Virus record (IMG/VR): IMGVR_UViG_3300025641_000460
Span: 1 to 39,438 of that record
DNA from: a virus
DNA length: 39,438 nt
Direction: 5' to 3' (one strand)
Shown here: positions 1 to 39,438 of the stretch, one piece after another
How the letters are laid out: every line of letters begins with the position of its first letter
How positions within the stretch are numbered: position 1 is the first letter of the stretch
Notes under the pieces: generated by a model
The model's input: only the letters and a program-made list of their open reading frames with translations
Told to the model about the DNA's origin: nothing
The model's database searches: none
Program-made: the position numbers and the translations under genes

Positions 1-1737
1 TAAGATATCATCTGGTACAACTCTATCTCGCGTTTTATTCGCTTCAACAGCTGCATGATAGTTTTTAAGTACCCAAATAAGGTGAACGTTTTTAGAATTA
101 TACCCAGCTTCGATTAATGGTTTGATTACATCTGTGATTGATGATACTTTTTTAGCAGTAATATCAAACAATAAGTTAGGTAAAGTTTCTTTGTTATTCT
201 TACCACTTAACATTGATACTAACCATTTATCTTTTAACCCCATAGAATCTACAATATAATGTAATGATGCTACATTGTTAGGGCTCTTCAAATCAGATGC
301 AATATCAGAGATACTCATACCCTTACCAAGTACAAATTCTTCAATATGAGCTTTAGGTGATAACCCACCGCCTTTACCCGGTTTATCTGATAATGTCTTA
401 CCATACTTCTTATACCACTTATCAACTGAGAATTTACCTAATTGGTCTAACTTCCCAACTGCTTTCTTCATCTCATCAACATCTCTTACTTTGAATCCTG
501 CTGAATCTATAAAGTTATCTATTGCGAATCCCTTACCACTACCAGCACCACCTGCCATAAACACTATCTGTCCGTAAGGTGCTCTGTTAGAGAATGTGAT
601 TAGTTTTTCATCTATTTGTTCTTCGTTTACTGATTCTTTTAATGAAGATTTTTTGTTAATGATATTTTTTATATCATTGAATGTTTTAAATGGAAAATAT
701 CCTTTATTTGGTATAAACACTCTTGAAGTTGAATACTCTATTTTAATTTCTTGTAAATCGTAATTGTACTTATCTTCAATATTATACTTTACACTAAAAG
801 TACTCACATTATCTCCATATCTATTTGGAAATTCTGGAAATTCTTTTACTTCTCCTACTCCTTTTTTTGTTTTAAGGAATTTAAGAACAGCATCATGTAT
901 TTTTTTTAATGAGTTTACATCAGGTGATTCATTTACTGATTCAGTAATTACTCCATTCTTTACATTATAGTATGTAGGTATCTTATCCCAATCCTTACCA
1001 TTAGTTTTAACACCAGTATAAGTTTGGTTACCATCTTGCTTCCAAGCACCACCACCATCTTTGAATTTTATCATCGTTGGTGTATCTTCATACCAAGTCC
1101 ACTCACCATCAGATGCTTGAGCTACATACTTAGCCCACGATGGGATTTTTTTAAAGTTTGGTAATTTCTTTTTAGCTTCGTTAACTGATTCGTTTTTTAC
1201 ATCTGAATATAACCCTTTGACCCATTCGATAGATTCTTTATTTGGTTTAACCTGCTTACCATACTGTTTGAAGAATTTTTTAATAAATTCATCTTCTGTT
1301 GATGATGATTTGATTGTAAGGTGTATATCACTCATTATACCTTCTTTAAGTCCTTCAGGAACACAATTAGGAACTTGCTTACCACCTTTGGTTTTCATAC
1401 CAACTTGTTTGTAGTTATCCCAACAAACCTCATTGATTACCGATTCTATTGTTTCATTGAACTTGTTAGTGTGTTCTGATATAAATCTAAGTTTAGTCTT
1501 ATCACCTTTATATTTCTTAGTTAAGGCAGATAAGTAATTTCTGAATAATTTAAAGTTTTGTAGTATATCACCTCTAGTTGGTGTAATTGCAGCATCACTT
1601 CCATTGTCTCCACGAACTGCCTTCATACCATCTAAAAACTTACTATCTAATACTTTAAGATAATCAACAAATGTCATATCTTTGGCTTCACCCAATTGTG
1701 ATTTTATCTCTGATTGTATATATTCTTTTAAATTCAT
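1..1737 (-). CDS. Modular P-loop kinase-like phage protein, C-terminus beyond window (partial)
   Basis: The frame is open from an ATG at 1737 to the window edge: 579 codons, no stop. I read several modules. The N-terminus MNLKEYIQSE followed by QLGE|A resembles a T4 capsid-targeting peptide. Residues ~100-120 hold a CWDNYKQVGMK segment of a kind I associate with marine phage proteins. A tryptophan-rich module spans ~188-260. A P-loop domain follows, with Walker A GGAGSGK at 396-402 and a later basic NKTRDRVVP segment, reminiscent of zeta-toxin/kinase folds. The motif ESVNE occurs three times (183-187, 266-270, 368-372), each between modules. The ATG overlaps the upstream gene's TGA (ATGA), implying coupling. 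The kinase call is moderately supported; the polyprotein or packaged-cargo idea is inference. Substrate unknown. Confidence 0.75.
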   Translation of the reverse strand, partial: MNLKEYIQSEIKSQLGEAKDMTFVDYLKVLDSKFLDGMKAVRGDNGSDAAITPTRGDILQNFKLFRNYLSALTKKYKGDKTKLRFISEHTNKFNETIESVINEVCWDNYKQVGMKTKGGKQVPNCVPEGLKEGIMSDIHLTIKSSSTEDEFIKKFFKQYGKQVKPNKESIEWVKGLYSDVKNESVNEAKKKLPNFKKIPSWAKYVAQASDGEWTWYEDTPTMIKFKDGGGAWKQDGNQTYTGVKTNGKDWDKIPTYYNVKNGVITESVNESPDVNSLKKIHDAVLKFLKTKKGVGEVKEFPEFPNRYGDNVSTFSVKYNIEDKYNYDLQEIKIEYSTSRVFIPNKGYFPFKTFNDIKNIINKKSSLKESVNEEQIDEKLITFSNRAPYGQIVFMAGGAGSGKGFAIDNFIDSAGFKVRDVDEMKKAVGKLDQLGKFSVDKWYKKYGKTLSDKPGKGGGLSPKAHIEEFVLGKGMSISDIASDLKSPNNVASLHYIVDSMGLKDKWLVSMLSGKNNKETLPNLLFDITAKKVSSITDVIKPLIEAGYNSKNVHLIWVLKNYHAAVEANKTRDRVVPDDIL

Positions 1738-1901
1738 TTTTTATCTCCGTATGGGAATAATTTATTTAGTTTTGCTTGACGCTTAGAACACCCACAATCT
1801 GATTTACCAATTGATTGAGCTACCTTTTCCGCTAAGATATCCAATTTCATTGCTGATGTTATTTTTTTAACATCGTCCCCTAGCCCCTTTGACTTACTCA
1901 T
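1734..1901 (-). CDS. Small Cys-containing phage protein
   Basis: This 55-residue protein starts at the ATG reading MSKSKGLGDD, four bases after the stop of the ClpS-like gene. An upstream in-frame TTG at 1916 would overlap that gene and is less likely. The C-terminus carries a CGC cluster followed by a basic KLNKLFPYG segment, a pattern I loosely associate with short proteins in phage structural regions, possibly metal binding. Its TGA overlaps the ATG of the next gene. No function can be assigned. Confidence 0.65.
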   Translation of the reverse strand: MSKSKGLGDDVKKITSAMKLDILAEKVAQSIGKSDCGCSKRQAKLNKLFPYGDKK

Positions 1902-1905
1902 AATA

Positions 1906-2127
1906 CTATCCTTCAATTCTTAAATGTAAACCTTCTTTTACCATATTCCTATATACTTCTTTAATCAAATCCTCGTCATCAGAATCTTTTACTTCACATT
2001 GACCACTATTGTGAACAATACTTGCTATTGATGCTGATTGTAAATACGGATAATTTAAATACTGTTGTACAATTCGTATAACATTATCAAATGAGTTTAC
2101 ATCATCATTTAAAATATACAATTTCAT
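1906..2127 (-). CDS. clpS: ClpS-like N-degron adaptor
   Basis: The 73-residue protein matches the ClpS core almost end to end. It begins LYILNDDVNSFDNVI, corresponding to the ClpS LLNDDxxxFxxVI segment that shapes the N-degron pocket, continues with a VHNSGQCEV strand (ClpS VHxxGxxxC), and ends with a helix and strand typical of the family. Cellular ClpS docks on the ClpA/ClpC N-domain and delivers proteins with destabilising N-terminal residues to ClpP. The usual flexible N-terminal extension is missing, so the protein is nearly core only. That could make it an inhibitor or competitor rather than a normal adaptor. It sits in a chain of small genes upstream of the modular left-end protein. 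Family call is strong; role in infection is inference. Confidence 0.8.
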   Translation of the reverse strand: MKLYILNDDVNSFDNVIRIVQQYLNYPYLQSASIASIVHNSGQCEVKDSDDEDLIKEVYRNMVKEGLHLRIEG

Positions 2128-2129
2128 AT

Positions 2130-2137
2130 ATAAATAT
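2130..2137 (-). promoter_or_regulatory. ATATTTAT box just upstream of clpS-like gene
   Basis: On the minus strand ATATTTAT ends two bases before the ATG. The same octamer lies upstream of four other genes (2501, 6244, 9678, 27667). No TTnG box is found at the spacing used by the main promoter class. It could be a second promoter type or only an AT-rich translation-start context. Confidence 0.25.
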
Positions 2138-2139
2138 GT

Positions 2140-2301
2140 TTAAAGTTTGTATTTCGTTTTAAATTTTGTTATAACGTTAACCAATGAATCTAAATCACAA
2201 ACATCGGCTTCCATCGCATTATCATTGTCATCCATTACATACACTATCCACCCATCAATTGATTTCACTTCCGGTGATAGCATTTTTACTAATATTTTCA
2301 T
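2140..2301 (-). CDS. Small hypothetical protein, acidic
   Basis: A 53-residue ORF begins at ATG 2301 (MKILVKMLSP) inside the 3' end of the upstream gene, overlapping it by about 47 bases, and ends 13 bases before the clpS-like ATG. It fills what would otherwise be an empty gap. Composition is plausible for a real protein: hydrophobic start, an acidic DDNDN loop, basic C-terminus. No family is recognised. The long overlap lowers confidence in the exact start. Confidence 0.5.
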   Translation of the reverse strand: MKILVKMLSPEVKSIDGWIVYVMDDNDNAMEADVCDLDSLVNVITKFKTKYKL

Positions 2302-2494
2302 TTCTATTCTCCAAACGTTTTAGCATGATAACAAGTTTAGCACATTTTTCGTAATGTTCGATGTCAGTAAAATATTCCAATAATAGGTTTATAAACTTTA
2401 CCTTCATCTCATCTCCAAACTCGTCAGTCCATTTGAAATCTGTTTTTGTTAAGATTTCATATGCATTTATCATTACTTTCTTTTCGTAATTCAT
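2255..2494 (-). CDS. Small hypothetical helical protein
   Basis: The 79-residue product (MNYEKKVMINAYEIL) looks largely alpha-helical and charged, with a central hydrophobic stretch around LLLEYFTDI and no membrane segment or cysteine cluster. It lies downstream of the HAD gene and overlaps the following small ORF. An internal ATG at residue 8 is an alternative start. No homology is recognised. Confidence 0.55.
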   Translation of the reverse strand: MNYEKKVMINAYEILTKTDFKWTDEFGDEMKVKFINLLLEYFTDIEHYEKCAKLVIMLKRLENRNENISKNAITGSEIN

Positions 2495-2500
2495 TTGATA

Positions 2501-2508
2501 ATAAATAT
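2501..2508 (-). promoter_or_regulatory. ATATTTAT box upstream of small gene
   Basis: Minus-strand TATATTTATT ends about six bases before the ATG at 2494. No TTnG at 24 bases upstream, so it does not fit the main promoter class. One of five such sites; function uncertain. Confidence 0.25.
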
Positions 2509-2518
2509 AGAATTAATA

Positions 2519-3121
2519 TTAGTGAATTAGTTTATTTACATATTTCTGAACTTCTTCATCTACACTTTCACGAACTAACATGGTTTTGATTCTTACATTT
2601 GGGTATTTTGATTTGAGTCGGTCTACTGCATCTATGTTCTTCTTAGAATCATCGGCAAAAGCTATGTCGGTATACCCCTTCTTAATATGCTTTTCAATCC
2701 AATCTGCTTTATCCTTTGGGTTGTTACTTCCTAATGCTACAACGTAAACATCCATTCCATACTCATCTTTGAAGAATTTACGGACTGGAAATGCTAACTT
2801 CCTTGCAGTTAGAATCGTAACCTTTTTACTTGGGTTATCTAACATTCTCTGAAGTAGTTTAAAGTTCTTTTTGATTACCTTTGGATTGTTTAGTTTTCTA
2901 TTGAAATCTTTGAAATCAAATTCATCACCAGGTTTTTCATTATAAGTAGCGTAATCAGCAGGGTCTAACTTAGTTGTACTACCATCTTTATGGTTTACAT
3001 AGATAAAGGATACAGTTGTAGCAAGAGTATCATCGAAATCAAAAACACGAAGAACTTTACCTTCGTTTAATATTTGAATTTCTTCTTTAAATACCTCTGA
3101 TATAAATTTACTCTTATCCAT
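2519..3121 (-). CDS. HAD-superfamily phosphatase-like protein with CTS-like N-terminus
   Basis: The 200-residue protein has HAD motif I as FDFDDTLATT (nucleophile plus general acid Asp), motif II as TILTAR, and motif IV as FADDSKKN. This is the layout of phage HAD phosphatases and of the phosphatase half of polynucleotide kinase, so a phosphoester substrate such as a nucleic acid 3' end or nucleotide is plausible. The first ~20 residues (MDKSKFISEVFKEE, then ILNE|G) are not part of the HAD fold and resemble a T4 capsid-targeting peptide with an [LI]xE cut site. A second motif, ESVDE, sits near the C-terminus. It follows the metallopeptidase-like gene by one base. Fold is well supported; substrate and packaging are inference. 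Confidence 0.8.
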   Translation of the reverse strand: MDKSKFISEVFKEEIQILNEGKVLRVFDFDDTLATTVSFIYVNHKDGSTTKLDPADYATYNEKPGDEFDFKDFNRKLNNPKVIKKNFKLLQRMLDNPSKKVTILTARKLAFPVRKFFKDEYGMDVYVVALGSNNPKDKADWIEKHIKKGYTDIAFADDSKKNIDAVDRLKSKYPNVRIKTMLVRESVDEEVQKYVNKLIH

Positions 3122-3122
3122 A

Positions 3123-3878
3123 TTATTTTAATTTAGGGATTCCACCAATTTTAGGGATTCTCTTTTTCCATGTAGTATAAATCTCAGTTCTCTTCTTAGT
3201 CGTAATTACACCATCATCTACCAAAGAATCTAAATAATCATCAACCACTTTCTGATACGGTTTCTTCATTGTTTTAGCCTTTGAGTATAACCCATGTATG
3301 TTAGCATCTACCTCTTTTGGTAATAAGAAGTATTTGTAGTATAATTTAGGGTTGTCTTGTATTTTACGTCTCATAGCATCATCACCCCTCATTCTTTTAC
3401 CGGGTTTTTCTGAGGCAGAATCTTTACCATGTGTTAGGTGTTCTATTTCATGTCTTACCAAATCTCTGAGTACTGGTTGTATCTTTGAGAAAATACTTCC
3501 ATTTATATCATTCGGGTGGATACCGATATTCACTTCCAATGTTGGGTAATCTTCATCAGCTTCGGCAAACCCATCAATAAAGAACTTACCTTGTTCAACT
3601 CCATCTTCTGTTACTGCTAATTTAAGTTCTACCTCAACATCAACACCACTTATATTATCTGAGTAATCACCAACTTGTAATTTACGAGTTTCCTTTGCAA
3701 ATAAATCCTGCATTGTACCCATAGGGTCTTTACGAACCTCATACCCTTTAAACTTCTTTGGTTTAGATTCAGTACCACTACCTTTGATAGCACTCTTTAG
3801 AGTTTTGAATACATCTTTGTTTATCTGACCCGTCAGTTTATCGTACATACCTTCTACTATTATATCTTTTAGTTTCAT
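3123..3878 (-). CDS. HExxH metallopeptidase-like protein with CTS-like N-terminus
   Basis: This 251-residue protein contains RHEIEHLTHG at ~142-151, a zincin HExxH motif (H143, E144, H147). A downstream PKEVDA at ~187-192 could supply the third zinc ligand. It is flanked by beta-rich sequence before and helices after. The N-terminus MKLKDIIVE|G closely mimics the T4 internal-protein targeting peptide (MKTYQEFIAE), cut after Glu by gp21. A promoter box TATATTTG ends only two bases upstream of the ATG, so the transcript may be nearly leaderless. It heads a run including the HAD gene one base downstream. It is probably a virion-associated protease-like protein; target unknown. Confidence 0.7.
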   Translation of the reverse strand: MKLKDIIVEGMYDKLTGQINKDVFKTLKSAIKGSGTESKPKKFKGYEVRKDPMGTMQDLFAKETRKLQVGDYSDNISGVDVEVELKLAVTEDGVEQGKFFIDGFAEADEDYPTLEVNIGIHPNDINGSIFSKIQPVLRDLVRHEIEHLTHGKDSASEKPGKRMRGDDAMRRKIQDNPKLYYKYFLLPKEVDANIHGLYSKAKTMKKPYQKVVDDYLDSLVDDGVITTKKRTEIYTTWKKRIPKIGGIPKLK

Positions 3879-3880
3879 TA

Positions 3881-3912
3881 CAAATATACGAATTTTTTAT
3901 TAAATATCCAAC
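3881..3912 (-). promoter_or_regulatory. Bacteroidota-type promoter P1
   Basis: Minus strand: GTTGGA (3907-3912), 18-base spacer, TATATTTG (3881-3888). The 24-base offset is identical to seven other sites in the window. It overlaps the 3' end of the upstream gene, and the next ATG (3878) lies two bases after the -7 box. Confidence 0.65.
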
Positions 3913-5324
3913 TTTTTATCAGTTGTTTTGAAGTCTTTTTTTCTCATCACAGTCTTAGCGATTACTTTGTTCGACATTTTCATAAACGGAATGTTTATGT
4001 TTGTTCTATCATCTACTGCAACTACTGAATTGTAGGTATCTAAGAAATCTAAGAAATCTTTCTTCTTCTTAGATAATCGTTTGAAAAACCCAATCAACTC
4101 TGCAGATGATATCTCTTTATCGTTACGAGGGTCATTTAATCGGTCAAAGAAATGTTTATCTGTAAGTACTACATCCATTGGATTAAGTTTCTTATCTGCG
4201 AATGTATCAATCTTTTGTAAATCACCCATTGGAATTTCGTTGATTGCATCTTCCACCACATCATAACCACTACCATATGGTGCTGATTTACCATTGTGAT
4301 TAGGTGCTACATTTTCTTTTAGTGTTTTTTTCCAATCCTCTAATCCAACTAAATCAATCTTTTGTGATTGTGCATCATAGCCACAGTTATGACAAAAGTA
4401 TGGTCTATCATCACTATGTATAATATCCCAACTATGAGTACAATTAGAACATTGAATTGATGCACCTGTGCTTTCATTCATTAATCTGAATTTCATTAAT
4501 GGTTTGTTGTTGATTGTAATATCACCTTTTTCGTTCTTACCGATTGATTTAACAACGATTCTTTTATTTTTGAACTTACCACCCAATACAGTATCACCTA
4601 CGTTAATTGGTATCGTAATGTCTTCATTTGCTTTTTTAGTATTGTTAGCCTTCATCGTCTTTACTCTAATCGCTTCAGCTTGTTTTAATTTAGGAAGTAT
4701 TTTTCTAGCTACTTTTTGTATTTTTCCTGAACTCTTAGCTAACTTCTCAGAAAACTTTATCTTATCATTCATACTCATATCAGCCGGAGATTTCTTCATC
4801 ATCTTCTGCATCAATATTGTTTTTGCTTTTCTCTCAGCCGCTTTTAGTAAATCTGAATTAGACCGCTTCTTCTTCATCTTTCTGATACGTTTCTTTAATC
4901 CTCGTTTGAGTCTGGATTTAGATGTACGAGCCATCTTCATTCTAGCTGCCTTTCCCATAACTTCATTTAATGAACTTGCAATATCATTATAAAGTTCAAT
5001 TGCTTCATCTCTTTTTAAGTGTAATGTGAATGTAGGAACTTTTACATCTTTACCAAATTTGTAAATTGCAGCACCCCATCTGTGATGTCCATCCACTATG
5101 TAGTTATCCTTAGATATGATTAACGGTTTCATATCAGTAGGTTTGTTGTATTTTTTTGAGATACCAATAACCTTAGATTTAATGAGTTCTTTCTGAGAAG
5201 CTTTTAGACTTCCTGCCATACTCATTCCTTTAGTTACTTTTACTTTAGATTTTGCCATACTAAGAGCTTTACTCAGTTTTTGAGTATTCACTTGTGGCAT
5301 ATCTTTTCTGTTATAGACTGGCAT
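3900..5324 (-). CDS. Multi-module ParB-like / zinc-ribbon phage protein
   Basis: The 474-residue product reads as several proteins in a row. Residues ~1-117 form a ParB/sulfiredoxin-like domain with VDGHHRW at 77-83. Next is SSLNE|V at 118-122, then a very basic helical module (ARTSKSRLKRGLKKR and following) that resembles stand-alone proteins of marine T4-like phages. A small beta module follows (NVGDTVLGGKFKNK, ~241-282), then LMNE|S. A zinc ribbon has CSNC at 292-295 and CHNC at 311-314. The C-terminal domain (~360-474) contains a LTDKHFFDRLNDPRN segment. Short Glu-ending junctions separate the modules, compatible with cutting by a prohead protease. Its start overlaps the previous stop by one base. 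Overall function unknown; internal head or other virion protein is my inference. Confidence 0.7.
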   Translation of the reverse strand: MPVYNRKDMPQVNTQKLSKALSMAKSKVKVTKGMSMAGSLKASQKELIKSKVIGISKKYNKPTDMKPLIISKDNYIVDGHHRWGAAIYKFGKDVKVPTFTLHLKRDEAIELYNDIASSLNEVMGKAARMKMARTSKSRLKRGLKKRIRKMKKKRSNSDLLKAAERKAKTILMQKMMKKSPADMSMNDKIKFSEKLAKSSGKIQKVARKILPKLKQAEAIRVKTMKANNTKKANEDITIPINVGDTVLGGKFKNKRIVVKSIGKNEKGDITINNKPLMKFRLMNESTGASIQCSNCTHSWDIIHSDDRPYFCHNCGYDAQSQKIDLVGLEDWKKTLKENVAPNHNGKSAPYGSGYDVVEDAINEIPMGDLQKIDTFADKKLNPMDVVLTDKHFFDRLNDPRNDKEISSAELIGFFKRLSKKKKDFLDFLDTYNSVVAVDDRTNINIPFMKMSNKVIAKTVMRKKDFKTTDKKLDI

Positions 5325-6073
5325 TATTTACTCTTCTTTAATCTACTTTTTTCAGCTCTACCTCTATTCTTAGATTCTGATTCGAATCCAACAATCTTTC
5401 CACCCTTATGACTGGCATCCTTGCCATCTCCGTTACCGTATGTGCCCTTATCTCTATTGTACTTATTCAGTTCTGCTCTATACTTCTTTGCTTTTTCAGA
5501 TTTTCCGTACTTTGCATACTCTTTTTTGTAATCTCTTTTAGCTTCCTCTGTTACTGATTCGTATTTAATCATATCAGGATTAAACTTTTCAAAATTCTTC
5601 TTGGCCCATTTTACTGCATCTTCATAAGACTTAAATTTAATCCTATCTTGCTTAAATCCCTTTTTCTTATTTAGATAATCAATGTAAACTTTTTCTTCTG
5701 TAACAGGCTTTGCATCGTTGAATGCTTGGTCTAATTGTTCATCTTCTTTTAACCCATCATTACCATCTAGGTAACTATAAACTGATTTTAGATAATCATC
5801 TGCCAGAGTAATTTTTGCAAACACCCAACCATCAACATCCTCAATATTCTGTTCTTTCATCTTTTTATAGATTCCTTTAGAATATTTCATCGCTCTTTCG
5901 AGTGATGCGTATGTCATCGAGGTCTGCGAATCATCAACTTCTTCAAGGGATTCTGTGACCCTTGCTATCTCTTCGCTTATTATTTTTCTAATCTCAACTT
6001 TAGTACTTTCAGTAATATTCGTATTACCATACTTCTTTTCAAGAAGATTTACTAATTTTTCTAATCGTTCCAT
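5324..6073 (-). CDS. Two-part phage protein with HNH-like C-terminus
   Basis: The 249-residue protein has a charged helical N-terminal half, a central domain (KFKSYEDAVKWAKKNF), then ESVTE at 172-176 and a strongly basic C-terminal domain. The latter has an HNH-like arrangement: NRDKGTYGNGD, DASH at 219-222, then E and NRGRAEKSR. Similar NR...GNGD...SH...NR domains occur in T4-like marine phages. Because the motif is compact and not a perfect HNH, nuclease activity is uncertain. [LI]xE-type sites (SLEE|V) occur in the first 45 residues. The ATG overlaps the stop of the 54-residue gene (TAATG). Confidence 0.65.
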   Translation of the reverse strand: MERLEKLVNLLEKKYGNTNITESTKVEIRKIISEEIARVTESLEEVDDSQTSMTYASLERAMKYSKGIYKKMKEQNIEDVDGWVFAKITLADDYLKSVYSYLDGNDGLKEDEQLDQAFNDAKPVTEEKVYIDYLNKKKGFKQDRIKFKSYEDAVKWAKKNFEKFNPDMIKYESVTEEAKRDYKKEYAKYGKSEKAKKYRAELNKYNRDKGTYGNGDGKDASHKGGKIVGFESESKNRGRAEKSRLKKSK

Positions 6074-6237
6074 TAATAACCCTTTTGATTAAAATTAGCT
6101 ACTTGAACTAATTTGTTTCTTCTAAGTTGTTCTAATTTGAATTGTCGCAATCCTTCATTCATATTAGAATTATACAATTCTTTGTTTTTTGGAACGTTAA
6201 TCCAATCTTTCCAACTATATTCTCTTAATACATTCAT
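6073..6237 (-). CDS. Small hypothetical protein (54 aa)
   Basis: An ATG at 6237 opens a 54-codon frame (MNVLREYSWKDW ... FNQKGY) whose TAA overlaps the ATG of the next gene by one base (TAATG), a strong sign of a real translated ORF. The protein is basic and helical, with LRQFKLEQLRRNKL in the middle. It is preceded by an ATATTTAT box. It is unrecognised; a small structural or linker role is possible, given the location. Confidence 0.6.
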   Translation of the reverse strand: MNVLREYSWKDWINVPKNKELYNSNMNEGLRQFKLEQLRRNKLVQVANFNQKGY

Positions 6238-6243
6238 ATACTA

Positions 6244-6251
6244 ATAAATAT
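6244..6251 (-). promoter_or_regulatory. ATATTTAT box upstream of 54-aa gene
   Basis: Minus-strand ACATATTTATT ends six bases before ATG 6237 and overlaps the region just after the stop of the coiled-coil gene. Same octamer as at 2130, 2501, 9678 and 27667. No matching -33 box. Confidence 0.25.
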
Positions 6252-6255
6252 GTAA

Positions 6256-6936
6256 TTATTTTTTATCACCACCATTTGCGTGTTTAACACCCATAATAGT
6301 ACCAATAATACTGAATGAATTTGTTAATAGAATACCGAATAGGTTTGACCAAGTTGATTCTATGATTTTAGAATCATGTCCTAATAATAACACAAACACA
6401 TATAATGCAGTTGTAACAAATCCAACACCCATAATAACCCATAGAGCAACTCTTACGATGTTACCCATCAATTCGGTTTGTGTTTTCTTTTGTAGTAGGG
6501 AAAGGTCGGTTTCTGCAACGTCTTTTGCGTGTTCTGCTTCAGACTTTAATTTATGGGCTTCTTCTTTTGATTGTTCTGCAAGTTGTAATGCAACTTCCAA
6601 TTCTTCTTTTGCCTTTTCGGCTTCTTCTTTTGATTTTTTTGATTGTTCTGCAGAATTTATGGCTTCGTTAAGAGCTTTTTCTAATTGTCTATTTACTCTT
6701 TTGTTTTCTTTTTGAGCCCTCTCTAATTCAGAATTTTGTTTTTGAACTTGTTTTGTAACTTCTAATCTTTTTCTACGAGAAGTTGAATCTTTTTCTTTAC
6801 ATAACTTTAAATATTCTTCAAACTCTTCATCACCTTCTTCTGGCTCAATGAGTTTTAGAAAGTTACCCTCAACATAAACTCTCTTATGTTTGGCAATTTC
6901 TAATAGAATATCCCTCGTAGATTTTTGTATTTTCAT
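6256..6936 (-). CDS. Coiled-coil membrane protein of the lysis/two-component cluster
   Basis: The 226-residue protein has a short N-terminal region (~1-55). A long Glu/Lys/Ala-rich coiled coil follows (~60-155), with repeats such as EQSKEEA and KSEAEHAKDVAE. Two hydrophobic segments lie near the C-terminus (~163-187 and ~198-217), with a short basic tail. The topology suggests a cytoplasmic or periplasmic rod anchored by a hairpin. It is the last gene of the run holin, YgaP-like protein, kinase, regulator, and starts nine bases after the regulator's stop. It could be an effector of the two-component system, a spanin-like or antiholin-like protein, or a membrane scaffold. No family assigned. 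Confidence 0.65.
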   Translation of the reverse strand: MKIQKSTRDILLEIAKHKRVYVEGNFLKLIEPEEGDEEFEEYLKLCKEKDSTSRRKRLEVTKQVQKQNSELERAQKENKRVNRQLEKALNEAINSAEQSKKSKEEAEKAKEELEVALQLAEQSKEEAHKLKSEAEHAKDVAETDLSLLQKKTQTELMGNIVRVALWVIMGVGFVTTALYVFVLLLGHDSKIIESTWSNLFGILLTNSFSIIGTIMGVKHANGGDKK

Positions 6937-6945
6937 CTTTCTTCA

Positions 6946-7383
6946 TTACTTATACACTTTGAAAGGTGCTGTTCTATTTTTATAACCTTCATAATCAGCT
7001 TTAAATTCTTCTAATCGAGGTTCTATATCATCTGATTTAATAATCCAAAATTGAGCTCCAACTGCTCTAGCCTTTTCGATTTCTTCTTCATCCTGAGAAG
7101 ATGAGATGATTCCGATAACTACTCCATTACCATAATCATAATTTATTTTTCTGATTAGTTCAATACCATCAAAAGAAGAACCAATTATATTTAAATCAAC
7201 AAATACACACTCTGGTCTTTCATCTATAGGCCCATCTGTAAACCATTTCTTAAAAAGTTTATCTGCTTCATCAGAAGAATCCAATGCTTCTAATGCAAGA
7301 GCAATATCTAATAGAGAACACGCATCCTCAAACACAAGATGAAACAAATTCTCATCATCTACTAACATTAACGAATCAATCAT
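6946..7383 (-). CDS. Single-domain response regulator (CheY-like receiver)
   Basis: This 145-residue protein is a complete receiver domain. It has the acidic pair D9-D10 (LMLVDDEN), the phosphoacceptor D63 at the end of beta3 (VFVDLN), the conserved Ser/Thr position in GIISSS (~94-96) and the conserved Lys in WIIKSD (K116). There is no DNA-binding output domain. The ATG overlaps the kinase's TGA by four bases (ATGA), so the pair is translationally coupled and surely cognate. A stand-alone receiver would act by binding a partner: perhaps the coiled-coil membrane protein next door, the holin, or a host regulator. Family call is very secure; the output is unknown. Confidence 0.9.
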   Translation of the reverse strand: MIDSLMLVDDENLFHLVFEDACSLLDIALALEALDSSDEADKLFKKWFTDGPIDERPECVFVDLNIIGSSFDGIELIRKINYDYGNGVVIGIISSSQDEEEIEKARAVGAQFWIIKSDDIEPRLEEFKADYEGYKNRTAPFKVYK

Positions 7384-8300
7384 ATCTTTATTCTCATTTT
7401 AGTTCCACTTTCAATTTCAACTGTGTCTGGGTCATCTTCTATTTCTTCAATTGAAAGTTCAAAGCCATGCTCTTTTAGTATAGCTTTACAAATATTTAAC
7501 CCAAGACCCGTTCCTTTCTCTTTTTGACCTTCTTTACGAACATATGGTTTAGATAACTCATCAAATTCACTCTGAGTCATACCTCTACCATTATCTTCGA
7601 TAACAATGAAGCTCCCTTTATTATAATTACCTTTAAAATATATTTTAACCCATTTTGTTGGTGAATCATTATATTTTAGTCCATTTCTAATTAAGTTATC
7701 AATTGCAGTACAAAAAAGTGGTTCGTTTACTTCTAATGTAGCAGGTAAATTATCATCTAATAATACCTGATTTTTATATGCAGTAAGTGATAGATATTCA
7801 TTTAAGATTTGTTTAATGTTATTTGGTGTTTTCGACATCTGAGCATTTTCTTTTACTAAATTAGTAAATTCATATACTCCACTATATACTTTTTGAGCAT
7901 GTTTAACACCATCTCCTAACAATTGTAGTGGTGCTCTTAGTTTTTTCTTTTGTTCATCATCCAACCTTCTTTGAAGTGAATTTAATCCTCTTGGAATGTA
8001 AGTATTGATACCACTATGCATATCATGTCTAATGATTTTTGCAGCGTGTTCTAAGTATATGTTCTTCTTACTTAAATCATCTTTAATTTGTTGTTTGTTC
8101 TGAATAAACTCACTTACCACTTTAAGGAATGGTGGCATGAAGAATACAACACAACCCCAGCCAAACTTAGCAAGAAATAAGGTTGGTTCACATAATCCAA
8201 ATACAATACAGGTTTGTACTGCAAAGAAGGTCATCATAATTAGACCTGCAACTATTAAGGAGATTTTGGAATTTATAGATATTCCATCAAGAGCGTTCAT
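7380..8300 (-). CDS. Membrane-bound sensor histidine kinase
   Basis: The 306-residue protein has two predicted membrane helices (~12-32 and ~42-60) with almost no loop between them, so no periplasmic sensor domain. The dimerisation region carries the phosphoacceptor motif AAKIIRHDMHSG (H92 followed by D93). The HATPase domain has an N box (DNLIRNGLKY, N206), G1 (EDNGRG, 236-240) and G2 (GTGLGL, 263-268). All catalytic boxes look intact, so autophosphorylation is expected. The gene lies between a YgaP-like membrane protein gene (adjacent) and its receiver partner (four-base overlap), inside the lysis region. The signal may be membrane state or a partner membrane protein. Kinase assignment is secure; lysis control is inference. 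Confidence 0.92.
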   Translation of the reverse strand: MNALDGISINSKISLIVAGLIMMTFFAVQTCIVFGLCEPTLFLAKFGWGCVVFFMPPFLKVVSEFIQNKQQIKDDLSKKNIYLEHAAKIIRHDMHSGINTYIPRGLNSLQRRLDDEQKKKLRAPLQLLGDGVKHAQKVYSGVYEFTNLVKENAQMSKTPNNIKQILNEYLSLTAYKNQVLLDDNLPATLEVNEPLFCTAIDNLIRNGLKYNDSPTKWVKIYFKGNYNKGSFIVIEDNGRGMTQSEFDELSKPYVRKEGQKEKGTGLGLNICKAILKEHGFELSIEEIEDDPDTVEIESGTKMRIKI

Positions 8301-8501
8301 TTACAGCTCCGTTTTCTTAAACCCACATTTCTCAAAAAAGTATTTTGAAGGACAGAATCCTGTCCAAAGGCCGATTTGTAACATCAAACAAACAAATATT
8401 ACAACTTCCCAAGATTGAAGTAGATACCCTACTATCAATACCATTGACATTAGAAAGTAAACCATTCTGGTTGATGTTATATATTGTAGTAACGTTTTCA
8501 T
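8301..8501 (-). CDS. Small membrane protein, YgaP/DUF2892-like
   Basis: The 66-residue protein has two hydrophobic helices (~13-28 and ~32-48) followed by TGFCPSKYFFEKCGF. That ending resembles the TGFCPLxxLLG segment of DUF2892/YgaP-type membrane domains. It overlaps the holin stop by four bases (ATGA) and abuts the histidine kinase ATG, so it belongs to the same transcript. It might partner with the kinase, which lacks its own sensor, or with the holin. Family call is moderate; function unknown. Confidence 0.65.
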   Translation of the reverse strand: MKTLLQYITSTRMVYFLMSMVLIVGYLLQSWEVVIFVCLMLQIGLWTGFCPSKYFFEKCGFKKTEL

Positions 8502-8938
8502 TTTCTATCTCCTTTATGTTGGTCAATCTTATCAAGAATCTTATTAAGTAACTCTGTTTTGATGAAACCACTCATTGAGGCGTTTTTAAGAGCTGAGATA
8601 AGTTGGAAAACAATAAAAGGCATCAAAATGGTTTCTGATAACCAAGATGTGCCTTTAAATCCTAATTCTACTGAAAGAATTACTGTTAATATTAATACCC
8701 AAGCAAATAGTGTTTTTAATACTTTAACTGCTTTGTATGTTTTGAATCCTTCTCTTTTAATTCCAGCAATAAGACCAAAGAATCCATCTAATAGAACAAC
8801 TGCAACTAATGCAAGATATTGTTCGGTGTTATCTGCGGTTAAATTCATAAAATATGAACCCATAAATGCGCATACTGTACTAATTGACATAATAACCTGT
8901 GTCCAGGTTGATTTTAATAATTCCATTTTATAACCCAT
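8498..8938 (-). CDS. Holin (phage holin family 4-like)
   Basis: The 146-residue protein has several membrane segments and the family-typical run VVLLDGFFGLIAGIKREGF followed by TYKAVKVLKTLFAW, as in the toxin-secretion/phage-lysis holin family (Phage_holin_4). It has a short charged C-terminus (LDKIDQHKGDRK). Holins accumulate in the inner membrane and open it at a set time to release or activate the lysin. Two starts are possible: ATG 8938 (MGYKMELL) overlaps the preceding 38-codon ORF by 11 bases, while ATG 8926 (MELLKSTW) begins one base after its stop. Dual starts can give holin/antiholin pairs, though that is speculative here. It lies just downstream of the lysin gene. Confidence 0.82.
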   Translation of the reverse strand: MGYKMELLKSTWTQVIMSISTVCAFMGSYFMNLTADNTEQYLALVAVVLLDGFFGLIAGIKREGFKTYKAVKVLKTLFAWVLILTVILSVELGFKGTSWLSETILMPFIVFQLISALKNASMSGFIKTELLNKILDKIDQHKGDRK

Positions 8939-9044
8939 ATTGAATTAATTCTATGAATGCTACTTTTATTCGTATCCATAATCGTTGAGTCCATCGAAGG
9001 TCTTTGAACTCTTTTGTTATAAATATATCAGATATTTCTTTCAT
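8928..9044 (-). CDS. Tiny ORF between lysin and holin (38 aa)
   Basis: An ATG at 9044 overlaps the TAA of the lysin gene (TAATG) and opens a 38-codon frame (MKEISDIFITKEFKDL ... FIELIQYGL) ending at the holin start. The product has a basic, amphipathic middle (RWTQRLWIRIKVAF) and could be a small membrane-associated peptide. The tight junctions on both sides support translation. It is unrecognised; a role in lysis is suggested by position only. Confidence 0.5.
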   Translation of the reverse strand: MKEISDIFITKEFKDLRWTQRLWIRIKVAFIELIQYGL

Positions 9045-9649
9045 TATGAAATATCTTTACTTTCAATCAATGTATAAGTAAATGAGTTTCCGTAAAGTTT
9101 TGCAGCCTTATTTACTAACTCCATAAACAATTTGAAATCTGCATTTGCTGCAATTACTTGACAACCTGCTGACCATTTATCGATTTGGGTTGATTTACCA
9201 CCCTCTCTTGAAGTAGCTCTATGAATATTGATTCCGTATATACCTTCGTGAATATTTTCTTCTAAGAAGTCATATACACCATCTTTGTTTTTATCTCTAT
9301 AAACTTTTAATGGTTTATGTTGTCTAAGAGCTTCATACTTACCTTGATGTAATCCAATCTTATGTGAACCTCTGTATTGTCCAGGTACTAAGATTGCTAC
9401 ACCATCCTTATTCAATAAGTTTCTTTCCCAATGTGAGCCGGGGTCTGTTGTTGCATCAAAACAATGAAACATCATTTCACCATTAATACTATATGAGAGT
9501 GTAACCCAATCATCAAATTTATTGGTAACCTTGCCTTCAGTATATGAATTTCTGATACCTACTATGTTTAAGTTGTAATCACCACCTTCAAACCATCGGT
9601 ATTCTTTTGATTCAACTGCTTTTTGTAATTGTTCTCTTGTAAAACCCAT
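9044..9649 (-). CDS. L,D-transpeptidase/YkuD-like endolysin candidate
   Basis: This 201-residue protein has a conserved core GINIHRATSREGG followed by DKWSAGCQVI. His, then Ser-x-Gly-Cys at this spacing is the YkuD (L,D-transpeptidase) signature with catalytic Cys. Similar proteins occur in marine and Bacteroidota phages next to holins and are often labelled structural protein P5-like or peptidoglycan-acting. The upstream half contains beta-rich segments and a Ca-loop-like DKNKDGVYDFLE. No signal peptide is visible, so export would rely on the holin gene just downstream. It probably attacks or remodels peptidoglycan crosslinks. Fold call moderate to good; precise bond specificity unknown. Confidence 0.7.
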   Translation of the reverse strand: MGFTREQLQKAVESKEYRWFEGGDYNLNIVGIRNSYTEGKVTNKFDDWVTLSYSINGEMMFHCFDATTDPGSHWERNLLNKDGVAILVPGQYRGSHKIGLHQGKYEALRQHKPLKVYRDKNKDGVYDFLEENIHEGIYGINIHRATSREGGKSTQIDKWSAGCQVIAANADFKLFMELVNKAAKLYGNSFTYTLIESKDIS

Positions 9650-9677
9650 AATTTATATCCTTTATTGTTGTTTGGAT

Positions 9678-9685
9678 ATAAATAT
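9678..9685 (-). promoter_or_regulatory. ATATTTAT box upstream of lysin gene
   Basis: Minus-strand ACATATTTATA lies 28 bases upstream of the lysin ATG, in the 39-base gap after the preceding gene. No TTnG at the standard offset. One of five such boxes; candidate alternative promoter for the lysis genes. Confidence 0.3.
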
Positions 9686-9688
9686 GTG

Positions 9689-9841
9689 TTAATCTAAGTT
9701 AACCGATGAAAGTGGAACAATCCATTCTCTATCAAATGGGTCTGCAACCTTAACTTCTTGCTTTTCTTCGTTTACTGATATAACTATCACCCTCTCCCCT
9801 ACGGGTAGACACCCATTGTGGTTGGTGAAAGTCTCCATCAT
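9689..9841 (-). CDS. Small beta-rich protein in overlapping frame
   Basis: From ATG 9841 or 9838 (METFTNHNG) a 49-50 residue frame runs through CLPVGERVIVISV and VKVADPFDREWIVPLSSVNLD, which looks like a small SH3-like beta barrel and is surely coding. It overlaps the preceding acidic ORF in the +1 frame by about 90 bases. Either it is a separate gene with an internal start, or it is the second half of one protein reached by a +1 frameshift, programmed or a sequencing error, near the GTAGGGGAGAGGG run. The frame extends upstream to 9943, but that part (Met/Ile repeats) is clearly a shadow of the Asp-rich gene. Confidence 0.5.
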   Translation of the reverse strand: MMETFTNHNGCLPVGERVIVISVNEEKQEVKVADPFDREWIVPLSSVNLD

Positions 9842-9974
9842 TCTCGTTTTCTTTAAATTTTCCATTTTTAGCTTTTTGTTTAGTGTCACGCATCGATTTG
9901 AAATACTCTGCATCATCATCATAATCATCATCAAAATCATCAAAATTGATTCTGTTTAGTGGTATTTTACCCAT
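9750..9974 (-). CDS. Small acidic hypothetical protein, possibly frameshifted
   Basis: The 74-residue frame starts MGKIPLNRINFDDF with a run of Asp residues, then becomes basic. The part up to about HQPQW looks like normal coding sequence. The tail (VSTRRGEGDSYISKRRKARS) is probably the shadow of the overlapping beta-rich ORF. The gene may therefore really continue in the +1 frame. It lies three bases after the preceding small gene. No family recognised. Confidence 0.5.
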   Translation of the reverse strand: MGKIPLNRINFDDFDDDYDDDAEYFKSMRDTKQKAKNGKFKENENDGDFHQPQWVSTRRGEGDSYISKRRKARS

Positions 9975-9976
9975 AA

Positions 9977-10216
9977 CTAATTTCTAATAATATTAAGCTT
10001 AGATGTTATATTCAAAAAATCCTCAATTGAGTATTCTTTAGATTTCTCATCTTTGATTTGTACGGTTTCTAATGTGTCTGGATACTTTTCGATTAAACGA
10101 ACTAATATTTCGAACCCCTGGTCTGCCCAAAAGTTTTTGAAAGAGCGTTCACCCAATATATTTGTGGAATAGTCTTCATTCCCATCGTCATCTGGCATTA
10201 TAATATAGTATCTCAT
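9977..10216 (-). CDS. Small conserved-looking phage protein
   Basis: The 79-residue product (MRYYIIMPDDDG ... LGERSFKNFWADQGFEIL) resembles a short protein I associate with T4-like marine phages, with an Asp-rich turn, an aromatic FKNFWADQGF segment, and a helical C-terminus. It follows the last gene of the glycan cluster by 14 bases and is likely part of the same transcript. Function is unknown. Confidence 0.6.
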   Translation of the reverse strand: MRYYIIMPDDDGNEDYSTNILGERSFKNFWADQGFEILVRLIEKYPDTLETVQIKDEKSKEYSIEDFLNITSKLNIIRN

Positions 10217-10230
10217 TGTGTATAATTATA

Positions 10231-11436
10231 CTACTTTCTATAAATTAGTTGATGTTCATATGTTTTTACCCTATTAACGTTTACTCTGAATATATCAAAT
10301 TCAAACTCACCAACCTCAATTTCAGATGACTCAAGTATGGTAGATAATTCGGTTATTAATTTATAAGAATACTCTGTTAATTTATTTCCATCAAAGTGTA
10401 TTTCTATGTCAGAATTGGTATTTACGTTGATTCTACTCCTTAAATCAAAGTCAGTATCTACCTGCTCTTTTTCTATATATTTATTGATAATATCATCATC
10501 TAAATCCATTTTGATTTTATCGCACCAAGGTTCTAATATTTCTAATAATTTACCATTACCATTTTCAACATTAAATTCAACATCATACTTTGGTGGTACG
10601 ATTGGCTTCATCAAAGAATCATGTTTACAATAATGTCCCCATTTTCTAAGGAAATTACGAGTTGAGCGATTGTTCTGAGTTAACCACTCATCTGTCTCTC
10701 TATTCTTCATAAAAACCTCACCATTTGGGTTTCTCTTAGCACCATCTGCAAATCTACTACCTCTACAAGTCATATGATATACAAACCCATCCCAAGTCTG
10801 AACGAACTTATATCCATTCAAATGAAATCTATTGAAGATATCAGTATCCTCTTTTGATTGTGGAGCAAATAACGGGTCATGCCCATTGATTGATGTGAAA
10901 TCTTCTTTAAATAAGAACCAGGGTGCAAAGATACCTTCGGTTGTTCTACCCTGCTTCAATGATGGAATCTGATTTAGGAGTTCATCTTCTAACTTTACAA
11001 ACTCTTCTGGTTCTATACCGAAATCCATAAGAATCTTCTCAGGCCCATCTGGATGTAGTGGTGGTTCTATTCTAGTAAGTGATACAACGTGCTTTGGTTT
11101 GATGTGTTCTAATACAGATTCTAATGCACCAGGACAAAGATACATATCAGCGTGATATATTCCTACAATTGGTGTATCTGCTATCTCTACCAACTCATCA
11201 TATAAAATTGTATGTCCTAATCGTTTAGGCCCTTCGTTTCTAATTGCTTTGAAGTTTGGGTCTTTTACCATCATATCCTCACACCACTCCCAAGTTCCAT
11301 CGTTACTGAAATCATCAGCAACACATATGGTTGGTTCTGGCCCACCATTCTTTCTGATTGAATCGTATGACCACTTCAAGTAGCGTAAATTGTTTCTTGA
11401 GGGTTGTATAAACGAAATATCTTTTTTACTTATCAT
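10231..11436 (-). CDS. Glycosyltransferase family 2 with C-terminal extension
   Basis: The 401-residue protein begins with a GT-A fold: ISFIQPSRNN, VADDFSNDGTW (first acidic motif, ~39-50) and GIYHADMYL (~92-100), an HAD in place of the usual DXD metal motif. A later QSKEDTDIFNRFHLNGY segment fits the GT2 acceptor/catalytic ED region. After ~residue 250 comes a C-terminal extension rich in Asp/Asn that I do not recognise. GT2 enzymes transfer sugar from a nucleotide sugar to an acceptor in the cytoplasm. It is the final gene of the glycan run, overlapping the previous gene by four bases. Confidence 0.85.
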   Translation of the reverse strand: MISKKDISFIQPSRNNLRYLKWSYDSIRKNGGPEPTICVADDFSNDGTWEWCEDMMVKDPNFKAIRNEGPKRLGHTILYDELVEIADTPIVGIYHADMYLCPGALESVLEHIKPKHVVSLTRIEPPLHPDGPEKILMDFGIEPEEFVKLEDELLNQIPSLKQGRTTEGIFAPWFLFKEDFTSINGHDPLFAPQSKEDTDIFNRFHLNGYKFVQTWDGFVYHMTCRGSRFADGAKRNPNGEVFMKNRETDEWLTQNNRSTRNFLRKWGHYCKHDSLMKPIVPPKYDVEFNVENGNGKLLEILEPWCDKIKMDLDDDIINKYIEKEQVDTDFDLRSRINVNTNSDIEIHFDGNKLTEYSYKLITELSTILESSEIEVGEFEFDIFRVNVNRVKTYEHQLIYRK

Positions 11437-12341
11437 AATTTAAAGTTTTTCTTAAATACAGCCTCAGTATAATGCTTATTATATAATTCTTTTGTTAATA
11501 TACGATTTTCTTCGTAGAAATCCAAATCATTCCATAGTTTATTTACTAATTTTCTTGCAGTTTCTAAATCACCATTCTCTACTGATAGATTTGGGTGAAG
11601 GATTCTTTGAGTATCTAACTCCTCATACCCAATACAAGGAATCCCTAAGTAACTACAGTTTAGAGCGAATGTACCGGCTGCATGGGTTCTCATCATATGA
11701 ATACCTAACTTCCTCTTATTCAACTCTTTAATCCACTCATTCCATTGTAGGTAAGGTAATTGTGTAATTCCTAATTCAGATTCACCTAACTGCTTCCTAC
11801 CCATTTGTGGTGAGTATATTTCATCTGTAACTGAATTAGCTAACATAAATGAATCGAATCCACCATACCAACTTACCATATTACCACCAATCATAATACC
11901 ACTTCTATCTTCCGTTGGTAACTCACCAACTGCATCTGATATCATTAGTGATTGTAATACTCTTACATCTGAATGATTTGTTAAACCTTTATAATATTTT
12001 CTATCTTGTTCGTTATGAGTAAATATTATATCAGAATCTACTAAGTTGTTATAGTAATGTATCTGTTTTTGTAAGTCATAATCTTGAAATAACCAAAATG
12101 GGCCCTCTTGCATTACACCTACTTTATCACACATTGTTTTTATATGTGTTAGATTTACAGATGTTGGATTATTCTTAGGAGTTATTACAATACCTAAATC
12201 AAATCTCTCATTGACTGTATCATTCATATTAAGATGTGTTGCTCCCATCGCAACCATCCATGCAAATTCCGTTCGCATATTAGGGTGAGTTCTATCAATC
12301 TTACCATTGAACTGCATTTCTGTAAAGAATGCTACTTTCAT
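11433..12341 (-). CDS. GT-B-like glycosyltransferase
   Basis: The 302-residue protein begins MKVAFFTEMQFNG and has the alternating Rossmann pattern of GT-B enzymes. A C-terminal nucleotide-binding half includes GIHMMRTHAAGTFALN, then GIPCIGYEELD, matching the donor-binding loop of GT4-like enzymes though without a canonical EX7E. It lies between PIG-L deacetylase and GT2 genes with four-base overlaps on both sides, so all are co-translated. Donor and acceptor unknown. Confidence 0.7.
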   Translation of the reverse strand: MKVAFFTEMQFNGKIDRTHPNMRTEFAWMVAMGATHLNMNDTVNERFDLGIVITPKNNPTSVNLTHIKTMCDKVGVMQEGPFWLFQDYDLQKQIHYYNNLVDSDIIFTHNEQDRKYYKGLTNHSDVRVLQSLMISDAVGELPTEDRSGIMIGGNMVSWYGGFDSFMLANSVTDEIYSPQMGRKQLGESELGITQLPYLQWNEWIKELNKRKLGIHMMRTHAAGTFALNCSYLGIPCIGYEELDTQRILHPNLSVENGDLETARKLVNKLWNDLDFYEENRILTKELYNKHYTEAVFKKNFKL

Positions 12342-12994
12342 ATTATATAATTTTTGTTAATTCTAAATTCTTCAACTACATACATATTCTTTTTAGAACA
12401 TTGGAAATTGGAATGAAATGTATCTAACGTTTCTCTTTTAAAGTATCTATGATGTAATTGTGATTTAAACTGCTTTAACATTTCAACTTTTGAGGAATAC
12501 TGCTGTTTAATATCCACTATTAGATTGGGAATCCACTCATCTAGTGTCGATGGTGATTTATATTCTATTAAAGATACCGGAGATTCTCTATTTGGCCAAA
12601 TCCCTCTAGTCAAAGCAGGCCCTAATCTGTAAACTAGCTGATGTTCAAAATGACTATCAATGTTTGATGGTGTAAATATACAATCGTAAACATTTTCTTT
12701 CAGAAACCTAGTTTCTATATGATTAACCCACTCTTCCTCTATGCGGTCTCTTAGAAAGTTGTTATCACAGAAATGAAGGTTTACGTTTTTTGGAAGTCCC
12801 CAATGACTCCACACATTTACAACCTCGTCTAATCTAGATACATTAGTTGTAGTATCACAATCACCACCATTTGATAAACATACTATATCAAATATAGTAT
12901 CAGTGCATTTAAGTATCGTACCCAACATACTGTATTCTATATCATCTGGATGTGGTGATAAACACAGTACTCTATTAAAATTTAATAACTTCAT
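12338..12994 (-). CDS. PIG-L / LmbE family deacetylase
   Basis: The 218-residue protein has the zinc-binding signature SPHPDDIEYS (~13-22) and a C-terminal SHFEHQ (HxxH-type) motif, the standard PIG-L pattern. Such enzymes remove N-acetyl groups from GlcNAc-type sugars, yielding free amines that can be modified further. In this cluster it fits with the UDP-GlcNAc-derived dehydratase/reductase pair and the aminotransferase. Four-base overlaps with both neighbours. Family call is secure; its specific substrate is not determined. Confidence 0.85.
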   Translation of the reverse strand: MKLLNFNRVLCLSPHPDDIEYSMLGTILKCTDTIFDIVCLSNGGDCDTTTNVSRLDEVVNVWSHWGLPKNVNLHFCDNNFLRDRIEEEWVNHIETRFLKENVYDCIFTPSNIDSHFEHQLVYRLGPALTRGIWPNRESPVSLIEYKSPSTLDEWIPNLIVDIKQQYSSKVEMLKQFKSQLHHRYFKRETLDTFHSNFQCSKKNMYVVEEFRINKNYII

Positions 12995-13704
12995 AACTTT
13001 TTTAATTTGGAAATATCCATACTAACATCCGATGGTTTATGTTCCGGTCTAAGAGAGTTAGCAACATTTAAATTTGTTTTCTTAGCCAAATCGTACATAG
13101 ATGTGGTATCACCACCTACATTATAAATACCAGTTTTTTCCTTATTAATTAAATCTACTATTATTTTACATATATTATCTACATAATCAAAATTACCAAC
13201 CATATCACCATACGCAATAGGATTGGAATATGGTGTAGTTTTGTGGCCACATCTAATTGTTAGATAATCAGCTGATTTTAACTCCACATACCCATCGGCA
13301 AGTAATTTAGTATAACTATACCAATTGTTACCATGTACAGGCACATCGGTCTCTGATGTATTTGGTAATGAGTTTGTGTATATATAATCAGTTGATATAT
13401 GCACTAATTTAATTTTAAACTTATTGCAGAAATCAACTAACCTAACTACTGATGCATAATTTACATCCCAATGAGATTTCTTATCATCTGAGTATGTGTC
13501 TGTATTTGCTATACAATTAATTATTGTAGATGGTTTTGAGTAACCAATTCTACCTTCATGTGGTAAATCAATATAATCTATAAATTCTTTTTCAAAATCT
13601 GCGGTTGTGATATCGAATCCATCTTTTTTACATTTGTACTTCCATCCCGTTTGGGTTGACATTTCTTTTCCTAAAAGACCTTGCCCTAATATTAAATTAC
13701 CCAT
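12991..13704 (-). CDS. RmlD-like NAD(P)-dependent sugar reductase (SDR)
   Basis: The 237-residue protein is a shortened extended-SDR: N-terminal GQGLLGKEM nucleotide-binding loop, VHISTDYIYT strand, and catalytic YSYTK (YxxxK), followed by a small C-terminal domain with GIYNVGGD. It resembles dTDP-4-dehydrorhamnose reductase (RmlD, usually ~290 residues), but the early segment is atypical, so the substrate may be a different 4-keto sugar. It overlaps the aminotransferase fusion gene by eight bases and the deacetylase gene by four. Confidence 0.78.
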   Translation of the reverse strand: MGNLILGQGLLGKEMSTQTGWKYKCKKDGFDITTADFEKEFIDYIDLPHEGRIGYSKPSTIINCIANTDTYSDDKKSHWDVNYASVVRLVDFCNKFKIKLVHISTDYIYTNSLPNTSETDVPVHGNNWYSYTKLLADGYVELKSADYLTIRCGHKTTPYSNPIAYGDMVGNFDYVDNICKIIVDLINKEKTGIYNVGGDTTSMYDLAKKTNLNVANSLRPEHKPSDVSMDISKLKKL

Positions 13705-15613
13705 TTTCTTTAAAGTATTGATTTACCCAATAGATTACATAATCGATATCTTCTTCTGTCATCGCTGGATGAACCGGTAGTGATATCAATCTCTCCCATT
13801 CTTTTTCGGCGTTTGGCCATTCTCTATCTTTGTGAGTTAGATGTTTCTGAATTATTTCATATTTGTGTAGAGGTTTGAAGTGTACAGATGTATGTACCTT
13901 CTTATTTGCAAGATAATCAATCAACTCACCTCTATGTTCGGAAGGTACTTTTGCACAATAGTATTGAACTGTTTCAGTATGTGGGGGTCTTTCAACGTGT
14001 TCACATAACCCTTCGTTATATCTTTTTTGAACATACCTTCTCCAATCTAATATTTGTGGTAACTTTTTAAGTTGTTCCAAACAGATTGCTGCATTTATAT
14101 CAATCATATAACATTTGTATCCAATCTTATCTACTTCGTAATCCCAAGTGTAACCTGGTTTACCAGTAACAGTATCTTCTTTTGCTACCCTATCGTATGT
14201 AGATGAAACCCCAAACCAAGTCATTTCTTTTAATTTGTGATATAATTCTTCATCATCTAAGGTAATCATTCCACCATCCCCACAAGGCATTGTCTTAACT
14301 GCTTGGAATGACCAGATTGCAATATCACCTTTAAGTCCTGCTCCTTCAGTATAACAACTATGTGCACAATCTTCAATAATCAAACCATCATAAAATTCTC
14401 TAATCTCATCAATGGGAGCGGGTACACCAGCTTGATTTACGACAATGATTGCTTTTGTATTTGGAGTGATACTTCTTCGTACATCCTCCACATCGATATT
14501 CATTGTGTATGGGTCTACATCAACTACATTTGTAGTAATGTTTTCTTGCCATAGTGGAATCATTGCAGTTGCCATAAATGAGATTGTGGGATTAATCACA
14601 TCACCATCTTTAATATCTAATGCTTTCATAACCAAATCTTGCCCATGTGAGTTGGATGTTACTGCTATTGCGTATTTTGCTCCAACCAATTCCGCAAACT
14701 TCTGTTCGAACTCAGCAACTTTAGGGCCCTTACCCCACCAACCACTTTCGATGACTTCAGTTAACGCTTCTATTTCTTCTTTACCACCATGTGGTCTTAG
14801 TACGGGTAACATTGTTTCTCTTATTTTCATAGTTGTTAATTTTTTAATAAATTTATCGACATCTGAACTTATTTCTCTTATTGTAGATTCACTTAACTTT
14901 TCGTTTCTTTTAATTATATCCCCCAATGGAACTCCTTCGTTCTTAGCTACACGCCTATCTTCTCTAGTTCTCTTTATTCTAGAACCAGCCCAATGGTGAT
15001 ATATTAAATCACCATAAATACCAAAGTAAAGTAAATGAAGATTGATGGTATTTGTTCTTTCTAAGACCCCCCACTTACCAATATGATTCTTTAGCCAAGT
15101 ATTAACGCCACCCCACCAATTACCACCTGCGTCTGCGGCTCGTGTACACATAGCGTGCATTAATCCAGAATCGGTTAATAAATATTCACCTTTAAATGCG
15201 TAAAATACTGGATGAGCAGTATTGTGATTTAAATCATGTTCATGTCTCGGTTCTTTTAAAGCTATAAACTTTTCTCTATCAACTCTGTCTAAAAAAGAAC
15301 TATCAATGTCATTTATAAAAAATGCATCTGAATCTAATTTTATTACTATATCATTGGGTTCTAAATTTTTCTTTATTTTGGGTAATGCTAATTTATTACC
15401 ATCTATATTATGGAACTTTTGTCTAGAGTCTGATATTAAAATATCAAAGTCATTTTTATAATTTTTAATATTTTCAGGCATATTCACATGAACCATATAG
15501 GTTTTATATGGCACTTTTAGATACTTTTTTATCGAATCTAATTGCACGTCTATCCAAAACGGATTTTCATAGTGTACTGATGTTATGTGTATTGTTCTAC
15601 TCATATAATTCAT
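13697..15613 (-). CDS. Glycosyltransferase-DegT/DnrJ aminotransferase fusion
   Basis: The 638-residue protein joins two enzymes. Residues ~1-255 are GT-A-like: IHITSVHYENPFW at the start, LDSDAFF (DXD at 94-96), and a LIYHHWAGSRIKRTRE ending. Residues ~262-638 form a complete sugar aminotransferase (DegT/DnrJ/EryC1/StrS), opening with MKIRETMLPVLRPHGG as if from an original start codon. It has SWF-type WSFQAVK with the PLP lysine K440 and IIEDCAHS with D415. The aminotransferase would convert a keto sugar to an amino sugar, and the GT half could transfer the product. An alternative start (MSRTIH) at 15604 reduces the overlap with the preceding gene from 17 to 8 bases. Confidence 0.85.
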   Translation of the reverse strand: MNYMSRTIHITSVHYENPFWIDVQLDSIKKYLKVPYKTYMVHVNMPENIKNYKNDFDILISDSRQKFHNIDGNKLALPKIKKNLEPNDIVIKLDSDAFFINDIDSSFLDRVDREKFIALKEPRHEHDLNHNTAHPVFYAFKGEYLLTDSGLMHAMCTRAADAGGNWWGGVNTWLKNHIGKWGVLERTNTINLHLLYFGIYGDLIYHHWAGSRIKRTREDRRVAKNEGVPLGDIIKRNEKLSESTIREISSDVDKFIKKLTTMKIRETMLPVLRPHGGKEEIEALTEVIESGWWGKGPKVAEFEQKFAELVGAKYAIAVTSNSHGQDLVMKALDIKDGDVINPTISFMATAMIPLWQENITTNVVDVDPYTMNIDVEDVRRSITPNTKAIIVVNQAGVPAPIDEIREFYDGLIIEDCAHSCYTEGAGLKGDIAIWSFQAVKTMPCGDGGMITLDDEELYHKLKEMTWFGVSSTYDRVAKEDTVTGKPGYTWDYEVDKIGYKCYMIDINAAICLEQLKKLPQILDWRRYVQKRYNEGLCEHVERPPHTETVQYYCAKVPSEHRGELIDYLANKKVHTSVHFKPLHKYEIIQKHLTHKDREWPNAEKEWERLISLPVHPAMTEEDIDYVIYWVNQYFKENG

Positions 15614-16361
15614 TGTATGTTCTTTCCATCCAATACGACACGTGTCTATCGTTCTGTGGAATTGCGTTAAAATGATAAACCCAACCTGCTTCTAAGAATC
15701 TCAATTCATCTTTAAACCACGAGTGGTTGGGTATGTGTAATAAATTCTTTCTAAATAAATCTTGTAGGTTATACCCTTCAGATAATTTAGTTACCTCTAT
15801 ATTATTTTTCTGTAACATAAAGTTGACCATTGTTTGGCCAGTACTTGCTTTTATCGTATCTCTGTAATGTTTTATTTCATCACCCCTATTAAGATACAAA
15901 TCCTTAATCTCATCAAAGAACGGTTTATGTTTTTTGTTTACAATTACAAACCCAGTATTAAAGTAATCATATGGTTTTACTAATGGTTCATTTGGAAACA
16001 TAGCATCACCCCATCCTTTGATACTACGAGTTGTCCACTCATAACACCCATTATTTATAACCGCTGAATAATTGTGATTGGTTTCTTCAAAGAAGTTAGG
16101 GCAGTTGGGATGAACTATTGTATCTGCATCAACAATTAACACTTGGTCATAATCTATATTGTTATGTTCTATGATATCAAACACCCACTCTCTCTGCATT
16201 ATGATTGGGAATGTATCAGAATTCATAATAGGGTCAGTCCACTCTAAACATATAGCATCGTTCTTAGCACACCATGTCTTCCAACTCTTTACTGAGTAAT
16301 GATATGGTGTACTTCGTCCGTTGCCTAAATCAACATTCGGTATGAATACTACATTTTTCAT
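15597..16361 (-). CDS. GT-A glycosyltransferase (GT8/GT2-like)
   Basis: The 254-residue protein has a GT-A layout with VLIVDADTIVHPNC (DXD-type DAD at ~80), a central NTGFVIVNKKHKPFF segment typical of GT8-like and nucleotide-diphospho-sugar transferases, and a C-terminal GWVYHFNAIPQNDR with a metal-binding-type His. It overlaps both neighbouring genes. The sugar transferred cannot be told from sequence. Confidence 0.75.
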   Translation of the reverse strand: MKNVVFIPNVDLGNGRSTPYHYSVKSWKTWCAKNDAICLEWTDPIMNSDTFPIIMQREWVFDIIEHNNIDYDQVLIVDADTIVHPNCPNFFEETNHNYSAVINNGCYEWTTRSIKGWGDAMFPNEPLVKPYDYFNTGFVIVNKKHKPFFDEIKDLYLNRGDEIKHYRDTIKASTGQTMVNFMLQKNNIEVTKLSEGYNLQDLFRKNLLHIPNHSWFKDELRFLEAGWVYHFNAIPQNDRHVSYWMERTYNELYE

Positions 16362-17788
16362 ATAAGTTCCTTTATACTTTGTATTAAATTAATTGGTTTC
16401 AATGTTGCATTATGTTTTTTCATATCATCTAATTTATCCATATCGTAAACACTTTCCAAATCAATCAAACTGATTTGCCAGAAGAAATCATCTTTTATAA
16501 TGTTAATTGGAACTAAATCATAAAATACTTTATTTCTTTTTTTACAATTTCTTAACACAGTCCTAACAAACCACTTCGGTATTGATTCATAATCACCTTC
16601 GTTATCTGATAACATTGTTCCGGCTAATGTGATATATCCAATTATGTTTTTATCATCATCTTCTATTAAATGAGTCATTGAAGGTGCTAATCCGTTTAAG
16701 AATCCACTATCCAAAGCATCTCTAAAGTTCTGTAATCTACAATACTCAGGATGAAATACCTTTACATAGTAACCATCACCTGCATAAACTACTCTTCCTT
16801 GATTAACACCATTGGCAATCCTATTGTACTTATCCTTTATTAATGTAAGAGATTTTAAATCTAACTCTGTTACATTTATACGAGGTCTGAATGATGGTAA
16901 TCCCCATTTGTACGTTATCGTATCGAATGGGTATCCTAAATCAGAACCCCTATCAAAGAATCGTTTGATGCCATCCCAATCACGCATCTCTCGTACCGAA
17001 TTCATATTCTTTCTTGCAAAGTAGAATCGAGGTTCTAAGAACTTATACCCATCTATAGTGATACAGAAATTCTCTAAGATATCATCATCACCATTAGCAC
17101 CAAAGTAATCAAACTTAGTTTCATTTGCGGGGAAGACATCGATACCTTTTGGAAATGAGATGTTTTGTTTTCTTAATTTAGATGAAATGATTATATCTAA
17201 ATCATCATTATCTCTAACCCCCATAACTGTTAGAATCGAACTCTGACATAAACAATAATCACCCCTACTGATTCCCATTTCATCTAACTTAGATAAATGT
17301 TTGAGTTTGGATGTCGGTGGTTCAATTCTTATTTTATTATCATTTACCCATGCTTTATTAAATATCTTTTCAGTTTCCATATAAAATGGAATATACTTTT
17401 CACCTCTAATCAACCTACCAATCATTGCAAACCCACGATGGTAACTGTGTTTCATAAACCCATTATCAAATTCAACCGGATTACTTTGTAGGTACTCTTC
17501 AATTTCATCATCACTCATTGGTTTTAATGAATTATAGTACTCTTCTGTGAGTTCATTCCATCCCAAATTGTGGTGATTTTCAACATTATGTCTAAACCCT
17601 GCTTTCATACAGTTCCAATACTGCCAGTTCTCTGGTACTAAATTAGTTGGTATTGGGTTGGATTTCCAATACTTAACAATATCTCTCACATACTTCAATT
17701 TACCATTAAGATTTAGTATCTGTTTACTGACACCACCATTGGCAACTTCCATATTTAAAAAATAATCTAAACTAATTGGTGAATACAT
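16358..17788 (-). CDS. Nucleotidyltransferase-like plus kinase-like protein
   Basis: The 476-residue protein appears to have three parts. Residues ~30-150 form a helical region with FMKHSYHRGFAMIGRLIRG. Residues ~165-300 contain ILTVMGVRDNDDLDIII, the GxRxxDDxD arrangement of LicD-type and related nucleotidyltransferases. Residues ~325-476 look like a remote protein-kinase/aminoglycoside-kinase fold: YAGDGYYVKVF (candidate Lys343), GYITLAGTML hinge, then FYDLVPINII and SLIDLESVYD (candidate catalytic and metal Asp). It could add a phospho-group such as phosphocholine to a glycan. A promoter lies in the 53-base gap upstream. Domain calls are tentative but the gene is certainly real. Confidence 0.6.
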   Translation of the reverse strand: MYSPISLDYFLNMEVANGGVSKQILNLNGKLKYVRDIVKYWKSNPIPTNLVPENWQYWNCMKAGFRHNVENHHNLGWNELTEEYYNSLKPMSDDEIEEYLQSNPVEFDNGFMKHSYHRGFAMIGRLIRGEKYIPFYMETEKIFNKAWVNDNKIRIEPPTSKLKHLSKLDEMGISRGDYCLCQSSILTVMGVRDNDDLDIIISSKLRKQNISFPKGIDVFPANETKFDYFGANGDDDILENFCITIDGYKFLEPRFYFARKNMNSVREMRDWDGIKRFFDRGSDLGYPFDTITYKWGLPSFRPRINVTELDLKSLTLIKDKYNRIANGVNQGRVVYAGDGYYVKVFHPEYCRLQNFRDALDSGFLNGLAPSMTHLIEDDDKNIIGYITLAGTMLSDNEGDYESIPKWFVRTVLRNCKKRNKVFYDLVPINIIKDDFFWQISLIDLESVYDMDKLDDMKKHNATLKPINLIQSIKELI

Positions 17789-17809
17789 ATTTTTATTTAA
17801 TTATTTATA

Positions 17810-17841
17810 CAAATATACAATATTTTTTTGACTTATCCAAA
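17810..17841 (-). promoter_or_regulatory. Bacteroidota-type promoter P2
   Basis: Minus strand: TTTGGA (17836-17841), 18-base spacer, TATATTTG (17810-17817). It lies exactly between the CapF-like gene stop (17842) and the next ATG (17788), splitting the glycan cluster into two transcription units. Confidence 0.75.
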
Positions 17842-18906
17842 TTAAACTTCCTCAAAATAAGTATCATCTACTTTTACTTCACTTAATATATCGTTCATCC
17901 AAAAACACGCTATCAATGGTGTATTACCTATGTTTTTTAGATTATGGGTGTAGTATACGGGTGTATCAAATACAACCCCATCTGCCCCATTAATAGAATA
18001 AACCTTTACCTCACTAGCTCCTATCTTTCTCATACTAATTTGTGCAGTACCTTCTAATATACAAAATCTTTCAATACGTTTAGTATGAAAGTGATTTCCT
18101 CTAATGTGTTTAGTATCTGGTTTTGTAGTTGAATAAAATATCTGACCTGGTATTTTTGATATTACCAATTCAGATAACTTACCTCTATTATCTTCATTTA
18201 ACTTTATAGGAAATAATCTACAATCATCATCAATATAAGACCTGAATGTATTGAATAGATTTAAATCAAAACTATAATCAATATATGGTATTTTGTTTTG
18301 CTTTAAATACGCGTCTTTCCAATTAGTTAATTTGTTATAAACATATTCCACAGGTACTGTATCGGTATATTCAATTTCATCTCGTTCTCCGTTTATAACT
18401 TCTAACAACTGAATACATAAATCCTCAACATAAAGTAGATTTACACTATCTCCGTTATATGTTACATCCTCACCTTTGATTATCTTATCACAAAAAGTTG
18501 CAATAAATGAATTATAATTTGGTTTGCAGAATGGGCCGAATATGTTTGGTAGTTTTACTGATTTAAAATCACCACCCCATTCTTTGAACATTTTAATGTT
18601 ATCACGTCTCCATTTACCATTTAGATTATCTGCATCTTCGTGGATTGATGAGGTGTATATGATTTTTGGTGTATGCCCTAGCTCATCTAACTTATCCAAT
18701 AAACCGCGTGCTGATTGTCTGTTATCAATGTAGAGTTGGTTTACATCACCTCTGTTGCGTTCTTTCATATGAACGATAACATCACATTGTAATATCTCAT
18801 CCGTTAGCTCGTTTGGTAATCTAATTACATCAACATCTGTTTTGTAATTTAGATATGCCCATAGGTGATATCCTATAAACCCAACTCCGTTTATACCTAC
18901 TACCAT
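17842..18906 (-). CDS. CapF/WbjC/FnlB-like UDP-sugar reductase with cupin domain
   Basis: The 354-residue protein has an N-terminal SDR domain (GINGVGFIGYHLWAYL, IIYTSSIHEDA, PNIFGPFCKPNYNS). The C-terminal cupin (~235-354) contains HIRGNHFHTKRIERF with a metal-binding His/Glu set. This two-domain layout is that of CapF/WbjC, which acts after CapE/WbjB on the UDP-6-deoxy-4-keto-hexosamine on the way to UDP-N-acetyl-L-fucosamine. Length matches (~370). The gene for the dehydratase partner lies directly upstream with a seven-base overlap. The third enzyme (CapG/WbjD epimerase) is not in the window. Good confidence in family and pathway branch. Confidence 0.82.
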   Translation of the reverse strand: MVVGINGVGFIGYHLWAYLNYKTDVDVIRLPNELTDEILQCDVIVHMKERNRGDVNQLYIDNRQSARGLLDKLDELGHTPKIIYTSSIHEDADNLNGKWRRDNIKMFKEWGGDFKSVKLPNIFGPFCKPNYNSFIATFCDKIIKGEDVTYNGDSVNLLYVEDLCIQLLEVINGERDEIEYTDTVPVEYVYNKLTNWKDAYLKQNKIPYIDYSFDLNLFNTFRSYIDDDCRLFPIKLNEDNRGKLSELVISKIPGQIFYSTTKPDTKHIRGNHFHTKRIERFCILEGTAQISMRKIGASEVKVYSINGADGVVFDTPVYYTHNLKNIGNTPLIACFWMNDILSEVKVDDTYFEEV

Positions 18907-19847
18907 ACTTTATTTCTTTTTAGAAAGTCAGTTGTATCTTTTGTTAGATGTAATCCTGAATTAAATGGTTGGTGGTCGTAACTTTCATTTGTTCTTTCAT
19001 ACCCAATTAGATAATAATCATCAAACTCCTCAGTTCGTTGGAACTCTATCTCACTAATCATATCCTCATGTAGCTTCTCACCATCTTTGATTGGTACTTT
19101 GTGAAATTCAACATCACCCTTACCAAGTGATTTTGCGATTGCTTTAGCTAAATCTATAATCTTTAATGATTCTATTTTAGGGATTGCAATCTTACCATGT
19201 GAATCTTTATGGAAATACGCCCACTCAATTAAATCAATTGCTTGGTCTAATGTTAGTAGGAATCTAGTCATCCCAAAATCTGTGATTGGTAGTGATTTAA
19301 CTCCATCTTTTAATTTCTTTGTAAATACCGGTATAATTGAACCTGTAGAATTTAGTACATTACCATACCTAGCCATTACAACTTTTATATCGGATTGTTG
19401 TTTTGCGAAGTTAACATATAATTGTTCGGCAATTGCCTTCGACATTCCGTATACATTTACTGGCTTACACGCCTTATCAGTTGATATGAATACTAATGTT
19501 TTAATTTTATGATTACATTCTTGTATCGCATCGATTAAGTTCTGATGTCCGATGATATTTGTTTGTACGGATTCGTAACTATTATCTTGACACACCCAAA
19601 CTGTTTTAACTGCAGCTGTATTAATTACAACTGTTGGCTTAAACTCATACAGATTTCTTACCAACGATGGTTTATCTTTTACATCACCCAAACGATAGGT
19701 AACATTTGGATACTTAACGCGCATAGCTTCTTGCTTATGCTCACTACGAGATAGTACCATAATTTCGTTATCATTGTAGTATCTATCGGTTAATGTAGTT
19801 CCTAATGCGCCCGTACCACCTATTACTAATATTCTTTCGTTTTTCAT
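18900..19847 (-). CDS. CapE/WbjB/FnlA-like UDP-GlcNAc 4,6-dehydratase (SDR)
   Basis: The 315-residue protein starts with an NAD-binding GGTGALGTTL loop, then INTAAVKTVWVC (AAxK motif of the PseB/CapE group), FISTDKACKP, and catalytic YGMSK (YxxxK). A C-terminal FMTR-type MTRFLLTLDQAIDLI follows. Enzymes of this group dehydrate UDP-GlcNAc to a 4-keto-6-deoxy sugar, with or without C5 inversion. Pairing with the CapF-like gene favours CapE/WbjB over PseB. It overlaps the neighbouring genes by seven and four bases. Confidence 0.83.
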   Translation of the reverse strand: MKNERILVIGGTGALGTTLTDRYYNDNEIMVLSRSEHKQEAMRVKYPNVTYRLGDVKDKPSLVRNLYEFKPTVVINTAAVKTVWVCQDNSYESVQTNIIGHQNLIDAIQECNHKIKTLVFISTDKACKPVNVYGMSKAIAEQLYVNFAKQQSDIKVVMARYGNVLNSTGSIIPVFTKKLKDGVKSLPITDFGMTRFLLTLDQAIDLIEWAYFHKDSHGKIAIPKIESLKIIDLAKAIAKSLGKGDVEFHKVPIKDGEKLHEDMISEIEFQRTEEFDDYYLIGYERTNESYDHQPFNSGLHLTKDTTDFLKRNKVW

Positions 19848-20140
19848 ATCTCTTCTATTCTTTTTGTTTTATCACAAATTAGTAAATCATATGCTGGTTT
19901 TTCACCGACACTCAGAAAGTGGTATTTACATCCCCAGCTTTTTAACTGTGATTTGGTTATGTTAAAATAATCTCTACCACTATACGAACCTCTAGCAGTC
20001 CAATATGTGATTTCATTCCCCTCGTCATATAATTTATTAATCTTTTCAATGTTTTGCATCAATGGTGTTGGGTCTTTGTAACCCAATCTTTCACCAAGAT
20101 GTTCACATATAGTTTCATCTATATCTACAAATATTTTCAT
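19844..20140 (-). CDS. Small HAD-family phosphatase of polysaccharide type
   Basis: The 98-residue protein has HAD motif I as FVDIDETIC, motif II as ITYWTARG, and a C-terminal KPAYDLLICDKT. It is a minimal, capless HAD of the kind found in capsule and LPS gene clusters, where such proteins dephosphorylate sugar phosphates or accompany nucleotidyltransferases. Four-base overlaps on both sides place it firmly in the glycan operon. The substrate is unknown. Confidence 0.78.
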   Translation of the reverse strand: MKIFVDIDETICEHLGERLGYKDPTPLMQNIEKINKLYDEGNEITYWTARGSYSGRDYFNITKSQLKSWGCKYHFLSVGEKPAYDLLICDKTKRIEEI

Positions 20141-21054
20141 ACTATAATTTCGTTAAAGTATCTTACCACCGTTATCTCCTTTGGTTCGGGTATATCTAAC
20201 CGTTTGTTTACAATTATATCCATAAAATTAACACCTGCTAATGTAGTGAAATAAGTCCCACCACCTAATCGTGGATTTACCTCTATGAATTTGGGGTTAC
20301 CATTCTCATCTTCTTTAAGTTGAATACAGACAGGCCCCTTTAGATTCAAATGTAATGCTAAATCAGTACACAGTTTCTCTATGTTTTCATCTCTGATGAT
20401 TTTACCTTTTACAGAAATACCTGCCTTTACTTGTAATCGTTCTCTAACAACGCGTGTTAGAACCTTGCCATCTAAATCAGATAATAAATCTACTGTATAT
20501 TCTTTACCAGGCAGATGTGACTGAAATATGTAATCATTGTATTTTTTATTATTTCGTGCTATATCATGATGTGATTTAAAAACCTCAATACCTCTACTAC
20601 CACTACCTCTTATCGGCTTTGCTATAATTTTATGGGTTTCTTCAAAATCATTAATATCTGTTGTTGTAAACGGCAACGGAAATTTATCTTTACATTCTTT
20701 ATAGAATCTATCTTTGTTTTGACATATACTAATAACATCAATATCTGACATAAAAACCACAATCCCTACTGCCTCTAATACTTCTTTGTGATTTGCAAAG
20801 TGTATAATATCCATATCACCTGTTGGTAGTATTAAATTTATTCTCTCATCTTCAATAATCTCTGCTACGGTTTCCCAATATGATGGGTCGTCTGTCAATG
20901 GTACTATGTAATTTGAATCTGACAGAAATCCGCCTGCAGCTAGTGGGTCTGAGTCAATGGTGACTATCTTGCCTTTAAAATCAATATCTCTTAAAGATTT
21001 TATAACACCGATGGCAGCTGGGCCACCTGCACAAGTTAGAAGTATATTTTTCAT
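20137..21054 (-). CDS. ATP-grasp ligase (PylC/carbamoyl-phosphate synthase-like)
   Basis: The 305-residue protein has an N-terminal Rossmann pre-ATP-grasp domain (NILLTCAGGPAAIGVI, IVTIDSDPLAAGG). The ATP-grasp region has IIAKPIRGSGSRGIEVF (phosphate-binding loop), FQSHLPGKEYTVDLL and a metal-binding FIEVNPRLGGG. It joins a carboxylate to an amine or other nucleophile using ATP. In a glycan cluster it probably attaches an amino acid or other acid to an amino sugar. It ends four bases into the HAD gene. Family is secure, substrates unknown. Confidence 0.82.
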   Translation of the reverse strand: MKNILLTCAGGPAAIGVIKSLRDIDFKGKIVTIDSDPLAAGGFLSDSNYIVPLTDDPSYWETVAEIIEDERINLILPTGDMDIIHFANHKEVLEAVGIVVFMSDIDVISICQNKDRFYKECKDKFPLPFTTTDINDFEETHKIIAKPIRGSGSRGIEVFKSHHDIARNNKKYNDYIFQSHLPGKEYTVDLLSDLDGKVLTRVVRERLQVKAGISVKGKIIRDENIEKLCTDLALHLNLKGPVCIQLKEDENGNPKFIEVNPRLGGGTYFTTLAGVNFMDIIVNKRLDIPEPKEITVVRYFNEIIV

Positions 21055-21980
21055 TAATTCATATAGTTTATTCGTTCTACAAAATTACCACTTTTGAATG
21101 GGTCTTTTCTTGGTGTACCATCTAAATGTTTACCATGTAATGGCCCATAATTCTTATTACCTAAAACGTATGTATCTGAGTATTTAGAACACCATAACGT
21201 AGTCCCACTTTCATTACCAACGTTTACTTTAGCATTACATCTAAGATACATTTGTTGTCTTAAAGATAATCCCTTTGGTTTTATGTTGATTGTATTTTTT
21301 ATAAAACTTAGGTTTGTTTCTTCTATTGACACTTCACCATAGTACATCCAAGTTATATCACCATACTCTTTTATTTTATCAACTAGCAATTGTGTATCTG
21401 CAGTATTGCCATAAGTTGATGACACACCGACATACCCATATTCGGATAATTTGTTTGTAAATAATTTACCCCAATTTTCTTCATCATCTGAAAAGTATAT
21501 ATCTGGTGTTGTATCTAATAACTCATCATCTTTAAACTGCCAGAATTTTAACATTTGAGTTACTAATGGTATTTCTGACTTATTAATATCATATATTCTG
21601 TAGTGGTCGTGGAATATCTCATCAGATGATTCATCTATAAATCCATCCACATACGGATTATTTTGAAATACATCGTAAGATACATTTGATGAATCATATA
21701 CACCATATCCCCAATTTTTAATCATATCACCAAATATTAATTTCAGCATTTTAGAAGATGGAACATATACTTTACAATTAGGGTATTTCTGTTTTAGTAA
21801 TCTTGGTATAGATGATATAATACACCAATCGCCGATTCCATGACACGTTCTCATAACGATAAACTCACCATTTTCTAAATACTCATCTGGTATGTACATT
21901 GGGGTATGTGTATCCCACCCAACTCGTTTTACATCTCCTGCATGAGATAGTTGATTGTTATTTATTCTATAAAATACCAT
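21054..21980 (-). CDS. GT9-like glycosyltransferase (heptosyltransferase-type)
   Basis: The 308-residue protein has IVMRTCHGIGDWCIISSIPRL near residue 42, resembling the GxGDxxxxxP opening of ADP-heptose transferases (GT9). A second-domain CNAKVNVGNESGTTLWCSK matches the GT9 donor site, where such enzymes have GxDSGxxHLA. The first ~40 residues precede the Rossmann start and are unusual. Single-base junction with the ATP-grasp gene. The donor may not be heptose. Moderate confidence. Confidence 0.68.
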   Translation of the reverse strand: MVFYRINNNQLSHAGDVKRVGWDTHTPMYIPDEYLENGEFIVMRTCHGIGDWCIISSIPRLLKQKYPNCKVYVPSSKMLKLIFGDMIKNWGYGVYDSSNVSYDVFQNNPYVDGFIDESSDEIFHDHYRIYDINKSEIPLVTQMLKFWQFKDDELLDTTPDIYFSDDEENWGKLFTNKLSEYGYVGVSSTYGNTADTQLLVDKIKEYGDITWMYYGEVSIEETNLSFIKNTINIKPKGLSLRQQMYLRCNAKVNVGNESGTTLWCSKYSDTYVLGNKNYGPLHGKHLDGTPRKDPFKSGNFVERINYMN

Positions 21981-21982
21981 AA

Positions 21983-23731
21983 TTAGTCTTTCATTATATA
22001 TTGATTCAACTCAGCTGCAGTATCAACTGCAGTTGATATCTTACCCGAAAATACTGAATATTTACTTGCTGATTCTTTTTCTACAATTGATGGTCTAGCG
22101 TCATCAAAGTCTCTATCTTTAAGTACAGTTCTTATAGTGTACATTGAACCAATGTGTTCTACATTATCTATTCCAAAAAAATGTTTTAATGATTCTTTGA
22201 ATAATGGGAATTTAGTTATTCTTGGGTTTTTTATGACACCCACATTTAGTAGTGGTTTTATCTCATCTGATATGATTGGGTATTTACCAGTATTAGTAGA
22301 ATGTATAGCGTGAACAACATTACCAACAACATGGTAATCTGTATTTGAGTATGGGTCTATGCAAGTAAATGGGCCATCTAAAACAACAATACCTTTACCT
22401 TTATATTTCGATGGTAATTTTACTACTGGCTTTTCACATACTTCAAATTGATATTCTTTTTCAATATCCGATATTTGATTTAGATTTGAGTATGTTGCGT
22501 TAACTACATAGTCAAATTCAGATTCATTATTTTTTGTAAAATCACACCCATATATTAGAGTTATATCCGATTTCATCAATTTATTTTTACATAAATCATA
22601 TAGTTTTAATGGGTCAAACAGCCCCTCATTTACTTTGTATAACTTACTAACGTTTGTCGTTACTAAATCATCAGCAACAACTTTATAGTATAACCCACAT
22701 TTATCCATAAAGGATTCATACTCAGTAGGTGATACTTTAGAACCCATTGAGGATATTCCATAATATTGCAATGAATCATTTTTTTCACAACCGGAGAAAA
22801 CGTCTGTAAATGTGTTTGTTCCTTCCTTAGAGGTTAGTGCGGTTTCTATACTACGTGGGTAATGATACCCCCTATGTAATCTATACTGATTTATTGAACT
22901 TGCATTTTGAAGTATATTATCGTTCTTTTCAAATAAGGTTACATCTAAATTTTCACTTAGTTTAAGTGCTGATGTAATTCCAAATATACCTGCACCCACA
23001 ACTGCTACTTTAGGTTTTAGTTTATCTAACCTATCCAATACCTTTTGTGATTGTAATGCTAATGAGTTATTGGCATCAAAATCTACATTGTTATTAAATA
23101 CGTTATTAAACATAGTATCTAATGGATTTAGATTTGTTCTAAAATCAATTGTATATCCATTTATAGATGCAGTTTTTTCTTTTTGATTATTTGTTCTGTC
23201 ATACGCAAAATGAACTTTACCTATTGTAAATGATTTTTGATTTACTCTATTATATTCAAACTCAATATCACCACTTAAATCATACCCCATTGATAACGCA
23301 ATATAGATATCGTGATATGTTAGTGCATTAAATATAGTATCTCCAAATGAACCATACTTATTCCAGTTAAAATAAAGTGTTTCATTAGGAATACGTGGTT
23401 GTTGAATTAAATCCCAATATCCTTGTGTAAATCTAAAAACATCATCTATGTAAATTCTTACATTATTATCTTCTGCTAACTCAATGAGTTTCTCTGAATC
23501 GGTATATGATAATGTCATTGGTTTTTCAACAAATACATTAACACCCTTTAGTATAAATTCTTTACACAAATCATAATGTGAGTCGATGGGTGTTGCAATA
23601 ACAACCCAATCGACATCATATGTGATATCCATATCTCTACCAGTAAAAAATACAATATTGTACTTATCTTTTAAAGTATTGTATATTTTTTTACCAAAGT
23701 AACCATTACCAATGATTCCTATTTTCATCAC
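21983..23731 (-). CDS. MocA-type oxidoreductase fused to FAD-dependent oxidoreductase
   Basis: The 582-residue protein carries two cofactor sites. Residues ~1-220 are a Gfo/Idh/MocA domain with GNGYFG at 8-13 and VFVEKPM (EKP at 69-71). Residues ~238-582 form a D-amino-acid-oxidase-type FAD domain with VAVVGAGIFGITSA (245-250), acidic E267 closing the FAD loop, and a late DGPFTCIDPYSNTDYHVVG segment. MocA proteins oxidise or reduce sugar hydroxyls using NAD(P). The FAD half may act on the same sugar or on an amine. I know no common enzyme with this fusion. Four-base overlap with the GT2 gene upstream. Confidence 0.78.
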   Translation of the reverse strand: MMKIGIIGNGYFGKKIYNTLKDKYNIVFFTGRDMDITYDVDWVVIATPIDSHYDLCKEFILKGVNVFVEKPMTLSYTDSEKLIELAEDNNVRIYIDDVFRFTQGYWDLIQQPRIPNETLYFNWNKYGSFGDTIFNALTYHDIYIALSMGYDLSGDIEFEYNRVNQKSFTIGKVHFAYDRTNNQKEKTASINGYTIDFRTNLNPLDTMFNNVFNNNVDFDANNSLALQSQKVLDRLDKLKPKVAVVGAGIFGITSALKLSENLDVTLFEKNDNILQNASSINQYRLHRGYHYPRSIETALTSKEGTNTFTDVFSGCEKNDSLQYYGISSMGSKVSPTEYESFMDKCGLYYKVVADDLVTTNVSKLYKVNEGLFDPLKLYDLCKNKLMKSDITLIYGCDFTKNNESEFDYVVNATYSNLNQISDIEKEYQFEVCEKPVVKLPSKYKGKGIVVLDGPFTCIDPYSNTDYHVVGNVVHAIHSTNTGKYPIISDEIKPLLNVGVIKNPRITKFPLFKESLKHFFGIDNVEHIGSMYTIRTVLKDRDFDDARPSIVEKESASKYSVFSGKISTAVDTAAELNQYIMKD

Positions 23732-24348
23732 AATGTATCGTAGTATGCGTTTTGTTTTTCTTGTCTATCAATTGTTTTTGGATGGTATAATGATAACTCT
23801 TCTATTGAAGGTAAATTAGATATAGTATCAAATCCGATTAAAGTTTCATGTACTTTATTCTGCCACTTAATATCAGCTAAGTTTTTGTAAATCCTCCATT
23901 GATAATCGGCAAAGTTTACCCATCCATTTTCATTCACGTTCCATCCCCACTTTTTGATATGTTCATCAGTTAAACCTTCTACTGTATTTATTCTTGGAAC
24001 TAATATAACATCAACCTTATTCTCTTCAAGTATTGCATGAATGTTAAGCATCAATGATTCATTTGGAATTTCATCTGCATCAATCTGAAATATATAATCA
24101 CCACTACAATGAGTAGTTAGTTTATTTTTCATATTACCAAAGTGTCCATCAAATGGATAATCATACCATTTAAATTCACCACGCTCACTAGCATTCATAA
24201 GGTAATCTTTAACCTCATCAGAGCCATTAGTTGAATCAAATAATACAACAACTTCATCATCAGGTTGTTTGGTTTGTAGTAAAAATGTTATTAATCGTTG
24301 GATTTCAACGTGTTCATTACAAACTGGTATTGCGTAACTTATTTTCAT
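23728..24348 (-). CDS. Glycosyltransferase family 2
   Basis: The 206-residue protein is a compact GT2 GT-A domain: ISYAIPVCNEHVEIQRL at the start, VVVLFDSTNGS acidic motif, IFQIDADEIP carrying the DXD (DAD), and a later WQNKVHETLIG segment typical of GT2 enzymes related to LPS-core glucosyltransferases. It is the first gene behind promoter P3, with a leader of about 18 bases, and opens the next part of the glycan run. Confidence 0.83.
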   Translation of the reverse strand: MKISYAIPVCNEHVEIQRLITFLLQTKQPDDEVVVLFDSTNGSDEVKDYLMNASERGEFKWYDYPFDGHFGNMKNKLTTHCSGDYIFQIDADEIPNESLMLNIHAILEENKVDVILVPRINTVEGLTDEHIKKWGWNVNENGWVNFADYQWRIYKNLADIKWQNKVHETLIGFDTISNLPSIEELSLYHPKTIDRQEKQNAYYDTL

Positions 24349-24366
24349 AATGTTTTATTGTTGATA

Positions 24367-24398
24367 CAAATATACAAAAAAATGTTCTATTAAACAAA
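24367..24398 (-). promoter_or_regulatory. Bacteroidota-type promoter P3
   Basis: Minus strand: TTTGTT (24393-24398), 18-base spacer, TATATTTG (24367-24374). It lies in the 52-base gap upstream of the GT2 gene and is interleaved with a hairpin plus T-tract. Confidence 0.72.
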
Positions 24399-24402
24399 CA
24401 TT
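24376..24402 (-). terminator. AT-rich hairpin terminator overlapping P3
   Basis: Minus strand AATGTT, 10-base loop, AACATT (24381-24402), followed by five T (24376-24380), begins at the stop codon of the upstream gene. The stem is only six pairs, two of them G-C, so it is weak. It shares bases with promoter P3. Confidence 0.4.
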
Positions 24403-24919
24403 ATTTGGTTTTTTTGTTTTCGTCTTGCTCCTTACGCTCTCGTGCTTCTTCTTCTAACTTTAGTCTACGTTTGTTTCTATCTGAAACCTTATCATACTTA
24501 CCCCAATCGTAGTTAACTGCTTGGATTGATTTAATATCTAATAGATTAAATGTTCTATAACCCGCCCTCAATTCTTCTTCGTTTTTAATTTCTGTTGTGT
24601 AGAAATATTGAGAAGCTTCATTGATTTGAATCTTAGCTAAATCTAATTTTTTAACTTTAGATGATGTTGATACCACCTCATCGTGTCCTTTAGATATTTC
24701 ATTTAACTTATTAAGTGGAATTGCGTCTAATGATAACCCATGTAACTTACCTTCTGTTGTATTAGGCCACTTTGGCTGAAGAACGAATACTAAATATAGT
24801 CCTGTAGATTTATCTTTCTTTTGATACTTTATCTTAACCACCATACCCCTCTCCAACTTATTTTTACTAATTGGAGTAGGGTCTGATGTTTTTCTTAGAT
24901 GCGCGTTGTAAAATCCCAC
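24401..24919 (-). CDS. Hypothetical phage protein
   Basis: The 172-residue protein starts MGFYNAHLRKTSDPTPIS, has a beta-rich core (MVVKIKYQKK, GLYLVFVLQPKWPN, LHGLSLDAIPL) suggestive of a small barrel such as PemK/SH3-like folds, and ends with a highly charged Lys/Glu tail. It is not a glycosyltransferase though it lies inside the glycan cluster, sharing a one-base junction with the upstream GT gene. A phage virion or host-interaction role is possible. No family assigned. Confidence 0.55.
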   Translation of the reverse strand: MGFYNAHLRKTSDPTPISKNKLERGMVVKIKYQKKDKSTGLYLVFVLQPKWPNTTEGKLHGLSLDAIPLNKLNEISKGHDEVVSTSSKVKKLDLAKIQINEASQYFYTTEIKNEEELRAGYRTFNLLDIKSIQAVNYDWGKYDKVSDRNKRRLKLEEEARERKEQDENKKTK

Positions 24920-26262
24920 TATTTAACCTTTTTAAGTTTAGGTAAATTAATCGTAGGAGGCTCAACTTTCTTATTTACTTTTTTTAAGACTGGTAGTTTC
25001 AAACCAACAGTCTGTGGTTGTTGTGTAACTTTTATGTTGTTATCATCAAATAGTTCTCCTATTTTTTCAACCATCTTATCAAATGAGAAGTTATCCTTAC
25101 TATACTTTCGATGTTTACGAGATTTCTCTAAATATGGTTTATAGTTATTTACCATATCTCTCATAACACCACCAGCTTGATTGTAATCAACGGAAAACCA
25201 TTGCGATTCTGCTAATAGGAATTTATCGGCAGCTGATTTGTGTACATTTTCTAACTGACCATTTAGGACTGTAACGTAATCTGAATTAATAAAATCCATA
25301 TGACCACTCCACCCACTAACAAGCATTGGTTTACCACTAATAGTCGCTTCCAATAAAGGTCTTCCAAACCCCTCACCTCTAGTAAATGATACATGAGCTT
25401 TTACCTTTGGGTGATTATACAATGCGTTCATCTCCCAATCTGTTAAATCTGAATGTAGTAGATATATATTAGGTAATCTATCACCACCTACTTGAGTTCG
25501 TATACTCTTAACTAACTTTCTTAACCTATCTCTATCAACCAATGATGTTGAACCTGCTGATGTTTTTAGAATCAATGCAGGTGCTTTTTTCTTATTTTGA
25601 AATGCCTGTAGGAATGTATAAATTAAACCGCTTACATTCTTTCTATCTTGACCAAAATCTCCTTTCAACCAATGACCAACGAATAAGAATGAGAAATCTT
25701 CTTTGATATCTCTCATAACTTCATCAATCCTATCTTCTGATTCTGCTTTGTCATCGTATACCTCTAAGTCAATCCCTTCAAAAAGAACCTCAATTGGAGT
25801 TTCACATTTAAGATTACCTAACAGTTTATCGGTAGCTTTATCTTTCTTTTCAAACACAGTATTCATAATTACTTGTTTTGTAAATTCAGACGATACCAAA
25901 ACTTTATCCATACGATTGATTCCATCTAAACACTCAGCAGGCATTATAGTTGTTTCAACACCTGCAGTTAAACCTATGTTGTAATCACCTACGGGTTGAA
26001 ATTCATTTGGTACTGTAATTTGAATCCATATGTTGGGTTTACTATCCATCTTCTGTGTGATGATTCTATCTAGTAAATCCGAATCGTCTTCTTCTTTAAG
26101 AGCATCCATCGCAGTACTACCCCATCTTTGAGATAGAATTTTAATATCCCACTCTGGCTTTGATTCAATTAAACCTCTTACGAAATCACGACTACGTGCA
26201 CCGTACCCACTCCTCGTAGATATTGGACAACTAATTACACATAACTTTTTTATATTTTCCAT
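24919..26262 (-). CDS. GT4-type glycosyltransferase
   Basis: The 447-residue protein has a GT-B layout. The N-terminal SCPISTRSGYGARSRDF loop resembles the GG/SGxG acceptor-side loop. FLFVGHWLKGDFGQDRKN marks the linker to the donor domain. SFTRGEGFGRPLLEA contains the EX7E motif of GT4, and KPMLVSGWSGHMDFI follows. The C-terminal ~60 residues are Pro/Lys-rich (LPVLKKVNKKVEPPT) and may be an anchoring tail. It overlaps the upstream GT gene by 13 bases. Confidence 0.82.
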   Translation of the reverse strand: MENIKKLCVISCPISTRSGYGARSRDFVRGLIESKPEWDIKILSQRWGSTAMDALKEEDDSDLLDRIITQKMDSKPNIWIQITVPNEFQPVGDYNIGLTAGVETTIMPAECLDGINRMDKVLVSSEFTKQVIMNTVFEKKDKATDKLLGNLKCETPIEVLFEGIDLEVYDDKAESEDRIDEVMRDIKEDFSFLFVGHWLKGDFGQDRKNVSGLIYTFLQAFQNKKKAPALILKTSAGSTSLVDRDRLRKLVKSIRTQVGGDRLPNIYLLHSDLTDWEMNALYNHPKVKAHVSFTRGEGFGRPLLEATISGKPMLVSGWSGHMDFINSDYVTVLNGQLENVHKSAADKFLLAESQWFSVDYNQAGGVMRDMVNNYKPYLEKSRKHRKYSKDNFSFDKMVEKIGELFDDNNIKVTQQPQTVGLKLPVLKKVNKKVEPPTINLPKLKKVK

Positions 26263-27647
26263 AATGTTATATCTGTTTTTGGTGAATAATTTTTTAGTGT
26301 ATTGTCAATTGAATCAATAAATCTCTGACCCATATTCTTTGCACTCATGCCACTTTCTTCTGAATTAATCCAATCAGAACCTTCCAACCCACATTGGGTT
26401 CTTCGTTCCGATGGTGTATCATACCATTGTTTGATTGCTTTTCCTGCGTCTTCATATGAACATCTGTCATCAAATATGTAAGGTGTCATAGGAGACCCTT
26501 GCAATGACCGATTGGTAGGCCAAATTGGGTTTACCCAACTACCCCAACTAAGATTTTTTGGTAATTTCTTTTTGTCATGTAATGAACCTAATTCAACATA
26601 TTGTTCTGCGGTAATGTATTTACCATCAATTGTAAAGTTACATTGGTCTTGCATACCACCTGTTACATTAACAATAATTGGTGTTCCTGCTCTGACTGAT
26701 TCACACGTTGCTAATCCAAATCCTTCGTTTGACGCCATATTAATTGTTACATCTGCAACGTTATAAAGAACATTCAACTCATCGGTTGAGAACTGAGAAT
26801 CCGTAAATGTAACATCATAGTCAGAACAGACATTTTCAATTACTTCAGGTAAATCAGTACCATTTGGGTCTACTCGTTGAGTATGTAGTAAAAGAACTAC
26901 ATCCCTAGCTGCTTCTGGTGTAAGTGTATCACAAAATTCTTTGTATGCCAATATAACATCACCTGGATTCTTTCTACGAATGTTTCTATTGTTATAAAGA
27001 ACTACAAATTTCTTTTTATCAATACCTAATTTAGATTTCATATCAATTACTTTCTGATAATCATCAGAGTCGGATAGAATTGGTTTAAACTTCTCAGATA
27101 CACCATGTGGTACATATGTTATCTGCCAATCTTTCATAGGCATCCCATACTTCTCCATCACTCGTTTGTTGATACCATATGTTTGTTTTGAAATACCCAT
27201 TAGTAAATCACAACTACCATAGAATGGTGCGTTCCATTGTGGGTCTGGTAAATCATCCCAGATATTTAAGTACATAATCGGGATGTGTCTACGGATTTCG
27301 TCTTCCATAGCGTATAACCAATCCCAAAAGCGTGGGTCGGTGAAATGTAGAATAGCATCTGGATTTTCAGTTGTAATCAGTTGTCTGATTAAATCTTGAT
27401 TACCATAACCACTTTGAGGAATAATACGAACACTCGCATTATCAATACCTGCCTCTTCATTTACAGAATCTGAAACATCAAATAACTTACCTTCGTCTGG
27501 GTGTTTAACTGCAGCACCTACTTGTAACCAATCATATTTATGTGCAGTATGGAGTACTATCTCCTTAGACATTGTGGCAATACCACTATGTAACCTCATA
27601 TCATCTGATAATAGAAGTATCAGAGGCTTCTTTTTTGTTTTACTCAT
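26250..27647 (-). CDS. GT4-type glycosyltransferase
   Basis: The 465-residue protein is a GT-B enzyme: ILLLSDDMRLHSGIATMS at the N-terminus, FVVLYNNRNIRRKNPGD at the start of the donor domain, and MASNEGFGLATCESVRAG with the EX7E motif, followed by GTPIIVNVTGGMQDQ. Together with the next gene it forms a tandem GT4 pair, possibly extending a chain with alternating sugars. It is the most upstream gene of the glycan run, preceded by an ATATTTAT box. Confidence 0.83.
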   Translation of the reverse strand: MSKTKKKPLILLLSDDMRLHSGIATMSKEIVLHTAHKYDWLQVGAAVKHPDEGKLFDVSDSVNEEAGIDNASVRIIPQSGYGNQDLIRQLITTENPDAILHFTDPRFWDWLYAMEDEIRRHIPIMYLNIWDDLPDPQWNAPFYGSCDLLMGISKQTYGINKRVMEKYGMPMKDWQITYVPHGVSEKFKPILSDSDDYQKVIDMKSKLGIDKKKFVVLYNNRNIRRKNPGDVILAYKEFCDTLTPEAARDVVLLLHTQRVDPNGTDLPEVIENVCSDYDVTFTDSQFSTDELNVLYNVADVTINMASNEGFGLATCESVRAGTPIIVNVTGGMQDQCNFTIDGKYITAEQYVELGSLHDKKKLPKNLSWGSWVNPIWPTNRSLQGSPMTPYIFDDRCSYEDAGKAIKQWYDTPSERRTQCGLEGSDWINSEESGMSAKNMGQRFIDSIDNTLKNYSPKTDITLWKI

Positions 27648-27666
27648 AACTTGTTTTCTCTTTAGA

Positions 27667-27674
27667 ATAAATAT
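27667..27674 (-). promoter_or_regulatory. ATATTTAT box upstream of first glycan gene
   Basis: Minus-strand ATAATATTTATTCT lies about 19 bases upstream of ATG 27647 in a 32-base gap. No TTnG at the standard offset. One of five such boxes; tentative. Confidence 0.25.
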
Positions 27675-27679
27675 TATAA

Positions 27680-28075
27680 TTAATTTATATAATTCACTTT
27701 TTTGTTAAATCTACCTAACAATTTTTCAAAATATTTCTGCTCCGTTGGCTTTATACCACCGAAATAGATAATCTTATCAGAGTGTTTTACAATACAATCA
27801 TATTGATGTAATCTCTGAGTTGGGTGGTATGGTTTGTCGTAGTAATCATTACTCATTCCACTATATAAATTTCTATTAGTATGTGCGGGGTTGTATTCGG
27901 TATATCTAAACCCAAATTCTAATGCGTATTTCCTAACCCACTTCTCACATCCATCTTTATTACCTCGTGTAATAATGTTAACATCAGTACCTAACTTTTG
28001 TTTGATATTAAATAAAAAATCTCTAACGGCTCTAACACTATCGTATTTTGGTGAACCTATAATCGCGATATTCAT
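27680..28075 (-). CDS. SLOG/YspA (DUF2493)-like protein
   Basis: From ATG 28075 the 131-residue product begins MNIAIIGSPKYDS, then IITRGNKDGCEKWVRKYA, followed by a DCIVKHSDKIIYFGG strand-loop. This is the pattern of DUF2493/YspA-type SLOG proteins, a Rossmann-like fold thought to bind nucleotides or NAD-like ligands. The frame extends to ATG 28162, but that would overlap the glucosaminidase gene by 32 bases with unlikely sequence. Related SLOG proteins occur widely in phages, with unknown roles. Moderate confidence. Confidence 0.65.
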   Translation of the reverse strand: MNIAIIGSPKYDSVRAVRDFLFNIKQKLGTDVNIITRGNKDGCEKWVRKYALEFGFRYTEYNPAHTNRNLYSGMSNDYYDKPYHPTQRLHQYDCIVKHSDKIIYFGGIKPTEQKYFEKLLGRFNKKVNYIN

Positions 28076-28130
28076 ATTATTATCAATTCCATTGGATATT
28101 CGTCTGTATGATACTTTAGTTATATTTGAA

Positions 28131-28706
28131 TTACTTTTGAAATTTTTCACGTAACTTTTCATCTACTATAACTTGTTTTAATATTTTAATATAATTTGGG
28201 GCCTCTGCGTAACTATTTGATAGATAGTTAAAATACTCATCTTCAGTTCTAATAGCACCCAAGTATCTACATTGATAAAATGCATAATCATAGACCGACT
28301 CTTCCCAATCCTCATAATAAGCATGACCATACTGAGTGCCCCTCGCAGTATGTACTCTGACATATGCTTCCTTCATACCAAATAAATTGTGATTTTCTAA
28401 GAATATCTTAGAAGTCCAATGACCCGTTTCAACAATCGATTGTGCTAGAACGATATGTGGGAATTTAACATTTAATTGTTTCAACATATGAATCAATGTG
28501 TCTGAACTAAACTCAGTATTATTTTCATTTATAACGACCATACGTTCTTCGGGTGTTATTGTCTCAATAACCTCTCGTCTGTCTGAATTATGAGTTAATA
28601 TGAAAGTACTTAAAATTAAAAAAGCAGTGTACCCCAAAATCCCAATGACAACTTTGTGAGTAACATTTGTAAAATCTAACTTTTGTTTTGAATAATAATA
28701 TAACAT
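28131..28706 (-). CDS. Membrane-anchored glucosaminidase (GH73, FlgJ-like)
   Basis: The 191-residue protein has an N-terminal membrane helix (~18-38) then a GH73/LYZ2-type domain: VKFPHIVLAQSIVETGHWTS with catalytic Glu93, ENHNLFGMK, and YGHAYYEDWEESVYDYAFYQ. These enzymes cleave the N-acetylglucosamine linkage in peptidoglycan. The helix looks like a signal anchor, so the enzyme would sit on the outer face of the inner membrane independently of the holin. It lies 16 bases downstream of the Fe-S nuclease gene, far from the main lysis genes. It could aid lysis as a signal-anchor lysin or be a virion-associated hydrolase. Confidence 0.82.
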   Translation of the reverse strand: MLYYYSKQKLDFTNVTHKVVIGILGYTAFLILSTFILTHNSDRREVIETITPEERMVVINENNTEFSSDTLIHMLKQLNVKFPHIVLAQSIVETGHWTSKIFLENHNLFGMKEAYVRVHTARGTQYGHAYYEDWEESVYDYAFYQCRYLGAIRTEDEYFNYLSNSYAEAPNYIKILKQVIVDEKLREKFQK

Positions 28707-28721
28707 ATATAATAATTTTAA

Positions 28722-29669
28722 TTAAACTTTGTGCCTATTTCCTTTTGGACACGCTTCTTCATCATTTTTGAATGGACACCATTTGCAATTTTTTCCGTTC
28801 TTACCTGCCATCGCAGGGAACTCAGAATCCCTTCTGTGACTACCATCCTCATTGAACGAATTTCTAACAAAATCCTCAAAACTCTTAGTAATCTTATTTA
28901 GTGTCGGTTTACCGTTTGCGGGTTCGAATGTTTGAACTCTCTTCTGAGCAAACATCATACCTTCAGTTAACTTACGTTTTACGATAAAATACTTTGTACT
29001 GATTCTATCTAATGGATATCCGAATTGTTCTGATAAGAACTTCTTATACAACACCAATTGTGCTGTTTTAGTTTTATCAGCTTTCTGCCATTTGTTCCAA
29101 CCCATCGTAGATGTTTTGATATCCCAAATCTGTAGTTTGTTTTCGTAGGTATCTTCAAATACTAAATCTAAGAACCCCCTCATATATACATTATGAGATT
29201 CCATTGCTTTTTGGTATATTGGTAATTCAATAGCTACTAAGTTCATATGACGAGTATTGAAATAATCAACTCTATTCTTAGTAACTTCATTAAGTATAGC
29301 AATACCATCTTCTAAGAACTCTTCCATCTGAGATGCGTTACTGAATTCTACTCCAGTTTCTTCTCTCATCTTTTTGTATTCAACTAACATACATTCGTAT
29401 AACATCTTACCTAAATCGATTTTAGATGCATCCTCAATTGACTTGTTGTACAATGTATCTAACCAACTTTGTAAGGTTTCGTGCATTGCAGTACCAAATA
29501 CCAAATGGATTGATGGGTCGAATGAACGATTACCATCCATATAATTCAACTTCCATTGATGTGGGCAATTCGCATACATTGTGTATTGGGAGTATGATAC
29601 CTTAACATCGCCCTCTTTAGGCTCTTTCACCCCAAAGGTAAATATATTACTTATCTTTGATTCTTTCAT
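28722..29669 (-). CDS. Cas4/AddB-like PD-(D/E)XK nuclease with Fe-S cysteines
   Basis: From ATG 29669 the protein has 315 residues. It carries VSYSQYTMYANCPHQW near the start, FGTAMHETLQ (His motif), GFLDLVFED and WDIKTST (the D...DxK catalytic pair), then TAQLVLYKKF (QxxxY motif). One Cys near the N-terminus (C35) and three at the C-terminus (C295, C298, C307) match the four-Cys iron-sulfur cluster of Cas4 and AddB nucleases. It probably processes DNA ends in replication, recombination or host DNA breakdown. A longer frame from TTG 29684 would overlap the promoter and is rejected. The ATG is only four bases after the -7 box. Confidence 0.85.
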   Translation of the reverse strand: MKESKISNIFTFGVKEPKEGDVKVSYSQYTMYANCPHQWKLNYMDGNRSFDPSIHLVFGTAMHETLQSWLDTLYNKSIEDASKIDLGKMLYECMLVEYKKMREETGVEFSNASQMEEFLEDGIAILNEVTKNRVDYFNTRHMNLVAIELPIYQKAMESHNVYMRGFLDLVFEDTYENKLQIWDIKTSTMGWNKWQKADKTKTAQLVLYKKFLSEQFGYPLDRISTKYFIVKRKLTEGMMFAQKRVQTFEPANGKPTLNKITKSFEDFVRNSFNEDGSHRRDSEFPAMAGKNGKNCKWCPFKNDEEACPKGNRHKV

Positions 29670-29673
29670 AGTG

Positions 29674-29705
29674 TAAATATACAAATTATTATTGGAACTA
29701 CCAAA
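29674..29705 (-). promoter_or_regulatory. Bacteroidota-type promoter P4
   Basis: Minus strand: TTTGGT (29700-29705), 18-base spacer, TATATTTA (29674-29681). The ATG of the nuclease follows four bases later, so the transcript should be leaderless or nearly so. Confidence 0.7.
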
Positions 29706-29708
29706 CTT

Positions 29709-29921
29709 TTAGTAATTTAAATCCTCCCAACCATCAGCTGCTCCATATGGTATAGTTCTATACTCACTCTCTACATACTCATCAGGCCAAATTGAATATT
29801 GTTCATTTGGGAACATCTCTTCCAACTCAGCGATAAGCTCAGCGGCTTCTGTGTGGTTAAGTTGTGTTGTGTGTTCCTCAGGATAATTTGTTTCGTTCAT
29901 TACTTTGTATAATTCTGTCAT
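29709..29921 (-). CDS. Small acidic hypothetical protein
   Basis: The 70-residue product (MTELYKVMNETN ... YGAADGWEDLNY) is strongly acidic, with an EAAELIAELEEMFP helix and aromatic residues near the end. Small acidic phage proteins are often inhibitors or DNA mimics, but nothing specific is recognised. It is a single gene between promoters P5 and P4, with a leader of about 40 bases, so it seems to have its own transcription unit. Confidence 0.6.
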   Translation of the reverse strand: MTELYKVMNETNYPEEHTTQLNHTEAAELIAELEEMFPNEQYSIWPDEYVESEYRTIPYGAADGWEDLNY

Positions 29922-29961
29922 AGTTTTATTTGTTTAAGTATTTCTTAACTTTCTTACTATG

Positions 29962-29993
29962 TAAATATACAAAAAAAGCCTGGTATTACCAAG
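29962..29993 (-). promoter_or_regulatory. Bacteroidota-type promoter P5
   Basis: Minus strand: CTTGGT (29988-29993), 18-base spacer, TATATTTA (29962-29969). Its -33 element lies within one arm of the terminator hairpin at 29976-29996. Confidence 0.68.
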
Positions 29994-29996
29994 CTT
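29971..29996 (-). terminator. Rho-independent terminator after beta-barrel gene
   Basis: Minus strand AAGCTTGGT, loop AAT, ACCAGGCTT (9-bp stem, one G-T pair; 29976-29996), followed by further T residues (29971-29975). It ends transcription from the PiT/beta-barrel unit and overlaps promoter P5. Confidence 0.8.
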
Positions 29997-30013
29997 TTAA
30001 TGTTACCAAATTG

Positions 30014-30454
30014 TTAAGTTATCAACAATGATATTCTGAATCTAATTGTGTTTGATGTATCCCAGCCTATTCTATAGTATAATTTATTAATCTTTACATC
30101 AACTGCAATTGCAGTATTCATACTTTCTTTATGGTTAAATTCATGCTGAACCCATAATTTGAATTTACTGAAATTATATATTAATCTTGGTTCTAATGTT
30201 GGAACTTCTGATTCTATCTTATAATGTAGAGGAATACTCAATACCCATTTAGATGAGTCAAGAATTGAGAAGTTGTGTCTGTAAGTTACTCGATTTTCTT
30301 TTAAATCAAATCGATGTCTTAATTCTAATGAATTTCCAAATACTTTTTGACTAACCGTAAGATATGAACGTTCATTTGTTCTTATCTCATACCCTACTTT
30401 TTGAGCCTTTGAAGTAAATTGTAGTAATACTAATAGTAATATTAAATATTTCAT
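30014..30454 (-). CDS. Small secreted beta-barrel-like outer-membrane protein
   Basis: The 146-residue protein opens with a signal peptide (MKYLILLLVLLQFTSKAQ). Alternating amphipathic strands follow (ERSYLTVSQKVF, NSLELRHRFDL, YRHNFSIL, EPRLIYNFSKFKLWVQHEF), and the last strand NTIRFRISLLIT resembles an outer-membrane beta-barrel terminus. Size fits an eight-strand barrel. It lies two bases downstream of the PiT transporter gene, suggesting joint expression, perhaps as an outer-membrane partner. The 3' end carries one copy of a 22-bp direct repeat. No specific family recognised. Confidence 0.68.
   Translation of the reverse strand: MKYLILLLVLLQFTSKAQKVGYEIRTNERSYLTVSQKVFGNSLELRHRFDLKENRVTYRHNFSILDSSKWVLSIPLHYKIESEVPTLEPRLIYNFSKFKLWVQHEFNHKESMNTAIAVDVKINKLYYRIGWDTSNTIRFRISLLIT
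30029..30050. repeat. 22-bp direct repeat, copy A
   Basis: TGATATTCTGAATCTAATTG plus TG; matches 31429-31450 with one mismatch. It encodes the NTIRFRIS end of the beta-barrel protein. Confidence 0.75.
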
Positions 30455-30456
30455 AA

Positions 30457-31398
30457 TTATTTTAGAAAGTAATGTATTATTAATACAATACCAACGGATA
30501 CCATCAACCCAATTAACAATTTAAAGAAATCTTGCAACAGCATAGGAAATATACCTTTCTTACCTTTCCCATCTGCTAAGAATGTGTTAAGTGCTAATTC
30601 TCTACCACTTAATAACCCAACAAACACCCAAGTTGTACTCATTGGTATATCATTCCATTCTTTAAAGAATAATAGTAAGAATGCGTACCCCAAGTCAATT
30701 AGTGTTGCAGAGCGTATATATTTGGTGTTCTTTTTAGATACAATTATTTCTTGAATCTTCCCACCATTTGTATAGAATATCCAACCCAATGATAAAGTAA
30801 AAAACCCCATTACCCCAACTAGTAACATTGGTGATAATTCTCTTGGTAAAAATACTGATATGTTTGCTACATCATGTGATAACCATGTAAACCATAAAAA
30901 TGATGTTGAGAACCATTGTGCAACTCTCCAATATGTTTTGTGGGATTCCGTTACATCTTCGGATTCATCTACAAACTTAGAAAGTAACCACCATATCCCA
31001 TAAGATGCACCACCTGCGATGATGTATCCTACTATACTCTTAACCAACATTTTTTCTAATATGAATGATGATGCAAATGCTGATAAAACTAAGAATGATG
31101 TTGATACGGGTATACCCTTTCTAGTTAGTAAAATTAATACTAATGGTGCTAATGTATGATACCATTGAACTTCTACAAATGGTATTTTATTTAATCTACC
31201 AAATGAAATATCACCACCCGATGAATACCACCCCCACCAAAGAGTTAGAATCATAACCGATGATGCAAACGCCCATAACGTATACCATTTAAATTTATTT
31301 TTATTTGAACCAATCCACGTTCCTAATGTTTGAACTGAATCGTTTGCCATTACTGAGTAACCTGCAAACAAAAAACCTAAAACTGCTAATATTGACAT
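30457..31398 (-). CDS. PiT-type inorganic phosphate transporter
   Basis: From ATG 31398 this is a 313-residue, highly hydrophobic protein with the inverted double signature of the PiT/PHO-4 family. The first half has FAGYSVMANDSVQTLGTW and GIPVSTSFLVLSAF; the second has WLSHDVANISVFLP and IPMSTTWVFVGLLSG. PiT carriers import phosphate (often as metal-phosphate) using the ion gradient, so the phage would boost phosphate supply for DNA synthesis. The frame extends to a TTG at 31458, but those extra residues (NTVRFRIS) look like a barrel end, not PiT, and overlap the previous gene. Family call good; direction of transport inferred. Confidence 0.82.
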   Translation of the reverse strand: MSILAVLGFLFAGYSVMANDSVQTLGTWIGSNKNKFKWYTLWAFASSVMILTLWWGWYSSGGDISFGRLNKIPFVEVQWYHTLAPLVLILLTRKGIPVSTSFLVLSAFASSFILEKMLVKSIVGYIIAGGASYGIWWLLSKFVDESEDVTESHKTYWRVAQWFSTSFLWFTWLSHDVANISVFLPRELSPMLLVGVMGFFTLSLGWIFYTNGGKIQEIIVSKKNTKYIRSATLIDLGYAFLLLFFKEWNDIPMSTTWVFVGLLSGRELALNTFLADGKGKKGIFPMLLQDFFKLLIGLMVSVGIVLIIHYFLK

Positions 31399-31428
31399 AA
31401 TTTTATAACTTTTTTTTATTAATATATT

Positions 31429-31450
31429 TGATATTCTGAATCTAACTGTG
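31429..31450. repeat. 22-bp direct repeat, copy B
   Basis: Second copy of the 30029-30050 repeat, exactly 1400 bases away, one mismatch. It sits at the 3' end of the 65-residue gene and just upstream of the PiT gene. The two copies bracket the PiT/beta-barrel pair. Confidence 0.75.
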
Positions 31451-31639
31451 TTGACCAACGGAGACTAACTCATATCTACAATTACTATCCGAATTTGAAT
31501 TTAGTATTATAACTATTTGAGAAGCCTGTTCAAATGTATCAAATTCTAATACACTCCCTAAACTATCGTTTAGTAGTACAGAGTAATCTTTTTCAACTGA
31601 TGTTTTTCTTATTTGGTATGTTGACTTTGTATTTCCCAT
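31442..31639 (-). CDS. Small hypothetical protein (65 aa)
   Basis: The product (MGNTKSTYQIRKTSV ... RYELVSVGQHS) has alternating strands and a FDTFEQASQIVIILN helix, like small single-domain phage proteins. Its ATG shares one base with the stop of the Nmad1 gene, and its last codons overlap one copy of the 22-bp repeat. The C-terminus may have been altered by the event that brought in the PiT pair. Unknown function. Confidence 0.55.
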   Translation of the reverse strand: MGNTKSTYQIRKTSVEKDYSVLLNDSLGSVLEFDTFEQASQIVIILNSNSDSNCRYELVSVGQHS

Positions 31640-32058
31640 TATTTACCCCACTTACCATTTTGAACAATTTGGGCTATGATTCCATATACCGATAAGTCTT
31701 GGAATGTATCTTGAATTGACTCACCTACTTCATCGGGTTCACCGAATACAACTAATTGTTTGATTCTTTGTATTTTATCGTTCAATCTGAAGAATAATCC
31801 CGTTAATGATAAACGAACGTCATCACTACTACTTAAATCAGTACCTACTGATATGTTACCCGGCCCATAGTTTCTTTGCTTTTTGCAAAAAGTTTTATAT
31901 TGGTCTTGCATAATACGTTTGTATTCATCCATCATTTCAGGATACAATCTCTCACAATACTCAATAGCACCTTCTTCCGATACACCACTCTTAGCTTTCG
32001 CTATAGTACGTTCACCATTATGAACTACTTTTGATTTTGCTTCTCGTATGTTATCCAT
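31639..32058 (-). CDS. DUF1599 / Nmad1 family protein
   Basis: The 139-residue protein contains YKTFCKKQRNYGPGNISVG, then LSLTGLFFRLNDKIQRIKQLV and ESIQDTFQDLSVYGIIAQIV. This is the DUF1599 (nucleotide modification associated domain 1) pattern, related in layout to helical nucleotide-handling proteins. Family members occur in phages and near nucleotide-modification genes. In this window it lies in the replication block with a DNA methyltransferase-like gene. It overlaps the upstream gene by eight bases. Family call good; biochemical activity uncertain. Confidence 0.75.
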   Translation of the reverse strand: MDNIREAKSKVVHNGERTIAKAKSGVSEEGAIEYCERLYPEMMDEYKRIMQDQYKTFCKKQRNYGPGNISVGTDLSSSDDVRLSLTGLFFRLNDKIQRIKQLVVFGEPDEVGESIQDTFQDLSVYGIIAQIVQNGKWGK

Positions 32059-32320
32059 TTAATTGTTTTTTAGATTTTACACTTTTTGGTTCTACGACTG
32101 GTGGTGTTGGTGGCGCTGGTGTAAAATACCGTTCCAATGCTGACAATCTATCATCTGCATCAACTAACATTCTCAATGCGTCTTCGGCATTATTATAAAA
32201 ATCTGTTGTTGAGTGGTCTCCAATCCCCACTGCTTTAGATTCTAATAAATCCAACGAAAGGAGTGCTTTCGCTTTATCTGCAATTGCAGATGTTCTTAAC
32301 ATTTCTTTTAATCTACTCAT
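32051..32320 (-). CDS. Small hypothetical protein with proline-rich tail
   Basis: The 89-residue product is helical (MSRLKEMLRTSAIADKAKAL, then NNAEDALRMLVDADDRLSALE) and ends with a TPAPPTPPVVEPKS proline-rich tail and basic terminus. It overlaps the gp62-like gene by four bases and the Nmad1 gene by eight, so it is co-translated with the replication genes. Not recognised. Confidence 0.55.
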   Translation of the reverse strand: MSRLKEMLRTSAIADKAKALLSLDLLESKAVGIGDHSTTDFYNNAEDALRMLVDADDRLSALERYFTPAPPTPPVVEPKSVKSKKQLNG

Positions 32321-32772
32321 TTTAATAGGTTTTTAGCTTCTTTATCTGTTAATCCATATTTCATTAATATATCCAAAACTTCTTGCTTTGGAAGTATTTC
32401 CAAATAATCTTGTACCTCTCTATAAGAAACACCATACCACTTTGATAGGTATTGTAAAAGTTCTTTGTTATACTTACCCTCTTTCTTACCTTTAACATAC
32501 TTATCGAATGTTTTTTTCTTTGGTAAGAAATCTAAGTACAACTTATAAACTTCTTTAGGTGATAATAACCCAATGGTGTATTTCTGAAGAATATTGATTA
32601 TTGGCAGTAAGTCTAAGTTCATACTCAACCACCTATTGATAATAAAGGGGCTGAATGATTTCTTGTCCATATCTGTTAAAGATTCCCAAGATGTTTTCTT
32701 TTCCTTTATACCCGAAAGGTGGTCGAATATTGACTTAGCTTTTTTAGCTACAGTTTTATCAGTAGCTGCCAT
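32317..32772 (-). CDS. 62: Clamp loader small subunit (gp62-like)
   Basis: The 151-residue protein resembles T4 gp62. It has FSPFIINRWLSMNLDLLPIIN (compare the YIVNRCLS segment of gp62), PKEVYKLYLDFLPKKKTFDKY, and a helical C-terminus. T4 gp62 is about 187 residues, so this is a somewhat shorter version. One gp62 joins four gp44 subunits in the loader that opens and places the sliding clamp. The gp44-like gene lies two genes upstream. The segment match and context make this likely; sequence similarity is low, as usual for gp62. Confidence 0.75.
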   Translation of the reverse strand: MAATDKTVAKKAKSIFDHLSGIKEKKTSWESLTDMDKKSFSPFIINRWLSMNLDLLPIINILQKYTIGLLSPKEVYKLYLDFLPKKKTFDKYVKGKKEGKYNKELLQYLSKWYGVSYREVQDYLEILPKQEVLDILMKYGLTDKEAKNLLK

Positions 32773-33035
32773 TAATCCAACAATTCTTTAGGTAAAAACT
32801 TCTCTGATACGTGACCACATTCAGCACATCTTACTACCGGAATCGGTAACATAGATTTCTGTCCGTTTGGTGATTGTACTGCTGGAACTTCTTTAAACAT
32901 TGTTACTTCTTCCCAAAAGATAGAATCACAGTTCTCACAATGTACCGTTGGTAACTTTGTGGGGTCTAACTTCATCTGTGGTGCTTTGGGTTGGTTCTGA
33001 TTACCACCCATACCAATTACCTTTCCTTTACCCAT
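32772..33035 (-). CDS. Zinc-ribbon protein
   Basis: The 87-residue protein has HCENC at 32-36 and RCAEC at 69-73, a four-Cys zinc ribbon, after a Gly/Gln/Lys-rich N-terminal tail. Small zinc ribbons in T4-like phages can bind DNA, RNA polymerase or late-transcription factors. Here it lies between the histone-like gene and gp62, sharing a single base with the latter. The function is not determined. Confidence 0.65.
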   Translation of the reverse strand: MGKGKVIGMGGNQNQPKAPQMKLDPTKLPTVHCENCDSIFWEEVTMFKEVPAVQSPNGQKSMLPIPVVRCAECGHVSEKFLPKELLD

Positions 33036-33037
33036 AA

Positions 33038-33208
33038 TTACTTACTTTCGTTTACTGATTCTTTTCTGTAATCGGTTACTAACTTTTTTAACTCACCAAT
33101 AGCTTTTCTTGCTCTTCCTTTAGCAGCTTTAGTTGTACCATTGTGTTCTGTTTCGAATTCTACAAATAAATCTTTAATTTGTTCGAATAGTTCATTTGAA
33201 TTTGCCAT
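33038..33208 (-). CDS. Histone H1-like (Hc1-type) DNA-binding protein
   Basis: This 56-residue ORF (MANSNELFEQIKDLF ... KAAKGRARKAIGELKKL ... DYRKESVNESK) matches the short Hc1-family histone H1-like proteins common in Bacteroidota, with the diagnostic KxAxGRARKAxxELxKL helix and YRKxSVxESK ending. These proteins bind and compact DNA. The gene directly follows promoter P6 (~39-base leader) and precedes the zinc-ribbon gene by two bases. It is likely captured from a host; it could help organise phage DNA or disturb the host nucleoid. Family call good. Confidence 0.8.
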   Translation of the reverse strand: MANSNELFEQIKDLFVEFETEHNGTTKAAKGRARKAIGELKKLVTDYRKESVNESK

Positions 33209-33247
33209 AATTTTACTTTGTTTTTAATTAATTATTGTTTGTTGTTG

Positions 33248-33279
33248 TAAATATACGAATTAGTTTTCATATATCCTAA
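33248..33279 (-). promoter_or_regulatory. Bacteroidota-type promoter P6
   Basis: Minus strand: TTAGGA (33274-33279), 18-base spacer, TATATTTA (33248-33255), in the 76-base gap between gp44-like and histone-like genes. Its extended TTAGGA...GAAA block is shared with P7 and P8. Confidence 0.78.
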
Positions 33280-33284
33280 TTTAT

Positions 33285-34214
33285 TTAACCTTTAATAGTC
33301 ATAAGTATCTCTAATACCATTGCCATAGTATTAATCTCCTTATCCACTACTGATGAATCCTTATACTGTGATTCTGCAATTGTTAAAATCACATTACCTG
33401 CTTTACCACTTGCATATTCATCTACATTATCATATAAGAATCTGTAGAATGGTGTGAAATCTCTTACCTTAGAGTCTGCGATGATTTTTCTAATCGATGC
33501 GAAAGACTCTTTTAGATTGCTGTTAGATTTTAGAACCACTAACACCTCATCTGCATAGTTTGCTTGAATCGTTGATGTTTTATCAATCTTCAACTCACCC
33601 TTAATAATCTGTCTTTGTGCTGCATTTAGAACTCTACGGATATCTGGATAACCACTATTCACTAATACTGCTAAATCACTCATTTCGTATTTAACTTCTT
33701 CAGCATCTAAGATATCCTTTAATCTTACAGCAACCTCTTTCTTAGATGGTGGTGTAATTCCAAATGTCTGACATCTACTTTGGATAGGGTCAATCACTTT
33801 CTCTACATAGTTACACGTTAGAATGAAACGAGTAGTATTTGAAAATGTTTCCATCAAATTACGAAGTGCAGCTTGGGCGTTTGGTGTTAAGTAATCTGAT
33901 TCATCTAGTATAATGATTTTCCACTTACGGAAACCCATAGAAGATGCAAACCCTCTAATCTTATCTCTTACGGTATCAACATTATTTTCATCAGATGCAT
34001 TGATATACATCACATCACAATCAATTTGATTAGTGATGATTTTAGCAAGTGTTGTTTTGCCAGTACCCGCTTGTCCATATAAGAGTAGATGTGGTACATC
34101 TTCATTCTCTATATAGATTTTTACTTTTTCAATAATATGTTCATTACCGACATATCCTTCTAAAGTATCTGGACGATACTTCTCTACGAATAGAGTATTT
34201 TCTGTGTTATTCAT
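33285..34214 (-). CDS. 44: Clamp loader large subunit ATPase (gp44-like)
   Basis: The 309-residue protein is an AAA+ RFC-type ATPase: YRPDTLEGYVGNEHI N-terminal motif, Walker A GQAGTGKTT (~47-55), Walker B IIILDESDYL, sensor-1 FILTCNY, and the SRC motif in IQSRCQTFG. Length is close to T4 gp44 (319). It uses ATP to open the sliding clamp and load it on primed DNA together with gp62. Downstream of it lie promoter P6 and the histone/zinc-ribbon/gp62 genes. Highly confident. Confidence 0.95.
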   Translation of the reverse strand: MNNTENTLFVEKYRPDTLEGYVGNEHIIEKVKIYIENEDVPHLLLYGQAGTGKTTLAKIITNQIDCDVMYINASDENNVDTVRDKIRGFASSMGFRKWKIIILDESDYLTPNAQAALRNLMETFSNTTRFILTCNYVEKVIDPIQSRCQTFGITPPSKKEVAVRLKDILDAEEVKYEMSDLAVLVNSGYPDIRRVLNAAQRQIIKGELKIDKTSTIQANYADEVLVVLKSNSNLKESFASIRKIIADSKVRDFTPFYRFLYDNVDEYASGKAGNVILTIAESQYKDSSVVDKEINTMAMVLEILMTIKG

Positions 34215-34225
34215 TATCTTTTATT

Positions 34226-35872
34226 TTATTTTTTATGAAATACAAATATAGGTTCGTATTTGTACCATGTACCGCCTATCTGAACCATATTCTTAATACT
34301 ACTTTCCATAGACTCGCGTTTATTTACGTTAGCACCAATCATAGCAGCCATACACATTTTTAATTTACCTTTGTATTCAGCACCCAACTCTTTTAAAATC
34401 TCAATTGAATCCCCCTCTAAATCAAAATAAGTATCTTTATTGATTTTAATTGACGCAATATTCCATAGAATATATCTATCACTCTTTGAATACTCATAAA
34501 TGGTAGTAAGAGTTGGTTTTAAGAAATTATCTCTCCAATCATCATACTGAGAGTACGCAACAAATGATTGATTCTCATCTTGTGAATATTGCTCTCTATT
34601 AAAGTAAGGAGGTGATGTGAATGACAAATCTAACTTACCCTTATACTTTTGAAAATCAGGATTATTATGAATTAACTCAGAACCATCTTGAAATAGTTCA
34701 AATGTATTTGCATTAGATTTTACTTCAAAGAAGTTTGTTAGTGTATCTGAGTGAGTATCTATACAATTTTTATTGTAGTAATCTGCCATATACTCATAAC
34801 GAGAAATACCTAATTCAGGAATAAAATTATCTGGATTTGGGTCAGTTCCTATGTAATGGGTTTTCTTTCTACTACTCATTGCACCGGCGATTCTCCCACC
34901 CCATCCTGCTGATGAGTCATAGATATGTAATGGTTCGGTGGTATCTATATGTGATGTGTAGTTTTCATAAATCCACTTTGCAGTTAATGCCGGGAAGTTT
35001 ACCGCAGGTTGACCTAATCCCAATCTGAATGCTTGAACTATTCGTGGGAATATACCATCGGTTATGTTATACCATCTAATATTATACAGATACTTTACTA
35101 CTTTACCATTCTTCTGACTTCTAGAATCTTCAATATCTCCAAGATTTGAAATCTGCCTTTGGTTTAGATAACCATCATCTACTAACTGATTTACTTGTTT
35201 AGAGTCTAAAAAGAAAATAGTACCATAAGTACATTTATCTTCATCTAATTGACCATACTTTCGAATTGCAGGTGCAGTTGTTTTTGTAAGAACTATATCA
35301 AACTCAGACCACTTACCTGTAAATATCTTACCATCATGCACATCTTTTACGAAGTCAACTGGTGTCTGTCCGTTCCAAAATTCGTTTTCTTCTCTTTTGG
35401 ATGTTAGTGAGCGACTCCATGCGTACATAGAATCTCTCTTAACAGCTCGCCTCATTACTTTTACAAATGCATCTTCTAAATTATCATCAGCAAAGTAATC
35501 GTAAATAGATAGACCCCCATCTGCAGATTCTCCATTAGAAATTCTAGTTTTCAACATCGTAGGAAAAAACTGATTTACTACACTTTGGTCTTTATTAAAG
35601 TTTTTTAATATACCCAATGATTCTTCATCGGAGTTATCATCAATAAAGAAGTCACACTCATGACTTTTTAGTTTACCAAAATGTCTAATGATACCTTCTT
35701 CAGTTTTTCCTTTAACTGGTGGTTGTCCCACCCCATCCCATGCATCAGTTACTTCCTTACGCAGTAATCTTGCCCAATCCGCAAACTCATCATCAGTTTT
35801 CTCTAATAACTGATGATAAGTTGTATTGGATTTGTATTCTGAGAATTTACTTTGTTCGTAAAAATAATTCAT
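34226..35872 (-). CDS. DNA methyltransferase-like protein with unknown N-terminal domain
   Basis: The 548-residue protein has a C-terminal Rossmann methyltransferase domain with motif I as IYDSSAGWGGRIAGAM (~320-335) and motif IV as FTSPPYFNREQY, the (S/N/D)PPY type used to methylate exocyclic amines of adenine or cytosine. The ~270-residue N-terminal part is unrecognised and may bind DNA or be a separate enzyme. The gene lies between the clamp and clamp loader genes, sharing a base with the former, which is unusual. It may protect phage DNA from restriction or take part in base modification. Methyltransferase fold good; specificity unknown. Confidence 0.8.
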   Translation of the reverse strand: MNYFYEQSKFSEYKSNTTYHQLLEKTDDEFADWARLLRKEVTDAWDGVGQPPVKGKTEEGIIRHFGKLKSHECDFFIDDNSDEESLGILKNFNKDQSVVNQFFPTMLKTRISNGESADGGLSIYDYFADDNLEDAFVKVMRRAVKRDSMYAWSRSLTSKREENEFWNGQTPVDFVKDVHDGKIFTGKWSEFDIVLTKTTAPAIRKYGQLDEDKCTYGTIFFLDSKQVNQLVDDGYLNQRQISNLGDIEDSRSQKNGKVVKYLYNIRWYNITDGIFPRIVQAFRLGLGQPAVNFPALTAKWIYENYTSHIDTTEPLHIYDSSAGWGGRIAGAMSSRKKTHYIGTDPNPDNFIPELGISRYEYMADYYNKNCIDTHSDTLTNFFEVKSNANTFELFQDGSELIHNNPDFQKYKGKLDLSFTSPPYFNREQYSQDENQSFVAYSQYDDWRDNFLKPTLTTIYEYSKSDRYILWNIASIKINKDTYFDLEGDSIEILKELGAEYKGKLKMCMAAMIGANVNKRESMESSIKNMVQIGGTWYKYEPIFVFHKK

Positions 35873-36585
35873 TATGCGTGTACCTCTACTAAGAAATATT
35901 CAGATGTATAATTATCAACATTAAAGTTTAGATTCGCCAATCCTTGTGTTGATATTTTCATTGATGCTGACTTTGCATCTTTGTTTGCGTTTAGTATTTC
36001 TTTTAAGAAATCTGCTGAGAATGATATACCTTCTACATCCTTTTCACATTTACAGTTTACATCAATAGAAATTCTGTTAGTATTGGTTTTAGAGTAACCA
36101 ATAATCATCTTACCATTACCATCTTTACATTGAAATGTAAAATTCTTTTCATCAGAAAGAGCACTTTTTGCTTTGTTAAATCTATCTACAAATGTAGAAT
36201 CAATATCAACCTCAACATCAAATGGTGGTAGTTGTTTTAAATCTGGAACTACAGGTATAACTGAAAGGTCTGCCAACATATAAGTTGCAGATGTTCCTTT
36301 ATCGTTCAAATCTAATGCAGTAACCTTCCCCTCATATTTAGATGGTGTGATATCCACATCGTTTGATAATACCGATAGCATTTTTGTGAGTTTTGTGGTA
36401 TCATAAATACCATAATCACCATCTTCAAACTGAAAGTCAGTCATACTAACATTTCCTAAAACAGACTTATCATCTGATATAAATTGTGTGGTTAATGTAT
36501 CACCTTTAACATTCCACTTCGTTGATTCGATTAATCCAGATAGATTATACTTCTGAATGAATCTGTTTACACTTACTTTTTTCAT
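35872..36585 (-). CDS. 45: DNA polymerase sliding clamp (gp45-like)
   Basis: The 237-residue protein (MKKVSVNRFIQKYNLSG) has the length and beta-rich repeat organisation of T4 gp45 (228), with FEDGDYGIYDTTKLTKMLSVL corresponding to the family's first-domain core and FSADFLKEILNANKDAKS in the second. The trimeric ring tethers the polymerase and, in T4, also activates late transcription. Placement right after the polymerase and close to gp44 supports it. It has its own promoter P7. Confidence 0.85.
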   Translation of the reverse strand: MKKVSVNRFIQKYNLSGLIESTKWNVKGDTLTTQFISDDKSVLGNVSMTDFQFEDGDYGIYDTTKLTKMLSVLSNDVDITPSKYEGKVTALDLNDKGTSATYMLADLSVIPVVPDLKQLPPFDVEVDIDSTFVDRFNKAKSALSDEKNFTFQCKDGNGKMIIGYSKTNTNRISIDVNCKCEKDVEGISFSADFLKEILNANKDAKSASMKISTQGLANLNFNVDNYTSEYFLVEVHA

Positions 36586-36616
36586 AAAACTTACTTATTA
36601 TTAATTATTATTTACA

Positions 36617-36648
36617 CAAATATACAAAAAGTTTTTCAATTATCCTAA
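36617..36648 (-). promoter_or_regulatory. Bacteroidota-type promoter P7
   Basis: Minus strand: TTAGGA (36643-36648), 18-base spacer, TATATTTG (36617-36624). It starts immediately after the polymerase stop and drives the clamp gene with a ~31-base leader. Confidence 0.8.
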
Positions 36649-39168
36649 TTAAAATTCAAAAAACTTTGATGCCGTTTTTAAATTGGGAGACGGCTTTTCC
36701 CATTTCATTGCCGAATAGAAATCATCTAATTTGTTTTCTAACTCTTTTTGCCAGATTAACTCATAGTCAATATACTCTTCTACTAAATCTAATATTTCTT
36801 TTGGGTCGTTATAACCAGTCAACCCAACTGTACTCAAACCTAATGGGTTATTTTTTAGATACACCCACTTAATCTTATCCCCATCTTTCATCGGTTCGTA
36901 TTTGTAAGCACAATTGTAATACTTTAATAACTGATTGTATGTAATAGCTGCTTTAACATGAGCAGGTGTACCTTTCATAAACTCACCAATTGCCTGTTTC
37001 TTAAATGTATACTTACTCATACCTTTAACTGCTGAGTTCTTAGCAATGTCGATAAAGTTTGTGGTTTCCATCTCAGCTCTCTTAGTTAAGATGTACTCAT
37101 CGATTAAGTTTTTATTCTCATCTTTTAGAATATCCATCAATACAGTAGACATCACCTCTTTAAAATATGTTGGGAATGATGAACGTTTTACATCTAACCC
37201 CTTTACATCCAACTTATCACAATCAACTGTATTATCATTGATAATCCATTGTGCATATCGTTTCTTAGATACCCAAAAACCACCCTTTGCGATTGTTTCT
37301 TGCTTAATATCAAATCTATGTGAATGAATATTAAACAACTTCAGAGCCATAGTATCATACACCTTATTAATATGTGCTTCTACTTCTTGTGCCACTTCCA
37401 AAATAGCAGGTATCATTTGTGAATCATCATTCTCATCAATTTCAGGATTACGAGCTTTTACTAATGGTGCTGCCTGATAAAACACAGAATCCGTATCAAC
37501 ATAAATGTTGTAGTCCTTATCTTCACCTGTGATTTTACTATAATAGCTGTTTGCAATCATCTCAGTAGTTTTAATTACAGTCTGACCCGTAAGTGTCACT
37601 GCTTCTGCGTTTGCAACGTCATAGAATCTGAATGATGGTAATCCCAATACTCCATAAAGGGAGTTCAACATAATCTTTTGTACCAATTGTCTTTGAGCAA
37701 AGAATTTATACTTCTCATCATCACCTGCCTTACCAAACTTTTTCATTTGGTCTTTGTACTCTACCCTCTTATCAAACCAAACATTAAGAATCTCAGGTAT
37801 AATACCAACTTTATCTTGCTTATACAATACACCATTAGAAGCTATTGATAAATCCATTTTCTTAGTGAAGTCTTCAAACTTTTCTTTATCCATCGCTGGG
37901 TACGACTTCCCATTATCATCTACAATAACATAAGAATCCATTTTGGATTTCATATGGGCTTCAGATGTGTAATCAGTTACCATACCAACCTTAGTTTCGG
38001 GTGATATATTTATACTCATAATAATTGATGGGTATAGTGATGTTAAATCTAAATCATAAACCCATTTGTAAAGACCAGGTATGGGTTGTTTGACATATGC
38101 ACCTGCAAACTGTTCTTCTGAATCCGTTCCATCATCATTCTTTTCTTTTCGGCGTGGTTTATTTGGTGCTACTCTACCATTTCTTCTTAGGAATGTTAGT
38201 ATTGCACCCTCTAACCATTTAGATGAGAATAAAAAATCTTCATAGAATACGTGACCTGCGTGACATATCGCTCTAGCTAAATCAATGAACTGAAGTTTCT
38301 TATCCATATCAACTACCAACTCAACATCCACCAAGTTATATTCAATGAACTTTTCAATATCATCTCTAAATAATTGGTCTAAGTTTCCCTCATACTCAAT
38401 CTTACCTCTACCCAATTCTTTTTGAGCAACCGTATCCAATCGGTAGTTGGGGAGTTGTGTATATGTAAAGTTCTTATAAAGTGCAATGTAGTCTAATGCG
38501 GATACTCCTGCGATTAGATATCTCTTACGATATTTGTTCCAATGAACTTTTTGTATGGGTGATAATCTATTTGCGTGTTTAGTACCTAATACTCTTTTCA
38601 ATCTGTTGTAAAGATAAGTAACATCGAAGAAATCAATATTCCAACCAGTTATAATGGTTGGTGAAATCTCTTCCCATGCATTTACAAATGCTACCAACAT
38701 ATCCTCTTCGGTTCTAAATGACCGAACCTTTGCTCCTTTGATAGTTTTACTTATCTCATCACCATCAATAACAACATATACAACGTAATCATTAGTTGCT
38801 GAATCGTGGAATGCAACGGAGGTCATTGCGTTCTTTGCTTCTTGAATGTCTGGTAGACCAGAATTCATCTCTACCTCAATGTCAAATGTTAATGTAACGT
38901 GACCATCTGATACTTCATCAGAGTCACCATAGTTATCAATTAGAAACCTAGTAACCTCATTTACATCAGATTCATATAGTTTTAGATTATCTTCTTTATT
39001 CCAAAAGTTAATCTTTTTTAACCTTTCACCATATATTGATTCATATGAACCATTACCATCCTTTACATAAGCGTAATTTCTGTATTTGGATGTGTAGTAT
39101 CCTTTCTTAGAATCCCAACAATGGATGATGCCTTCATTCTTCTCATAGTATATATTTTGATAACTCAT
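36649..39168 (-). CDS. 43: Family B DNA polymerase (gp43-like)
   Basis: The 839-residue protein has all family B hallmarks. The 3'-5' exonuclease has LTFDIEVE (ExoI, D96/E98), GWNIDFFDVTYL (ExoII) and YNLVDVELV (ExoIII). The polymerase domain has DLTSLYPSIIMS (motif A), KIMLNSLYGVLG (motif B), IYVDTDSVF (motif C) and WVSKKRYAQW (KxY). It is somewhat shorter than T4 gp43 (898). The C-terminus LKTASKFFEF is a plausible clamp-binding tail. It is the replicative polymerase of the phage, working with the clamp and loader encoded downstream. Promoter P8 lies just upstream. Confidence 0.97.
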   Translation of the reverse strand: MSYQNIYYEKNEGIIHCWDSKKGYYTSKYRNYAYVKDGNGSYESIYGERLKKINFWNKEDNLKLYESDVNEVTRFLIDNYGDSDEVSDGHVTLTFDIEVEMNSGLPDIQEAKNAMTSVAFHDSATNDYVVYVVIDGDEISKTIKGAKVRSFRTEEDMLVAFVNAWEEISPTIITGWNIDFFDVTYLYNRLKRVLGTKHANRLSPIQKVHWNKYRKRYLIAGVSALDYIALYKNFTYTQLPNYRLDTVAQKELGRGKIEYEGNLDQLFRDDIEKFIEYNLVDVELVVDMDKKLQFIDLARAICHAGHVFYEDFLFSSKWLEGAILTFLRRNGRVAPNKPRRKEKNDDGTDSEEQFAGAYVKQPIPGLYKWVYDLDLTSLYPSIIMSINISPETKVGMVTDYTSEAHMKSKMDSYVIVDDNGKSYPAMDKEKFEDFTKKMDLSIASNGVLYKQDKVGIIPEILNVWFDKRVEYKDQMKKFGKAGDDEKYKFFAQRQLVQKIMLNSLYGVLGLPSFRFYDVANAEAVTLTGQTVIKTTEMIANSYYSKITGEDKDYNIYVDTDSVFYQAAPLVKARNPEIDENDDSQMIPAILEVAQEVEAHINKVYDTMALKLFNIHSHRFDIKQETIAKGGFWVSKKRYAQWIINDNTVDCDKLDVKGLDVKRSSFPTYFKEVMSTVLMDILKDENKNLIDEYILTKRAEMETTNFIDIAKNSAVKGMSKYTFKKQAIGEFMKGTPAHVKAAITYNQLLKYYNCAYKYEPMKDGDKIKWVYLKNNPLGLSTVGLTGYNDPKEILDLVEEYIDYELIWQKELENKLDDFYSAMKWEKPSPNLKTASKFFEF

Positions 39169-39187
39169 CTATAACTTTTTATTTTAA

Positions 39188-39219
39188 CAAATATACAAAA
39201 ACTATTTCGTATTTCCTAA
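39188..39219 (-). promoter_or_regulatory. Bacteroidota-type promoter P8
   Basis: Minus strand: TTAGGA (39214-39219), 18-base spacer, TATATTTG (39188-39195), in the 75-base gap before the polymerase gene; leader about 19 bases. Confidence 0.8.
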
Positions 39220-39243
39220 ACAATTCTTACTTCTTTTATTTTA

Positions 39244-39438
39244 TTACCAATATGATTTTATTACCTTCTTAGGCTCTACTACCCTTTTGGGTATTTCTGT
39301 AATTTGATTTTCAAAGTCTAAGTTAGGTTTTATACTTCGCAACCATACCGAATCTGAATAATTTGAGTTAGGGGTATCTTTACTTTCTTTCTTAGTTGTA
39401 CGTTCCTTTAACATCTCAGGCCGATTTACTCTTACCCA
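39244..39438 (-). CDS. C-terminal part of unknown ORF (partial)
   Basis: An open minus-strand frame enters from the right edge and ends at TAA 39244, giving 64 residues rich in Lys, Ser and Asn (e.g. DSVWLRSIKPNLDFE, then PKRVVEPKKVIKSYW). The region is probably disordered, and no domain is visible. The stop lies 25 bases from promoter P8, consistent with a separate upstream transcription unit. Reading is uncertain because only the tail is visible. Confidence 0.5.
   Translation of the reverse strand, partial: WVRVNRPEMLKERTTKKESKDTPNSNYSDSVWLRSIKPNLDFENQITEIPKRVVEPKKVIKSYW

Follow-up and report, generated by a model that had tools for sequence, protein, structure and literature searches.

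Motifs resembling prohead-protease sites at N-termini and module junctions suggest head cargo among the left-end enzymes of a T4-like phage fragment

The left 6 kb of a 39,438-base virus fragment (the whole stretch of DNA analysed here, called the window) holds genes for enzyme-like proteins, several of which begin with a short peptide resembling the T4 capsid-targeting sequence, and this raises the question of whether these proteins travel in the phage head. In the T4 sequence, residues 4 and 7 serve targeting and residues 8 and 10 serve processing (PMC9026906). The window is T4-like by tblastn, with T4-like replication genes for DNA polymerase (36649-39168), sliding clamp (35872-36585) and clamp loader (33285-34214), all on the minus strand like every feature described below, and its nearest named phage is Microcystis phage Mel-JY01 (polymerase identity 49%). 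We favour, as a moderately probable reading, that the left-end genes encode T4-like head cargo whose tags and junctions are cut by a gp21-type prohead protease and which is delivered with the DNA. For these proteins we infer packaging, in which a short N-terminal helix would direct the protein to the prohead core in the manner of the T4 capsid-targeting sequence; cleavage at the sites, in which a gp21-type prohead protease would cut after [LIV]xE and remove the tag; release of the pieces, in which mosaic proteins would also be cut at module junctions to leave separate enzymes in the head; and injection, in which these enzymes would enter the host together with the DNA.

The metallopeptidase ORF (3123-3878) begins with the capsid-targeting-like peptide MKLKDIIVE (3852-3878), followed by a metallopeptidase-like domain (3123-3851) whose HExxH motif reads RHEIEHLTH. 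The start MKLKDIIVE/G (a slash marks a candidate cleavage position), pointed out in the preliminary description, was borne out in the sequence; its spacing, L3-x-x-I6-I7-x-E9, equals the T4 pattern of hydrophobic residues at 4, 7 and 8 and E10, offset by one residue, with the cut predicted after E9 (codon 3852-3854). The metallopeptidase is conserved in 80 loci, with E9, Y12, D13 and HExxH invariant in 46 aligned homologues, and in the alignment R142-H-E-I-E-H147 and E189 are invariant within the domain. Close relatives have a stand-alone metallopeptidase with varying tags (MKLKQLILE/G, MIRLKHLIVE/G, MIKLSRLLIE/G). More distant relatives, at about 30-40% identity, carry it within fusion proteins of 500-1148 aa, where it follows nucleotidyltransferase, NMNAT-like or zinc-ribbon domains. 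Positions equivalent to E9/G10 read xE/G in all 41 readable cases, two stand-alone copies included, with a hydrophobic P3 in 40, and the sequence upstream varies. In an AlphaFold model (mean pLDDT 84), residues 1-9 lie outside the fold: their pLDDT is below 50, and the confident fold begins at residue 11. No metallopeptidase family in Pfam or NCBIfam matched the protein, Foldseek against the PDB gave nothing below E 1, and all that VIA-align returned were weak helical hits (best Z 6.0), nothing firm.

The HAD protein (2519-3121) consists of an N-terminal extension, MDKSKFISEVFKEEIQILNE (3062-3121), and a HAD-like phosphatase domain (2519-3061; PHROG 415 polynucleotide kinase, E 2e-6; Pfam DUF2608, E 1e-5). 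ILNE/G was present at residue 20, where it had been described earlier, and a second motif, FISE/V, stands at residue 9, giving candidate cuts after E9 (3095-3097) and E20 (3062-3064) at a spacing that is not exactly T4-type. HAD copies in relatives have LNE, IRE, LRE or LSE/G ahead of LRVFDFDDTLA, and the same [LI]xE/G junction precedes this sequence where HAD is found within a larger protein. Two relatives, L096 and L098, have HAD as the last module, behind poly(A)-polymerase-like, zinc-ribbon and HD domains, with INE/G at the joint; joints elsewhere read ISE/G (L097) and LSE/G (L103). In Flavobacterium phage immuto the metallopeptidase junction is VMAE/GRYD, and the HAD protein has MGNLADLLLEE. 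Other copies, from a sister clade, have no extension and begin directly with M-GKVLRVFDFDD, so the HAD tag is optional. Its absence from that clade was counted against the head-cargo model.

The P-loop ORF (1-1737) is truncated by the left end of the window. Its N-terminal tag, MNLKEYIQSEIKSQLGE (1687-1737), contains the QLGE/A reported earlier at residue 17, which gives a candidate cut after E17 (1687-1689); MNLKEYIQSE, the opening ten residues, does not itself fit [LI]xE, and the position of the motif at residue 17 is not exactly T4-type spacing. The motif returns at module junctions further along the polypeptide. VINE/VCWDNYKQVGMKTKGGKQVPNCVP (1357-1431) leads, after E103, into a short mobile module found in 327 phage records, mostly T4-like cyanophages; the ORF thereby carries a VPNCV module, VINE/VCWDNYKQVG. 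ESVNE/AKKKLPNF follows at E187 (1177-1179), ESVNE/SPDVNSL at E270 (928-930) and ESVNE/EQIDEKLITFSNR at E372 (622-624), the last directly ahead of a weakly zeta-toxin-like P-loop domain (1-621; PHROG 5268) that is cut off by the window end. Relatives keep both the tag, MNL[KR]E[FY]IQ.EIKSQ[LIM].E, and the P-loop domain, with the modules between them swapped (302-841 aa), and in relatives that have no inserted modules the tag sits directly at the joint equivalent to E372.

The ParB-like mosaic protein (3900-5324) starts MPVYNRKDMPQ and has no [LI]xE near its N-terminus; its motifs are internal, at the candidate junctions SLNE/V (E121, 4962-4964), LMNE/S (E284, 4473-4475), LKE/N (E337, 4314-4316) and INE/IPM (E363, 4236-4238). 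Of the four left-end proteins named in the preliminary description, the metallopeptidase, HAD and P-loop proteins have an N-terminal [LI]xE motif and this one does not. The missing N-terminal tag of the ParB-like protein was likewise counted against the head-cargo model. In the mosaic alignment, ParB-like proteins combine four kinds of part (ParB-like domain, KOW-like domain, zinc ribbon and C-terminal IPM module), and the seams of the ParB-like and P-loop modules again read [LIV]xE. An AlphaFold model of the ParB-like ORF (mean pLDDT 56) was too poor beyond residue 228 to place the junctions. A two-part protein (5324-6073) has a helical N-terminus and a small basic module (PHROG 6437), with SVTE/E at their junction (E176, 5546-5548). 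At least two biochemically disparate domains share a polypeptide in the P-loop ORF, the ParB-like ORF and relatives such as L096. The occurrence of the same motif at module junctions inside the P-loop and ParB-like ORFs was absent from the preliminary description.

We compared the N-terminal tags with chance. The window and five relative records together gave 868 proteins; 55 of these had [LI]xE[AGSN] with its E between residues 5 and 14, against 24 ± 4.8 expected from shuffled N-termini (maximum 38 in 500 shuffles). A strict T4-derived pattern, hydrophobic at 4, 7 and 8 with E at 10 and a shift of at most one residue tolerated, found 28 matches among 799 non-redundant proteins, where shuffling gave 5.6 ± 2.4 (maximum 14 in 1000). 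In the window alone, 3 of 45 proteins have strict T4 spacing (0.35 expected), the metallopeptidase being the sole cargo candidate among them. Besides enzymes, tag carriers include the major capsid protein gp23, starting MKINNILNES, and proteins adjoining gp21 in relatives; a gp22-like prohead core protein, starting MKSDLLKEA, matches the looser pattern. The tags on capsid, core and gp21-neighbour proteins indicate that the motif singles out proteins whose entry into the prohead is known or expected.

The module-junction motif is a stronger signal than these tags. [LIVM]xE lay close to 234 of 500 automatically found mosaic boundaries, compared with 108 ± 9 at random positions in the same proteins. 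At such unselected boundaries, P3 before a nearby E was hydrophobic at a frequency of 0.41 vs 0.26 (p = 4e-17), and no hydrophobic excess was found at P2 or P4-P8; boundaries in proteins without a seed module gave a weak P3 signal (0.35 vs 0.28) and a similar one at P5. Aligning 84 distinct upstream contexts of 11 unrelated modules put E at P1 and L, I, V, M or F at P3 in 85% (L or I in 71%), against a background of 27.6% hydrophobic P3 before any E in the same proteins (p = 6e-28), with the other positions flat. Module starts in this logo were chosen after E was seen, so the unselected boundaries and a test on cyanophage-type contigs are fairer. In that independent set of 80 contigs with an AAWT module, E stood directly ahead of the module in 28 of 32 distinct contexts, and P3 was hydrophobic in 61% (p = 6e-5); for the VPNCV module of these contigs the figure was 80% (p = 3e-5). 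The rule is not universal, as the FDYTP and PcnB-like modules lack an xE immediately before their start, and since [LIVM]xE also occurs inside domains, many copies of the motif need not be cut.

[LI]xE at P3-P1 with flat neighbouring positions is what a gp21 substrate would present, and the junctions show this pattern. The main uncertainty of the cargo model is whether the junctions would be cut at all and by which protease. The proteins might be packaged via their N-terminal helix with the internal [LI]xE serving as uncut linkers or recombination seams, so that the cargo stays multidomain, as the packaging of P1 DarB via an N-terminal signal (PMC9024508) and the packaging of the N4 virion RNAP unprocessed would allow. 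Three copies of gaatcagt(t/a)aa(c/t)gaa, the DNA of the ESVNE linker, lie in the P-loop ORF, and this threefold repeat means that the seams could aid recombination. However, hydrophobicity exactly at P3, flanked by flat positions and seen in unrelated modules, is nothing that a recombination seam requires, and we judge uncut seams to be unlikely.

The protease predicted by the cargo model was sought in the window and its relatives. A check for a gp21-type protease succeeded in the relatives, with a Peptidase_S77 (gp21-type) gene in 13 of the 20 records searched, and failed in the 39,438-base window, itself a fragment, where no gp21 was found, a point weighed against the head-cargo model. Carriers include Mel-JY01, Flavobacterium phage immuto and most of the large relative records searched. 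gp23 was found in 15 of the relative records, two of them gp21-negative. In these two, the contig start is just 2.4 and 3.1 kb away from gp23, and in relative G004 gp21 and gp23 are about 3 kb apart; at that distance gp21 would already fall beyond the contig end. Q[LI][VI]SE/A occurs in the lineage's major capsid proteins where, placed by position, the mature shell protein should start. QLVSE/A is therefore likely the gp23 maturation site of the lineage, and with such a site V or I fits at P3 as well as L.

Embedded metallopeptidase domains have been proposed as processors of polyvalent proteins in general (Iyer et al. 2017, PMC5512222), and the HExxH module found here sits inside fusions of that kind, so the junctions might be cut by the embedded module itself and not by gp21. 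Against this stand the junction consensus [LI]xE, which agrees with the gp21 specificity described in the literature and with the probable gp23 site; the presence of the same junctions in cyanophages, where tblastn found no such metallopeptidase, the only named phages that carry it being Flavobacterium phages; and the fact that the metallopeptidase itself bears the site. The consensus and its occurrence in cyanophages without a match to this metallopeptidase favour gp21 as the cutter, and we regard self-processing as very improbable.

Published mass spectrometry, as far as the accessible parts of the sources go, places tagged enzymes and two of the module types described here in virions of related phages. 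The virion proteome of cyanophage S-CREM2 comprises 52 proteins (PMC10665884). In the data available from it, exact T4 spacing occurs in 5 of 29 detected non-tail proteins and in 1 of 167 undetected ones (Fisher p = 0.0003), with weaker separation for the looser N-terminal pattern (p = 0.012-0.013). The five comprise NMNAT (MKNFSSFLTE/A), an APH-like kinase (MKRFDAFLTE/E), SAM hydrolase (MKDFDSFLEE/F), gp13 (MKDLHSFLTE/Q) and gp136 (MQTFSMFFSE/D). S-CREM2 gp160, also among the virion proteins in those data, has VPNCV-like and KVKxRY modules. In the part of the S-SCSM1 virion protein list that was accessible, NMNAT starts MKSFLQFLKE/A (PMC9602691), and ORF29 is a mosaic of KVKSRY, PNCV-type (LFNE/DCW) and AAWT (QVSE/G) modules. 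Modules related to the VINE module of the P-loop ORF are thus found in both gp160 and ORF29, on the evidence of these partial records. In the text available, the authors of both studies allowed that such enzymes might contaminate CsCl-purified virions (PMC10665884, PMC9602691).

Signals upstream of the genes were also compared. TATTTAT[AT], a late-type motif, lies ahead of many structural genes and GTATATT[TA], an early-type motif, ahead of polymerase, clamp and SSB genes; TATTTATA occurs in 14 upstream regions of G004 against 0.8 expected. Late-type TATTTATT is found at 6243-6250, upstream of the cargo genes and ahead of an ORF at 6237, and at 2500-2507, before the ORF at 2255-2494, and late-type TATTTATA at 2129-2136, before a ClpS-like ORF (2127) that leads to the P-loop ORF. 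The metallopeptidase gene is preceded by the early-type GTATATTT (3882-3889), conserved in G004, G006 and G007; the expectation that each cargo gene would have a late promoter was thus not borne out for this gene in the window and the three relatives. The early-type motif in these four phages was counted against the head-cargo model. Since the internal proteins of T4 are early products as well, this is not decisive.

That motif and the dispensable HAD tag of the sister clade could also mean that the enzymes function within the infected cell without ever being packaged, the likeness of their N-termini being convergence of a short amphipathic helix. This would leave unaccounted for the invariance of E9 while the rest of the tag varies, the junction logo, and the finding, in the accessible data, that virions of related phages contain tagged NMNAT and kinase as well as proteins bearing the modules; we consider it improbable. 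The core idea of head cargo survived every test run and is partly supported.

Several components of the head-cargo model are already established or proposed, namely T4 cargo with capsid-targeting sequences, P1 DarB targeting, giant-phage head processing and polyvalent proteins. T4 IPI-IPIII and Alt have a tag of about 10 residues, with hydrophobic positions 4, 7 and 8 and E10, a spacing that the metallopeptidase here matches with an offset of one residue; a gp21-type cut after [LI]xE is likewise predicted here, and the proteins would be cargo in the head, which is here predicted from sequence. Whereas the T4 internal proteins are small single proteins, these are enzymes, often multi-module mosaics in which the cut motif recurs where modules meet. 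Polyvalent proteins (PMC5512222) similarly unite unrelated enzymatic and nucleic-acid-binding modules, including metallopeptidase and ParB-like ones, in one polypeptide predicted to be injected. They differ in that processing is ascribed to an embedded MPTase and not, as predicted here, to a prohead protease acting at [LI]xE; the setting here is a T4-like phage, and the modules escape Pfam models, with no match to MPTase-PolyVal, DdrB-ParB and similar families in Pfam or NCBIfam for the window proteins or the metallopeptidase family. Giant phages of the SPN3US/phiKZ-like type (gp245; PMC10052503) share extensive prohead-protease processing of internal head proteins at an xxE motif; in the portion of that source available, mainly long N-terminal propeptides are removed at A-x-E, and release of multiple enzymes from one protein is not described. 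The virion NMNAT, kinase and SAM hydrolase of S-CREM2 and S-SCSM1 (PMC10665884, PMC9602691) have T4-spaced tags, and VPNCV-type and KVKxRY modules are common to these phages and the present proteins, as far as the available parts of both papers show; those parts mention neither tags nor a cleavage motif and leave contamination possible. A limited literature search found no report linking prohead-protease sites as module joints with T4-spaced cyanophage virion enzymes, and found capsid targeting sequence and cyanophage mentioned together in one review only.

We put at just under an even chance the wider proposal that this lineage and marine T4-like phages more broadly carry enzyme cassettes behind a capsid-targeting tag, the cassettes being interchangeable and each headed by a prohead-protease site, so that the head-maturation protease would double as a polyprotein protease releasing effectors inside the capsid. 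If true, this would make it possible to predict by a sequence rule which phage enzymes are head cargo and at which sites they are cleaved, would explain the recurrent NMNAT, kinases and similar enzymes in cyanophage virions, and would name a protease for the release of polyvalent-type proteins. Many hypothetical proteins of marine phages would then become testable early-infection effectors.

The metallopeptidase-like protein carrying the HExxH motif (window 3123-3878) represents a family for which a confident AlphaFold model was obtained, while no Pfam family was matched and comparison with PDB structures returned no confident match. Residue E189 of this protein was invariant in an alignment of homologues and could serve as a third metal ligand. 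In a related virus record (L096:4276-6558), a protein opens with an N-terminal tag, followed by a poly(A)-polymerase-like domain, a zinc ribbon, an HD domain and a HAD domain.

Within the single ORF of the mosaic P-loop protein, three near-identical DNA copies, gaatcagt(t/a)aa(c/t)gaa, encode an ESVNE linker (window 622-1191), and this repeated DNA is a possible recombination seam. A CWxGY...VPNCVP module resembling one in the same ORF is borne by the head maturation protease of Halovirus HSTV-1 (L169:1787-3208).

Other genes of this T4-like phage included a homologue of the Clp protease adaptor ClpS (window 1906-2127; Pfam E 2.5e-9) and a response-regulator-like protein, matched below the Pfam cut-off, adjoining a histidine-kinase-type ATPase protein (window 6946-8300). 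Genes for glycosyltransferases and for the biosynthesis of sugar nucleotides form a cluster of about 14 kb (window 10231-24348); one of the encoded proteins, 638 aa long, contains a DegT/DnrJ/EryC1 aminotransferase domain.

Gene upstream regions of the window and four related virus records (G004, G006, G007 and G016) contained two motifs. The late-type motif, found before many structural genes, was TATTTAT[AT], compared to TATAAATA in T4. The early-type motif, found before polymerase, clamp and SSB genes, was GTATATT[TA]; its resemblance to the Bacteroidota TAnnTTTG element hints at a Bacteroidota host.

Follow-up and report, generated by a model that had tools for sequence, protein, structure and literature searches.

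The window, by which we mean the whole stretch of DNA analysed here, is the 39,438-base IMG/VR virus record IMGVR_UViG_3300025641_000460, a 39-kb fragment of an uncultivated virus. The phage is marine and T4-like, with genes for a family-B DNA polymerase, a clamp and a clamp loader, and there are no head genes within the 39-kb record. An open reading frame (ORF) at the start of the window encodes a mosaic protein with the following features. In these and later sequences a slash marks the end of a leader or junction.

1..1737, minus strand: mosaic ORF of a putative polyprotein, 579 aa in the window, running off the window start; L001-L013 share its shuffled modules
1687..1737, minus strand: N-terminal leader MNLKEYIQSEIKSQLGE/A, like a T4 capsid-targeting sequence (CTS), ending L-x-E/A
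1447..1686, minus strand: module A (residues 18-97), predicted helical; followed directly by the kinase in L001 and by module C in L002
1429..1446, minus strand: junction ESVINE (residues 98-103), from motif and breakpoint analysis
1345..1428, minus strand: CW module (CWDNYKQVGMKTKGGKQVPNCVPE), a short motif found repeatedly in marine T4-like phages
1192..1344, minus strand: module B (GLKEGIMSDIHL..., helical); the CW-B pair is also in L003 and L129
1177..1191, minus strand: first ESVNE junction, from motif and breakpoint analysis
943..1176, minus strand: module C (SDGEWTWYE domain), also in L002, L009 and L012 in other neighbourhoods
928..942, minus strand: second ESVNE junction, from motif and breakpoint analysis
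637..927, minus strand: module D, alone in L008
622..636, minus strand: third ESVNE junction, at a position homologous to the N-terminal leaders of standalone kinases
1..621, minus strand: Zeta-toxin-family P-loop kinase module with Walker A GGAGSGKG, truncated where the window ends

The preliminary description of this DNA had named three copies of ESVNE in this one protein, and a motif scan finds all of them, at residues 183-187, 266-270 and 368-372 (1177-1191, 928-942 and 622-636 in the window). It had overlooked a fourth form, ESVINE, at residues 98-103 (1429-1446). An excess over expectation, on which that description depended, is clear. Three copies were observed where 20,000 shuffles of this protein give 0.00095 on average, and 19 polyproteins together have 40 ESVNE-type motifs, whereas their shuffles give a mean of 0.1 and at most 3. 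With counts so far above the shuffles, a chance origin of the motif is rejected. The kinase module matches phrog_5268 (E=4.9e-35), and PF06414 is above cut-off for its homologues in L141 and Klebsiella phage KP27; searching PDB sequences with the profile of the kinase gave no match at E <= 0.01. As a separate observation, a kinase homologue in Tenacibaculum phage PTm5 (ORF-187; L202, 2897-4738) is apparently split within the Walker A loop by an insert, AGGAG/CYPKGTEFFDGKGW...IYVSGN/SGKG, that looks like an intein.

Scans of IMG/VR gave 13 loci with the whole protein and 53 loci with the kinase module, some contigs being in both. About 20 of these relatives are mosaics in which small modules are swapped at the motif, with other combinations in each ORF. 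For example, L001 consists of module A and the kinase, L002 of A, C, two other modules and the kinase, L007 has six modules with five ESVNE joints between them, and L012 has 1142 aa carrying six ESVNE/ESFVNE/ESINE joints. Ahead of module C, the motif in L002, L009 and L012 reads ESVVNE/ESVNE/ESMVNE. This comparison of modules bears out the proposal that the ESVNE copies part distinct modules. Taking breakpoints as the ends of high-identity homology and the motif in its strict form, 23 of 65 breakpoints lie within 5 aa of a motif, against a random mean of 3.5 and a maximum of 11 in 5000 trials, so that motif positions coincide with module borders above random. Only about one third of the breakpoints lie this close to the strict motif, which counts against the explanation that we favour below. 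At the DNA level the joints resemble crossovers inside the linker; that of L001 reads GAATCGGTAATCAAT/TCAGTAAACGAA, and L002 has a hybrid joint whose left half is that of A's joint and whose right half is that of C's.

The relatives also suggest where the junctions came from. At least nine modules that follow an internal ESVNE-type junction in one phage follow an N-terminal leader in another, namely the kinase, HNH-like, VYIDYLNKKKGF, KYTGNPGDK, KKPGPD, DUF5824-like, CW, KAARMKMART and KYDIGM modules. The kinase starts as MKSFKQFTESTLTE/ALITFGG in phage KP27 and is internal in the window as SLKESVNEEQIDE/KLITFSN; further standalone kinases start with MASLRDLILEVITEEQLDE/KLITY or MLTFKEFNSQRLDE/KLITF (the standalone proteins compared with the third junction were KP27 gp252, L137, L141, L142, L152 and L153). 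The KYTGNPGDK module follows MNLREFIQSEIKSQLNESVNE/ in L128 and YYAYNESVNE/ in L007, and the KKPGPD module follows MKKLKEFDIFLE/ in L010 and LTSLENFIDE/ in L012, while in L141 the CW module is placed behind the N-terminal leader IKLKDLLTE/DCWDGYKQV. Some internal joints retain a start-like Met and with it an entire leader, as in L009 (SNMKKLQTLESFVNE/KKDQ) and in L100 (SSMKLTDILSE/NKYS). The motif closes true N-terminal leaders as well, i.e., ..SQLSESVNE/A in L006, L007 and L128, MKTIKTFESFVNE/A in L010 and LINESINE/E in L142. In the L010/L012 clade, standalone leaders end in FEQFVNE or ESFVNE and the internal joints are likewise ESFVNE. The 579-aa ORF itself begins with such a leader, MNLKEYIQSEIKSQLGE/A, which falls within the usual length of about 10-20 residues and has the (L/I)-x-E end, and the homologous start of L006, L007 and L128 reads MNLREFIQSEIKSQLSESVNE/A or NESVNE/K. 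The residue after the motif's E varies among A, S, G, E, K, D and F. In the unfused proteins such start peptides most likely direct entry into the virus head and are then removed; since they stand at many joints, these chains look like phage polyproteins. The preliminary description had proposed serial fusions that kept a targeting or cleavage-type peptide for each module, and the leader/junction pairs agree with this. We regard fusion that kept each module's T4-type leader as well supported by the sequence comparison, because of the breakpoints at the motif, the at least nine module pairs, the leaders that end in the motif and its occurrence in prohead core and protease proteins described below.

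Leader-keeping fusion need not entail cutting. The ESVNE peptides could be leftovers of leaders that have become flexible linkers within a single multidomain protein, which would be a virion or a cytoplasmic protein. Kinase junctions of some relatives have lost ESVNE (PLTEEQIDEKL in L123, KDDKKLDEKL in L129, SSKNESNDRIDEKL in L131), so the motif is not obligatory, and such decayed junctions favour mere remnants. So does one AlphaFold model in which the junctions are low-confidence or coil. Models were made for the complete protein and for its residues 88-378; they are of low confidence (mean pLDDT 55) and support weakly that the junctions lie outside confident folds. In the whole-protein model, the junctions at 98-103 and 183-187 are in or beside a predicted helix, and Foldseek searches with the models gave no match at E <= 0.001. 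Against mere remnants, E-S-V/I-N/T-E is kept across divergent phages while its codons change, for example GAG TCT ATT AAT GAA and GAA TCC GTT AAT GAA. Persistence of the peptide despite codon change suggests selection on the peptide, and the motif is found again in the core and protease proteins of the prohead. We therefore consider uncut linkers unlikely.

Other proteins of the window carry related features, some of them genuine junctions and some not.

5324..6073, minus strand: second, smaller fusion protein with a helical half, a LDQAFNDAKPVTEE linker, a VYIDYLNKKKGF module and an HNH-like module
5546..5560, minus strand: junction ESVTE before the HNH-like module, matching the N-terminal leader of L124
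3900..5324, minus strand: third fusion protein, a ParB-like DGHHRW module and several other modules
4962..4970, minus strand: junction (SS)LNE/VMGKAARM in ORF 3900-5324, with standalone homologues that have leaders
3852..3878, minus strand: leader MKLKDIIVE/G of the HEIEH zincin-like protein (ORF 3123-3878), a candidate alternative protease
3062..3121, minus strand: leader MDKSKFISEVFKEEIQILNE/G of a HAD phosphatase (ORF 2519-3121)
2555..2569, minus strand: ESVDE at the HAD C-terminus, unsupported as a junction
33047..33061, minus strand: ESVNE in the tail of an Hc1-like histone (within PF07432), family sequence and unsupported as a junction

In the second fusion protein, the first part is a standalone protein in G028 (86955-87314) and the HNH-like part matches phrog_6437. 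The latter starts as MNLLEFIQKEIRTTINGRVDE/TAKRDYKKEY in L124 (RVDE/TAKRDYKKEY) and is internal in the window as KYESVTE/EAKRDYKKEY. The L124 leader thus confirms ESVTE as a true junction, exactly between the halves of the HNH-like protein as had been claimed. A second recurrent linker between modules, E-D-x-x-L-D-Q-x-F-N-x-A-x-P-V-x-E, is seen in this protein (5324-6073) and in L003, L005, L126, L129 and L130. The ParB-like match of the third fusion protein is weak. Its internal modules are standalone proteins with leaders in cyanophages and pelagiphages, and the counterparts of (SS)LNE/VMGKAARM include MLSFKQFVSE/VLDATQR in C48C1 and homologues in Melnitz and in L145 and L149.

Two sites named earlier lack support as junctions. 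ESVDE is present in the HAD protein, but the G028 orthologue, whose leader is MKKEDFVNKIFNLNE/GKILRVFDFDDT, has EFIEE there and a collinear C-terminus. The ESVNE at the histone end represents a variant of a tail typical of the family, YRKxSVxExK, which reads SSVEE, VSVEE, ASVEE or LSVEE in most of 19 homologous stretches, although the distant Hc1 of G029, too, ends in ESVNESK. Thus, of the six sites in the preliminary description, four are kept and the HAD and Hc1 sites are dropped, while ESVINE and SLNE/VMGK are added. Elsewhere in the window, a response-regulator-like protein lies beside a membrane histidine-kinase-like protein (6946-8300; HATPase_c E=2.5e-15), a two-component-like pair that is unusual for a phage. 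By eye, a membrane protein with HDVANISVFLPRE (30457-31458) is similar to PiT-type phosphate permeases and may represent an auxiliary metabolic gene, and 10231-27647 is a large apparent block of glycosyltransferase, sugar-nucleotide and aminotransferase genes.

The motif could also be a matter of DNA, that is, a 15-bp word kept mainly for module exchange by short homology, with the peptide incidental. Across the 2.9 Mb of retrieved sequence, some of it redundant, the word GAATCAGTAAACGAA is over-represented, encoding 19 of the 47 distinct ESVNE sites over all loci. In L007 (6504-8966), all five ESVNE copies are this identical word and their flanks are unrelated (P < 5e-5 relative to codon usage), and it recurs in the distant phages L139 and L141. 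However, all 47 sites lie inside open reading frames and none elsewhere, which favours a role at the peptide level. The copies in the window differ at synonymous positions (P=0.15), there is no long repeat at the crossover of the L001 deletion joint, and N-terminal leaders end in the same peptide. A pure DNA repeat is disfavoured by the sites in frames and the synonymous differences, and we consider this account improbable, but the identity in L007 is real and DNA may contribute. Nevertheless, since the word is over-represented, part of the motif conservation may be at the DNA level, and since 19 sites, including all five in L007, are identical, the joint may also act in recombination.

The link to the prohead comes from related phages, which encode S77 proteases and gp23-type capsid proteins. 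In T4, gp21 cuts after L/I-x-E and splits core proteins into several pieces, the 10-residue CTS leaders are removed by gp21, and ten N-terminal residues of IPIII are enough to have it packaged (excerpts of PMC9026906). From the full and mature chain lengths in the PDB, we deduced that the T4 capsid protein is cut after residue 65. The records of G028 and G030 each combine an S77 protease with an ESVNE polyprotein, and G029 also has the protease. Leaders of this type are found in the relatives on the major capsid protein (MCP; MDLKNILSE/G in G002, MNLSNILNE/G in G028), the scaffold (MARKDLLSE/A) and a core protein (MKLTNLLNLNE/A). Since the MCP maturation region in related genomes reads LVKE/ASSTG, V-x-E/A is plausible as a cut site. 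The motif itself occurs in the head proteins. In the protease of G029, ESVNE lies close to the C-terminus, where the SPN3US protease gp245 carries its C-terminal propeptide (excerpt of PMC10052503). Adjacent to the G029 protease, a 713-aa core protein has ESITE, ESINE, ESINE and ESVNE, and the module at its end opens the core protein of G028. A core-type protein of G030 has three copies. We also note that the prohead protease of G007 lies in an unusually long frame of 632 aa (L103, 1423-3321) in which YxxYIAExxxx segments recur and a single ESINE follows the protease domain. A cyanophage cytidylyltransferase (T4-GC190) with the leader MKKFSAFLNE/A has been detected in virions (PMC3037559), and a tblastn link identifies its relative as the N-terminal module fused to a window-type kinase in L145-L151. 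In the genome of Microcystis phage Mel-JY01, a cultured relative by DNA polymerase, there is no ESVNE-type motif; its head-gene stretch has the protease and MCP, and no ESVNE polyprotein was seen there.

We suggest that prohead-protease cutting at the junctions is likely. The whole reading, i.e., a leader-targeted head polyprotein of fused and shuffled modules whose junctions are cut by the S77 prohead protease, we hold to be probable on the basis of the sequences. The 579-aa protein would then belong to a whole family of such mosaics among marine T4-like phages. Small genes, each with a T4-type head-internal leader (a capsid-targeting sequence closing in the prohead-protease site, hydrophobic-x-E), would have been repeatedly fused in frame and shuffled, and the leader tail left at each fusion would be the ESVNE junction. 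The N-terminal leader would take the chain into the prohead core, where a gp21-type S77 protease would then cut after the junction E (..V-N-E/A/S/G/E..). This would free the Zeta-family kinase, together with several small proteins, to be individual internal proteins, which may be ejected with the DNA. Against this explanation stand the V at P3 of the motif, unlike the L/I of T4, the variable residue after E, the kinase junctions that have lost ESVNE, the low confidence of the structure models, the over-represented DNA word and the lack of head genes in the window record.

Alternatively, the chain could be processed by the leader-bearing HEIEH zincin-like neighbour (3123-3878), as for polyvalent proteins. 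Three phages share HEIEH and, downstream of it, a conserved E(V/I)DANIHG, and for polyvalent proteins processing by zincins has been proposed (Iyer et al. 2017, PMC5512222). However, with its hydrophobic-x-E end the motif resembles the sites of the T4 prohead protease, and it is found in the S77 protease and core proteins; the HEIEH protein matched no Pfam family, peptidase families included. We consider the neighbour the least probable of the candidates, slightly behind the DNA word.

Polyproteins of the proposed kind would resemble several known systems. The T4 CTS/gp21 system (IPI-III, Alt, gp22, gp67, gp68) has the same short leader ending in hydrophobic-x-E and a small residue; a gp21-type protease with a gp23-type MCP, multi-site core proteins and a site near the protease C-terminus are shared. 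It differs in that T4 has one leader per internal protein, whereas here leaders stand between modules in the chain, with P3 usually V. In the head ejection proteins of SPN3US and phiKZ (gp245/gp175), an S77-like protease also cuts after E, with many substrates, multiple cuts per propeptide and a C-terminal protease propeptide, but the cuts remove propeptides, and tandem arrays of separate modules are not reported in the available text of these papers (PMC10052503, PMC9026906). Polyvalent proteins are multidomain, rapidly shuffled and thought to be packaged and injected (Iyer et al. 2017, excerpt of PMC5512222). The ESVNE polyproteins are likewise chains of 2-15 shuffled domains in a phage or mobile element, with enzymatic, ParB-like and zincin-like domains; candidates for overlap with the catalogue are the Zeta-type kinase (PF06414), the weak ParB-like match and the adjacent HEIEH protein. 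In contrast, zincin-like peptidases are proposed there and a repeated T4-type joint leader is not described in the consulted part of that paper; set against the same part, the domains here are mostly of other families. Most modules are without a Pfam match. Polyproteins of eukaryotic viruses are similar in being a single translation product with repeated protease-type sites between units. They differ in having an unrelated protease, and the modules here are swapped between phages as cassettes, with putative cutting. In the open-licence literature searched, we found no description of tandem internal capsid-targeting sequences in shuffled polyproteins.

The broadest reading is that T4-like marine phages have true polyproteins in which the joint is both recombination point and prohead-protease site, allowing effectors to be gained or lost in one step. 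We offer this tentatively, at somewhat less than even confidence. In such polyproteins, cassettes of a leader peptide plus a module would be strung together and exchanged, and ejected effectors could be added or dropped via one recombination. If the joints are cut, dsDNA phages have a polyprotein strategy for head-internal proteins, which would account for the quick exchange of internal effectors among T4-like phages. The leader or junction motif alone would then predict which uncharacterised modules of marine phages are packaged and ejected, and thus provide a sequence rule for new ejected proteins in metagenomes.
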